From a virus, in IMG/VR virus record IMGVR_UViG_3300025853_000182, positions 1-44,103 of that record: a DNA stretch of 44,103 bases; one strand, written 5' to 3'. Within the stretch, counting starts at the first letter, position 1. The number at the start of each line of letters is the position of its first letter. A model generated the notes under the pieces. The model ran no database searches. It was not told the origin of the DNA and saw only the letters and a list, made by a program, of their open reading frames with translations. The position numbers and the translations under genes are program-made. Positions 1-44,103 of this stretch are shown here, piece after piece.

Positions 1-2
1 CA

Positions 3-50
3 CAAGGCTCACCACTTAGTCAAGCCATGAACAACATACGGCGAAATTGA
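3..50 (+). CDS. C-terminal end of an upstream gene (partial)
   Basis: Of the three forward frames entering the window, this one stays open longest, reading QGSPLSQAMNNIRRN before a TGA at 48-50; the other two stop at 17-19 and 28-30. The order of downstream genes (small head proteins, protease, capsid) would place a portal protein here, but 15 residues cannot show it. The 30 bases between this stop and the next gene contain nothing recognisable. Confidence 0.4.
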   Translation, partial: QGSPLSQAMNNIRRN

Positions 51-80
51 CGGAACATTCAATACGATGAAGGTTATGGG

Positions 81-428
81 ATGCGTATGGACCTGACGAA
101 GATGGACCCTATGGCTCGCAAAATGCGCTCACACGTTGATGCGTTTTTCAAAGCAATCGAAGACAACGACAGTGTGTCGGCGAGTTCTCACATCAATGAA
201 GTGAGCAAATACGCTGAATACCTTTCAGAAGATGTATCGAAGGCGATTATGAAGTCCGATACACCACAATCACGTGGTATCAACGACATCTATGCAGGTG
301 GAGTGCCAGTCCGTAAGTTCAATAGCGTTCAGTCAGTTCACGAATCAACAACACAAGTCTTGCCCGGTACAATCCGAACAAGTCGACGTGGACCTATCAT
401 GCAACGTCGAAACAACAGGAACCTTTGA
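81..428 (+). CDS. Small hypothetical head-region protein (115 aa)
   Basis: Not recognised. The N-terminal two thirds looks helical and mixed-charge (roughly residues 5-60), and the C-terminus (about 95-115) is basic and rich in Arg and Asn, as in small nucleic-acid- or capsid-contacting proteins. The start ATG at 81 lacks a convincing Shine-Dalgarno site; a second in-frame ATG lies two codons on. The TGA stop runs directly into GAGGTGAT, the ribosome site of the next gene, so the two are translationally coupled. The position ahead of the protease and capsid genes suggests a head or packaging role. Function is inference only. Confidence 0.65.
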   Translation: MRMDLTKMDPMARKMRSHVDAFFKAIEDNDSVSASSHINEVSKYAEYLSEDVSKAIMKSDTPQSRGINDIYAGGVPVRKFNSVQSVHESTTQVLPGTIRTSRRGPIMQRRNNRNL

Positions 429-437
429 GGTGATTGA

Positions 438-818
438 ATGAGCGAAGAAGTCGTAAAAGAGGGAACGGCTGAGAAACTCATGGGTGCTTTGATTACAAAA
501 ATGGAAAGCATGGACAACAGTCTTAGCATCCTCAAAGCAGAAAACAGTGCACTCAAGCAAATCGTCGCTGACCCTGCTATGCTCTTGAAGCGTGCAGGCT
601 TTATCCGAAGCGGTTCTAACAGCGCACCAATGGACGTCATGCCGGATTTGTTTCGTGGTGACGCTACATATGATATTCTCAAAGATGAATCAGCCAGTGG
701 TATTCCAATCCCTGAGAACAATCAAGAGTTCCATGCGATGGACTGGTCTGACATTCATCGCCTTGCCGAAGAAGCAAAAGGCACTGGTAACATAGGAAAC
801 AACATCGGAATGGAGTGA
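438..818 (+). CDS. Small coiled-coil protein with scaffold-like C-terminal motif (126 aa)
   Basis: Residues about 5-50 form a probable amphipathic helix or coiled coil (KLMGALITKMESMDN, then ILKAENSALKQIV). Near the C-terminus, residues 101-110 read MDWSDIHRLA, closely matching MSWDDVHRLA at the C-terminus of the protease/scaffold protein encoded at 6630-8054. In many tailed viruses the scaffold C-terminus binds the capsid protein, so this protein could be an auxiliary scaffold or capsid-docking factor; that is inference from the shared motif. The ribosome site GAGGTGAT lies just upstream and overlaps the previous stop. No enzymatic motif is visible. Confidence 0.75.
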   Translation: MSEEVVKEGTAEKLMGALITKMESMDNSLSILKAENSALKQIVADPAMLLKRAGFIRSGSNSAPMDVMPDLFRGDATYDILKDESASGIPIPENNQEFHAMDWSDIHRLAEEAKGTGNIGNNIGME

Positions 819-822
819 TAGC

Positions 823-1203
823 ATGCGACCACGATACGAACCACGAAGCCCAAAGGTCGACCAACTTTTGAAGGCAGCCAAAGAACTTGAAAGCCGAATG
901 ATTGCGAAAGAGCAAGGTATCACGTTCGACCAAAAGGAAGGAACAGCCCTTGGTGATGTTCAATTCCACGTACAAGTCGGTGGCGAGACTGGTGTCCAAA
1001 ACCAATACTACTCAACCAACCAACGTCTGATTGACGTTGAAGATGTCACAAACAAGGGTGCTATCTCAGAAAAGAGCGACGTCCTTGACAAGAACCCACA
1101 CTACCCAACAGCACTTTCAACGCTCGCAGGGCACTTTGTGGACGGCGGCGGAGAAGCGCAATCGCTCAAGAAAGCGTTGGAAGCACGCATGAACCGCCAA
1201 TGA
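823..1203 (+). CDS. Hypothetical head-region protein (126 aa)
   Basis: Not recognised. It opens with a basic N-terminus (RPRYEPRSPKVDQLLKAAKELE) that is probably helical, then a Gly/Gln-rich middle and a helical C-terminus ending in a cluster of Arg. The ribosome site GGAGTGATAGC sits immediately before the ATG and contains the previous gene's TGA stop, so translation is coupled. It sits in the same run of small genes as its two upstream neighbours and just before the 1800-residue protein. A structural or assembly role in the head is likely from context alone. Confidence 0.7.
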   Translation: MRPRYEPRSPKVDQLLKAAKELESRMIAKEQGITFDQKEGTALGDVQFHVQVGGETGVQNQYYSTNQRLIDVEDVTNKGAISEKSDVLDKNPHYPTALSTLAGHFVDGGGEAQSLKKALEARMNRQ

Positions 1204-1217
1204 ATGGCGGTGATTAA

Positions 1218-4200
1218 GTGACGATTCCGAATCCCAGTGGTGGAGAGGAACAAGAAGGGGCTGACCCATCGTTTCAGTCTCCCTTTCCATTAGCGCAACA
1301 GCCTGACCCTACTTTTGAAGACGTTGCATCTCTCGGTGTTCTTGACCCGTCAACAGATATGCGGGTATCGGAGGGTATGGATAGAGCACCCAAAACGATG
1401 CCTGAATCGTTTGAAGGCGGTGCTCCCTTTGCTGAGCGCATTAAGTCACACGACAGTATCGTGCACATGGGTTCGCAGTGGCTTCATCAACAGATACGAC
1501 CACCAAGCCGAGAACATCAGGGTACAGAAACCGAGCACTTTTTTGAAGACCATTATCACAGTCCTGATTTCAATCCCCTTTGGGGTAACCATGACGAATA
1601 CGACGACGAATCGCATCCTGAGTTCAGCAACGTCTTGGAGCGTTATTTTCTTGATAATGTTCTTGACCCTAAGGTCGAAAGTGTAGCACAAGAGCATGAC
1701 AGAAAAGAGGAGGCTCACTATCGACATCACGGAGATACTGCACTGTACTCACCTGCCATGTACGGTAAGGAACGGGTGTCTAATCATACAATATACGAAA
1801 TGAACTTTGAAAATTGGCAAGCAAGCCCTGCGGGTTTGAAAGCATTTCAAGAAGAACTGTTACTTGGTCGTGAAGGTGCTGATTTTGACGAAGCCATGCG
1901 AAGACGGCACATGTCGGATGCTAAAGATACATGGAAAGATTTTGACACAAAGGGCGAAGGAACGGACCGCACTGTCGGGCTTGGTGAACTGGATTACTAC
2001 TTTGGATTAGAATGGCTCAGTCCCAAAGACAAGATTGCATTCTATGAACATATGATGGAACACGGTTCGATGAACAAGGACAACGCATCTGTTTTCTTAC
2101 CTGACTTGGGTATGGAAGTACCCATGGGTCGTTTCGTAGCAAACTTTCATCAGCGCTATGCTCCAGTTCACGCACACCACACACGTGACGTGGATGCCAC
2201 AGGCGAACCCGGACTTGGTCGTCTTTACACTCCTCCACAGGACGACATCAATCCCGCTGAGATGTACAAAGACCTTGAGGGTACAGAACTATTTCAGCGA
2301 CTGAAAGACTTTTACCAAGGGATTACTGGCGAGAAGTTGAAGTATTTGGCGAAGGTCGAGAAAGGTCGTCTCGTACCAAGCGATGCAAAAACAATCACCC
2401 CCAACGATTTGTTTGCTATGGCGAACATGGGTCGTGCAGGTCAGAAACTTATGCGGTACGATGACCCATACTATTCACTCAACCGAGGTGACCCTCGTAC
2501 GATTGCCTTGCTTGATTCGTTGGAGGGCATCGACGAACTTGTCAAAGACTTCGTAGGTTTTCACAGGGATGCTACAAAAATGAAAGGTAATGGTCGTCGA
2601 TTGCGAAACGCTATTCAGTTTTTCACACAGCCGTTTCTTGCTACCGAAGGTGAGAACGCACATCCTGAGTCGTACATAGGCGGTAAGCAAGAATCGCTCA
2701 GCCATCACTTCTCCACACCGTTCTTGGGAAGAGGCGGACTTGGTAAGACGCACGCAACTCGTCTAAACACCATGCATGCAGCGCATCGCTTTTCGCCCGA
2801 AGAGGGAGACGCTATGTCGTTTTTGACGACTGGTGAGCGTTCACGTGTGGGCGGTGACATAGTTGGAGTAGGTGACGCAGGCGCGTTTCGCCCCGAACTG
2901 ATTGGCCTTGCCGATGCTGTTGAAAACGTGATGGCACCGTTCGGTCCGCCTGAATCGGAACTGGAAGCGGTCAAGCGTTATCGTAAAACCGAGAAGGGGC
3001 TGTATGAAGCCAAGCAGGTTGCTGAAATCAGCCCCAGCACGGGTCTGACTGCTCAGTTGAATCCGCATAACATTCAGCGCACTGGCGTCAGTTTACTGTC
3101 GGGTGCCAAGGTCAACAGTACACGACACGACACGACGACCTCTCCAAAGTATTACAATCAACTGATGGAATCCAAGCACGGTGCTACGGAACAAGGCATG
3201 CGTGGCGCTATGCGTAATGCTGTTGCTGATGGGTATGGGTACGAAAACACCATAGGTTCACGCAACGCATTCGGACCGAAGTCGACTGAAACAGGAGTGA
3301 TGCGCCGTGACCAAGACTCCGCTATGCATCACCATCAGTTGTCCGGAATGATTGGTGCAATACACCCACCTGCCAACCCTTCGTTCCAAGAGGATGTTCA
3401 TCATCCTCACAGCATACACCCTGATACAGAGATGGCTGCGGACCGTGACGAACTCGGAATGTTGCAGGGAATTACGCAAGACAATTATGATAACGATTTG
3501 AAACAACTTCAATCGCTGCGCGAGAACGCACACGAGAAGCGCATGCTTCTTGGCAATCTGAAAAACAACCCACCAAAACCACCCGCTGTTCTTGGTATGA
3601 ATGACGAATCGATGGCGTGGTTTTTAGCCTCGCAAGAGCATGAAAACAAAATTAAGGACGCTGAACGAGATGCAATGTTGGCTGAGGGTAAGGTCAATGC
3701 ACACGTAAATACGTTTAGACCAAGAATGTTGGAATACAGCCAAGCCGAGGACGAACTCAACACACTCATTGAACAGCAAGCGCGTGGTATGCCTGTATCA
3801 GAAGACGAAATCGACGAAGCGCACGAGCGCTTGGAGGCCATTGAACGAGAACATTATTCTTCCGTCAAGGGAAGACATCAGAAATACTTGAGTGATAAGG
3901 GAAGGACACTACAAGGCAAAGTACGAAGTCACATCAATGCAATCGAGAACGTAGCCAAACAAGTGCTTGCTGAGGCTGAGCAACAGGGTTTTGATTTGTT
4001 TTCTATGGCACCGCCTGACACCGTCATGGCGTGGGCCATGAAGACAGCAAACGACATTCTTGCTACTCAAGACCAAGATTTTCACGGACAAGAAGCATTG
4101 TCAGCGGGAACGATTCGTGAAAAAACGCATGTAAGGCATGACGCTGTACAAGACCAAGTCAAAGCCTTCATGGACACAGATGATGCTCACGAAATCGGAC

Positions 4201-6620
4201 CAAACGAAAACGTGGACAAAGCCACAGCCCGTGTGTTTGGCGAAGAAGCATCACCCTATCAGCGAAGGATGATTCAACAAATCGTAACTCAGGCCAGTAA
4301 GCAAGGTACGCCTGTACGAATTGCTACGGTGCAAGACCTCATAGCAAGTTTACCCATGGGAGTTTCAGATACATTAGTTGATGACTTTCACGGACTTCTT
4401 GACTATCCTCACGACAGGGAAGGTAACTTTGAGTTGGGAACTGTCCGAGCACATCCTGATAGAAAGAGGAGAGGGGCTAACAGCCTAAAGACCAACCCCA
4501 CAATGGTCGCAGCATCGGCAGTATCACGGATGCTTGAAACGTTGTCGGACCGAGGTTTGGAAATTCAAATACCGAACCAAAAGGATAAACGTCAATTAGA
4601 TGCACACTATACTGGCAAAAATGTTAGTCATAGATTAACAGGCAAACCACTCATAGACGAAAAGAAAATGCACAAATTAACCAACTTACTTCATGGAATT
4701 GTGGTTGATGACGGCTCAGTTGAGTACGACCCAACGCACGAAGCCTCCAAAGAAAGGCTTGCACTCACGTCAAAGCCGATTGGTCGTGCCTCACATCCTG
4801 ACACAGAAACATCCATCATGTCCATTTACAACTCAGACGGACTGCGTTCTCACAAAGGGCACATGCACGAAGTTCCATTCCGCATGGATATAAGAGACGG
4901 TCGTATGCAGTTTCGACCACAGACGCCAAAGAAAATGCGATTGGCTACGCCTATGGGAGGTTCAGTGAGAAGAGTCTTGCCTCAACAACATCTTGGTCAC
5001 TTTGGTGCACACAACGATGACCGTTCAGTTGAGCGACAACCAAACGCTACGCGTTCAAACCAAGCCCAAACGACTTTGAGTGATAACCTGCTGGACATAT
5101 CGACGAAGATGGACGGACCTGCATTGCTGGCTTCGCTGACCAACCCTGATTATATCCGCAAGGATATGCCTGAGGGCTTGCCGTCACTGCAACCGATGCA
5201 CCGTATCTTTGATGTCGACGACCTTGAACACCTGCGTGGGTTCACAGGCGACTGGGTTGTCAGCGATTATCCTGAGGGCGAGCGAATGTTCGTTACAAAA
5301 AAGGATGACGACGTCGAAAGTAAGGGTTCACTTACAGATGAAGAGAAGAAAGCGTTCAAGCAGGTATCTGACAAGGATTTTTTGGTTGACGTTATACGAC
5401 GTGAGAGTGGATTGTACATCTTTGAGGTCATTGAGTTTGATGGCAAGGAGGTTCATGATATGCCGATTCAAGACCGCATCAAGTTGTTGCGTGGTGCGTT
5501 GCAAAGCGTTGAGGGTGTCGAAGCCCCAAGTGCATCCGATACCAAGTTGACCGACGATGTCGGACTGGCTGACGCCATCAAGAACATCGAGAGCGACCGT
5601 ATCTTGTTGCGTGATGCAAAGTCCACGTACATGAAAGGCGAAGCACGTCATCCCAAGTGGGTCATGTATCAGAAAGGCAACGATGTTACACTCATGGTGC
5701 TTGAGCGAAGAGGCGAATCGCCGTACACGTATCGACTTGGTACAGGTCCAATCATTCATGGAGAGGACTTGGGTGACCGTGCAGTCAAGATTGAGGATGA
5801 CATTTACATGGACATTGGTGCATCGTTCAATGCTCCTGAAAAGTATGAGGTCGGTGACTTCGTCAAGGTCAATGTCACGAGCGTAACAGAAGGTGAAGCA
5901 TCTGAGAATCAAAAGGTGTACACTGTTCACGCACCACGCATCGAAGGTGAGGCTGAGGGCGAACCATTGGTCAGTACAGAAAGCCTTGCTATGTTAGCAA
6001 AAGCCGACATGACTCAAAGTCCACTCAACATCTATAGAAGTGACCGTCACATTCGTGTATCGTTTGAAGCAGGTGATGTTCTGTACAAGGCGACCACACG
6101 TGGTCAGTATTGGACTGTACACACACCCGTAGCCGACAATGACTATCTGATTCGTTTGTCTGAAAGCCAACGACCGTTTTGGTCACCCGTTGCTGGCGTC
6201 ATGCTCAAGGGTGACTTTTCTATAGAAGAACGAGAGGACAAGGCTGAGGTTCACGAAAGTAAGGGTGACGCTAAGCCTCTCATCCCACCTAAGAAAATTC
6301 ATGGCACTGGGACGTGGGACAAAGAGAAGAACAAGGTTATGAAGAAGGGTGTCGAACTTCTTGAGCGACTGTTGGCGAAAAGCGGTGTAGGTCAAGTGGG
6401 TACGAGTATGTCAGGACCCAAAGGACTCGGTATAGACTACGGCACGCCCATACAATCACCAACAGGTCCGACCAACCCCGACGATGCGAAAACCATGCCT
6501 GACTACGATGTGCGTGATATTGAACGTGACAGGAAAGATAAAGAGGAAGAATCGAAAGACGTCGAGGAAGTTGATAGTAAGTTAGAACTTACAGAAGATA
6601 AGGCTGTTTACCATATCTGA
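1218..6620 (+). CDS. Large head-region protein with degenerate ATP-dependent DNA ligase-like domain (1800 aa)
   Basis: The start is GTG at 1218 behind GGCGGTGAT. Residues 1 to about 1290 are unrecognised, rich in His, Glu and Asp, with helical or coiled stretches near 755-900. Residues about 1325-1590 follow the ATP-dependent DNA ligase fold: a region like motif I at 1346-1358 (WVVSDYPEGERMF, where K-x-D-G-x-R is expected), a motif-IIIa-like FEVIEFDGKEV from 1402, a motif IV/V-like stretch from 1462 (ILLRDAKSTY, then KWVMYQKG), and an OB-fold-like YEVGDFVKVNV near 1545. The nucleophilic lysine of motif I and the Glu-Gly-x-x-x-Lys of motif IV are missing, so catalysis is doubtful. The C-terminus is highly acidic. 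It lies between the small head genes and the protease. Family usual ligase length is 300-600 residues, so this is a fusion. It could be a virion-internal or packaging-related DNA-binding protein. Confidence 0.7.
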   Translation: MTIPNPSGGEEQEGADPSFQSPFPLAQQPDPTFEDVASLGVLDPSTDMRVSEGMDRAPKTMPESFEGGAPFAERIKSHDSIVHMGSQWLHQQIRPPSREHQGTETEHFFEDHYHSPDFNPLWGNHDEYDDESHPEFSNVLERYFLDNVLDPKVESVAQEHDRKEEAHYRHHGDTALYSPAMYGKERVSNHTIYEMNFENWQASPAGLKAFQEELLLGREGADFDEAMRRRHMSDAKDTWKDFDTKGEGTDRTVGLGELDYYFGLEWLSPKDKIAFYEHMMEHGSMNKDNASVFLPDLGMEVPMGRFVANFHQRYAPVHAHHTRDVDATGEPGLGRLYTPPQDDINPAEMYKDLEGTELFQRLKDFYQGITGEKLKYLAKVEKGRLVPSDAKTITPNDLFAMANMGRAGQKLMRYDDPYYSLNRGDPRTIALLDSLEGIDELVKDFVGFHRDATKMKGNGRRLRNAIQFFTQPFLATEGENAHPESYIGGKQESLSHHFSTPFLGRGGLGKTHATRLNTMHAAHRFSPEEGDAMSFLTTGERSRVGGDIVGVGDAGAFRPELIGLADAVENVMAPFGPPESELEAVKRYRKTEKGLYEAKQVAEISPSTGLTAQLNPHNIQRTGVSLLSGAKVNSTRHDTTTSPKYYNQLMESKHGATEQGMRGAMRNAVADGYGYENTIGSRNAFGPKSTETGVMRRDQDSAMHHHQLSGMIGAIHPPANPSFQEDVHHPHSIHPDTEMAADRDELGMLQGITQDNYDNDLKQLQSLRENAHEKRMLLGNLKNNPPKPPAVLGMNDESMAWFLASQEHENKIKDAERDAMLAEGKVNAHVNTFRPRMLEYSQAEDELNTLIEQQARGMPVSEDEIDEAHERLEAIEREHYSSVKGRHQKYLSDKGRTLQGKVRSHINAIENVAKQVLAEAEQQGFDLFSMAPPDTVMAWAMKTANDILATQDQDFHGQEALSAGTIREKTHVRHDAVQDQVKAFMDTDDAHEIGPNENVDKATARVFGEEASPYQRRMIQQIVTQASKQGTPVRIATVQDLIASLPMGVSDTLVDDFHGLLDYPHDREGNFELGTVRAHPDRKRRGANSLKTNPTMVAASAVSRMLETLSDRGLEIQIPNQKDKRQLDAHYTGKNVSHRLTGKPLIDEKKMHKLTNLLHGIVVDDGSVEYDPTHEASKERLALTSKPIGRASHPDTETSIMSIYNSDGLRSHKGHMHEVPFRMDIRDGRMQFRPQTPKKMRLATPMGGSVRRVLPQQHLGHFGAHNDDRSVERQPNATRSNQAQTTLSDNLLDISTKMDGPALLASLTNPDYIRKDMPEGLPSLQPMHRIFDVDDLEHLRGFTGDWVVSDYPEGERMFVTKKDDDVESKGSLTDEEKKAFKQVSDKDFLVDVIRRESGLYIFEVIEFDGKEVHDMPIQDRIKLLRGALQSVEGVEAPSASDTKLTDDVGLADAIKNIESDRILLRDAKSTYMKGEARHPKWVMYQKGNDVTLMVLERRGESPYTYRLGTGPIIHGEDLGDRAVKIEDDIYMDIGASFNAPEKYEVGDFVKVNVTSVTEGEASENQKVYTVHAPRIEGEAEGEPLVSTESLAMLAKADMTQSPLNIYRSDRHIRVSFEAGDVLYKATTRGQYWTVHTPVADNDYLIRLSESQRPFWSPVAGVMLKGDFSIEEREDKAEVHESKGDAKPLIPPKKIHGTGTWDKEKNKVMKKGVELLERLLAKSGVGQVGTSMSGPKGLGIDYGTPIQSPTGPTNPDDAKTMPDYDVRDIERDRKDKEEESKDVEEVDSKLELTEDKAVYHI
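6218..6227. repeat. Palindrome TTCTATAGAA, copy 1
   Basis: A perfect 10-base palindrome inside the 1800-residue gene. Three more full copies occur at 29159-29168, 29461-29470 and 37991-38000, all within genes. Partial copies with the 8-base core TCTATAGA lie at 6031, 17330 and 32013. Confidence 0.7.
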
Positions 6621-6629
6621 TTATATAGA
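6618..6629 (+). other. Gap before protease gene, A/T-rich, no ribosome site
   Basis: The 9-base gap between the 1800-residue gene and the protease start, with the adjoining stop codon, contains TTATATAG and no purine-rich ribosome site. A TATA-like sequence this close to the start could at most serve a leaderless transcript beginning further down; more probably translation here is weak and depends on readthrough coupling. Confidence 0.35.
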
Positions 6630-8054
6630 ATGACGGATGTAACAACTACAATGGTCATGGTATCGCCACTACAATCCGCCCGGTTTGAAGGCGGTGGCAC
6701 CATATCGCTCCTCAAGAGCGACAATGGCCTTGTTATTGCAGGTTATGCAAGCGTCGAAATGGTCGACAAGCAAGGTGACCTCATCACTACAGGTGCACTC
6801 AAGGGTGCATTTGACAACTTCATGAAAGCGGACGGATTCCGCAACGTACAACTCGCACACTCCAACATCCAAGTTGGAAGTGTTATACCACAATACACCG
6901 ACAGTAGCGGTCGATTGTGGAAGTCCGGTGTCGATGACGCTGGACTCTTCGTTGTCATCGAAGTACGCGATGACATCGAAAAGGCTCGTGAAGTAGCCAA
7001 TGAGATTCGCAAAGGCGCCCTTAGGGGTTTCAGTATCGGTGGACAAGCATTCAAGCGAATGCGAAAAGCCGATTCGGAACACGGTGATTACACCGAGATT
7101 TCCAAACTGGAACTTCACGAGGTAACGATTTGTGAAAAAGGTATAAACCCGGAGGCGACATTCCGTATATTGAAGGAGGACACAACAATGACTGAAAGTA
7201 CAGACATGAACACAATGAGCGAACTGTCGTCCGTCTTGGACCGCATCAACACCCGCCTCGACGTAATGGAGAAAGGTGAAATGCCCGAAGGCTTGAAAGA
7301 GCACATGAAGGGTAAGGACAAGGACGACAAGGATGAAGACAAAGGCAAAGAAATGGCTGATGAAGACAAAGACGAAAAGATGTACGGCGCCGAACACAAA
7401 GGCGAGATGGAGAAATCCGAGTACTCTGACGTTATCACCCAAGACTACCTACACTGGATGGAAAACACCCTAAAGTCGGGTGGCGTCGATATTAACGGCG
7501 CTCGTGCACACTTTGATGCACTTGAGAAGGCACAACTTGGTGGCTTCGACAACCCATCTTCTGTTGACGGTGCTGACTACTTTGCAGGCCAAGTTAAAGG
7601 CCGAGCACAAGAAGGTGGCAACCCATCCACTGGCGCAATTGGCAAACTCAACAGCGGCTCTAAGGCTGATGTTGCAAAGGGCTACTTGTCTCCTGAGGAC
7701 CTCTCCCCTGCTGACCTTGAGCAAGCATACGCTGCTTACAAGGCTGCTTCCATTGAGAAGCAACTCAAGGGAACTCTCAGCGATGTATTCGCCGACCGAC
7801 TCGCCAAGGAACAGCGCAGTGAGGCTGAAAGCCGACAAGCACAAGCATTCGACGCTCGTGCTCCACTCGCATCAATCGAAAAAGCAGTTGCTGCTCTAAG
7901 CGACCGAATCGATAACCTTGCATCAGGTGCAACTGGAACAACCATCCAAAAGTCCGCACCTGTTTCTAACGTTGAAATTCCATCCACTATGGATATGGCT
8001 AACATGTCTTGGGATGACGTACACCGCCTCGCAGGAAGTGTATTCCACAACTAA
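6630..8054 (+). CDS. Prohead protease fused to scaffold protein (474 aa)
   Basis: Residues about 20-185 match the HK97-type prohead protease (peptidase family S78/U35): the VIAGYASVEMVDKQGDLI opening, a candidate catalytic His77 in QLAHS, Ser135 in RGFSIGG, and an acidic LELHEVTI segment (160-167) that closes the triad. From 187 on, the protein is scaffold-like: a Lys/Asp/Glu-rich stretch (about 215-255), then helical, Ala-rich sequence to the end. The protein ends with MSWDDVHRLA (459-468), a motif shared with the 126-residue protein at 438-818. The known role is cleavage of scaffold and capsid N-termini during head maturation. The start at 6630 has no evident Shine-Dalgarno site; TTATATAG precedes it. 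The major capsid gene follows 15 bases downstream. Confidence 0.92.
   Translation: MTDVTTTMVMVSPLQSARFEGGGTISLLKSDNGLVIAGYASVEMVDKQGDLITTGALKGAFDNFMKADGFRNVQLAHSNIQVGSVIPQYTDSSGRLWKSGVDDAGLFVVIEVRDDIEKAREVANEIRKGALRGFSIGGQAFKRMRKADSEHGDYTEISKLELHEVTICEKGINPEATFRILKEDTTMTESTDMNTMSELSSVLDRINTRLDVMEKGEMPEGLKEHMKGKDKDDKDEDKGKEMADEDKDEKMYGAEHKGEMEKSEYSDVITQDYLHWMENTLKSGGVDINGARAHFDALEKAQLGGFDNPSSVDGADYFAGQVKGRAQEGGNPSTGAIGKLNSGSKADVAKGYLSPEDLSPADLEQAYAAYKAASIEKQLKGTLSDVFADRLAKEQRSEAESRQAQAFDARAPLASIEKAVAALSDRIDNLASGATGTTIQKSAPVSNVEIPSTMDMANMSWDDVHRLAGSVFHN
7175..7180 (+). promoter_or_regulatory. Internal Shine-Dalgarno site for nested scaffold
   Basis: GGAGGA, within AAGGAGGA, lies 7 bases before an in-frame ATG at 7188 inside the protease/scaffold gene. 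It is among the best ribosome sites in the window, whereas the parent gene's own start has none. This supports independent, higher-level production of the scaffold segment. Confidence 0.75.
7188..8054 (+). CDS. Nested scaffold protein, in-frame with protease (288 aa)
   Basis: Internal initiation at Met187 of the protease gene would yield the scaffold segment alone (MTESTDMNTMSELSS onwards). The site has a strong Shine-Dalgarno sequence at proper spacing, and the start falls exactly at the boundary between the protease fold and the charged linker. The arrangement parallels lambda C/Nu3, where the scaffold is translated from inside the protease gene; that parallel is established knowledge, its use here is inference. 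The product is acidic and helical with a C-terminal Trp/His/Arg motif (MSWDDVHRLA) that could bind the capsid protein. The scaffold is needed in many more copies than the protease, which fits the unequal ribosome sites. Confidence 0.7.
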   Translation: MTESTDMNTMSELSSVLDRINTRLDVMEKGEMPEGLKEHMKGKDKDDKDEDKGKEMADEDKDEKMYGAEHKGEMEKSEYSDVITQDYLHWMENTLKSGGVDINGARAHFDALEKAQLGGFDNPSSVDGADYFAGQVKGRAQEGGNPSTGAIGKLNSGSKADVAKGYLSPEDLSPADLEQAYAAYKAASIEKQLKGTLSDVFADRLAKEQRSEAESRQAQAFDARAPLASIEKAVAALSDRIDNLASGATGTTIQKSAPVSNVEIPSTMDMANMSWDDVHRLAGSVFHN

Positions 8055-8069
8055 ATGGAGTGATTAAGA

Positions 8070-9245
8070 ATGGCAAGAAACTATCTAAGAACAGTAACCG
8101 ACATGGAACGCTACTACTATGGTGCAGGCTCAAACATGGGCTTCCACTATTCAGGCAGTGAACTTTTGAAAGCAGACGCACCACTATTGTCCACAACTGC
8201 TGGTACATACCAAGCAATTTACGGACGAAAGGTTTGGAGCCAGTTGAACCAAGAATTCAACGCATTCTCCATCCTTCCTAAGAAGCCTTGGGACCGAAGT
8301 GGATGGCGTGTCGTAACCGCACGACCTGATTCCGCTAAGGGCGGAGGTATTGCGGAGAACGGTACACTACCGGAAACCACCAAACCTGTCTTCCAGCACA
8401 TCGCTGCAAAGCCTAAGACCATTGCACACACCTTCGACATGAGCGAAGTTGCAATCTTCCTTAACGACAAGGACGACGGTCTTGGTGACATTCGCAGTGT
8501 TCTCAAGGAAGAAATGGGTAAGCACCACGCTGAGGAAATCAACAAGATGCTCCTCCAAGACGTCGACACACCTGCTGGCAACGACTACGAGTCCCTCGAC
8601 CGTGTCACCGCTTCAAGCACAATGGACAGTACTGGTACTGGTCCAGTCGCAGCAGGCTCTCAGACTACAAACACCGCACACGTTAGCGCTGCTTCTGACC
8701 TCGACATTTACAGCATTGACCGAGATGCAAACACTTGGTCCAACGCTGAGGTCAACGTCGCAACCGATGCAGGCTTGACTGAGCGTGTACTCAGCCTTGA
8801 CCACCTCGACGACATCTTCCAAAAGATTTGGGTACGTGGTGGAAATCCAAAGGTCATCCTCACTGGATATGACACTTTGATGCGAATCCAACAACTCCTC
8901 CAAGCGCAACAGCGATTCATGGAAGAGAAGCGTGTCACCCCTACCTTCAACGGTGTCAAGGGTGTACCCGGTGTTGAAGCAGGTTTCATCGTCGCTACAT
9001 ACAACGGTGTCCCAATCATTCCATCCAAGGACGTTACAAAGGACGGCATCAGCCGTATGTACTTCTTGGACACTGACTACCTACACTTTAGTGTCGCAAA
9101 ACCAACTCAATACTTTGAGTCAGGTATCGAAACTGGAGACCCATTCGCCATCAACCGCCTCGGTCAAGAAGGACTTTACCGAACCATGGGTGAAATTTGG
9201 ACAACTTTCTTTGGAGGCCACGGTTCAATCCGAGACTTGTCTTGA
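8070..9245 (+). CDS. Major capsid protein, HK97 fold (391 aa)
   Basis: Length and position directly after the protease/scaffold fit an HK97-fold capsid protein. The sequence shows the expected pattern: a helical N-arm (to about 50), a segment like the E-loop around WRVVTARPDSAKGGGIAENG (89-108), a long spine helix (GDIRSVLKEEMGKHHAEEINKMLL, about 138-161), and a P-domain with VILTGYDTLMRIQQLLQAQQ. Near the C-terminus DTDYLHFSVAKPTQYFESG resembles the A-domain end of archaeal and bacterial capsid proteins. A Gly/Ser/Thr-rich insertion lies at about 175-215. The ribosome site GGAGTGAT precedes the ATG. No Cys is seen, and no cross-linking residues can be assigned from sequence alone. Confidence 0.88.
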   Translation: MARNYLRTVTDMERYYYGAGSNMGFHYSGSELLKADAPLLSTTAGTYQAIYGRKVWSQLNQEFNAFSILPKKPWDRSGWRVVTARPDSAKGGGIAENGTLPETTKPVFQHIAAKPKTIAHTFDMSEVAIFLNDKDDGLGDIRSVLKEEMGKHHAEEINKMLLQDVDTPAGNDYESLDRVTASSTMDSTGTGPVAAGSQTTNTAHVSAASDLDIYSIDRDANTWSNAEVNVATDAGLTERVLSLDHLDDIFQKIWVRGGNPKVILTGYDTLMRIQQLLQAQQRFMEEKRVTPTFNGVKGVPGVEAGFIVATYNGVPIIPSKDVTKDGISRMYFLDTDYLHFSVAKPTQYFESGIETGDPFAINRLGQEGLYRTMGEIWTTFFGGHGSIRDLS

Positions 9246-9282
9246 GGTTTGATGGAGATAACACACACAGGAGATGAAAAAT

Positions 9283-9732
9283 ATGACAGCAACAACAGGA
9301 ACAAGCGGAATAGTTTACACATCGAGTTCAAGTGCAGTTTACACAGAAGACTTTGCACTCGACTTGTATGCAGGTTCACCTACGGGCGATACTGAATGGT
9401 TGAAAGGTTTCGGAGGTACATACCCCGGCTCTTTGACTGGATTTCAAGCAAGCAACAGTGATGGAAACGCAACAGCAGGCATCAAGTTAGTTTGTGGACG
9501 ATTTACCACAGCACTAGCCAACGATGAAAAATTGGTCGTTGGCGGCAATGCGTCGAAAATTTTGGCAGTAATCGTTGGAGACAACGTTACAGAAAGTGCC
9601 GCAGTTAGTATGAAGAATGCAATCGGTACAACAACTGCAACAAACTCAGACGGCAACACCGTGAACGCAGCACAGTTTACCGTGACTGGAACAAGTCACA
9701 CCACAGTAACTTGCTGGATGATTGTGGCTTGA
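9283..9732 (+). CDS. Candidate capsid decoration protein (149 aa)
   Basis: Not recognised by family. It is Thr/Ser/Gly/Ala-rich and predicted beta, with almost no Lys or Arg, and follows the capsid gene directly, a usual place for a decoration (cement) protein. The ATG at 9283 is preferred over the one at 9274 because GGAGATG (9270-9276) needs room before the start; the earlier ATG overlaps that site. The TGA stop runs into GAGGTG, the ribosome site of the next gene. The decoration role is inference from position and composition. Confidence 0.75.
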   Translation: MTATTGTSGIVYTSSSSAVYTEDFALDLYAGSPTGDTEWLKGFGGTYPGSLTGFQASNSDGNATAGIKLVCGRFTTALANDEKLVVGGNASKILAVIVGDNVTESAAVSMKNAIGTTTATNSDGNTVNAAQFTVTGTSHTTVTCWMIVA

Positions 9733-9743
9733 GGTGTTTCTTC

Positions 9744-10142
9744 TTGCCTACAATAACTTCACTGGGACCGTACCATACACGTACAGTTCCCGGTATGCGC
9801 CGAACCTACGCTGAGCGAAACGTCCCTATGGAAGTCTCGCAAGAGTGGCTCGATGCGTACCGCAATCGACTATCCCCTAAGTGGTGGAAGGTCGAAGGAG
9901 ATGCAGGTATCACAGTCGACGCAGGTGACGATGGAATTCCCGACTCAGGTTGGACTAAGAAGGACATCAGCGCATGGCTTGAGGAGCGTGGAGAAACAGT
10001 TGGTGGATATGCGACCAAGTCCAAACTACTGGGCATGGTTGACCTAATCCTCAACCCTCCAGCACCTGAGCCAGTCGTCGAAGAACCAGCGGTCGAAAAA
10101 CCAGTGGCAGAAGAAACAGAAACAACAGGAGATGAACAATAA
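9744..10142 (+). CDS. HeH/LEM-like domain head protein (132 aa)
   Basis: The start is taken as TTG at 9744, seven bases after GAGGTG; the frame is open further upstream but without a ribosome site. Residues 70-103 (WTKKDISAWLEERGE, then TKSKLLGMVDLIL) match the helix-extended-helix pattern of HeH/LEM/SAP-like domains, which occur in phage head-completion and packaging proteins and often bind DNA. The N-terminal 50 residues are basic and Trp/Tyr-rich (PKWWKVEG). The C-terminal 30 residues are a Pro/Glu/Val low-complexity tail (PVVEEPAVEKPVAEE). The TAA stop overlaps the next ATG by one base. Likely a head protein near the portal vertex. Confidence 0.75.
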   Translation: MPTITSLGPYHTRTVPGMRRTYAERNVPMEVSQEWLDAYRNRLSPKWWKVEGDAGITVDAGDDGIPDSGWTKKDISAWLEERGETVGGYATKSKLLGMVDLILNPPAPEPVVEEPAVEKPVAEETETTGDEQ

Positions 10143-10465
10143 TGACAGTAACAATTGACCCACGACCAACATACTTTGGAGACCGAATGGTAGTAACAGG
10201 CACATACACAGGTGGAGCCGCAACCGAGACTATAGACTTAACAAGTTTTTTCTCAAGAATCGACGCATTTGTGGTTAACCCTAATGCATCAGTAATACAA
10301 GAAGTGGACTCAGCCGATGCCACCGACGGTGCTGCTGAACACATCACCAATTTGCTCGATGTAGGCTCTTTGGACACAGCAAGGACTACAATAACAGTTA
10401 GGCAAGCGTCTGACCAAGACAACGTGCAACCGGGAAGTTTCCTCGCAATTGGTCGTCGCTCTTGA
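10142..10465 (+). CDS. Hypothetical small beta-rich head protein (107 aa)
   Basis: Not recognised. It reads as one compact beta domain, MTVTIDPRPTYFGDRMVVTGTYTGG to the end at PGSFLAIGRRS, with no Cys and no signal sequence. GGAGATG lies nine bases before the ATG, and the start overlaps the previous TAA by one base, so translation is coupled. Its composition and location within the head-protein run suggest a second decoration or head-vertex component. That is inference from context only. Confidence 0.75.
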   Translation: MTVTIDPRPTYFGDRMVVTGTYTGGAATETIDLTSFFSRIDAFVVNPNASVIQEVDSADATDGAAEHITNLLDVGSLDTARTTITVRQASDQDNVQPGSFLAIGRRS

Positions 10466-10476
10466 GGTGAACCCTC

Positions 10477-10653
10477 ATGGCAAAGACGACCAAAGTCGTA
10501 GGACCATACGCACCACGAGACTTTCAGGACACGTCGACAATGTCGACTACCCTGACGACCGACGTGGCAGCGGCAGCAGGTTCAAACACCATTGTAGGTG
10601 CTGAACCCATCACCATCTTGGGAAACATTTTTCTGATTGTCACCACGAACTGA
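10477..10653 (+). CDS. Short hypothetical protein (58 aa)
   Basis: A short gene between two coupled neighbours. GAGGTGA at 10464-10470 includes the previous TGA and sits six bases before the ATG; the stop at 10651-10653 leads into GAGGGTGAT for the next gene. The product (MAKTTKVVGPYAPRDFQD, then Thr/Ala-rich, ending NIFLIVTTN) has a basic start, a polar middle and a short hydrophobic C-terminus. Without this gene 10466-10663 would be the only sizeable gap in the operon. Its function is unknown; it is likely a minor virion protein. Confidence 0.7.
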   Translation: MAKTTKVVGPYAPRDFQDTSTMSTTLTTDVAAAAGSNTIVGAEPITILGNIFLIVTTN

Positions 10654-10663
10654 GGGTGATACG

Positions 10664-10945
10664 ATGGATGCAGCAACACTCGGACTCGACGAAATCGAGC
10701 GACTTGAGAAGCGTGGCGTACGACTGGCCGAGTCCTACGGGGCAGGTAGCGTCTTCAATCAAGAGAAACCTCTTGAGGGCGTAGTCAGTAAACAACGCAT
10801 ACGCAACCGAAAGACAGGCGACGTTCTGAACATCGGCTCAGGCACACGGTGCAAATCGTGTGGTATGCTTTACTTCTGTTGGGTTGACAACTGTCGAACG
10901 TGCGGAACAAAGATGGACTTCAATTTGGGAACAAAGGAGGAATGA
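10664..10945 (+). CDS. Zinc-ribbon protein (93 aa)
   Basis: ATG at 10664 is chosen because GAGGGTGAT ends three bases upstream; the frame extends a little further up without a ribosome site. Residues 63-80 hold Cys63, Cys66, Cys72, Cys77 and Cys80 (CKSC then CRTC), a zinc-ribbon or knuckle of the rubredoxin type. The first 50 residues are helical and charged. A zinc ribbon amid head genes could serve assembly or DNA contact at the vertex, or be a small regulator; I cannot tell which. The last bases overlap the region where the next gene's GGAGG ribosome site lies. Confidence 0.75.
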   Translation: MDAATLGLDEIERLEKRGVRLAESYGAGSVFNQEKPLEGVVSKQRIRNRKTGDVLNIGSGTRCKSCGMLYFCWVDNCRTCGTKMDFNLGTKEE

Positions 10946-10947
10946 AC

Positions 10948-12765
10948 ATGCGAATAGCAGTACGAAAAGCGCCCGGTGATGACGATTCACGTAAAAACCT
11001 CATGGACAAACTGGACGCTGCACTAAGCGGCGGAAAGGGCGGCGAAATCAAAGACGCAGTCAAGCGTCGTACTGAGAAGCCCGAAGGCGAAAAGCGAACT
11101 GCTGAGGAACTCCGTGACGTTCCCGTCGAAGCACCGACAACTGGCAGAACAGGTGCCAAGTTAAGGGGAGTCAAAGAGGAAGACCTTGCTGGTAAGACAG
11201 TAGTAGGCTCAGAAGAATCTGAGGCGATGAAACAAAAGCGCCAAGAGATTTACGACCGAGCCATCGCACAGGGTAACACCCCTGCACGTGCACAGGCTCT
11301 TGCTGAGGCTTACCAACTGACTGACACATCAGAAGGCAAAGCCCCTCCGCCTTCACGTGAAGGTAAGCGTGTGAGCGATGACAAAGACCGTGGTGCTTCA
11401 CTCGGACGGGGTATTGGTGCTAAGCGTGCTACCTTTGACATCGAAGATACACGTGGTAAGAAATTCCGTAGTCGAACAGGCCGTCGTGAGAAAGACATAG
11501 CGACCGAAGCAGGCGAAGGAGGCATCGTCGGATTCGGTGGTGAGACGAGAGTCGTTGACGATACTGGTCAAAACCCATACATGGGTAGTAAAAGGAAAGG
11601 ACCGAAAGAAGCAAAGACGCTTGAGTCGTATCTGAACTCAATGATGTCAAAGGACCCTAATGCATTTCAAACACAAATTTTGGGTCAAGATTACGGTAAC
11701 GTACAACCGAATCGTCAAGGAGACGACCCACAAGGAGTTCGTAATGAATTAATTCGTCGGTTTGGCGAATTGCATGCAAACGACAAGCAACAACTGGGTC
11801 GTAACATCATGAACCACATGAATCGTATGGGGCTTCAACTTGGTGGAGCAGGCTATGAAACATCCCAAGGCAAGACAGGTGGCAGTGCCAGTATGACTGG
11901 CATAGAAGGCGACACTGTAAGCGAAGAAGAATTTATTCGACGTATTCTCGGCGAAGGTCGAGACGTTACGCAAGACCCCGGTTTCAAGCAACGAGTTGAC
12001 CCTTCGGACACGGAAGTCACGGGTATCTCAGACGAAGAAAAATTGTCGAACTTGATTGACATGACTGCACAGCGTCAGGGTATGAGTCCTGATGACGAGC
12101 AGCGACTACGCAACGCTGTCGAGCAGTTGCAACAGCAACAGGGCACTGCTGCGTTTCAAATGAGTCCATCTGAACTTGTTGAGCGAGCAGCGATGAACGT
12201 GACGTCAGGTACAGACGAAGCACTACAGCAGCGCAACATGGCTAACCTGCGAGCACAGTTTACCAAACTCATCGCTCAAGAAAACGCATTAGCAGACATG
12301 GCTGAAACCAACCCTTCACTACGACGAAGACTCTCAGAAATTCGTGACCAACGACGTATGGTTGAATCCCAAATCAAGGGAGGCGCACCGCCTGAACGTG
12401 CACCACGAGCCTCAGATAGAGGGCTTGGTCGTAAGCAAGGAGATTACGTGCAAATCGAAACGCTCGATGGTCCACGTATGGACTTTGTCGAATCTGAGAA
12501 ACCAATCGACCCTACCGGGCAGACACCTGACCTTGGGATGGACCCAAGTGCTGTAGGTCGTTCACGGCCCACAGCGGAAGAAAAAGCAAACATGGCAATG
12601 GGTGGTATGGGTATGACTGAGGAACAGAAGGCACAGATGCTCGCTGACTTTGAAGCAGCAATGGCTGCACGAGATGATGATGATGTTCAAACAGGATTCC
12701 CGATGTACATTGGAGACGTGCTCATGAAGTCGGTTCAAAACCGTCTTTGGTGGCAAGGTCTATGA
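10948..12765 (+). CDS. Large, mostly disordered structural protein (605 aa)
   Basis: The start is taken as ATG 10948, seven bases after GGAGG (10936-10940); ATG 10942 is too close to it. The protein is highly charged with few hydrophobic clusters: Arg/Lys/Glu/Gly-rich in the first 230 residues, Gln-rich with helices from about 250 to 500, then an acidic, Met/Gly-rich end closing with a hydrophobic, Trp-containing segment (MKSVQNRLWWQGL). No known domain is seen. Between the capsid group and the head-tail adaptor, it may be an internal, portal-associated or ejected protein. The terminal aromatic segment could be a docking peptide. Confidence 0.7.
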   Translation: MRIAVRKAPGDDDSRKNLMDKLDAALSGGKGGEIKDAVKRRTEKPEGEKRTAEELRDVPVEAPTTGRTGAKLRGVKEEDLAGKTVVGSEESEAMKQKRQEIYDRAIAQGNTPARAQALAEAYQLTDTSEGKAPPPSREGKRVSDDKDRGASLGRGIGAKRATFDIEDTRGKKFRSRTGRREKDIATEAGEGGIVGFGGETRVVDDTGQNPYMGSKRKGPKEAKTLESYLNSMMSKDPNAFQTQILGQDYGNVQPNRQGDDPQGVRNELIRRFGELHANDKQQLGRNIMNHMNRMGLQLGGAGYETSQGKTGGSASMTGIEGDTVSEEEFIRRILGEGRDVTQDPGFKQRVDPSDTEVTGISDEEKLSNLIDMTAQRQGMSPDDEQRLRNAVEQLQQQQGTAAFQMSPSELVERAAMNVTSGTDEALQQRNMANLRAQFTKLIAQENALADMAETNPSLRRRLSEIRDQRRMVESQIKGGAPPERAPRASDRGLGRKQGDYVQIETLDGPRMDFVESEKPIDPTGQTPDLGMDPSAVGRSRPTAEEKANMAMGGMGMTEEQKAQMLADFEAAMAARDDDDVQTGFPMYIGDVLMKSVQNRLWWQGL

Positions 12766-12800
12766 CGGAGAACTCTCTGTGGGAGATGAGGGGATGACGC

Positions 12801-14459
12801 ATGCCAGTAGTATTCTCACCCGGTGAAGCGGAAACACGCCCTCTCAACCCCGAAGAAATCGTTTACACGACTGCACAGAAAGTCGCTGATTTGCTTGGTA
12901 TCGGACCGCAAGAAGCCGTCCTGATGTCAGCGAGTGCGGAAGCAAACGCAGTCTTTGTCACTGGTGCTGACTACAGAAACACCGGCTTTTCAGTTAGCGA
13001 CATTTTACTTATTTACAGTGACGCTGACCCGATGGGTCAAGAGGTCACAGTCACAGCCATAACATCAACTACCAGCGGTGTAAAACTTACATTCACAGTA
13101 AACGAGGATGGTGTATCATCAATCAACCCCGGCTTGTATGAAACAGCGGACAACGGCTATGTCCAAAACACTGCCTCCTTTACCAACGGTAAGACACGAG
13201 GCGTCACAAAATCACATGTCGAGCAACGTATCAAAGAGATACAAGACCGCATCGACAACGTCACACACAACGCATGGCGTCCGAGCCTTGTCATTGCTGA
13301 GTACATCAACTTCGATACCTACAAGCCCTACCGTCGACGATACTACGTCGACTACGTCGGTAGCACGCCACTGTTGTTCCGCAACGTGCAACAGATGCTC
13401 CGCATTGAACTGTGGCAGGGCGACGACTACCGTGAGATATGCAGTGCTGAGGCACGTGTTGAAATCGCTGACTACAATGCATTGAGTGGCAAACGAATCG
13501 CCGTTTCGCCCGGAGGCGGAGGCTTTGGTCAGTTGGTTGTAGGAACGGGAACTACAAATTGGGACGACCGCTTCGACAAAGTATCAACAGCACAAAGTCT
13601 TGCCGACCTTATCAACAAAGAAGACCGCACGAATCGCAGCGCTATACCGCTGACTGAGACACAGGTAGGGGGTACAAAAGAACACGACATCGATGGTGCG
13701 GCATTCACGTTGCCCGTAGCAGGTGGCACGCAGTCTGTCAACGTCAATAATGAATTTTTGGCAACTGCCAATTCCGATTATGGTAACGGCAAATTGAAGA
13801 TTACAAGCATGCGTCAAACCAAAGGTGGCGAATCCGCTACAATTGCTACAGACGCTACAACAGGCATTTCAATCAGTCAGACGACGGCTGTTACAGGAAC
13901 GATGACGTATGCTCGTGCAGGTGCGATATGGACAGTTGCTTCGGGTGACACAAGCGCCTTTGCTGACTACGGTGTCGCAGTTGCAGTTGCTGACGGACAA
14001 ACAACTGCGTTATTTGGTTATACAAGTAAGAACTCAACACAGTTGATTGACGTTCACTGGATGAATACTGAGCCTGTTCAAGCAACCAACTATACAATCA
14101 CTCAACATCAATTCAAATCCGACATCGGCGCGTTTTCAGACGCAGGCGGCGACCAAGCCCGTCTCAAAGACTGGTGGATTGACTACGAAATCGGTATGAT
14201 TTACTTCAACAACTCATACCCGTTTTTTGAGCACAACGCTGTCAAGGTGTCCTACATTTACGGCGAGCGATATTTGGAGAAGGCCATCGAAGAGGCTGCT
14301 ACAAAGATGGTGGCTGTCGACCTGCTCATGGCTGACGACCGTTCTGTTCTCATCCCTGAGGGCAGTCAGAACGTACCGCTTGCACAAAAGATTCAGATGT
14401 TCAAAGAAGAAGCCAACTCAATCTTGAACAGATACAAGGAGATAGTTGTCTTTGAGTGA
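12801..14459 (+). CDS. Head-tail connector (adaptor)-like protein (552 aa)
   Basis: The C-terminal 70 residues (about 488-552) resemble phage head-tail adaptors of the HK97 gp6 / SPP1 gp15 kind: an amphipathic helix YLEKAIEEAATKMVAVDLLM followed by DDRSVLIPEG and a helix ending LNRYKEIVVFE. The N-terminal part has the PEEIVYTTAQKVADLLGIG helix found at adaptor N-termini. Between them is a large beta-rich insertion, so the 552 residues far exceed the 100-200 usual for the family. It sits between head proteins and the tail terminator, as expected. The ATG follows GAGGGGATGA. The assignment rests on the terminal segments and on synteny. Confidence 0.65.
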   Translation: MPVVFSPGEAETRPLNPEEIVYTTAQKVADLLGIGPQEAVLMSASAEANAVFVTGADYRNTGFSVSDILLIYSDADPMGQEVTVTAITSTTSGVKLTFTVNEDGVSSINPGLYETADNGYVQNTASFTNGKTRGVTKSHVEQRIKEIQDRIDNVTHNAWRPSLVIAEYINFDTYKPYRRRYYVDYVGSTPLLFRNVQQMLRIELWQGDDYREICSAEARVEIADYNALSGKRIAVSPGGGGFGQLVVGTGTTNWDDRFDKVSTAQSLADLINKEDRTNRSAIPLTETQVGGTKEHDIDGAAFTLPVAGGTQSVNVNNEFLATANSDYGNGKLKITSMRQTKGGESATIATDATTGISISQTTAVTGTMTYARAGAIWTVASGDTSAFADYGVAVAVADGQTTALFGYTSKNSTQLIDVHWMNTEPVQATNYTITQHQFKSDIGAFSDAGGDQARLKDWWIDYEIGMIYFNNSYPFFEHNAVKVSYIYGERYLEKAIEEAATKMVAVDLLMADDRSVLIPEGSQNVPLAQKIQMFKEEANSILNRYKEIVVFE

Positions 14460-14899
14460 TGAACATGAAGGAAGCACTCGACGTCGTTATTGAAAAGTTG
14501 GAGGCTTGGAACCGAGCCAACACAGGTAACATCAAGCCTGTCATCGCTGACATTGCTACAATCTCACCTGAGCGTGGTAAGCGTCAAGACCTACAGCGTT
14601 CGGACTTCGTGCTCGTGTACGAGACAGCACACAACGAAGAAGTCCCTGACTTGCTGTACAACTTCGTTACAACACGTGTCAACATCACAGTTGATGTACG
14701 CACGGCCAAGAGCCGTTCGCACCTGCAACTTCTTGAGAACGAGATTCGTCGTCTCGTCCACGCTGCACGCAAGGGCGATGCGACCAACTACGACCGCATG
14801 GTGTTCAAGACACGTACCGACCTCAGCGACCGTACCAAGCGCCTTTTCAGGCATACGTTTCAAATAGAAGTCGTGACTCTCGCTGAGTCAATAGCATAG
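14459..14899 (+). CDS. Tail terminator / tail-completion-like protein (146 aa)
   Basis: The ATG overlaps the previous TGA by one base (TGATG); another in-frame ATG at 14465 lies better spaced after GAGTGAT and may be the true start. The core (TTRVNITVDVRTAKSRSHLQLLENEIRRLVHAARKG, about 75-110) has the beta-helix layout of tail terminators such as lambda gpU and HK97 gp10, and the C-terminal strand reads FQIEVVTLAE. Position between adaptor and tail tube agrees. Such proteins cap the tail tube and join it to the head. The family match is by pattern, not by a diagnostic motif. Confidence 0.65.
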   Translation: MNMKEALDVVIEKLEAWNRANTGNIKPVIADIATISPERGKRQDLQRSDFVLVYETAHNEEVPDLLYNFVTTRVNITVDVRTAKSRSHLQLLENEIRRLVHAARKGDATNYDRMVFKTRTDLSDRTKRLFRHTFQIEVVTLAESIA

Positions 14900-14907
14900 G
14901 TGATACA

Positions 14908-16941
14908 ATGGTAAGTCAGGCATACAAAGGAGACGTCTCGGAAGTCCTTATGGGGCACGAGACTGGTATCTTCATTGAGCATGGTGAGCCTTGTCACTTT
15001 GACACGACATTCAGTTCAAGCACACCTGACTTCAATACAATCACGTTTACCGAAACGGGACACAGTAACCATAGCACCATATTTGAAAATGGCAAGGCTA
15101 TTCTCAAAGTCCCAGTTGGTATGCTCATTGGTCAGAAGATTAGTTTTCACAAAACAGCAGGTGGAGGCGGTTATACCAACCATTATTCTGACGGTATGAC
15201 AAATAAGGTGTTTACAATTGTTGACCATACCGTTGAGAGCAACGCTACAAAATTGAAAGTAGTGCCACGATTTACTACAACTAGCATTGTAAGTGCTGCT
15301 GGTGATGCTATGCTTATTCACTCAACAGGTATGCCTACACTCGCTAGTGGTTCGACCTTTGCTCACAACGATAGTGCAGCGTCGTCAAGTGAGTTCTCAC
15401 AAATTGACCAGTTCATTGGTCTTGCATCACACATGAAACTACCTGACACAAAGGTTACGATGCACCGACACCACGTTATTGGCTTGGGGCGTCAGGCTGC
15501 AATCCAACAAACAGGGCGTGTGTTCCACCAAGGTGCTCAGTTGGAGATGCCACTCAACAATCCTCGATGGTTGTATTACAGCCTTGGGCGAGAAGCGATT
15601 GATGCACACACATCCGTTGCAAGTTATTCACAAGCAGGTGTAATTAAAGCAGGGACGAAGGTCACGGTAGGTCAAACGTATGTGGATGTCAACAGCGTGG
15701 ATTTTAACACGGGTAGTGGTTCTCACGCAGTTGCAATTGGTGACTACATCCTCATCCGTGATACGACACGCGTACCAGTCATCGGTTACGACGCTCCTGA
15801 TACTGGTGCATCTGACGACAAATTTTGGCCGCCTGCATCGACATCCACGCTTGCATCTGATTCTGAACACTTTGAAGAAACAGAAACCAGTGAATTTAGA
15901 CGCGTTGTTGCAATTGAAGCATTGAGCAGTGGCGTCCGTCTTTTTGTCGATGACCCATTTCAATTTGAGCACATCAACACAGATTCGATTTTTGCCTACA
16001 GATTCAACGGTACAACACTGACTGGTAGCCCACACGTCAATTCCGATGGTACGATTACAAATCCTACTCGACGCCTTTTGTTCTCAGGTGACACGCTCCC
16101 TTCGTTCTGTATTGAGCACAGCATTCGCAACCGTGACGTTGGCTCACACAGTAATGAAAACAGTAACGCACCCGGCTCAAGCACGGACAGCAAGCAACTC
16201 ACGCGTATATTCCGTGGATGCAAAGTTGTTGAGTGGGAACTCAACGCAACCGTCGATGCCGAGGTGAAGTATCGTTGCATTTTCGATGCACTATCGTGTT
16301 ACACGGACACTGGTCGGCTTGAGTCATCGAACCCCGGTGACAGGTACCGTGCTCATCGCCTGTTCCAAAACACGGCGACTGACGCAGCGGGTCGAAAGGA
16401 AACAGGCATAGCATCAGGTTCTGAGAAGCCGTTCATGTTTTACAACGGTACAATCACAGCCTTCGGTCAAGACATTGGCTTCATCTCGACGTTTGAGTTG
16501 CGTGGTAAGACGGGCGTCGAGATATTCCACACCATGGGCGGAACACCTGTAGCCGAATCAGTTGATAGCAACAACCGTTCGCTCAAACAAGTCCCCTACG
16601 GTGGCACACGCAACGCGTCGATTATTCGTGAAGGTCGAGAGGAGTTTGAACTGGAGATGGACGTTATCATACGCGATTCACTTCTTTTCCACGAACTCCG
16701 CACGCATCGTGAGGTATCAGGTACAGGCGGCTCAACTGGAAACATTATCGAGATGGTGTTCACAAAACCGTCGACTGGCTCGACAGGTAGCCAACAACAG
16801 ATGCGTATCATCTGCGACGACTACGTAATTACAGACGCTCCAATCCCAGTACCTGACGACAAAGGGCTACTGCACTCCAAGATTATGATTCATCCCAAGA
16901 ACATCAAGGTGATTAGCACCGACACCCTTTTCCATTGCTGA
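14908..16941 (+). CDS. Major tail tube protein, enlarged (677 aa)
   Basis: The C-terminal half shows the usual tail-tube elements: GCKVVEWELNATVDAEVKYRC (about 437-457), the strand pair KPFMFYNGTITAFGQDIGFISTFEL (about 509-533) and a final YVITDAPIPVPDDKG region. The N-terminal half adds several beta-rich insertions, perhaps surface domains on the tube, taking it far beyond the 150-350 residues of most tail tube proteins. Gene order (after terminator, before tail chaperones) supports the call. GGTGATAC precedes the ATG. The protein should form the hexameric rings that make the DNA channel of the tail. Confidence 0.8.
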   Translation: MVSQAYKGDVSEVLMGHETGIFIEHGEPCHFDTTFSSSTPDFNTITFTETGHSNHSTIFENGKAILKVPVGMLIGQKISFHKTAGGGGYTNHYSDGMTNKVFTIVDHTVESNATKLKVVPRFTTTSIVSAAGDAMLIHSTGMPTLASGSTFAHNDSAASSSEFSQIDQFIGLASHMKLPDTKVTMHRHHVIGLGRQAAIQQTGRVFHQGAQLEMPLNNPRWLYYSLGREAIDAHTSVASYSQAGVIKAGTKVTVGQTYVDVNSVDFNTGSGSHAVAIGDYILIRDTTRVPVIGYDAPDTGASDDKFWPPASTSTLASDSEHFEETETSEFRRVVAIEALSSGVRLFVDDPFQFEHINTDSIFAYRFNGTTLTGSPHVNSDGTITNPTRRLLFSGDTLPSFCIEHSIRNRDVGSHSNENSNAPGSSTDSKQLTRIFRGCKVVEWELNATVDAEVKYRCIFDALSCYTDTGRLESSNPGDRYRAHRLFQNTATDAAGRKETGIASGSEKPFMFYNGTITAFGQDIGFISTFELRGKTGVEIFHTMGGTPVAESVDSNNRSLKQVPYGGTRNASIIREGREEFELEMDVIIRDSLLFHELRTHREVSGTGGSTGNIIEMVFTKPSTGSTGSQQQMRIICDDYVITDAPIPVPDDKGLLHSKIMIHPKNIKVISTDTLFHC

Positions 16942-16950
16942 GTGATAGCC

Positions 16951-17190
16951 ATGCCAATGAAACATGCTATAGCGCTTCATCCTCGCAACGAGATTGCTGT
17001 CGTTGTTGAAGAGGAAGAAGAAGTATTCAATCCTGAGGCTGGTAAAGTCTCAGACGCCCCGTTCGGCGAACATGTCGCTCCCAGCGAGCCACATGAGGCT
17101 GAGCAAGAAGCCCCCTCAGAAGAGGCTGCTTCAACCGAAACAGTGAGTGAGTTGGATGACAACACCGAAGAGAGTGATAATGGAAATTGA
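16951..17190 (+). CDS. Small acidic protein (79 aa)
   Basis: ATG 16951 follows GAGTGATAGCC, which contains the previous stop; an upstream in-frame GTG at 16942 is part of that ribosome site. Residues 1-20 are weakly hydrophobic (MKHAIALHPRNEIAVVV); the rest is dominated by Glu, Asp, Ser and Pro and is surely disordered. It overlaps the next gene by 11 bases. It sits between tail tube and tail chaperones, so a tail-assembly accessory role is possible, but no family is recognised. Confidence 0.65.
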   Translation: MPMKHAIALHPRNEIAVVVEEEEEVFNPEAGKVSDAPFGEHVAPSEPHEAEQEAPSEEAASTETVSELDDNTEESDNGN

Positions 17191-17446
17191 CGGAAGCGAA
17201 GTGACAATAGAGGTAGCCAAACCCACGTTCTTTGACGTGCAATCTATGTCACCTATTTTCCTGAGTAGCGACCCGCAACTTGAGGATTACTGGCAAGAAG
17301 CATTCCGTCGATGGGTCACTGCAACACCTTCTATAGATTTCAAACAACTGTCAGCCGAGGATGGCGCTGAGATAGCAAAGATGCTACCAAGTCCATCCGA
17401 GGTGGTGAGTTGGCTAAATTTTCAACGAGCGAGGTCGGACGAATAA
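17180..17446 (+). CDS. Tail assembly chaperone, G-like (88 aa)
   Basis: The ATG at 17180 follows GAGTGATA and overlaps the upstream gene. The product is a small mixed alpha/beta acidic protein (MEIDGSEVTIEVAKPTFFDV...) of the size and place of lambda gpG-type chaperones, just after the tail tube. The last codons overlap the next ORF in the -1 frame by 37 bases, and A_AAT_TTT lies in that overlap in the correct phase (codons 79-81). In tailed phages this layout yields the short G and a rarer G-T fusion, which together guide tube polymerisation round the tape measure. The assignment is by synteny and frameshift signal, not by sequence identity. Confidence 0.75.
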   Translation: MEIDGSEVTIEVAKPTFFDVQSMSPIFLSSDPQLEDYWQEAFRRWVTATPSIDFKQLSAEDGAEIAKMLPSPSEVVSWLNFQRARSDE

Positions 17447-17676
17447 GGGACTACGTCAATGGACGTAAACCCGATGACTGGCCTCGCATACAACAACAAG
17501 CAGCAGAATATCTATTGATGACCCACTACTCCATGACACTGAACAAGGTGAGACAACTTGACCCGCAAGACGCAATCCAACTCCTCACATGGGCTACCGT
17601 CATGCAACAGCATGACAACCCTGAGCAGCGTGACAGTATTTACTTGGGATATGACATCATCCCGCCTTTGGAGTGA
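17180..17676 (+). CDS. Predicted -1 frameshift fusion of tail chaperones, GT-like (165 aa)
   Basis: If ribosomes slip by -1 on A_AAT_TTT (17416-17422), the first 81 codons of the upstream chaperone continue in the downstream frame to the stop at 17674-17676, giving a 165-residue fusion. The codon phase is exactly X_XXY_YYZ. Conserved use of this device between tail tube and tape-measure genes is well known in tailed phages. The downstream ORF also has a possible own start (TTG 17410 after GAGGTGGTGAG), so the fusion, the separate protein, or both may be made. Confidence 0.6.
17410..17676 (+). CDS. Tail assembly chaperone, T-like segment (88 aa if separately initiated)
   Basis: This ORF lies in the -1 frame relative to the preceding chaperone. 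It is helical, with the conserved-looking DWPRIQQQAAEYLLMTHYSMTLNKVRQLDPQDAIQLLTWATV core and ends at IPPLE. A TTG start at 17410 with GAGGTGGTGAG just upstream is feasible, because other genes here also use TTG; equally it may be reached only by frameshifting. Its helical content and place before the tape-measure slot match the T domain of tail chaperones, which binds the tape measure protein. Confidence 0.7.
   Translation: MAKFSTSEVGRIRDYVNGRKPDDWPRIQQQAAEYLLMTHYSMTLNKVRQLDPQDAIQLLTWATVMQQHDNPEQRDSIYLGYDIIPPLE
17416..17422 (+). promoter_or_regulatory. Slippery heptamer for -1 ribosomal frameshifting
   Basis: AAATTTT is read in the zero frame as A_AAT_TTT (codons cta aat ttt), the canonical X_XXY_YYZ form. 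It lies inside the 37-base overlap of the tail chaperone ORFs, upstream of the zero-frame stop at 17444-17446. A perfect 6-bp hairpin with a four-base loop follows at 17452-17467. Confidence 0.65.
17452..17467 (+). other. Hairpin downstream of slippery site
   Basis: TACGTC, loop AATG, GACGTA forms a perfect 6-bp stem with a four-base loop. It begins 30 bases after the slippery heptamer, further than the 5-9 bases typical for stimulatory structures, so its role in frameshifting is uncertain. Confidence 0.4.
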
Positions 17677-17681
17677 GAACA

Positions 17682-18152
17682 ATGGTTGACGAAAAGATTG
17701 ACACAGGTACGATGGAATCGATGAAGCGATTCTCCGAGTTTAGCGAAAAGTCACGCAACAACATGCGCTCCTTGCGTGAAGAGATTCAAGAGTTCAACAA
17801 GGTCATGAACGCTGCTCATTCAACAACAGACAGCCTTCGTGAGTCCCTGCGACAGATGAGCAACGTACAGCCTGCACAGCCAATCACAGAAGCGCTTGAG
17901 GCAGAACGGACGACGGCTACGACAAACGCACGGATTGCAAATGCCCCTACCCCCGCACAATCTCAGGCAGCCGAGCCTGTTGGAATGAGTCAGAATGTTA
18001 CCATCAATACGCTTCGTATCGACGTTAGCGGGGTGACCGACCGCAGTGACAAGCGAGCACTTGCACGTGAAATCAGCGAGATGGTCACGAAAGAACTCCG
18101 AGCAAAGATGGGCGGCCCACTGTCCACGTCAGGATTAAATCGAGGTGTTTGA
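17682..18152 (+). CDS. Very short tape-measure-like protein (156 aa)
   Basis: ATG 17682 follows GGAGTGA, which contains the previous stop; an in-frame GTG at 17673 is less likely. The gene fills the tape-measure position, right after the tail chaperones. Residues about 10-60 are a coiled-coil helix (MKRFSEFSEKSRNNMRSLREEIQEFNKVM), followed by an Ala/Thr/Pro linker. The C-terminal part (VTINTLRIDVSGVTDRSDKRALAREISEMVTKELRAKMGG) resembles the C-terminal ends of many phage tape-measure proteins. Those are normally 600-2000 residues. With about 1.5 angstrom of tail per residue, 156 residues would set a tail of about 23 nm at most. It ends with a Gly-Val-stop that overlaps the next ribosome site. 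Confidence 0.6.
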   Translation: MVDEKIDTGTMESMKRFSEFSEKSRNNMRSLREEIQEFNKVMNAAHSTTDSLRESLRQMSNVQPAQPITEALEAERTTATTNARIANAPTPAQSQAAEPVGMSQNVTINTLRIDVSGVTDRSDKRALAREISEMVTKELRAKMGGPLSTSGLNRGV

Positions 18153-18157
18153 TTTGG
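18143..18157 (+). repeat. 15-base repeat at a TTG gene start, copy 1
   Basis: AGGTGTTTGATTTGG occurs here and at 21324-21338. In both places it holds the last codons and TGA of the upstream gene, a GGTG ribosome site, and the TTG start of the next gene. The repetition suggests duplicated gene-junction DNA, consistent with the paralogous tail genes around it. Confidence 0.7.
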
Positions 18158-19893
18158 TTCAGCGTGTTCCTATTCGCCTTGTACAGGAGAATGGGAACCG
18201 TATCGACCTAGACGTACACACAATGGACATGGTCGTACATCGTGTCTTCTCAGCGTTCCCTATACCCTTTACGGGCGGCTTCAACGCAGGTGTTGACGTC
18301 AACCAAGCCAGTGTTGAAATTGAGTTGCAGGGTGTGTTTGTTGACGAACCCGGTCAGGCTGAGAGTGCAAAGGCGTCGGCTACCATTGAGTTTGGGGGAG
18401 ATACTCCTCCTTTTTCTCCTCCCGATTCGGGTAGTGGTCAAGGTGATACGCCCAGTATTTTTCCACCTACATCTAATTCTTCATCAAGTAGGTTCCGCTT
18501 AGCAGGTGCTGCATTTAATCCATGGGGAGCAGGTCCTATATTGCCGACTTCACCGCCTGTTTCGGATGCAGACCAAGGGCAAGCAAATTTTTTGGCAAGA
18601 CTTCACAATCGTTATTTTATCCTACCTAACGCTTATCGCATATCATTGGGGAATGCAACCCCTCCGGGCGGTAATTATGTCAAATTCATTTTCGATACAA
18701 AGCGAAGTGGCTCAGTCAAAGAACCGTTTGCATATCCACGCATGGTGACACGCAACACTGACTTGACAACTGCGAGTAGCAGTGCAATCAGTGCGAACAG
18801 TGATGGTACACTCACTATTTCAATTGCATCGGGTGACCCACGCACATGGTTTGAGACCCCTGATGACTTAGACGATACGGCGTTTGGACTTGCCGTTGAT
18901 GATAGCACACTGTTGGGCTACGTTCGCTCAGTTACATCAAATAGCATTAAGTTCACACCGTTCGCAGGCGTTTCGGCATCAACTAATATTAACAGCAAAA
19001 CAATACAAATTTTGACACGTACTGGGCGAGGTATTTACAATAAAGCAACTGACCCTCCTACCATCGCTATACCAATCAAGCATATGTTTGACGAAAACCC
19101 ACCAAACTTTGCCGACGGCTCGGCTCGTTCTGTCGGAACTGCTACTGCGCCGGGTGAGGTGTTGGCCTACATCATCTCACAAGCCATTCAAAGCACGTCT
19201 GCTACGACCGTGGGAAGAATAAGCGATATTGATTTGGCTGTCGGTAGTGGGCAATTGTCAGACGTTTTCTCAGCAGAATTGGTAGGAAATGGCTATGGGT
19301 TCGATACGACTATCAAAATCACACAGAAGCATGCTGTTGATTTGGGGACATTAGGGGAGATACCTACTGATATACCTGCAAACATTCGACCTGTCATCAA
19401 CCCCTTCACAGGCGGCAAGACAGGGAACAAAGTCAAGTCCGCAGGGGACAAAGTACAGGATATTCTTGGTATAGTTGCCAACAGTCAAAACTACATCCAA
19501 AACAACAACGGGACGACCATAGGTTCAGTGATGGACATGGGCAGTCAATTTAATCGGTGGGTTGAACATCGTCCTACCGAAGTGACTGGTACAGGGGACT
19601 ACATCATTGGGATTCAAATACCTTATGATAGCAAGGTTACATTGGGTTTGCACGCACTGGACAACAGTCTTGCTCAACGCAATTTTTTCACAACGTTTGG
19701 TGATGCTAAAACCAACGAGAAGACGGCTGTCGCTAACAACATACACGCGTCGGTTGGTTTCAATCCAAGTGCACGTAAGCACCGTACGAACGGCATCAAG
19801 GCGGTTGTCACAGATTTTGTTACGATGCACGACGCACAAGAGCGATTGTACAACTTTTCAATGAAGTTGATTGCGGTTGACTCGCTACTATGA
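18154..19893 (+). CDS. Distal tail protein paralog 1 (579 aa)
   Basis: The start is taken as TTG 18154 after AGGTGTTTGAT. The N-terminus (VPIRLVQENGNRIDLDVHTMDMVVHRVFSAFPIPFTGG, GVDVN) aligns with that of the next protein (LPVRLMFGDNRFTIPVQAEEITMAVHRKLHTFPIPFDGS, GIDTN). Their C-terminal regions also correspond: GIQIPYDS, then RNFFTTFGDAKTN here and RNFFTTYGRNTS there. Between them this copy has a longer insertion with a Pro/Ser/Gly-rich linker (about 75-115). Position after the tape-measure slot fits a distal tail or baseplate ring protein. The role is inferred from synteny; I recognise no named family. Confidence 0.7.
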   Translation: MVQRVPIRLVQENGNRIDLDVHTMDMVVHRVFSAFPIPFTGGFNAGVDVNQASVEIELQGVFVDEPGQAESAKASATIEFGGDTPPFSPPDSGSGQGDTPSIFPPTSNSSSSRFRLAGAAFNPWGAGPILPTSPPVSDADQGQANFLARLHNRYFILPNAYRISLGNATPPGGNYVKFIFDTKRSGSVKEPFAYPRMVTRNTDLTTASSSAISANSDGTLTISIASGDPRTWFETPDDLDDTAFGLAVDDSTLLGYVRSVTSNSIKFTPFAGVSASTNINSKTIQILTRTGRGIYNKATDPPTIAIPIKHMFDENPPNFADGSARSVGTATAPGEVLAYIISQAIQSTSATTVGRISDIDLAVGSGQLSDVFSAELVGNGYGFDTTIKITQKHAVDLGTLGEIPTDIPANIRPVINPFTGGKTGNKVKSAGDKVQDILGIVANSQNYIQNNNGTTIGSVMDMGSQFNRWVEHRPTEVTGTGDYIIGIQIPYDSKVTLGLHALDNSLAQRNFFTTFGDAKTNEKTAVANNIHASVGFNPSARKHRTNGIKAVVTDFVTMHDAQERLYNFSMKLIAVDSLL

Positions 19894-19902
19894 GGTGAAA
19901 AG

Positions 19903-21333
19903 ATGTCATTACCAGTTCGTTTGATGTTTGGCGACAATCGCTTCACCATACCCGTTCAGGCTGAGGAGATTACTATGGCAGTGCATCGTAAGTTGCACAC
20001 TTTTCCAATACCGTTTGATGGCTCGCAGCGAATTGGTATCGATACAAACATGGCTGCTATGCAAATGAACTTGTCACTGATTCTTCAAGACGATACGGGA
20101 GTGTTGCCAAACGACGAAGGACAACCTCTTGTGAATGTCTTGAATTTTGCAAAGTACAAGACAGGTGTCAACTCGCTTTCGTTTGCAAACAAGTTGTTGT
20201 TCTTACCAGTGACATTGTTTGGAGAAAACGTCGTTTACACAAGTTCTTCGGATTTTACACAGTCGCAAATCAAACTTGTTATGGACGGCTCAACGACGTC
20301 AAGTTTAGCGGGTGGTTCAGGTACACCCAGTGTACGTAGCGGACACACACTCCTTGAGAACGGCCAAGTCATCATCGACGTACCTGTAGGTGCCATCGAC
20401 TCAGCACCTGATAACGGAGATTCAGCCGCTACTATTGCTCTTGCTGTAAAGGCAGCCTTGGAACTGACAACTCAAATCACGAACTTGAGCACTGGTGTTG
20501 ACAACGTAGGAGGCAAGCGCGTTACCGATGCGTTTACTGTTACTGTATCAGGGCAAAATTCAGCGGTTCTTTTGATAGAACAAAAGTATGTCGACCCTAC
20601 ACGGGAATTTTCGTATACTCTTGACAAAGCACCCGACAAAATAACAGAAATAACAGTGAGCCTTGGTCCGGGTCAGGGGACTGTAACGTTTCCACAAGTT
20701 ACGCTTGGAGGTACACTACTTACTCAAACAGCCTGCTTACAACCCAACTTGCCTTTGCTGGGTGTTTCAGGCAGAACAATGAGCGCAGGTGATAAGGCAC
20801 AGACGCTGATGGGACTGCTTGCTAACGCCAAAAACTCACAGGATTTGCTGAGAGGTATTCAAATTCCATATGACTCGTTAATTCAATCGGATGCAGTCAC
20901 ACCCGAAGTTCGTAACTTTTTTACAACGTACGGTCGGAATACATCTCCATTACTCAAGTCATCTGAGGCAAACACCTCACCCGCATCAAAATCTATGATT
21001 TCACCGTCGACCTCGTCTAAAAATGGACAAAGTGTTTTGGACGAAGCGAGCGAAGCCGAAGGAACGAATTTCATTGATTTGTTGATTCGTTCAGGTGACG
21101 CAGTGTTGGACTTTGCGTTTGACGATGTTCTCAACTTGGGTTCATTGTATGACGGTCTCAAAGACATTGCTACGGGCGTAGGTGATGCGCTTAGAGGAGA
21201 AGCATCTTCGCAATCGAAGGCTAATGGCATTTACGTTTTACCTGAAAAGTTTCATTTACGCAAGGAGGCTGGGAAGAACTACTACGTGGCCGACCTCGAT
21301 TTGATTATGGTTCACAAAGTGGCAGGTGTTTGA
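19903..21333 (+). CDS. Distal tail protein paralog 2 (476 aa)
   Basis: This is a diverged tandem copy of the preceding gene: the first 50 residues, the GIQIPYDS segment (about residue 320) and RNFFTTYG are shared. It differs in a Ser-rich segment (about 345-375) and a helical insertion around 385-440 (GTNFIDLLIRSGDAVLDFAFDDVL). The C-terminal strand (YYVADLDLIMVHKVAGV) parallels YNFSMKLIAVDSLL in paralog 1. The ATG follows GAGGTGAAAAG. Two related ring proteins in tandem suggest a hetero-ring or stacked rings at the tail tip. The stop overlaps the ribosome site of the giant gene. Confidence 0.7.
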   Translation: MSLPVRLMFGDNRFTIPVQAEEITMAVHRKLHTFPIPFDGSQRIGIDTNMAAMQMNLSLILQDDTGVLPNDEGQPLVNVLNFAKYKTGVNSLSFANKLLFLPVTLFGENVVYTSSSDFTQSQIKLVMDGSTTSSLAGGSGTPSVRSGHTLLENGQVIIDVPVGAIDSAPDNGDSAATIALAVKAALELTTQITNLSTGVDNVGGKRVTDAFTVTVSGQNSAVLLIEQKYVDPTREFSYTLDKAPDKITEITVSLGPGQGTVTFPQVTLGGTLLTQTACLQPNLPLLGVSGRTMSAGDKAQTLMGLLANAKNSQDLLRGIQIPYDSLIQSDAVTPEVRNFFTTYGRNTSPLLKSSEANTSPASKSMISPSTSSKNGQSVLDEASEAEGTNFIDLLIRSGDAVLDFAFDDVLNLGSLYDGLKDIATGVGDALRGEASSQSKANGIYVLPEKFHLRKEAGKNYYVADLDLIMVHKVAGV

Positions 21334-21338
21334 TTTGG
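21324..21338 (+). repeat. 15-base repeat at a TTG gene start, copy 2
   Basis: Identical AGGTGTTTGATTTGG to 18143-18157. It spans the end of the distal-tail paralog 2 gene and the TTG start of the giant gene. Confidence 0.7.
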
Positions 21339-24300
21339 CTGTATCGGCGGACTCCACATATGCCATGCGATTCAACGGTATCTCGGATGCTGTCATCATC
21401 CCAATGCAAAACTTTGCACAAGCGTCAGGTAACTTTCAATCAGGTGCACCAGTCACTGATATGCTCATACCAACCGCACTTGACTCATTTACGTTTGAGT
21501 CTTGGGTTATTCCTGATTCGGGAGGTATTGTATGGGAATACGAACATGTCATGCGACTTGCTGTCGGCGCTCCGTCAAGCAGTGCACCTGCAAGTTTCCA
21601 AGTAAAGTTACGAAGCAAAGACACAGGGAACGAAAACACGTTCACACTCAGCAGCGCAACCGCCATAACCAAGCCTGACGGGACGGTATCGCACTACGAT
21701 GGTGTCACCTACCCACGAACTGCTTTAGTAGTACACGACGCTTATGACGCACTCGACGGACTCAAACCTCACAACGCTGCTGTACATGATGGACATCGAG
21801 AGTTGCTACAGGTGTCGGTTATGTTCAACAAACGTCACCTGTCTTTGCGAATCAACGGCGACATTGTTGCTGCGAAAACACTGACATCTGACCATGAACT
21901 GGTCATGTACCCAACACAGGTGTTTGTTGGTGGACAGGGCGGTGAATTCCGTGGGACGATAGAAGCCATACATTGGGCACGGGGTGCTCATGACAGTAGC
22001 GTTGATTCGTATGCTCCAGTATTAACCGATTCGACTCTTGGCCTTTGGCGATTTGAAGAACCTATTGAGCCAATATCGACTATTCTCGCACTCCCTTCAC
22101 TTTCAGCATCAACGTCAGCCAACTCGACCATTACAATTGGAGCAACGGAAGCCCAGTCACTCATTGATGTACTAACAGGTAAAAGTGGCATCACATCAAT
22201 TGACTTGACTTCCGCTACTTATTCCGCAGGCAATTACACCGTGACAAAGAACGCAGCCAACTCAGAAAGCACAATTACAATTCCCCAAGTATCTTTTAAC
22301 TTACTCATTAACCCTCTCGGCTATAATCGGACAACTGGTGTACCCAACCGTGAGGCACCTGAACGTGTACGTCTGACGAATGTTGACGCAAGTGCTGGTA
22401 CGATAACAGTCGAAAGCATACACCTCGACTTTGTCTCAAACACAACAAACGGACGACGTGGTTTACTCATGGCGCACAGTGCAAGCGATGCAGTCATTGT
22501 CATAGGTGATTGTCTTGTTGACAGCGGCACTGCAAACCAAGGCGTAGGTACAGGTACACAATTTTCAAACAGGCAAGGACAAGTCGCCGTTGACGAAAGT
22601 GACTTTGAAAACCATGGTATCGTATTTTCAACACGAATGGCAATCGCCGATGACCCGTACATGAAATATTCAGCGACTACGAACATGGGTGCTGCATTCA
22701 CGGCAGGTCACACGGGTCGACACATACTCAATCATGTCAAGAGCCATCCTTACATTGGTATGCTACCGCGCCCGATTGATTCAGAAGTCGAGCAAAACAT
22801 CGACGGCTCAGCATCAGTTATGACTGCCACCTTTGCTCCACAGTATGCAAACGTACGTGATGCAGCGCCTGCGAACTCAATCGTCTCGTTCTATGATGTT
22901 TCAGGACCGTTTACAGTCGCATCAACATCATTTACAACGGAAGTCAAGCAAGTTGTCGAAAACGGCATGGCAGGTATTACAGACAGCAATCGTGACCTTT
23001 TAGCGTTAGGTGTCGAAGATGTAAGAAACTTCTTACTTCGTTCAGCCACATCGACTTCTCTTACCTCGCTCACTACAGATAGCGACGAGCACATCCGTCA
23101 CATGACACCATCTTCTGAAAGCCGAACTGCCATGTTGGAAATACCTTCTTTGTTGCAGTATGGTCGCCCAGCGCTTGTTCAGGTCAAATACAACGCTGTC
23201 GACATTACCGGTCGTGGTATCAAACATGCTGCTACTGCACGACTGACCGCAGGTATCAGCGGTGGTGGCACTGTACTCACGTTTGCTTCTGTCAAACAGT
23301 TTGGTGCTAATACTGATACAATCACTGCTGACCTCATTAGTATAGGAGGAGAAGTAGCGGGTGCAAGTTCAATCACTGCAACAATCAGTCACTCGGCAAA
23401 CACACTCACGTTTTCGTCAGCCACGACAGGTGCATTCCAGTCAGCGGCTACTACAAACGCAATCGTCAATTCGTATCTCAGTCACGGGGCACTTCTTGTG
23501 GAGAGTACTTATCCTGATGTTGGAGAGGAAGTTACTTCGGGAACACGTATCATCGATTTGATTCACACGGACATCAAAGCAGGTAACGCTGTTGTGCATG
23601 CAGCAGGTGGTGTGCTTCGCTGTGTTACTACGAGTCAGATGCTTTACAAAGAAGGAGAATTGAACGGTGATGATGAAGAGGGTCACCAAACAGAACGTGT
23701 TCTCGACTTTACAATGTGCCCTGAAAATTATCTTCCAGTCCACACTTCCGATTCGCCCCAACTTAATCCACGTCGCATACTTTCTCCTCGTGCAAGCAAC
23801 AGCGCCCGTGATTCGGTGTTCAACCGAATCGTGATTATACCCTCAAGCAATGGCAACGACAAGTTCGATGTCGACTTAGACGGCCATCTTGTACAAGGTA
23901 AGCAAGGTACTGTTCGTAAAAGCACAGGCGTTTTCGTCAATAACAACGGTGGTCACGCAGCAGGGACGACGACAATCACTGTCGATGGTGCCAACGCTAC
24001 CAATTTCTTCGGCGCAGGGACACGTCTTTTCAGCCTTGATGGTGTTCAACTTGGTACAGTAGGTAGTTCAACTAGTACCTCAATTACATTAGCATCAGGT
24101 AGCACACAAGCAGTCGTTGACAACGAAGAATTGTTTTACCAACCGATGGGTAAAGCAGTCGGGACAACTGCTCAAAGCAGTGGTGTGCACGAAGTATTTG
24201 ACATCGTTTCGCACACTACAGACGGTATATACACCGAATTCGTTGTACAGCCGTCTGACCGCAATCGATTTACACAATTGTCAAAATTGTTTACAAACGA

Positions 24301-27300
24301 ACAAGGCACAAACGTACGAGCCAACCAGTTTGAAATCCATTATCTCATGGGACGTGGTCGTGCGCTTACAATGTCCGACGGTGACGCAGGTACCTCAGTC
24401 CTCCGAGCACACGGACTTGGGGCTGACTTGGCTGCTAATTCAATCAGTGTCAAGGGTGACGGAGCACCTGATTCATTCATCGTCAAGGAGACGATGCCCG
24501 GTTCGCCAGTCGTCACAGTAACGCTTGGGGGCGCAGGGCAGGGTGCTATCAACACGAAGCCAACCTACAACCCTTCGCCAACGGCTCGACTTGGTTGGTC
24601 GACACGCAGGGATTGTTCAGTCAGGGTGTCGGCAACTACCAGCACGAAGGTTACGGTTGTGCCCCTCAACAACAAATCGGCAGCGCTTGCTTCATGGGGT
24701 ACTTACTGTTTCCCAAAAGTTGGTCGAATATATTTTGGAGTGCCTGTGGAGTCAGGTGATAGTGCGACGAAGTATGCCTCAGCCGAATACACCAGTAAAG
24801 ACGGAACGCAGTTCACGTTCTCTTCGGGAACGGGTCATACTGGTAGTGGTAAGTTTTTACTTACTGATGGGTCTGAAAGCGATTCTCTCAGTGCTTGGCT
24901 AACGGCGACTGGGATGAAAGCAGGCTCAGTCATCGTGGTCGACGACCAGTTTAACGAAGGCTCAATGTGCAACGACGGTACAACCATCAACGACCGATTG
25001 TTTCAAACGCTTGACACAGTACAGCACGACTATCAACTTGGCACGCAATACGCAAGCACGCGTGCAATGGTCGAGATACCTCTCTTCGATGACTTCTTCT
25101 TTGAAAACGAGGACGAGGGTATCTTCCCCGGACCTGACAACAGCATGAAGTTGCACCTTGACCCAACATATGCTGCACCGACATGGGCACCTAATCCTGT
25201 TGGACGACGCGCACCGTCTATTGCGCCCGAAGACCCAACGGTCAACAGTGCATTTTCAACATCAATCAAAGAAAACAAACACCGTCGAGGAACTGTTGTA
25301 AGTCAGCCATACGATTCAACCAACCGACGCATTTATGTTCAAGACTACAAGGTCTTCCCGATTGCTACGGCTGCACCTGTTACCGTTGCATCAATTGATG
25401 GTGCACTGCGCTATCGTCGTGCATTCTTGCCATCAGGTGAATGGGTATTATACGACACTCGCAACACAAGCGGCTACCTTGAAGTGGCAGGTAACGTATC
25501 ATCTGATGATAACTGGGCGTTCAGCAAGAACTTCTTGCAACAACTCTCAGTCGGTGTATCAATCATGCCTGCTTCGGGCTTCCAAGACATGAATTATCCG
25601 TCGATTGCTGATAACCCACTGGTTGACAGTGCAGGGTTTGAGGCTCGTCGACCTTACTACTATGACCGTGCAAACGTGATGACACAAGGAGGCAACGTGG
25701 ATTATGGTATGAAGCAATATGTCAGTGCCGTCGAGTTCCGTGCAGGTCCACGTGCAAATCCGCATCTCAAGCGCATCAAAAACAAGCGTGCTCGCTCAAC
25801 TAGCAATCAGGCTTACGTTCTCAGTACGTTGGTATTGGCTGACATAAGCGACTTTCCAAAGAGTAATGCCCACGCATCGAATTACAAATACCGAATTGCT
25901 TGGTGGAACGGAACAGTGTACAAATTTGCTCACTACGATACAATCAACACTACAACAGGTGCGATGGTACTCAACAACATCGATTCAGGATTCACTCCAC
26001 AGATTGGTGATGAAATCATCTTATGGGATATGCACGCACCTTCCGGTGTTTACCCTGAGGTCAAGGAAGACGCATTCCTCAATACCGCTTGGGCAAACCC
26101 ATATTGTAACGGCGGACTACGAGCAGGTGACACAGTTTGGATGAACATGCACTACACAAACCCTCACGCAATCGAAGGACTGTTCTGCAAGAGTCGGGGC
26201 ACACTCAATGAGGCTGAGGTATGGAGTGGATTCTTAGAAGGTGAAGGCGATTTCGCTACAACACCACGTGAAAGCATAGCAATGGAGAACTTCTTGATTG
26301 GCAATTCGTGTATTGAAACCGCACGTAACTTTGTTCAGCACGTCAACAAAACGATTGAATTGAACTATGAGGCGTTAGGGCTGGATGCGGCGAACGCACC
26401 TACTGTAGCATACATTGACCCCTACCAATCGACTGAGGAGCATGCTCGTGTATTGCTATACGATGTAGCACACGACCGTGAGTTCATTGCATTCCAAGAC
26501 CTGTGGATGCAAGTACAGTCAAGCCCACAGGCTGCAACGATAGGTGCTGAACCTCAGTCCACAGGTACAATCAACAACCAAACGACTGGAGCAGGTACAG
26601 GACTTGACGTTGCCAACGGCTTCCCCTCACAAAACAAATCACTTGCGTCAACCACTCAGTCTGAGTTTATGGAAGCAGCGATGGCACACAAGTCAACGTG
26701 GAACTTGAACGTGGACTTGAGTACGCACGCTACTGGTTACCACGGGCACACACCGAGTGACCCTGACCTCGTAGGAATACAAGTACGTACAAACCCTGCT
26801 GTATCGTCAACAAAGGATGACTTGGCTAACGATGAACATCAACAAATCAACGTATCGACCACTGAAAACTCGACGTTCTTTGACACACCTGATGGGACAC
26901 GATGCATTCCAGTATTCTTAGCACTCAAGGGTATTCGTACAACATCGCTTGATTTGTCAACGCATGAAGAATCTCGCTTACAGCATTTGCCTCACTGGTC
27001 TGATATGGACTTTGTTCGACGTCTTACCATTGATTTTGGTGAGATTGGAATGAAGGATGGTATTCGCAACATTGAGGCTGCTGCTCGTGAGATTGTTCGT
27101 CTGATAAATCAAGCAGGTGCACCAAACGGACGGACACATGCACGAAAGCCAGCCGACCAATACTTTGGCGAGAGCGAGCGATTCGGCCTGTCACGCGTAG
27201 CAAATCAGGCTGACGTGACAAACGGCATTACCGACCCCACTGCTGCCCATCTTAACGCAGGCTTTGCTGCTACCGGAAGCACGCATGACCCCTCTCCGTT

Positions 27301-30300
27301 TTGGGACAAAGAACGAGCGTTTGCTTCGCATGACCGTGGTACACACATGGGTTATATGCGTGCTCACCTCGGCCGAGTTGTATCGGATTCAGGTGGTAAA
27401 TCGGGATTCAGTATCATCATTCACAGCACGATACCCGGTGCGTCAGGTCGTAATTTCTGTGTATGGCTTGACAACGCACGTGGTCAGTTGTCCTACCGAC
27501 CACAGTTCTTGATTGGTCATGGTGGTCGATTCCGTAACTATTGGTGTCAGCCTGACGAAATGACAGGCGAAAACATGCACCCTGCGCCAATGCCAATCAA
27601 TCGCTTTGGTCGCCCATTTGCACCAGTCACCACGCTCAAAGAATATCTTCCGCCCGATGAGGTGGATGAACCATTCAGAAACAACCTTGAGTTCGGGCCT
27701 GAGACAACAGGTACATCGAGCAACATGGCTTCTTCGACCAGTGAAATCGCATCAGGTCGCAACTCCAACACAATCATTGACGAATCGTTTGAGGCAAAAA
27801 GCCCTGCTTCTCAACTCATCGACGGATTGCGTATTGGTACACATGCACGTGCTCGCATCAATTTCGGCGGATTGACACAGGCAGGTATACCCGGCTGGGC
27901 ACCCGACGCAGGTAACTGGGGCTTTGGCCGTGACCAACAAGATACTCGTTTTGAACACATCTATGGTAACAACGTCGCTGCATTTGCACAGCATGGAACA
28001 GTCGATGCTACATCAACTGGGGGCTACATACCTGATGAACAATTGAGAACAGACAGCATAGGCGACGGTCAATTGTACGGTATTCGATTTATCGACCACC
28101 GTGGCAAAAACCACACCATTCGTATGGTATATCGACAGCACAGTCAGTCGTTTGCAAACGATTTAACCGTATTACCGTCAACACTCGACGACGAAGTAGT
28201 CATTCACTTCGATGACCGTGATGTCGGACAAGGTGGGTTTACCATTGGTAAGCACATGTTCGGAGAAGGTGACGTGTGTGGAGAGTTTACAGCAGGTACG
28301 AAAAAGAAATTCAAGGGCAACCTATGGAATAATTATCCGTCACCTGCGACTGGTATATCAGCAACAGTACAGGTCGTTACAGTGAGTGGGGCTGATGCTC
28401 TCAAGATTACATTCACGGCCCCGTATGACACAAGTAGCACCTTGAATCATCCTGACATCTTGGGCTATCTCGGATTCCCTGAGAAGGGTATGATTCAACT
28501 CAATGACGTAAATAGTTCAGGTGTTGCCGGCAACAACGGGGAGCCACTGTATTACCAAAGTCGTTCGTACCATGGCAAAGCGGGTGCATCAGGGGTACAC
28601 TACTTGTACAACGTTGAAGGCAACACGTCAGCATACGGCTCAGGTGAAACACGAATCATCTGTCCACGGATGTCGTTTACGTCGGTATTGACAGACGAGG
28701 TCATGGCTGCTGCTGTTGAGTTTGCTCTAACCATGGATGACCCGAACAGTGCGGATGTCAACAAGACCACATTCGACTGCACGCACATGCTTGCACCTGA
28801 CGGTCGCACACTTGGTGAATGGGGTGTATCTCCTACAGCCATCCGTGTCAAATCACATTCGGCCTCCAAGCGAATCATTCCACTACGTAAATTGTTTGAA
28901 GTCAGTCGTGAAAAAGATTGGGGATTCCAAGCGGGAGCATCGGTCCAAGCAACTGGTACCGACCATTTGGGTGGTCTTTCAACAGATGAATTTGACGACG
29001 GAACACGACTCGATGTCGGGTACATTCCGAAAACTGTACTTCACATCACTACGAAGTATCGAGGTACAAATGCAAACACGGCAACGCCTGTTCTTGTCGA
29101 TAGTGCAAACAATGTCGTTGACACGATTGATTGGAAACAAAACCTACGAGGTAATACATTCTATAGAACAGCAGGCGACCGTGTTATACCGTGTGTCAAC
29201 AGCCCTATGATTAACGTTCACAATACGAGCAGTACAGGCATTACGTTACCTACAAGCCAATACCTGTATCTCATCACTACACCTGCATCAACCGATACAG
29301 ACAGTTGGGCTGAAAAAATCACAGTATGGCTCGGCAGTGAAGAATCAGGTATTGTATCAAGCAAACCCGGCTCGACATCAACGACTGAACTTGAGTTTGT
29401 AGCCGATTCAGCACAGTGGAGTGGAACAATTGCTAACAGCGACATCCTTGTAAGACAAGGTTCTATAGAATACTCTTCTGAAGTAGGAGGCATTCGTCGA
29501 GCAGGTAGCCATCATGGTGAGCCGTTCTTGCACTTCCGAGGCGCACATGACAGTCCTGACCATTGGGTACCATTGTACTTTGGTGGTGGATTCTCAGGCG
29601 TAACACTTGATGTCAATGACGGTACACAAAATGATTACAGTGAGTTCTATGAGCACCCATACTCAGGTGGACCGACAGGTTCGGCTGGATTACAAAACGT
29701 AGGTGAGATAGCAGGTTCATACGCTTTGCTTGATGCAAACGCAATGCTCGCTATGTTCCCCGGAACTCCGTATCTCGACCAACATGAAGGTCGCAACAGC
29801 ATGCCATTCTTCAATCAAGATGCTATGCTGTCATTTGATTTGGATGCGGGTAATAGCACAAACTCTTCTAGTACGGGGGTAACGTACACAGGTGGTGGAA
29901 CGACTGTTCGCTGTCAACGACCAAGTCCAATTGTCCTTCGATTCTCACACCCACACGCTCGTTATACCGCAGCGGGTGATGCAACTGACCATACAACGTA
30001 CATGATTTTTGGACCCGGCCAAAGCGTGCCTCACAACTTTGCAGCACACGAGCCGCAACTGTCGAGCATTGTTACGGGCGGAAACGGCTACAGCGCTGTG
30101 CCTACTGGTAAGAACTTGCCTAACGAGATTGCACACGGTGCAGCCAGTCGTAATGGATTCAGTGCTCACTTGCCACCTACTGCCGAGTATCAGAAAGGCA
30201 ACGTGCAGGGCTACAACTATGTTATGAATTGGGAACCATCTAAGGGTCAACCGAACAGTACATTGTTTGCTCAGACGGCAGGGCAAGGATTGTTTTACGA

Positions 30301-33300
30301 TACACAAATGACTGCAACAAATCCACCTGCTCACGCTCACCCGATGTCATATGTGTTTACGAATTATGCAGGTGTTGCAATGGGCGCATCAGGTCTCGCG
30401 ACAACACTTGCACGCTCGTGCGTTTGGCACATGGACGGAGGCTATCACCCCGGCGGTCATTTCCTTGACAACCACATCGAACGAAACCCAAAGCACCCAG
30501 TATCAACTCTGCGTATATCGACTGGCTCAAACGCTCAGCAAAACCCTACAGTATTCCGTGTGTCGTCTTTGTTAGGAACTGCTTACTTAAGCACTTTTGG
30601 AGGCGACACAAACATGACAAGCAACGCAGATTACGTTGTTATCGACGCTACTCGTGCACAGAATGCCGAGGAACTTGCTACAATTGTTTCAGCAGGCGTC
30701 AACACATTCCCCGGAACTGACCCACTCAAAGCGATTGGTGGTACGTTCCTGCCCTCGTTCCAAACCGCTGCCAAGCAAGACCGATACGGTTGGGTCGAAC
30801 TAACGATGGCTACTGGTGGGTATACTGCCGAAAGTGGCGCTGCTGCAACATTACAGGCCAACGCATCTATTCCTACAACATTACCTCAATACGGTTGGCT
30901 GCGTATTACAGACGGAGGTTCAAACGTAGGCTTTGCATCTTATGCTTCTTACAGTAGTGCTACGTTTACATTAGCGAAGAACTTGACAACTACAACCAAT
31001 ATTGTCGACCCGACAACGAAGGCTGCTGTTACAGCATCAACCATCAACGGATTGGGAGCAGGTGCTGTCAAAATCTATGTGTGGACAAAGGCAGGTACCC
31101 ATCGCTACAACAACACTTCCGAAGCCCGTGACCACATGACACAGGTTCACTACAGCGGTTACGCCGATGCCGTTGACAGAACCAAGCCAATCGGAGCAGT
31201 TGGTTGGTCGGGCGAAGCGTACTCGTATCTCAATTCGTACAACGGTACTCAAATCGGCAGCACCAAGTTCCCTGCTGGAAAAGGTGCTTGGCATCCGTTC
31301 CTCGGATTTAATCCATATGGGGCAGCCGAATCTTGTTTGTCAGGTAGTTCACCCATCGGCGCTGACTCAATGCCTGCAAGCGTATATGAGCAGTCATGTG
31401 AGATTGGTTTAGCCTCACGTCATTTGATTGCTATCACGCACGAAAGCGAGATGCCTTTGATTGCAAAGGCTGACCGTGATGGTATTCTTTGTGCAGGTGA
31501 CTGGCTTGACCTCAAACGGGGTGGAAATATTACACACGCAGGTACAACCCAGTGGGACACTGCGAAGGTACACAACCGTGACCGATACGTTGGTCCCGCT
31601 ACAGCAGGTCCGCACGTTGAAGCGATGATGTTGGCCGATGTAAGTTCTTACCCACAAACAGCCTCATACCCTGCTGTTGGCACGGAAACGTACTGGCACA
31701 GTCGTGTTACATCGGCAGCCCACATCGAACGAGCCGACCCATGTCAAAGCCCTACAGGTGATTTGTTTTGGGACGAATCAAAGGTCACTGCGAGCCAGTT
31801 CCACGAAGACACTGCTACGTACGGTGTAACTTGCCAAGGTATTACATCACCGACACAGTACAGTGCAACAGGAACTGGCATTTACAAATTTTACAAAACA
31901 CAAAACCCTGCTCGCAACTTCAACGAAGAACACGTTGTATGGAAGCGTATGGACGGTGGTAATCTTACTATGCCTGCGTCTAACGCACGGGGTCTTGGTA
32001 TGGTACCGTGGGTCTATAGAAAGGATGGCGGAGCCTACAAGAAGGTTGGTGAGAAGATACTTGGAAACAATCGATTTTCGTTTGAAACAACAAACGGTGC
32101 GATGTTCCCAATCATTCAGGCACAGGAGTTGTCACACCCACAACTAGCCGAGCAAAACCAATTTGCTACAAAAATCGAGGATGCACTGCTCATACCAAAC
32201 GAGGAGATACAATTCCAAAGCCTACAGGTCGTCGATGACACTGGGCAAGAGCACAGAATCGCAGGTGGTAGTCCGCTTGGAACAGTCATTCTCGATTTCA
32301 GGCATCTGAGCAACAGAGAAATAGAAGGCTTGTCACCTGCACTTGCAGGTTCAGGCATATCACCCAACCTGAAAATACGACTACCTGACCCTGACGATAT
32401 TCCGGGCAACATTATCATTCGTCCAAGTTTTGACCGCATACAAGGCTATCAGAACGAAACAATGGGTAGCGGTGGCATGCAGCATCCGTCGCAGCCTCAA
32501 CAGGCAATTACGAACATGTTCAACAATGCTCAGCCCGGACCACGTGCTTGGCCTACGTGGGAGAACAATGGATGGGAGCATCTGAGCCAAGATGGTACAG
32601 ACATATCGACAACAAAGAGTAAGACACGACTTGGTTCGCCTGACTCTTCTGTCGAAGGTTGGTCAGACCACACAAACAACAACCCACTTGAAACAGCCTA
32701 CGAGCCACACGACCGTTCACTACAGTTTCACGTCACAAGAATGGGCATAACAATGACGCATCGTGACGATGTTGATGAACTGACTTTCAGTAATTATGAC
32801 GATGTGGATAACGAAATCGACGTTTCGACCACACCGGAACCATCAACTTGGTTGAATGCAAGTGAACGAAGCGGTGGCCGCTGGTTCTTACGTGTCTATG
32901 ACCCAACAACAAACAAAGGTGTACTTGCTTCGTACACAGGTACAGATACTGACAGGTTTATAGGAGTCGTTGTATCTCCTGATTTTATATCGTTCGTTAC
33001 TGGCAAAATAGGACTCAAGGTCGTACCTTCGTATTTCATGCCTGCGGGTAGCACTCGTTTCTTTGCATCACGTCGGTTACGTGACCACAGCGAGTACAGT
33101 GGCTCAAGCCCTGACATGCCGAACATCGATTGGTCAAGCATCACTACGACTCCTTACACACAATTGACGGCGCCGAAGATGACGCCGATGCCAATCCCTC
33201 GTATGGGTCACCACTACGTCACGCCGACAATGGCACTACTACCCGGTCATTACGCTCACCCTGCTTATCAGCGAATGTACGATTTACACCTTGCTTGTCG

Positions 33301-36300
33301 AAGTGCATCAAACAAACCATTTGAAGATGCTTATTTGGGCGATACGGAAGTGGTAGCCAACACACCCGGACGTGACCCTCTTGTTTGGTTCAGTGGACCA
33401 ACGGCAGCGTTTGCCCCGTCTGACATTCACGGTGGTGCGTTTACGCTCATGACCGAAACGAAAGTCAAGTACGATGGCTACGGTATCGCTGCGTCAAATG
33501 GAACAGCAGGTACGACAAACTCACAAGGCGGTCATTCGATTGTACTGGAAGCAGCGGGTACGTACACGCTTGACAACCACTTCCCTGACCCAATGGAAGT
33601 TGGTGCTTATCAGATTATCATTCAACCGAACGTGTTCTCACAACAGATTACTGGTTACCATCTCAATCACAGTGATGCAACCAAAGCCCCATCCGAGTCA
33701 GGTGACAAGGTAATAGAACTCACTGGTCAGCAAGTCAACACTGTCATTGCTATAGAACACGATACTTCGGGTCTTGGAGGCATAACGCTTGTCCTTGCCG
33801 AAGCGACCATGGCCGACGTACGAGGCTGTGAGATTATCATCAATGAAGTTATACTTGACTTGGAACCTGATGCGGGAAGTCAATTCACCAACATACCTAC
33901 ATTGGGATTGTATAACCCGCTTGGTGTTGATGAAACTGCATCACCTGCATTCACACGCCGTAGCCTACCATACCGACCGAACATGTTCATTCAAACAACG
34001 CCGGGTATGACTACAACAGTACCATGGTGGGCGCAGTTGCACAAAGATGGTGCACGTAACAGTGCGGCTGACGAGTTCAAGTTCCTTGAGTGGCACACAC
34101 CGGACCATTACTATCAACTCAATCGACCTGCGTTTGGTTCAGTAGGTGCACAAATTACGCTTGCAGGTTTCTCAACTATTTACCCTGACATATATGGCGA
34201 GCACTATCGAGCACGCAGTCTCAATCCAAGTTGCGTTGTCATTTCGTCCGATGCAAGTGCACAGACAATCACAGTCGACAGCAATGAGTTATTCCCAGTG
34301 GAGCCGTACTACGGTGAAGTATTGGAATACATCGACGCCGGTGGAGAGCGTCGTACGGCTACGTACACGAATCGCACAGGTACACTAGCACACGCTACAT
34401 TGGCTGCGGCAACGACGTTTGAAGGCGTATCGACAGCCAACCTGTTCTTCACCAATCTGACCGCAGGTACAATCCTACGACTCAGCGGACCATACGACAA
34501 CAGAAAAGCGGGTGAAGTGTTCAAGAACTCCGAATCAAGTATTGCTACTCGTACACTTGCTCAGACGTTTGCAGGCACACGAGATACAAACTCATTGCAC
34601 ACACCTGACGCATTCTTGTGCATGTGGCATCCGAATCTTGGGCGCCCGTATACATACTACTCAGATGACAGCAGTCGTTCGTTCTATAGCGCCGCGGGTG
34701 CAGCCGACTCACCTGTCAACAAAGCATCGCTCAACAACATCCCTGAGCACTTTGAGACAATCCACTATCACGACTTCTTTTATGCTGCGTCGAAAGGACC
34801 ATTTGCACTTGGTATGAGTTGGGTCGCTCCGCCACACGATGCGGACAATGACGCTGCCACAACTGACTTCCATGACGGTTCAATATACACTGGTGCCCAA
34901 ATGGATGCACTGGTTGATGGTACTGGTACACTCGACCATCAGGGTGGCACAGACGGCTCAGACAAATACAACTTTGCAGGTTACTGGCCGAGTGGCTCCC
35001 GTGGAGGCGCTGGTTCAAGTCGTCTCGACGGATTCCTTGAGGCTGTCATTGGATGGGGCGGTAAGTTGTTCGGTATCGATTGTGTCGGATTCCGTGACGA
35101 CAGCGGCATCGAAGAACGCACCTATGCACAGATGACATCTGATTCGGATTATGCACGAAACACGTGCTTTGGTTACCGCTTTTCGGTAAGACAGCCATAC
35201 AACCGACCACGATGGTCTCCGTATGTGCGGGGTTGGATTGAGGGGACACAGACAAATGCGTTGCTCGGTTACTACCATGGGCCGTTTGTTCAACAAGACA
35301 ACAAGACAAGTGGTTGGGATTATGTTGGTGCTGACACCTATCATGCATCTTCAAACCCCGACGGACAATCCGATGCGGACTTCCCTGCTACTTACACTGG
35401 TATACTGGAGCGATTGACACAGATTAGCGCCATGCTCAACCAAGACCAAATCGGTCGACAGGTTCGGTACAGCGACGGTCGTCGAATGACACAGCCGTTT
35501 GGTTGTCCTGTACGCACAGTGCGTAACGCATCGACAGTACGACGCATGTACCCGAACGACCATGCAGGTTTGGGCATCGCTGAACTTGCTCAGGCTCACC
35601 GGTTCTATCTGATTGACTGGTGGGGCAACACACGTGGTGAAGACGTACGTCGATTCCCAGTGCGTGGGTTTGGTATTCGACCTGCGTGGGACCCTGAGGA
35701 TGCCTACGCTGACACCAATGTTACACATCGACCTGCTGCGAACAGCCTGTTTGGTGGTGACGGCACTGACCGCTACAGCGGTAACGCCAACAACGACAAC
35801 AACGCATCTTCAAACATGGGCACTGCGGACTGGTTTAACCCTGCCAGCGCCATGCGAGTCGGCGACCGTGGTGACGGACGTGGTGTCCGTTGGCCTACAC
35901 ACTTCAACGAGAGTCTGTTGGCCGACGTATCTGAAACAGTCGAGCCAACAGGATTGGTTGTATCACAACCTACCGCTGAGCCGACTGTAGGAAAAGGATT
36001 GATTCGTCCACGAAACGATGTACTGCAAACCGATGAAGTCGAACGTGGTATCAGCAACCGACTTGGTCTTGCTGACGAAGATGGATTGCTTAAGCCGACT
36101 GCCATGGTCAGTGAAGGGGTTGAGTCAGTAACTGCTAACTCGCTGTTGGCCGAGCCTGTTGGTGGCGATGGAGTGCGTGCGGGACTTGACGTCGATACTC
36201 TTGGCGAACTGAATGATGGCATCAGTCGTGAGTATGTCATCATGAGTACAGAAGCACACAGTCTGCACACTGACCGTGAGGTTGGGCAACGTACAACGCT

Positions 36301-37063
36301 ACGTGGGGCACTCGACATTGGTAGCCAAACACTTGGACACCTCAACATGACATCACTCTCTTGGAGTGGACAGCCTGTAAAGGGTGTACTGCGTGTATCG
36401 AACGCTCACGCATTTTGGGCGCTCGGTGGCACATACGTGATGGATTGGTCGGTGCGAGAAGGTGTGCTGTCTGACTTCGGCTGGGGCGCAACTGCTGCGG
36501 CTGATTCGACGAACCCGTATCAGGATGCGAACCATTCGCCGAAGGTTGACCGTACGAACAACACGGACAGCACAATCGAGTTCTTACTGCGTCCGGTCAT
36601 GACACTTGACAAGTCACACATCCAAATGTTCCGACATAATCCTGTCGTGACAGGTAGTACACCACAGGCCAGTCCGAACTTTTATGCAGCCACAGGTGGT
36701 TGCAAGTATGGTTTCTATGTCAGCGATGCACCATCAGCCCGTACAGGTACGCCTTCGTCGCCTCCGTACAAGCCAGTATACGCCATTAAGCCTGCAAGCA
36801 GCGTGACTACATCAACGAGCGACGGTCCGAAGATTCTCGGCGTCGATGTGACAGGATATACCAAGACGGATGTAACGCAGCCAGTCGCTCGTATCGTCAT
36901 GAGTGAGAACACGCTTGAGCATTTCCGCAGCGATGCACCTCGTCGATTGGCCGAGGACGGTGAATCTGACTTCTCAGTGCAGCCACGACACAGCCAAACC
37001 CTACACCCGAAGGGCAGTTCGGGCGATACGTCTTTTAACACAGGCGACCACAGTGGAGAGTGA
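21335..37063 (+). CDS. Giant tail-tip / adhesin-like protein (5242 aa)
   Basis: One uninterrupted reading frame of 15.7 kb, over a third of the window. TTG 21335 after AGGTGTTTGAT is the likely start. Residues about 45-245 form a LamG/concanavalin-A-like lectin domain (FTFESWVIPDSGG, LLQVSVMFNKRHLSLRINGD, STLGLWRFEE). The rest is dominated by beta-rich, Gly/Ser/Thr/Asn/His-containing sequence with no transmembrane segment or coiled coil, and few Cys. Some stretches are rich in aromatic and His residues (GHGGRFRNYWCQPDEMTGE; HRFYLIDWWGNTRGEDVRRF near 4750). The C-terminal 60 residues are polar and disordered. It lies where tailed viruses put tail-tip and receptor-binding proteins. A lectin domain at the N-terminus supports glycan binding on host cells. 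No enzymatic domain is recognised. Confidence 0.8.
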   Translation: MAVSADSTYAMRFNGISDAVIIPMQNFAQASGNFQSGAPVTDMLIPTALDSFTFESWVIPDSGGIVWEYEHVMRLAVGAPSSSAPASFQVKLRSKDTGNENTFTLSSATAITKPDGTVSHYDGVTYPRTALVVHDAYDALDGLKPHNAAVHDGHRELLQVSVMFNKRHLSLRINGDIVAAKTLTSDHELVMYPTQVFVGGQGGEFRGTIEAIHWARGAHDSSVDSYAPVLTDSTLGLWRFEEPIEPISTILALPSLSASTSANSTITIGATEAQSLIDVLTGKSGITSIDLTSATYSAGNYTVTKNAANSESTITIPQVSFNLLINPLGYNRTTGVPNREAPERVRLTNVDASAGTITVESIHLDFVSNTTNGRRGLLMAHSASDAVIVIGDCLVDSGTANQGVGTGTQFSNRQGQVAVDESDFENHGIVFSTRMAIADDPYMKYSATTNMGAAFTAGHTGRHILNHVKSHPYIGMLPRPIDSEVEQNIDGSASVMTATFAPQYANVRDAAPANSIVSFYDVSGPFTVASTSFTTEVKQVVENGMAGITDSNRDLLALGVEDVRNFLLRSATSTSLTSLTTDSDEHIRHMTPSSESRTAMLEIPSLLQYGRPALVQVKYNAVDITGRGIKHAATARLTAGISGGGTVLTFASVKQFGANTDTITADLISIGGEVAGASSITATISHSANTLTFSSATTGAFQSAATTNAIVNSYLSHGALLVESTYPDVGEEVTSGTRIIDLIHTDIKAGNAVVHAAGGVLRCVTTSQMLYKEGELNGDDEEGHQTERVLDFTMCPENYLPVHTSDSPQLNPRRILSPRASNSARDSVFNRIVIIPSSNGNDKFDVDLDGHLVQGKQGTVRKSTGVFVNNNGGHAAGTTTITVDGANATNFFGAGTRLFSLDGVQLGTVGSSTSTSITLASGSTQAVVDNEELFYQPMGKAVGTTAQSSGVHEVFDIVSHTTDGIYTEFVVQPSDRNRFTQLSKLFTNEQGTNVRANQFEIHYLMGRGRALTMSDGDAGTSVLRAHGLGADLAANSISVKGDGAPDSFIVKETMPGSPVVTVTLGGAGQGAINTKPTYNPSPTARLGWSTRRDCSVRVSATTSTKVTVVPLNNKSAALASWGTYCFPKVGRIYFGVPVESGDSATKYASAEYTSKDGTQFTFSSGTGHTGSGKFLLTDGSESDSLSAWLTATGMKAGSVIVVDDQFNEGSMCNDGTTINDRLFQTLDTVQHDYQLGTQYASTRAMVEIPLFDDFFFENEDEGIFPGPDNSMKLHLDPTYAAPTWAPNPVGRRAPSIAPEDPTVNSAFSTSIKENKHRRGTVVSQPYDSTNRRIYVQDYKVFPIATAAPVTVASIDGALRYRRAFLPSGEWVLYDTRNTSGYLEVAGNVSSDDNWAFSKNFLQQLSVGVSIMPASGFQDMNYPSIADNPLVDSAGFEARRPYYYDRANVMTQGGNVDYGMKQYVSAVEFRAGPRANPHLKRIKNKRARSTSNQAYVLSTLVLADISDFPKSNAHASNYKYRIAWWNGTVYKFAHYDTINTTTGAMVLNNIDSGFTPQIGDEIILWDMHAPSGVYPEVKEDAFLNTAWANPYCNGGLRAGDTVWMNMHYTNPHAIEGLFCKSRGTLNEAEVWSGFLEGEGDFATTPRESIAMENFLIGNSCIETARNFVQHVNKTIELNYEALGLDAANAPTVAYIDPYQSTEEHARVLLYDVAHDREFIAFQDLWMQVQSSPQAATIGAEPQSTGTINNQTTGAGTGLDVANGFPSQNKSLASTTQSEFMEAAMAHKSTWNLNVDLSTHATGYHGHTPSDPDLVGIQVRTNPAVSSTKDDLANDEHQQINVSTTENSTFFDTPDGTRCIPVFLALKGIRTTSLDLSTHEESRLQHLPHWSDMDFVRRLTIDFGEIGMKDGIRNIEAAAREIVRLINQAGAPNGRTHARKPADQYFGESERFGLSRVANQADVTNGITDPTAAHLNAGFAATGSTHDPSPFWDKERAFASHDRGTHMGYMRAHLGRVVSDSGGKSGFSIIIHSTIPGASGRNFCVWLDNARGQLSYRPQFLIGHGGRFRNYWCQPDEMTGENMHPAPMPINRFGRPFAPVTTLKEYLPPDEVDEPFRNNLEFGPETTGTSSNMASSTSEIASGRNSNTIIDESFEAKSPASQLIDGLRIGTHARARINFGGLTQAGIPGWAPDAGNWGFGRDQQDTRFEHIYGNNVAAFAQHGTVDATSTGGYIPDEQLRTDSIGDGQLYGIRFIDHRGKNHTIRMVYRQHSQSFANDLTVLPSTLDDEVVIHFDDRDVGQGGFTIGKHMFGEGDVCGEFTAGTKKKFKGNLWNNYPSPATGISATVQVVTVSGADALKITFTAPYDTSSTLNHPDILGYLGFPEKGMIQLNDVNSSGVAGNNGEPLYYQSRSYHGKAGASGVHYLYNVEGNTSAYGSGETRIICPRMSFTSVLTDEVMAAAVEFALTMDDPNSADVNKTTFDCTHMLAPDGRTLGEWGVSPTAIRVKSHSASKRIIPLRKLFEVSREKDWGFQAGASVQATGTDHLGGLSTDEFDDGTRLDVGYIPKTVLHITTKYRGTNANTATPVLVDSANNVVDTIDWKQNLRGNTFYRTAGDRVIPCVNSPMINVHNTSSTGITLPTSQYLYLITTPASTDTDSWAEKITVWLGSEESGIVSSKPGSTSTTELEFVADSAQWSGTIANSDILVRQGSIEYSSEVGGIRRAGSHHGEPFLHFRGAHDSPDHWVPLYFGGGFSGVTLDVNDGTQNDYSEFYEHPYSGGPTGSAGLQNVGEIAGSYALLDANAMLAMFPGTPYLDQHEGRNSMPFFNQDAMLSFDLDAGNSTNSSSTGVTYTGGGTTVRCQRPSPIVLRFSHPHARYTAAGDATDHTTYMIFGPGQSVPHNFAAHEPQLSSIVTGGNGYSAVPTGKNLPNEIAHGAASRNGFSAHLPPTAEYQKGNVQGYNYVMNWEPSKGQPNSTLFAQTAGQGLFYDTQMTATNPPAHAHPMSYVFTNYAGVAMGASGLATTLARSCVWHMDGGYHPGGHFLDNHIERNPKHPVSTLRISTGSNAQQNPTVFRVSSLLGTAYLSTFGGDTNMTSNADYVVIDATRAQNAEELATIVSAGVNTFPGTDPLKAIGGTFLPSFQTAAKQDRYGWVELTMATGGYTAESGAAATLQANASIPTTLPQYGWLRITDGGSNVGFASYASYSSATFTLAKNLTTTTNIVDPTTKAAVTASTINGLGAGAVKIYVWTKAGTHRYNNTSEARDHMTQVHYSGYADAVDRTKPIGAVGWSGEAYSYLNSYNGTQIGSTKFPAGKGAWHPFLGFNPYGAAESCLSGSSPIGADSMPASVYEQSCEIGLASRHLIAITHESEMPLIAKADRDGILCAGDWLDLKRGGNITHAGTTQWDTAKVHNRDRYVGPATAGPHVEAMMLADVSSYPQTASYPAVGTETYWHSRVTSAAHIERADPCQSPTGDLFWDESKVTASQFHEDTATYGVTCQGITSPTQYSATGTGIYKFYKTQNPARNFNEEHVVWKRMDGGNLTMPASNARGLGMVPWVYRKDGGAYKKVGEKILGNNRFSFETTNGAMFPIIQAQELSHPQLAEQNQFATKIEDALLIPNEEIQFQSLQVVDDTGQEHRIAGGSPLGTVILDFRHLSNREIEGLSPALAGSGISPNLKIRLPDPDDIPGNIIIRPSFDRIQGYQNETMGSGGMQHPSQPQQAITNMFNNAQPGPRAWPTWENNGWEHLSQDGTDISTTKSKTRLGSPDSSVEGWSDHTNNNPLETAYEPHDRSLQFHVTRMGITMTHRDDVDELTFSNYDDVDNEIDVSTTPEPSTWLNASERSGGRWFLRVYDPTTNKGVLASYTGTDTDRFIGVVVSPDFISFVTGKIGLKVVPSYFMPAGSTRFFASRRLRDHSEYSGSSPDMPNIDWSSITTTPYTQLTAPKMTPMPIPRMGHHYVTPTMALLPGHYAHPAYQRMYDLHLACRSASNKPFEDAYLGDTEVVANTPGRDPLVWFSGPTAAFAPSDIHGGAFTLMTETKVKYDGYGIAASNGTAGTTNSQGGHSIVLEAAGTYTLDNHFPDPMEVGAYQIIIQPNVFSQQITGYHLNHSDATKAPSESGDKVIELTGQQVNTVIAIEHDTSGLGGITLVLAEATMADVRGCEIIINEVILDLEPDAGSQFTNIPTLGLYNPLGVDETASPAFTRRSLPYRPNMFIQTTPGMTTTVPWWAQLHKDGARNSAADEFKFLEWHTPDHYYQLNRPAFGSVGAQITLAGFSTIYPDIYGEHYRARSLNPSCVVISSDASAQTITVDSNELFPVEPYYGEVLEYIDAGGERRTATYTNRTGTLAHATLAAATTFEGVSTANLFFTNLTAGTILRLSGPYDNRKAGEVFKNSESSIATRTLAQTFAGTRDTNSLHTPDAFLCMWHPNLGRPYTYYSDDSSRSFYSAAGAADSPVNKASLNNIPEHFETIHYHDFFYAASKGPFALGMSWVAPPHDADNDAATTDFHDGSIYTGAQMDALVDGTGTLDHQGGTDGSDKYNFAGYWPSGSRGGAGSSRLDGFLEAVIGWGGKLFGIDCVGFRDDSGIEERTYAQMTSDSDYARNTCFGYRFSVRQPYNRPRWSPYVRGWIEGTQTNALLGYYHGPFVQQDNKTSGWDYVGADTYHASSNPDGQSDADFPATYTGILERLTQISAMLNQDQIGRQVRYSDGRRMTQPFGCPVRTVRNASTVRRMYPNDHAGLGIAELAQAHRFYLIDWWGNTRGEDVRRFPVRGFGIRPAWDPEDAYADTNVTHRPAANSLFGGDGTDRYSGNANNDNNASSNMGTADWFNPASAMRVGDRGDGRGVRWPTHFNESLLADVSETVEPTGLVVSQPTAEPTVGKGLIRPRNDVLQTDEVERGISNRLGLADEDGLLKPTAMVSEGVESVTANSLLAEPVGGDGVRAGLDVDTLGELNDGISREYVIMSTEAHSLHTDREVGQRTTLRGALDIGSQTLGHLNMTSLSWSGQPVKGVLRVSNAHAFWALGGTYVMDWSVREGVLSDFGWGATAAADSTNPYQDANHSPKVDRTNNTDSTIEFLLRPVMTLDKSHIQMFRHNPVVTGSTPQASPNFYAATGGCKYGFYVSDAPSARTGTPSSPPYKPVYAIKPASSVTTSTSDGPKILGVDVTGYTKTDVTQPVARIVMSENTLEHFRSDAPRRLAEDGESDFSVQPRHSQTLHPKGSSGDTSFNTGDHSGE
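29159..29168. repeat. Palindrome TTCTATAGAA, copy 2
   Basis: Within the giant gene, read in the frame T-F-Y-R-T, different from the S-I-E reading of the other copies, so it is not explained by a repeated peptide. Confidence 0.7.
29461..29470. repeat. Palindrome TTCTATAGAA, copy 3
   Basis: Within the giant gene, about 300 bases from copy 2; read as G-S-I-E-Y. Confidence 0.7.
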
Positions 37064-37067
37064 TAGC

Positions 37068-37637
37068 ATGATGCCGATGGATGAGGCTTGGCTTATTCTC
37101 AAAGCCAGTCGGCAAATGAAGTTGTACAACTACATAGAAGACTACCCCGGTATGGCTCCAGTGACTGCTTATCGGGGAGTTCCTTTTTTGAGTACACGAC
37201 CGCGTGACATATCCACACACAGTCAAAAGCGTAACAACCCTATAGACATGAATACTATGGGTACGTTTTGGGCTGAACGAGGTACGAACGAACCTCATGC
37301 GACTGCGTCAACTTTTGGTATTATGGGGGCGGAAGAAGGGCGACCTGCGCTTTCACGTGTTCGTGTGCTTGGACACAGAGGTCCGTTAGAAGGTAGCGGA
37401 AGAGTTCAGCGAAGAACAGGAGTATGGAATCCTACAAATGATGCATTTTTGGACGAGGCAATTCTTTCTCATAACGAACCACTTGATTTAGAAAACTTAG
37501 TCATCTCTTTACCGTCAGAAAGTGAAACATTCGGTATGACTGGGGATGAATATGAAAATTGGGTTATTGAGCAAAAAAGGTTACGTCCGGGTTCTTATAC
37601 TGATACTGAACCTGATTTGTTATTGGAGGACAATTAG
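37068..37637 (+). CDS. Possible ADP-ribosyltransferase-fold tail protein (189 aa)
   Basis: ATG 37068 follows GAGAGTGATAGC, which contains the giant gene's TGA. It begins MMPMDEAWLILKASR and contains AYRGVPFLS (about 34-42), GTFWAERGTNEPHATASTFG (about 64-83) and DEAILSHNEPLDLENLVISL (about 138-157). The order Tyr-Arg-Gly, then a Trp-containing turn followed by an Ala/His helix, then an acidic strand, resembles the R-S-E layout of ADP-ribosyltransferases and of many small phage proteins with that fold. The match is loose, and no clear Glu-x-Glu is present. It may equally be a purely structural baseplate protein. It sits between the giant protein and the hub-like protein. Confidence 0.6.
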   Translation: MMPMDEAWLILKASRQMKLYNYIEDYPGMAPVTAYRGVPFLSTRPRDISTHSQKRNNPIDMNTMGTFWAERGTNEPHATASTFGIMGAEEGRPALSRVRVLGHRGPLEGSGRVQRRTGVWNPTNDAFLDEAILSHNEPLDLENLVISLPSESETFGMTGDEYENWVIEQKRLRPGSYTDTEPDLLLEDN

Positions 37638-39038
37638 ATGGCTGACGCATACAACAGAACGACAGGGCGATTTAGTGAAGCCCAGTCAACTGTCATGAAG
37701 CGTGTTCGCAAGCCGTCGTTTGTTGACAACGCTGTGCGTCACGCTACGTACGTGTCGTCGGCTACCAAGCGTGTAGCAGGCTCACCTGTGCGTACAGACT
37801 TTGAGTCGTCGACTGACAAGACCTACACGCTATCAGAAGAGGACGACACCATCCGAATCGAGCACACCTCGTCGGGTGGGAACAGATTCAGGGGCGGTGT
37901 CTTTCATGGAGACGACCAGTTCGACGCTTCGTCGACTGTCCCCTCGTTGTTTGTCAATTTCGACGACAGCAAACAGCGCCTCGCACCACATTCTATAGAA
38001 ACAGCAACCAAGGGCACCCGCATTCGCCTCAACAATCTCAAGGGTCGCAGCCTGATTGACATGGGATTCGATGGCAAGCGTTTGCAAATCGCACAGCCAG
38101 TAGCCGTCGGGCTTCGGACGAGTGACTTGGCTGAACGAATTGTCACCGAAGGTAGGAAAACACTTTCAGGTTTCCGCATTTCGGCGCCAAGCAACGTGTT
38201 TGTGGCAAAGAATATCAACAATGTGGATGCTTTGACCGCTTTAAGGTACTTAGCAAGGCACGATGGCTTCATGACAAAGAGTGATTCTCACGGAATGGTC
38301 AGTTATGTGCACCAACTACGTGGTAATCGGTCGGTTTACATTCATCAAGACATGGTTTCCGACGGTATTACCGAAGAAAACATGGATGCAGCCCCGAATC
38401 GAGTCACTGTACGAGGAAAACGACGTGCGAACAACGATGATAACATCATTCAGGTCGATGATATTGAGTCTCAGAAGGATGGAGTCCGTGAAGTGCAGGG
38501 TGGTATCTTCGCACCGACCGCAAACAACCGTAATGCGACGAAAAACATTGGTCGTAAGTTCTTGGCTACCGCAAAACGTGCGAAAGGTGCCAAAATGTTG
38601 ACGGGAACCATCAATTCGATGACTGTACAGGCTGGTGACATCGTTTCGTTCCAAGATATAGGCGAAAAGACCCAAGATATTGTCCTACGAGTGCGCCACA
38701 ACCTTACTGAGCGCCGTTCTGACATCAAAGTGTCCTCAATCGAAGGCAGTTTGGAAGATTTGATACAGCGAGCGCAAGAAGGCGATATTTCTTCGATGTT
38801 TGACGACGGTCAAGAGGAAAAGCAACAGGTCAAGGAGAAAAATTACGCTGTCAGCGCCACAATGACCGTCAAAACCACTTGGGTCATCGCTGCAAGACAA
38901 ATTCGACCCGAAGGGATGATAATTGGGCACCCTACAAGGGGATTGATTAAAGGAGATGGCTCAGTAGCCGAAGCAGACAACGCATTGTTGACGTTAGGGA
39001 CATCTCAGTCGAAATGGATAGTAAAGGGGAATGGTTGA
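37638..39038 (+). CDS. Baseplate hub-like tail protein (466 aa)
   Basis: ATG 37638 directly follows the previous TAG, with GGAGGA upstream. The central part has the features of phage hub proteins related to T4 gp27 / phage late-control gpD: NNVDALTALRYLARHDGFMTKSD (about 194-216), a strand RSVYIHQDMV, then APNRVTVRGKRR (about 253-264), and TINSMTVQAGDIVSFQDIGEKTQ (about 324-346). The C-terminus after an acidic/Gln linker (about 385-405) adds a small beta region. Hub proteins form the trimeric centre of the tail tip and hold fibre or spike proteins. Neighbouring fibre-attachment and fibre genes agree. The family assignment is by pattern. Confidence 0.65.
   Translation: MADAYNRTTGRFSEAQSTVMKRVRKPSFVDNAVRHATYVSSATKRVAGSPVRTDFESSTDKTYTLSEEDDTIRIEHTSSGGNRFRGGVFHGDDQFDASSTVPSLFVNFDDSKQRLAPHSIETATKGTRIRLNNLKGRSLIDMGFDGKRLQIAQPVAVGLRTSDLAERIVTEGRKTLSGFRISAPSNVFVAKNINNVDALTALRYLARHDGFMTKSDSHGMVSYVHQLRGNRSVYIHQDMVSDGITEENMDAAPNRVTVRGKRRANNDDNIIQVDDIESQKDGVREVQGGIFAPTANNRNATKNIGRKFLATAKRAKGAKMLTGTINSMTVQAGDIVSFQDIGEKTQDIVLRVRHNLTERRSDIKVSSIEGSLEDLIQRAQEGDISSMFDDGQEEKQQVKEKNYAVSATMTVKTTWVIAARQIRPEGMIIGHPTRGLIKGDGSVAEADNALLTLGTSQSKWIVKGNG
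37991..38000. repeat. Palindrome TTCTATAGAA, copy 4
   Basis: Within the hub-like gene; read as H-S-I-E-T. The flanks are unlike those of the other copies. Confidence 0.7.
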
Positions 39039-39371
39039 ATGCCGTTATTGACATCAGGACACCGATTTGTAGTGGATAAGTTGGCTGAGGAGATTACGCA
39101 AGTGGTCTTTGGCTTTGATGGGGGCATTGCCACCAGTGAAGATGGCGGAGCAGGTCGCCCTGCTGTCACAGTCACGCCTGTTGTCCGTATTGTCGACGAC
39201 AACACCATTTCAGTCGAGGCTAAACTGACGACGACTGATTCATTTACCTTACCTCTCCGAGAGGTATGCATTCGCTCGGCTGACCGAGCGTTGTTCCGAT
39301 ACACGTACGACGCAATCACGAAGTCGTCCGATACCGAACTGATATTCTCAACAATTATCGAGGTGAACTAA
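39039..39371 (+). CDS. Fibre-attachment / tail-collar-like protein (110 aa)
   Basis: The ATG abuts the preceding TGA. The protein is a single beta domain; its C-terminal half (LREVCIRSADRALFRYTYDAITKSSDTELIFSTIIEV) fits the pattern 'E-I-G-L-(F/Y)-D..G.L..R..(F/Y)..I.K.....L...Y.I.(V/L)' shared by baseplate-proximal segments of tail-fibre and collar proteins. Here the domain stands alone, just before the fibre gene, so it may join the fibre to the baseplate. Its stop falls within GAGGTGAACTAA, ahead of the fibre start. Confidence 0.65.
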   Translation: MPLLTSGHRFVVDKLAEEITQVVFGFDGGIATSEDGGAGRPAVTVTPVVRIVDDNTISVEAKLTTTDSFTLPLREVCIRSADRALFRYTYDAITKSSDTELIFSTIIEVN

Positions 39372-39372
39372 C

Positions 39373-41364
39373 ATGGTCAACCCACTATCAGGACATACAA
39401 CTGGACAAACCGCATCATCTGAATCGTTGAAAGACGGTGCAGGGCTAACGAGCACATCACTCACAAATCTGTACGAAGGACTGCATGGCAACGGTATCAT
39501 CCGTCTCGATGACCGTGCATACTTAGATAGCAATCGTCAGAACACAGGTACAAACACTGCGGGTCACGTTGCTGTTTCAAGTGGTGGTTCAGTCACCGTA
39601 TACGGCGGTTATGCTGTACTTGGCGGTGTACTGTACTCGTTTGCCAATGGTCCGAACTCGTCAAAGACCTACACGGCGGGTGACACGGCGTGGCACCTTG
39701 GCTCACTACCGTCTGTGCCTGCATCGAACTCGGATGTGATTGTAACCGTGTACGCTGTTGCTGACAACAACATTGGTGTTGCAAACGTCAAGCATCACTT
39801 CGGTACACCTGTCGTAACATCAACGGGCACACCTCTTACATCCGATGCATTCTTATCTCAGCCTCAGGGTACAGGAGGCTCTTTTAAAAACGAGGAAGCA
39901 ACCGTCCTTGCTGTCTTACGCTATACGATGACAGGTGGAGCAGCAAACGTTACTGCTTCGCTCAATACACCTACTGTAAGCGACAAGCGATGTTTGCTTA
40001 GCAACAGCCCGATGTACTTGACACCACTGACGTCGGGTGCCACAGGTAGTTACGCCAGTGGAGACTCAATCGACCACGCTAATCGTTCCCTCGATACCAT
40101 GAACACGGTCGTAAGTGGTGCCGAGTCGGGGGCGTTCAACGCTTCGCCACTGGGAGCAATATGGCAAAGTCACAGCCCTGACGGGCACGCAGTGTTGTAC
40201 TACAGCGCTCGACGTGACCAAGGTGGTTCGCCTACTCGCAACACTTGGAGACTCGCTCCCAACGAGGTCAAGACCATCACAACTGGTTCCGACCAAATTA
40301 CTACCTTCGATGGTCCGAACATATGGGTCATCACAACAATTGGTAACATTACATTGACACCTCAGAATGCATTCCCACACAGCCACACGATTCGTGTGTA
40401 CCATCCGTCAGGTAGTCACACATTGCGCTTCGACCCACTTGGCCTCGACTACGATGTAGCGGCAGGGAAATCAGCCACGTTCGGCTACAATGGCAGTGCG
40501 TGGAGTGTGATTGGACTTTCAGGTTCAGGTGTCGGTACGGTAACATCGATTGCGACAACCGCCCCAATCACTGGTGGTACAATTACAACGACAGGTACAA
40601 TCGGTATCAGTGCGGCTACAACAAGTGCGGCAGGTTCGATGTCGAGTGCCGACAAGACTAAACTTGACAGTTATGATGCTGATTTAGGCACACTTGCCCT
40701 TCCCGCAAACACTACGATAAGCACTTTTGGTGCATCACTGATAGATGATGCGGCGGCTTCAAACGCAAGAACTACTCTTGGTTTAGGTAGTGCCGCTACT
40801 ACGGCATCAGGAGATTATGCTACTGCCGCACAGGGTGCAACTGCTGATGCTGCCTTACCGAAGGCAGGTGGAACAATGTCAGGTAACATTACAATGGCAG
40901 GTAGTCAAACTGTCGATGGGCGTGATTTGTCTGTTGATGGTGCAAAGTTGGATGGTATAGCCACAGGTGCTACGGCTTATGCTGACGCTGATGCTGTTAA
41001 TGCTGTTGAGTCTGTTACAGGGACACTTGCTTTGACAGGTGATGTAACAATTGCAGTAGGCAAAACCTTTGTTTCCACCCGATTACCTGCTCTTGCTCTT
41101 TCGACTAATCCCCTCGCTTTAGTGGAAGGAACACATGCAGGTCGCTATGTCATTTACAGTGGCTCAAGTGGAACTGTCAATTTACCGTCCTCTTCTAACG
41201 CTGGTGAACATTACACTATCCTAAACACAACAGGTGGCAACATTACCATCGGAAGAAACGGAAACAACATCAATGGTGCAGCGAGCGATGCTACTGTAGG
41301 CACGTACAATGCTGTGACCTGTATTGGTATTGGCTCAAACAATTGGATTGCCTTGGGTGTTTGA
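39373..41364 (+). CDS. Tail fibre protein (663 aa)
   Basis: The C-terminal half carries fibre repeats well known from phages: VTSIATTAPITGGTITTTG followed by SAAGSMSSADKTKLDSYDAD, the ARTTLGLGSAATTASGDYAT segment, ALPKAGGTMSGNITM, and DLSVDGAKLDGIATGATAYA. The final region (about 590-663) is a Gly/Asn-rich beta tip (YTILNTTGGNITIGRNGNNI). The N-terminal 300 residues are a more complex beta-rich shaft or attachment part. GAGGTGA lies upstream of the ATG. These repeat types are shared with marine bacteriophages, so the distal half may have moved between bacterial and archaeal viruses. Probable role: host recognition. Confidence 0.85.
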   Translation: MVNPLSGHTTGQTASSESLKDGAGLTSTSLTNLYEGLHGNGIIRLDDRAYLDSNRQNTGTNTAGHVAVSSGGSVTVYGGYAVLGGVLYSFANGPNSSKTYTAGDTAWHLGSLPSVPASNSDVIVTVYAVADNNIGVANVKHHFGTPVVTSTGTPLTSDAFLSQPQGTGGSFKNEEATVLAVLRYTMTGGAANVTASLNTPTVSDKRCLLSNSPMYLTPLTSGATGSYASGDSIDHANRSLDTMNTVVSGAESGAFNASPLGAIWQSHSPDGHAVLYYSARRDQGGSPTRNTWRLAPNEVKTITTGSDQITTFDGPNIWVITTIGNITLTPQNAFPHSHTIRVYHPSGSHTLRFDPLGLDYDVAAGKSATFGYNGSAWSVIGLSGSGVGTVTSIATTAPITGGTITTTGTIGISAATTSAAGSMSSADKTKLDSYDADLGTLALPANTTISTFGASLIDDAAASNARTTLGLGSAATTASGDYATAAQGATADAALPKAGGTMSGNITMAGSQTVDGRDLSVDGAKLDGIATGATAYADADAVNAVESVTGTLALTGDVTIAVGKTFVSTRLPALALSTNPLALVEGTHAGRYVIYSGSSGTVNLPSSSNAGEHYTILNTTGGNITIGRNGNNINGAASDATVGTYNAVTCIGIGSNNWIALGV

Positions 41365-41366
41365 TT

Positions 41367-42263
41367 ATGTATCTCGCTGTCGCTGGTTCTTGCGCCGAAC
41401 AAAAGGCTAATGCTGCAACGGCACCTGCTTATACTTTAGATGGTATTTCGTTTTCAAATTATGTGGCGGCAACTGGTCTTCTCGTTACTGAATTAGAAAA
41501 TAGTCCAAGTGAAATGCTTCTAGCAGATTTTACATCCCAAAGCGTTACTTCGTACACCTTCGATGACAGTGCAATTCCTACCAGTTTTTCATCAGCAAAT
41601 GATACACTTAGTACAAACCAAACAAGGTCATTAGTGTTTGGCGATAGTGGAAATTATATCTATATTGGTGGAACTGTTGCGAGTGCCAATATAGTGCGTT
41701 ATGCTCTTTCAACACCATATGACATTGGAACTGCTGGAACAACCCAAACTGTAAGTTCAAGTCTGTATAGCGCAGGGGCGCAGGGTTTAGCATTTGATGA
41801 CACAGGAACGAAATTGTTTGTTGCTGATGGTAGTTCAGTTACTACACTTTCTTTGAACACAGCATGGAATTTGAGTGCAGGTAGTAAAACTTCCACTTCT
41901 TTTTCTTCCACATCAGATGATGATGGCGACAATATAACCAACTATACTGGTATTCGATTCAACCCTGCTGGGACTAAGATGTTCATCTGTTACAGAAACT
42001 CGTCAGGTAATCCTTCTTCGGGAACTGCAAATCATCCTAAAATAGCCGAGTTTGACCTTAGTAGTGCCTTTGATGTATCATCGGCTTCATTCACTCGTTC
42101 AATGAGCGTTAATAACGATGTAGGGCAATTTTCTTCCACTCAGTCCACCTTTGTTGGTGGCTTTGCTTGGAACTCCGATGGGACAAAATTATTTGTCGCA
42201 CCGGTTCATCCTGATGCAACTGACAGTAACATAGGGCCGAAGATTTGTAGGTATACCTTCTGA
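41367..42263 (+). CDS. Beta-propeller protein with lipobox-like N-terminus (298 aa)
   Basis: ATG 41367 follows GGTGTTTGATT; the frame is open further up only within the previous gene. Several propeller-blade repeats are visible, of the type AQGLAFDDTGTKLFVADGSSVTTLSLNTAWNLS, RFNPAGTKMFICYRN...KIAEFDLSSAFDVS, and GGFAWNSDGTKLFVAPV. The first 9 residues (MYLAVAGSC) resemble the end of a lipoprotein signal (A-G-S-C), but the hydrophobic stretch is far too short for a signal peptide. Such propellers occur after fibre genes in marine phages. It may be a fibre tip, a receptor-binding protein, or a fibre chaperone. Seen: repeats; role: inference. Confidence 0.75.
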   Translation: MYLAVAGSCAEQKANAATAPAYTLDGISFSNYVAATGLLVTELENSPSEMLLADFTSQSVTSYTFDDSAIPTSFSSANDTLSTNQTRSLVFGDSGNYIYIGGTVASANIVRYALSTPYDIGTAGTTQTVSSSLYSAGAQGLAFDDTGTKLFVADGSSVTTLSLNTAWNLSAGSKTSTSFSSTSDDDGDNITNYTGIRFNPAGTKMFICYRNSSGNPSSGTANHPKIAEFDLSSAFDVSSASFTRSMSVNNDVGQFSSTQSTFVGGFAWNSDGTKLFVAPVHPDATDSNIGPKICRYTF

Positions 42264-42308
42264 TATGACATAGGGTTGATTTGAATCGGCGAACTGATTG
42301 ACCAACTG
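42264..42308 (+). other. 45-base non-coding gap after the fibre/propeller operon
   Basis: This is one of the longest forward-strand gaps in the window. It contains no hairpin with a T-run, no clear TATA/BRE element and no tRNA. It may contain a promoter for the zinc-ribbon gene, but I see no supporting motif. Confidence 0.4.
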
Positions 42309-42566
42309 ATGCAGACGTGTGAAGTCTGTAAGACGACGGCGTTACCCCTGTCTATATCAGGCAAATACACCACAGGTCCAGCCGTGGTATTGCACGAGTG
42401 TCCCAACTGTGGCTACATTCGCAAGCACGGTGGCTTGGGTCCGATAGCCGAGCGAGCATCGCTCAAGAGCATACGCAAACGACTGAAAAAGTCAGGGCAT
42501 GGGCAAATGTCATTGCTGCTACTACGCCATGCACAGGACACTATCATCAATCAGCGGACGCATTAG
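42309..42566 (+). CDS. Zinc-ribbon protein (85 aa)
   Basis: Cys4 and Cys7 (CEVC) and Cys31 and Cys34 (CPNC) form a zinc ribbon of the TFIIS/TFB type; the C-terminal 40 residues are basic (KSIRKRLKKSG). Possible roles are a transcription factor or a small DNA-binding protein. No good ribosome site precedes the ATG, unlike most genes here. Its TAG stop overlaps the TAA stop of the convergent chaperonin gene by four bases. The 45 bases before it hold no clear terminator or promoter. Confidence 0.65.
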   Translation: MQTCEVCKTTALPLSISGKYTTGPAVVLHECPNCGYIRKHGGLGPIAERASLKSIRKRLKKSGHGQMSLLLLRHAQDTIINQRTH

Positions 42567-44077
42567 TCATCGGACTTCTTGCCGATGATGTCGTCGATAC
42601 GAAGAATGCTGATGCTGACTTCACTTGCTGACAGGATTGCCTGCCTTACCAAGCCAACCGGCTCCCATACGTTTGCCTCAATCATAGAGCAAGTGCCACC
42701 GTTCTCGATGTCAGGACCTGCATCTTGATTGCCTTGTTGATGCTCGTTGCGTAGCGCAAGGATGGTGTCCAAAGGCACGAACCCTGCGTTCTCAGCGATG
42801 GTAGCAGGGATGGTCTCTAAGGCGTCAGCAAACGCTTCGATTGCCATCTGTGCTCGACCACCAATCTCAGCAGCACGGCTGCGGAGGTTGAGCGCTGCAC
42901 CGACGTAGGATGAGCCACCACCAGTGACGACCCTGCCACTGTTGTAGGCAAGGCATACTACGCCGAGAGCATCATCGAACCCACGTTCCGTCTCGTCGAG
43001 AGTCTGACGCGTAGCACCACGCAATACGAGCGTAGTAACCCTGTCTCCTTCAACAAGGATGTAATCCATATCGCCGATTACCTTCTGTTCGATAAGATAC
43101 TCACTTTTTTGAGCAACCAACGAATCATCGGCTGAGTGATTGATTGGCGCTCCCAATGTCGTTGAAAGTGCATCGAGGTCGCTTGGCGGAACACGATGGG
43201 CTACGCTGATGTTATTCTTAGCGAGTAGGGCTGCTACGAGTTCGTTGACGCTGTCACGACAGAACACGACACCACCCTTTGGCAACTGCTCGACGATTGC
43301 ATCGACCTTACCTTGCCAAACATCTTTGTCAGCATACTGTTTGTAGGACTTGATGTCGCTGACGCTTTGCAGGTTGACCTGCACGCCCTCTTCTTTCTTG
43401 ACTGACAAGCCAGTGTTGATGAGTAGTACCTTTCCGTATGGGATTTTAGGCATGTTCGGCGTCAAGAATGTCTGATTGAGCATGACACCACCAAAGCAAT
43501 GCGAATCATCGAGTGAACCACCCGGTTGCCCGATGACACGAATGCGCTTGATGTCACCCTTCGCTTGTTCCGCTGCCTCAACACATAGTGCTGATACGTG
43601 TTCCATGCTCGTTTCAAGTGACTTGCCAGTAATGGCCGTCTTTGCTACGTGGGTCAGGTATTCCTTTGCATCAACCGCAGTGCTTTCGATGTGGTCAACT
43701 GCCCACTTCGCCGCCTGACGATACCCTTTACAGATGATGTTAGAGTGTAGTCCTTTGCTGAACAGTGGTTCACTGTTGCCGAGCAAAGAACCCGCCAATA
43801 CGGTTGTTGTCGTTGTGCCGTCATAGCACATGCTTTCTTGCGTGTTTGCTGCTTCAACAATCATCTTCGCACCGGGATGTCCGATGTCCAGTTGCTGTAG
43901 GATAGTCGCACCATCGTTTGTTACGATGACGTTTCCACCTCCGTCAACCATCATTTTGTCCATACCCGCTGGACCCAACGTCGACCGAACGGTGTCGGCG
44001 ATTAGTTTGGCTGCTCGGATGTTGTTGCTTTGTGCTGTTTGTTTCTTTTCTCCAGTCATGTTTGTCCCTCTTACCAT
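42563..44077 (-). CDS. Group II chaperonin, thermosome subunit (504 aa)
   Basis: This clearly belongs to the archaeal/eukaryal chaperonin family. It has LGPAGMDK (34-41), NDGATIL (54-60), YDGTTTTTVLAG (85-96; the family has G-D-G-T-T), the apical YGKVLLINTGLSVKKEEG (214-231), VVFCRDSVNELVAALLAKN (270-288), ETERGFDDAL (362-371) with the ATPase Asp, VVTGGGSSYVGAAL (383-396; the family has G-G-G-A-x-E), and a final EPVGLVRQAILSASEVSISILRIDDII. ATP-binding residues are kept, so activity is likely. It is shorter than host subunits (about 540-550), with no Gly/Met-rich tail; it ends in KKSDD. Two starts are possible: ATG 44077 (after GAGGTGAC) or ATG 44059 (after GAGGGA). As the only minus-strand gene, it has its own promoter beyond the window edge. 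It may fold large structural proteins. Confidence 0.95.
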   Translation of the reverse strand: MVRGTNMTGEKKQTAQSNNIRAAKLIADTVRSTLGPAGMDKMMVDGGGNVIVTNDGATILQQLDIGHPGAKMIVEAANTQESMCYDGTTTTTVLAGSLLGNSEPLFSKGLHSNIICKGYRQAAKWAVDHIESTAVDAKEYLTHVAKTAITGKSLETSMEHVSALCVEAAEQAKGDIKRIRVIGQPGGSLDDSHCFGGVMLNQTFLTPNMPKIPYGKVLLINTGLSVKKEEGVQVNLQSVSDIKSYKQYADKDVWQGKVDAIVEQLPKGGVVFCRDSVNELVAALLAKNNISVAHRVPPSDLDALSTTLGAPINHSADDSLVAQKSEYLIEQKVIGDMDYILVEGDRVTTLVLRGATRQTLDETERGFDDALGVVCLAYNSGRVVTGGGSSYVGAALNLRSRAAEIGGRAQMAIEAFADALETIPATIAENAGFVPLDTILALRNEHQQGNQDAGPDIENGGTCSMIEANVWEPVGLVRQAILSASEVSISILRIDDIIGKKSDD

Positions 44078-44103
44078 GTCACCTCATATTCAGTGACGGC
44101 TCC

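Follow-up and report, generated by a model that had tools for sequence, protein, structure and literature searches.

A DNA ligase fold without the catalytic lysine at the C-terminus of a giant, putative head-module protein of magroviruses

An open reading frame of 1800 codons beside a prohead protease gene ends in what resembles an ATP-dependent DNA ligase lacking its catalytic lysine. The locus raises the questions of whether the fold is real, whether it could still act as an enzyme, and what a virus would use it for next to its capsid genes. Magroviruses, which are abundant archaeal viruses of the sea, are described as carrying a nearly complete replisome that includes an ATP-dependent ligase.

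The window, that is, the whole stretch of 44,103 nucleotides analysed here, belongs to a magrovirus; these are tailed viruses of the marine archaeal order Poseidoniales. The window contains the magrovirus hallmarks S78 protease, SU10/Druskaviridae-type major capsid protein (MCP) and chaperonin (Cpn60), and the closest host chaperonins to the latter are from Poseidoniaceae. PolB, a further magrovirus hallmark, was assessed in the relatives' records (54-109 kb) and was present in 15 of 16, among them G001, whose ligase-like domain is 98% identical to that of the window. The MCP and portal families are common to magroviruses and Druskaviridae. In two other records, G006 and G015 (those of L033 and L080), PolB is apparently split into two frames of 349 and 471 aa, comparable to the Aoguangviridae PolB, which is drawn as PolB-NTD/CTD. 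Positions 21326-37063 of the window form one ORF of 5245 aa, which presumably encodes a tail protein. The genes relevant here are:

1218..6620, plus strand: ORF of 1800 aa with a GTG start, the giant head-module protein (from the ORF list and gene order)
6630..8054, plus strand: prohead (S78) protease, the next gene (PF04586, E 3.1e-11; PHROG head maturation protease)
8070..9245, plus strand: major capsid protein (PF17236 SU10_MCP; phrog_24667, E 1.5e-56)
42563-44077: chaperonin (Cpn60)

In relatives whose sequences reach further upstream the order is portal, three small ORFs, giant gene, S78 protease and MCP, and the giant gene holds this fixed place beside the protease and MCP in two virus lineages. 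The giant protein is putatively assigned to the head by this gene order. An earlier note on this DNA had called it a head protein: the location in the head module, by the prohead protease, stands, while the label itself goes back to gene order only.

The same note had proposed a ligase fold at residues about 1325-1590, and the profile search and structure prediction agree with it. The Pfam family PF01068 (DNA_ligase_A_M) matched a fragment of the window protein with an E-value of 1.9e-5 and 24.9 bits, slightly below the cut-off, which was reached in a six-frame search of the window. The family matched all 39 aligned relatives (best E 1.5e-7 against the whole Pfam library), and for the window protein and these relatives the dead ligase was the sole Pfam domain above chance. 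An AlphaFold2 (AF2) model of residues 1296-1800, with the 39 relatives as input, had a pLDDT of about 80-90 across residues about 1325-1585. The top PDB matches of this model in Foldseek were all ATP-dependent DNA ligases (E 2.5e-9), and VIA-align gave a Z of 13.7 and an rmsd of 3.0 over 159 residues against the nucleotidyltransferase (NTase) domain of human LIG3, with further rows covering the NTase and OB domains of DNA ligases. Chance similarity was ruled out by the PF01068 match in 39/39 members together with the structure match. The predicted structure thus confirms that residues about 1325-1590 are built like an ATP-dependent DNA ligase, with an NTase and an OB domain. The domain is not embedded in the protein, as had been described, and sits in its C-terminal part, preceded by a separate, exchangeable N-terminal part of ~1295 residues. 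The C-terminal part comprises:

5190..5687, plus strand: ligase-like NTase domain, residues ~1325-1490 (PF01068, AF2 model, Foldseek, VIA-align)
5688..5987, plus strand: OB-fold domain, residues ~1491-1590 (the model up to its residue 303 matches the ligase OB)
5988..6617, plus strand: conserved C-terminal tail (LSESQRPFWSPVAG; SPTGPTN), residues ~1591-1800 (low-confidence model)

The catalytic motifs of this fold were located as follows:

5256..5291, plus strand: motif I segment VVSDYPEGERMF, with Tyr1351 (codon 5268-5270) at the nucleophile position, from profile alignments
5376..5399, plus strand: motif III region DFLVDVIR, with an invariant Asp1391 and without the metal-binding Glu (ligase counterpart IIDGES)
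5418..5453, plus strand: motif IIIa IFEVIEFDGKEV, from the alignment of relatives
5595..5615, plus strand: motif IV DRILLRD (EGxxxK in ligases), in which the Lys is Arg
5658..5675, plus strand: motif V WVMYQK (WIKxK in ligases), in which the first Lys is Met or Leu and the second position is variable

At the nucleophile position, placed by sequence profiles plus fold-level matches and not on inspected model coordinates, the window protein has Tyr, and the 68 distinct magrovirus sequences have Met (53), Tyr (7), Phe (5), Leu, Trp or Ile (one each) and Lys in none, so that the loss of the K-x-D-G-x-R lysine noticed in the window is common to its relatives. The motif I columns of 80 relatives read GDW-I-V-S-x-[M/Y/F]-P-E-G-x-R-x-F-V; the motif I Arg is kept in all 68 magrovirus sequences, and Gly1354 is invariant in the 134 sequences of both lineages described below. 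Motif III reads D-V-[IVF] in the relatives, with loss of the ligase Glu. Motif IV, earlier read as RILLRD, was found as such (DRILLRD...PKWVMYQK), and its Glu position is mostly E or D across the relatives but also G, K or P, so the acidic residue is not invariant. No stand-in lysine was found near motif I in the magrovirus lineage. The residue before the nucleophile position is V, H, A, D, T or I in magroviruses, versus K in 59/66 sister sequences, and the lysines invariant in alignment A2 (residues 1315, 1480, 1595 and 1664) all lie outside motif I. These motifs indicate that the domain is very probably dead as a ligase.

Loss of catalytic residues could also mark a decaying, functionless remnant or an assembly artefact. 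The selection data largely refute this idea and leave it extremely improbable. The ligase-like domain is encoded on hundreds of independent contigs, and neither frameshifts nor relaxed selection were seen in relatives. The NTase had a dN/dS of 0.017-0.038 and the OB domain one of 0-0.055 (pairs with L006 and L008-L010), compared with 0.167 for the N-terminal part in its sole unsaturated pair; a pseudogene was ruled out by the values of about 0.02-0.04. Mean residue conservation was about 0.75 in the ligase-like part versus 0.35 in the N-terminal part, the domain being better conserved than the remainder of the protein. In many Poseidoniales viruses, purifying selection on the dead domain is strong. 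Searches for relatives gave no significant match in phage records and none in the genome contigs collection. Since a dead enzyme is strongly constrained, a non-catalytic function is indicated, and a binding role is likely.

A profile search of 292 Poseidoniales genomes gave a single match. It lies on a viral contig of 106 kb from one bin (genome G268, contig C2; L252 652-3480, L253 1-19001), and this contig represents a distinct virus lineage with a two-part head protein. The bin ties this sister lineage to the Poseidoniales host order, if the binning is right. Gene order and the two-part protein are the same as in magroviruses; the C-terminal profiles of the two lineages align with an E-value of 4.8e-40 and their N-terminal parts are distantly related (E 7.5e-8). 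The OB domain is absent from the sister lineage (L252-L281), where the NTase part leads directly into the WSPVAG tail common to both.

The sister lineage bears on the idea that the domain has remained a nucleotidyltransferase with another substrate or a different nucleophile, or is active only where K-P-x-G-x-R is kept. Its motif I reads W-V-V-Q-K-K-P-E-G-K-R, and hhalign places a Lys of this motif on the ligase nucleophile, weakly (E 0.018). This position is Lys in 42 of 66 distinct sister sequences, but Met (20), Val (2), Arg (1) or Gln (1) in the other 24, with 2-5 changes of the Lys needed on the tree. Both lineages lack the motif III Glu and the motif V Lys, and the magrovirus lineage has the nucleophile in 0/68 sequences. 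The sister Lys is therefore unprotected even where present, in a domain that has lost the remaining motifs. The earlier suggestion of another substrate appears very unlikely, there being no conserved lysine at motif I, although part of the sister lineage has one at the equivalent position.

These results also bear on the DNA ligase reported for magroviruses. Published descriptions credit these viruses with an ATP-dependent DNA ligase or a DNA ligase (PMC10160649, PMC12999244, PMC10768690). In the 16 magrovirus records examined (54-109 kb, not flagged complete), neither a second PF01068 match nor an NAD-dependent ligase was found, and no RNA ligase was found in 20 records tested. TIGR00574 matched the giant gene alone in the records searched, and no ligase gene besides the dead domain was found in the 15 magrovirus records with PolB; these too are not flagged complete, so that a ligase may have been missed. 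Xu et al. annotated with Pfam at E 1e-5, and the dead domain passes this value in at least some relatives (best 1.5e-7). Because no other ligase was found in the 15 PolB records, it is plausible that the reported magrovirus ligase may be the dead head-module domain. If so, no viral ligase is left in the sampled records, and these viruses would need the host to join DNA fragments; the ligase of the host order is NAD-dependent (29/30 Poseidoniales genomes).

The part of the giant protein upstream of the ligase-like domain showed a different history. Its features are:

1218..5102, plus strand: N-terminal ~1295 residues, exchangeable module (from DNA homology breaks and the identity of virus pairs)
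1485-3452: mostly helical globular body (predicted), residues 90-745 (AF2 pLDDT 75, pTM 0.78)

The DNA of the window and that of L008 are 88.7% similar as far as position 1239 and 90.3% similar downstream of 5106; between these points similarity is essentially absent save for one stretch of 67.8% at 4813-5004. The breakpoints lie at 1239 and 5103-5106, and the ligase-like part begins at 5106; the boundary at this start recurs against L010 and L012. In ten virus pairs from several clades the C-terminal part is at least 93% identical and the N-terminal part 25-56%. Along the gene block, C-terminal identity tracks that of the protease, while N-terminal identity falls to 25-34%. The ~1295 residues upstream of the ligase part are exchanged between close relatives. 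Other structural genes are also mosaic (9274-9732, 10142-10465 and 10900-12765), so exchange is not unique to the giant gene. The ORF at 10900-12765 drops to an identity of about 30% against viruses in which the adjacent genes reach about 90%. The model of residues 90-745 had no PDB or BFVD match at E<=0.001, which does not make its fold new.

The earlier note had proposed that the dead ligase binds DNA ends or nicks, or portal-proximal DNA, in genome packaging or anchoring. The NTase and OB fold, the motif I Arg retained in 68/68 magrovirus sequences and the position of the gene near the portal and protease would suit such a role. However, the mean net charge per residue is -0.081 for the NTase and -0.099 for the OB domain, strongly acidic against four real archaeal ligases (about -0.01 to -0.04 and -0.05 to +0.01, respectively), and the sister lineage keeps the NTase part and tail without the OB domain needed to wrap a nick. 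DNA-nick binding is disfavoured because both domains are acidic and the OB domain is dispensable; these features speak for protein rather than DNA binding. A local basic patch is compatible with the overall acidity, and DNA binding in packaging or anchoring is unlikely without being negligible.

In the explanation that we consider best, the ligase fold would have lost its chemistry and been reused as an unvarying dock for a conserved procapsid partner, such as the portal, capsid, scaffold or protease. Docking would carry the large, variable N-terminal part, probably packaged in the head as a cargo, into the particle, much like P1 DarA, the "polyvalent" proteins and other head proteins that are internal or ejected. 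We infer packaging and docking from evolution and from gene order, including the large multidomain protein that Druskaviridae have in the same slot. We give even chances to a pseudo-ligase that docks an exchangeable, probably head-packaged N-terminal cargo to the procapsid, and the balance is about the same for the narrower claim that the domain docks to some part of the head and not to DNA. Instead of an internal cargo, the exchanged N-terminal part could be one that is exposed on the surface and faces the host or its defences.

Alternatively, the emptied ATP pocket could bind a nucleotide or cap-like ligand without reacting with it, and serve as a sensor. The m3G-cap-binding domain of snurportin-1 has a capping-enzyme-like fold and binds the cap without catalysis. 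Weak Pfam matches were found to this domain (PF21974; best E 0.0015 in the sister lineage and 0.016 for the 39 aligned relatives) and to mRNA capping enzyme, but such matches are expected from the common fold, pocket motifs IV and V are eroded and no ligand is known, which makes a sensor quite unlikely.

The giant protein clearly illustrates how an old DNA-repair enzyme fold has become the unchanging part of a putative virus structural protein, next to a partner domain that is exchanged. It is possible, and we propose it tentatively, that an ancestral ligase core became the invariant part by which a delivery protein, with an exchanged N-terminal payload of ~1300 residues, docks to the capsid, that this is general in Poseidoniales ocean viruses, and that the replisome "ligase" is this dead domain. 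The domain offers a route to the head contents of uncultured Poseidoniales viruses.

Among known systems, the ATP-dependent DNA ligases (PF01068; archaeal Lig, LIG1/LIG3) share with the magrovirus domain the NTase plus OB fold, motif IIIa, the S-x-Y-x-x-G...W stretch and the motif I Gly and Arg. They differ in having the nucleophilic Lys, the motif III Glu, the motif V Lys and an intact motif IV, and are stand-alone enzymes, whereas the magrovirus domain is the C-terminal part of a giant head-module protein. Snurportin-1 likewise uses a covalent-nucleotidyltransferase-type fold without covalent chemistry, but it is a eukaryotic import adaptor with a known ligand, and the sequence match is too weak to establish kinship.

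The internal head proteins DarA and Hdf of P1 are also large head-module proteins tied to capsid assembly, and DarA is attached to the inside of the capsid and is a substrate of the prohead protease (PMC12810830). The passages on them do not mention a ligase; they serve as a working analogy for the putative docking and packaging of the magrovirus protein. Polyvalent proteins and MuF-fused effectors are described as large, encoded beside portal and packaging genes and thought to be injected (PMC5512222); the giant magrovirus gene also lies beside portal and packaging genes. Polyvalent proteins have several recognisable enzymatic domains, whereas the magrovirus protein has one recognised domain, a dead one, and its exchanged part is N-terminal, unlike in polyvalent proteins and MuF-fused effectors. 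The term "ligase" has three matches in that paper, those among them that were listed being on RNA ligases.

The positional counterparts in Druskaviridae are the genes between MuF and the protease, gp115 of HVTV-1 (L098 6539-10480) and gp109 of HCTV-1 (L099 3744-7376). No sequence similarity was found between the giant protein and these counterparts. They share with it the gene-order slot, the large size and the MCP and portal families, but differ in carrying a zeta-toxin kinase domain and, in HVTV-1, also a C-terminal ADP-ribosyltransferase, domains which suggest that gp115 and gp109 are packaged effectors.
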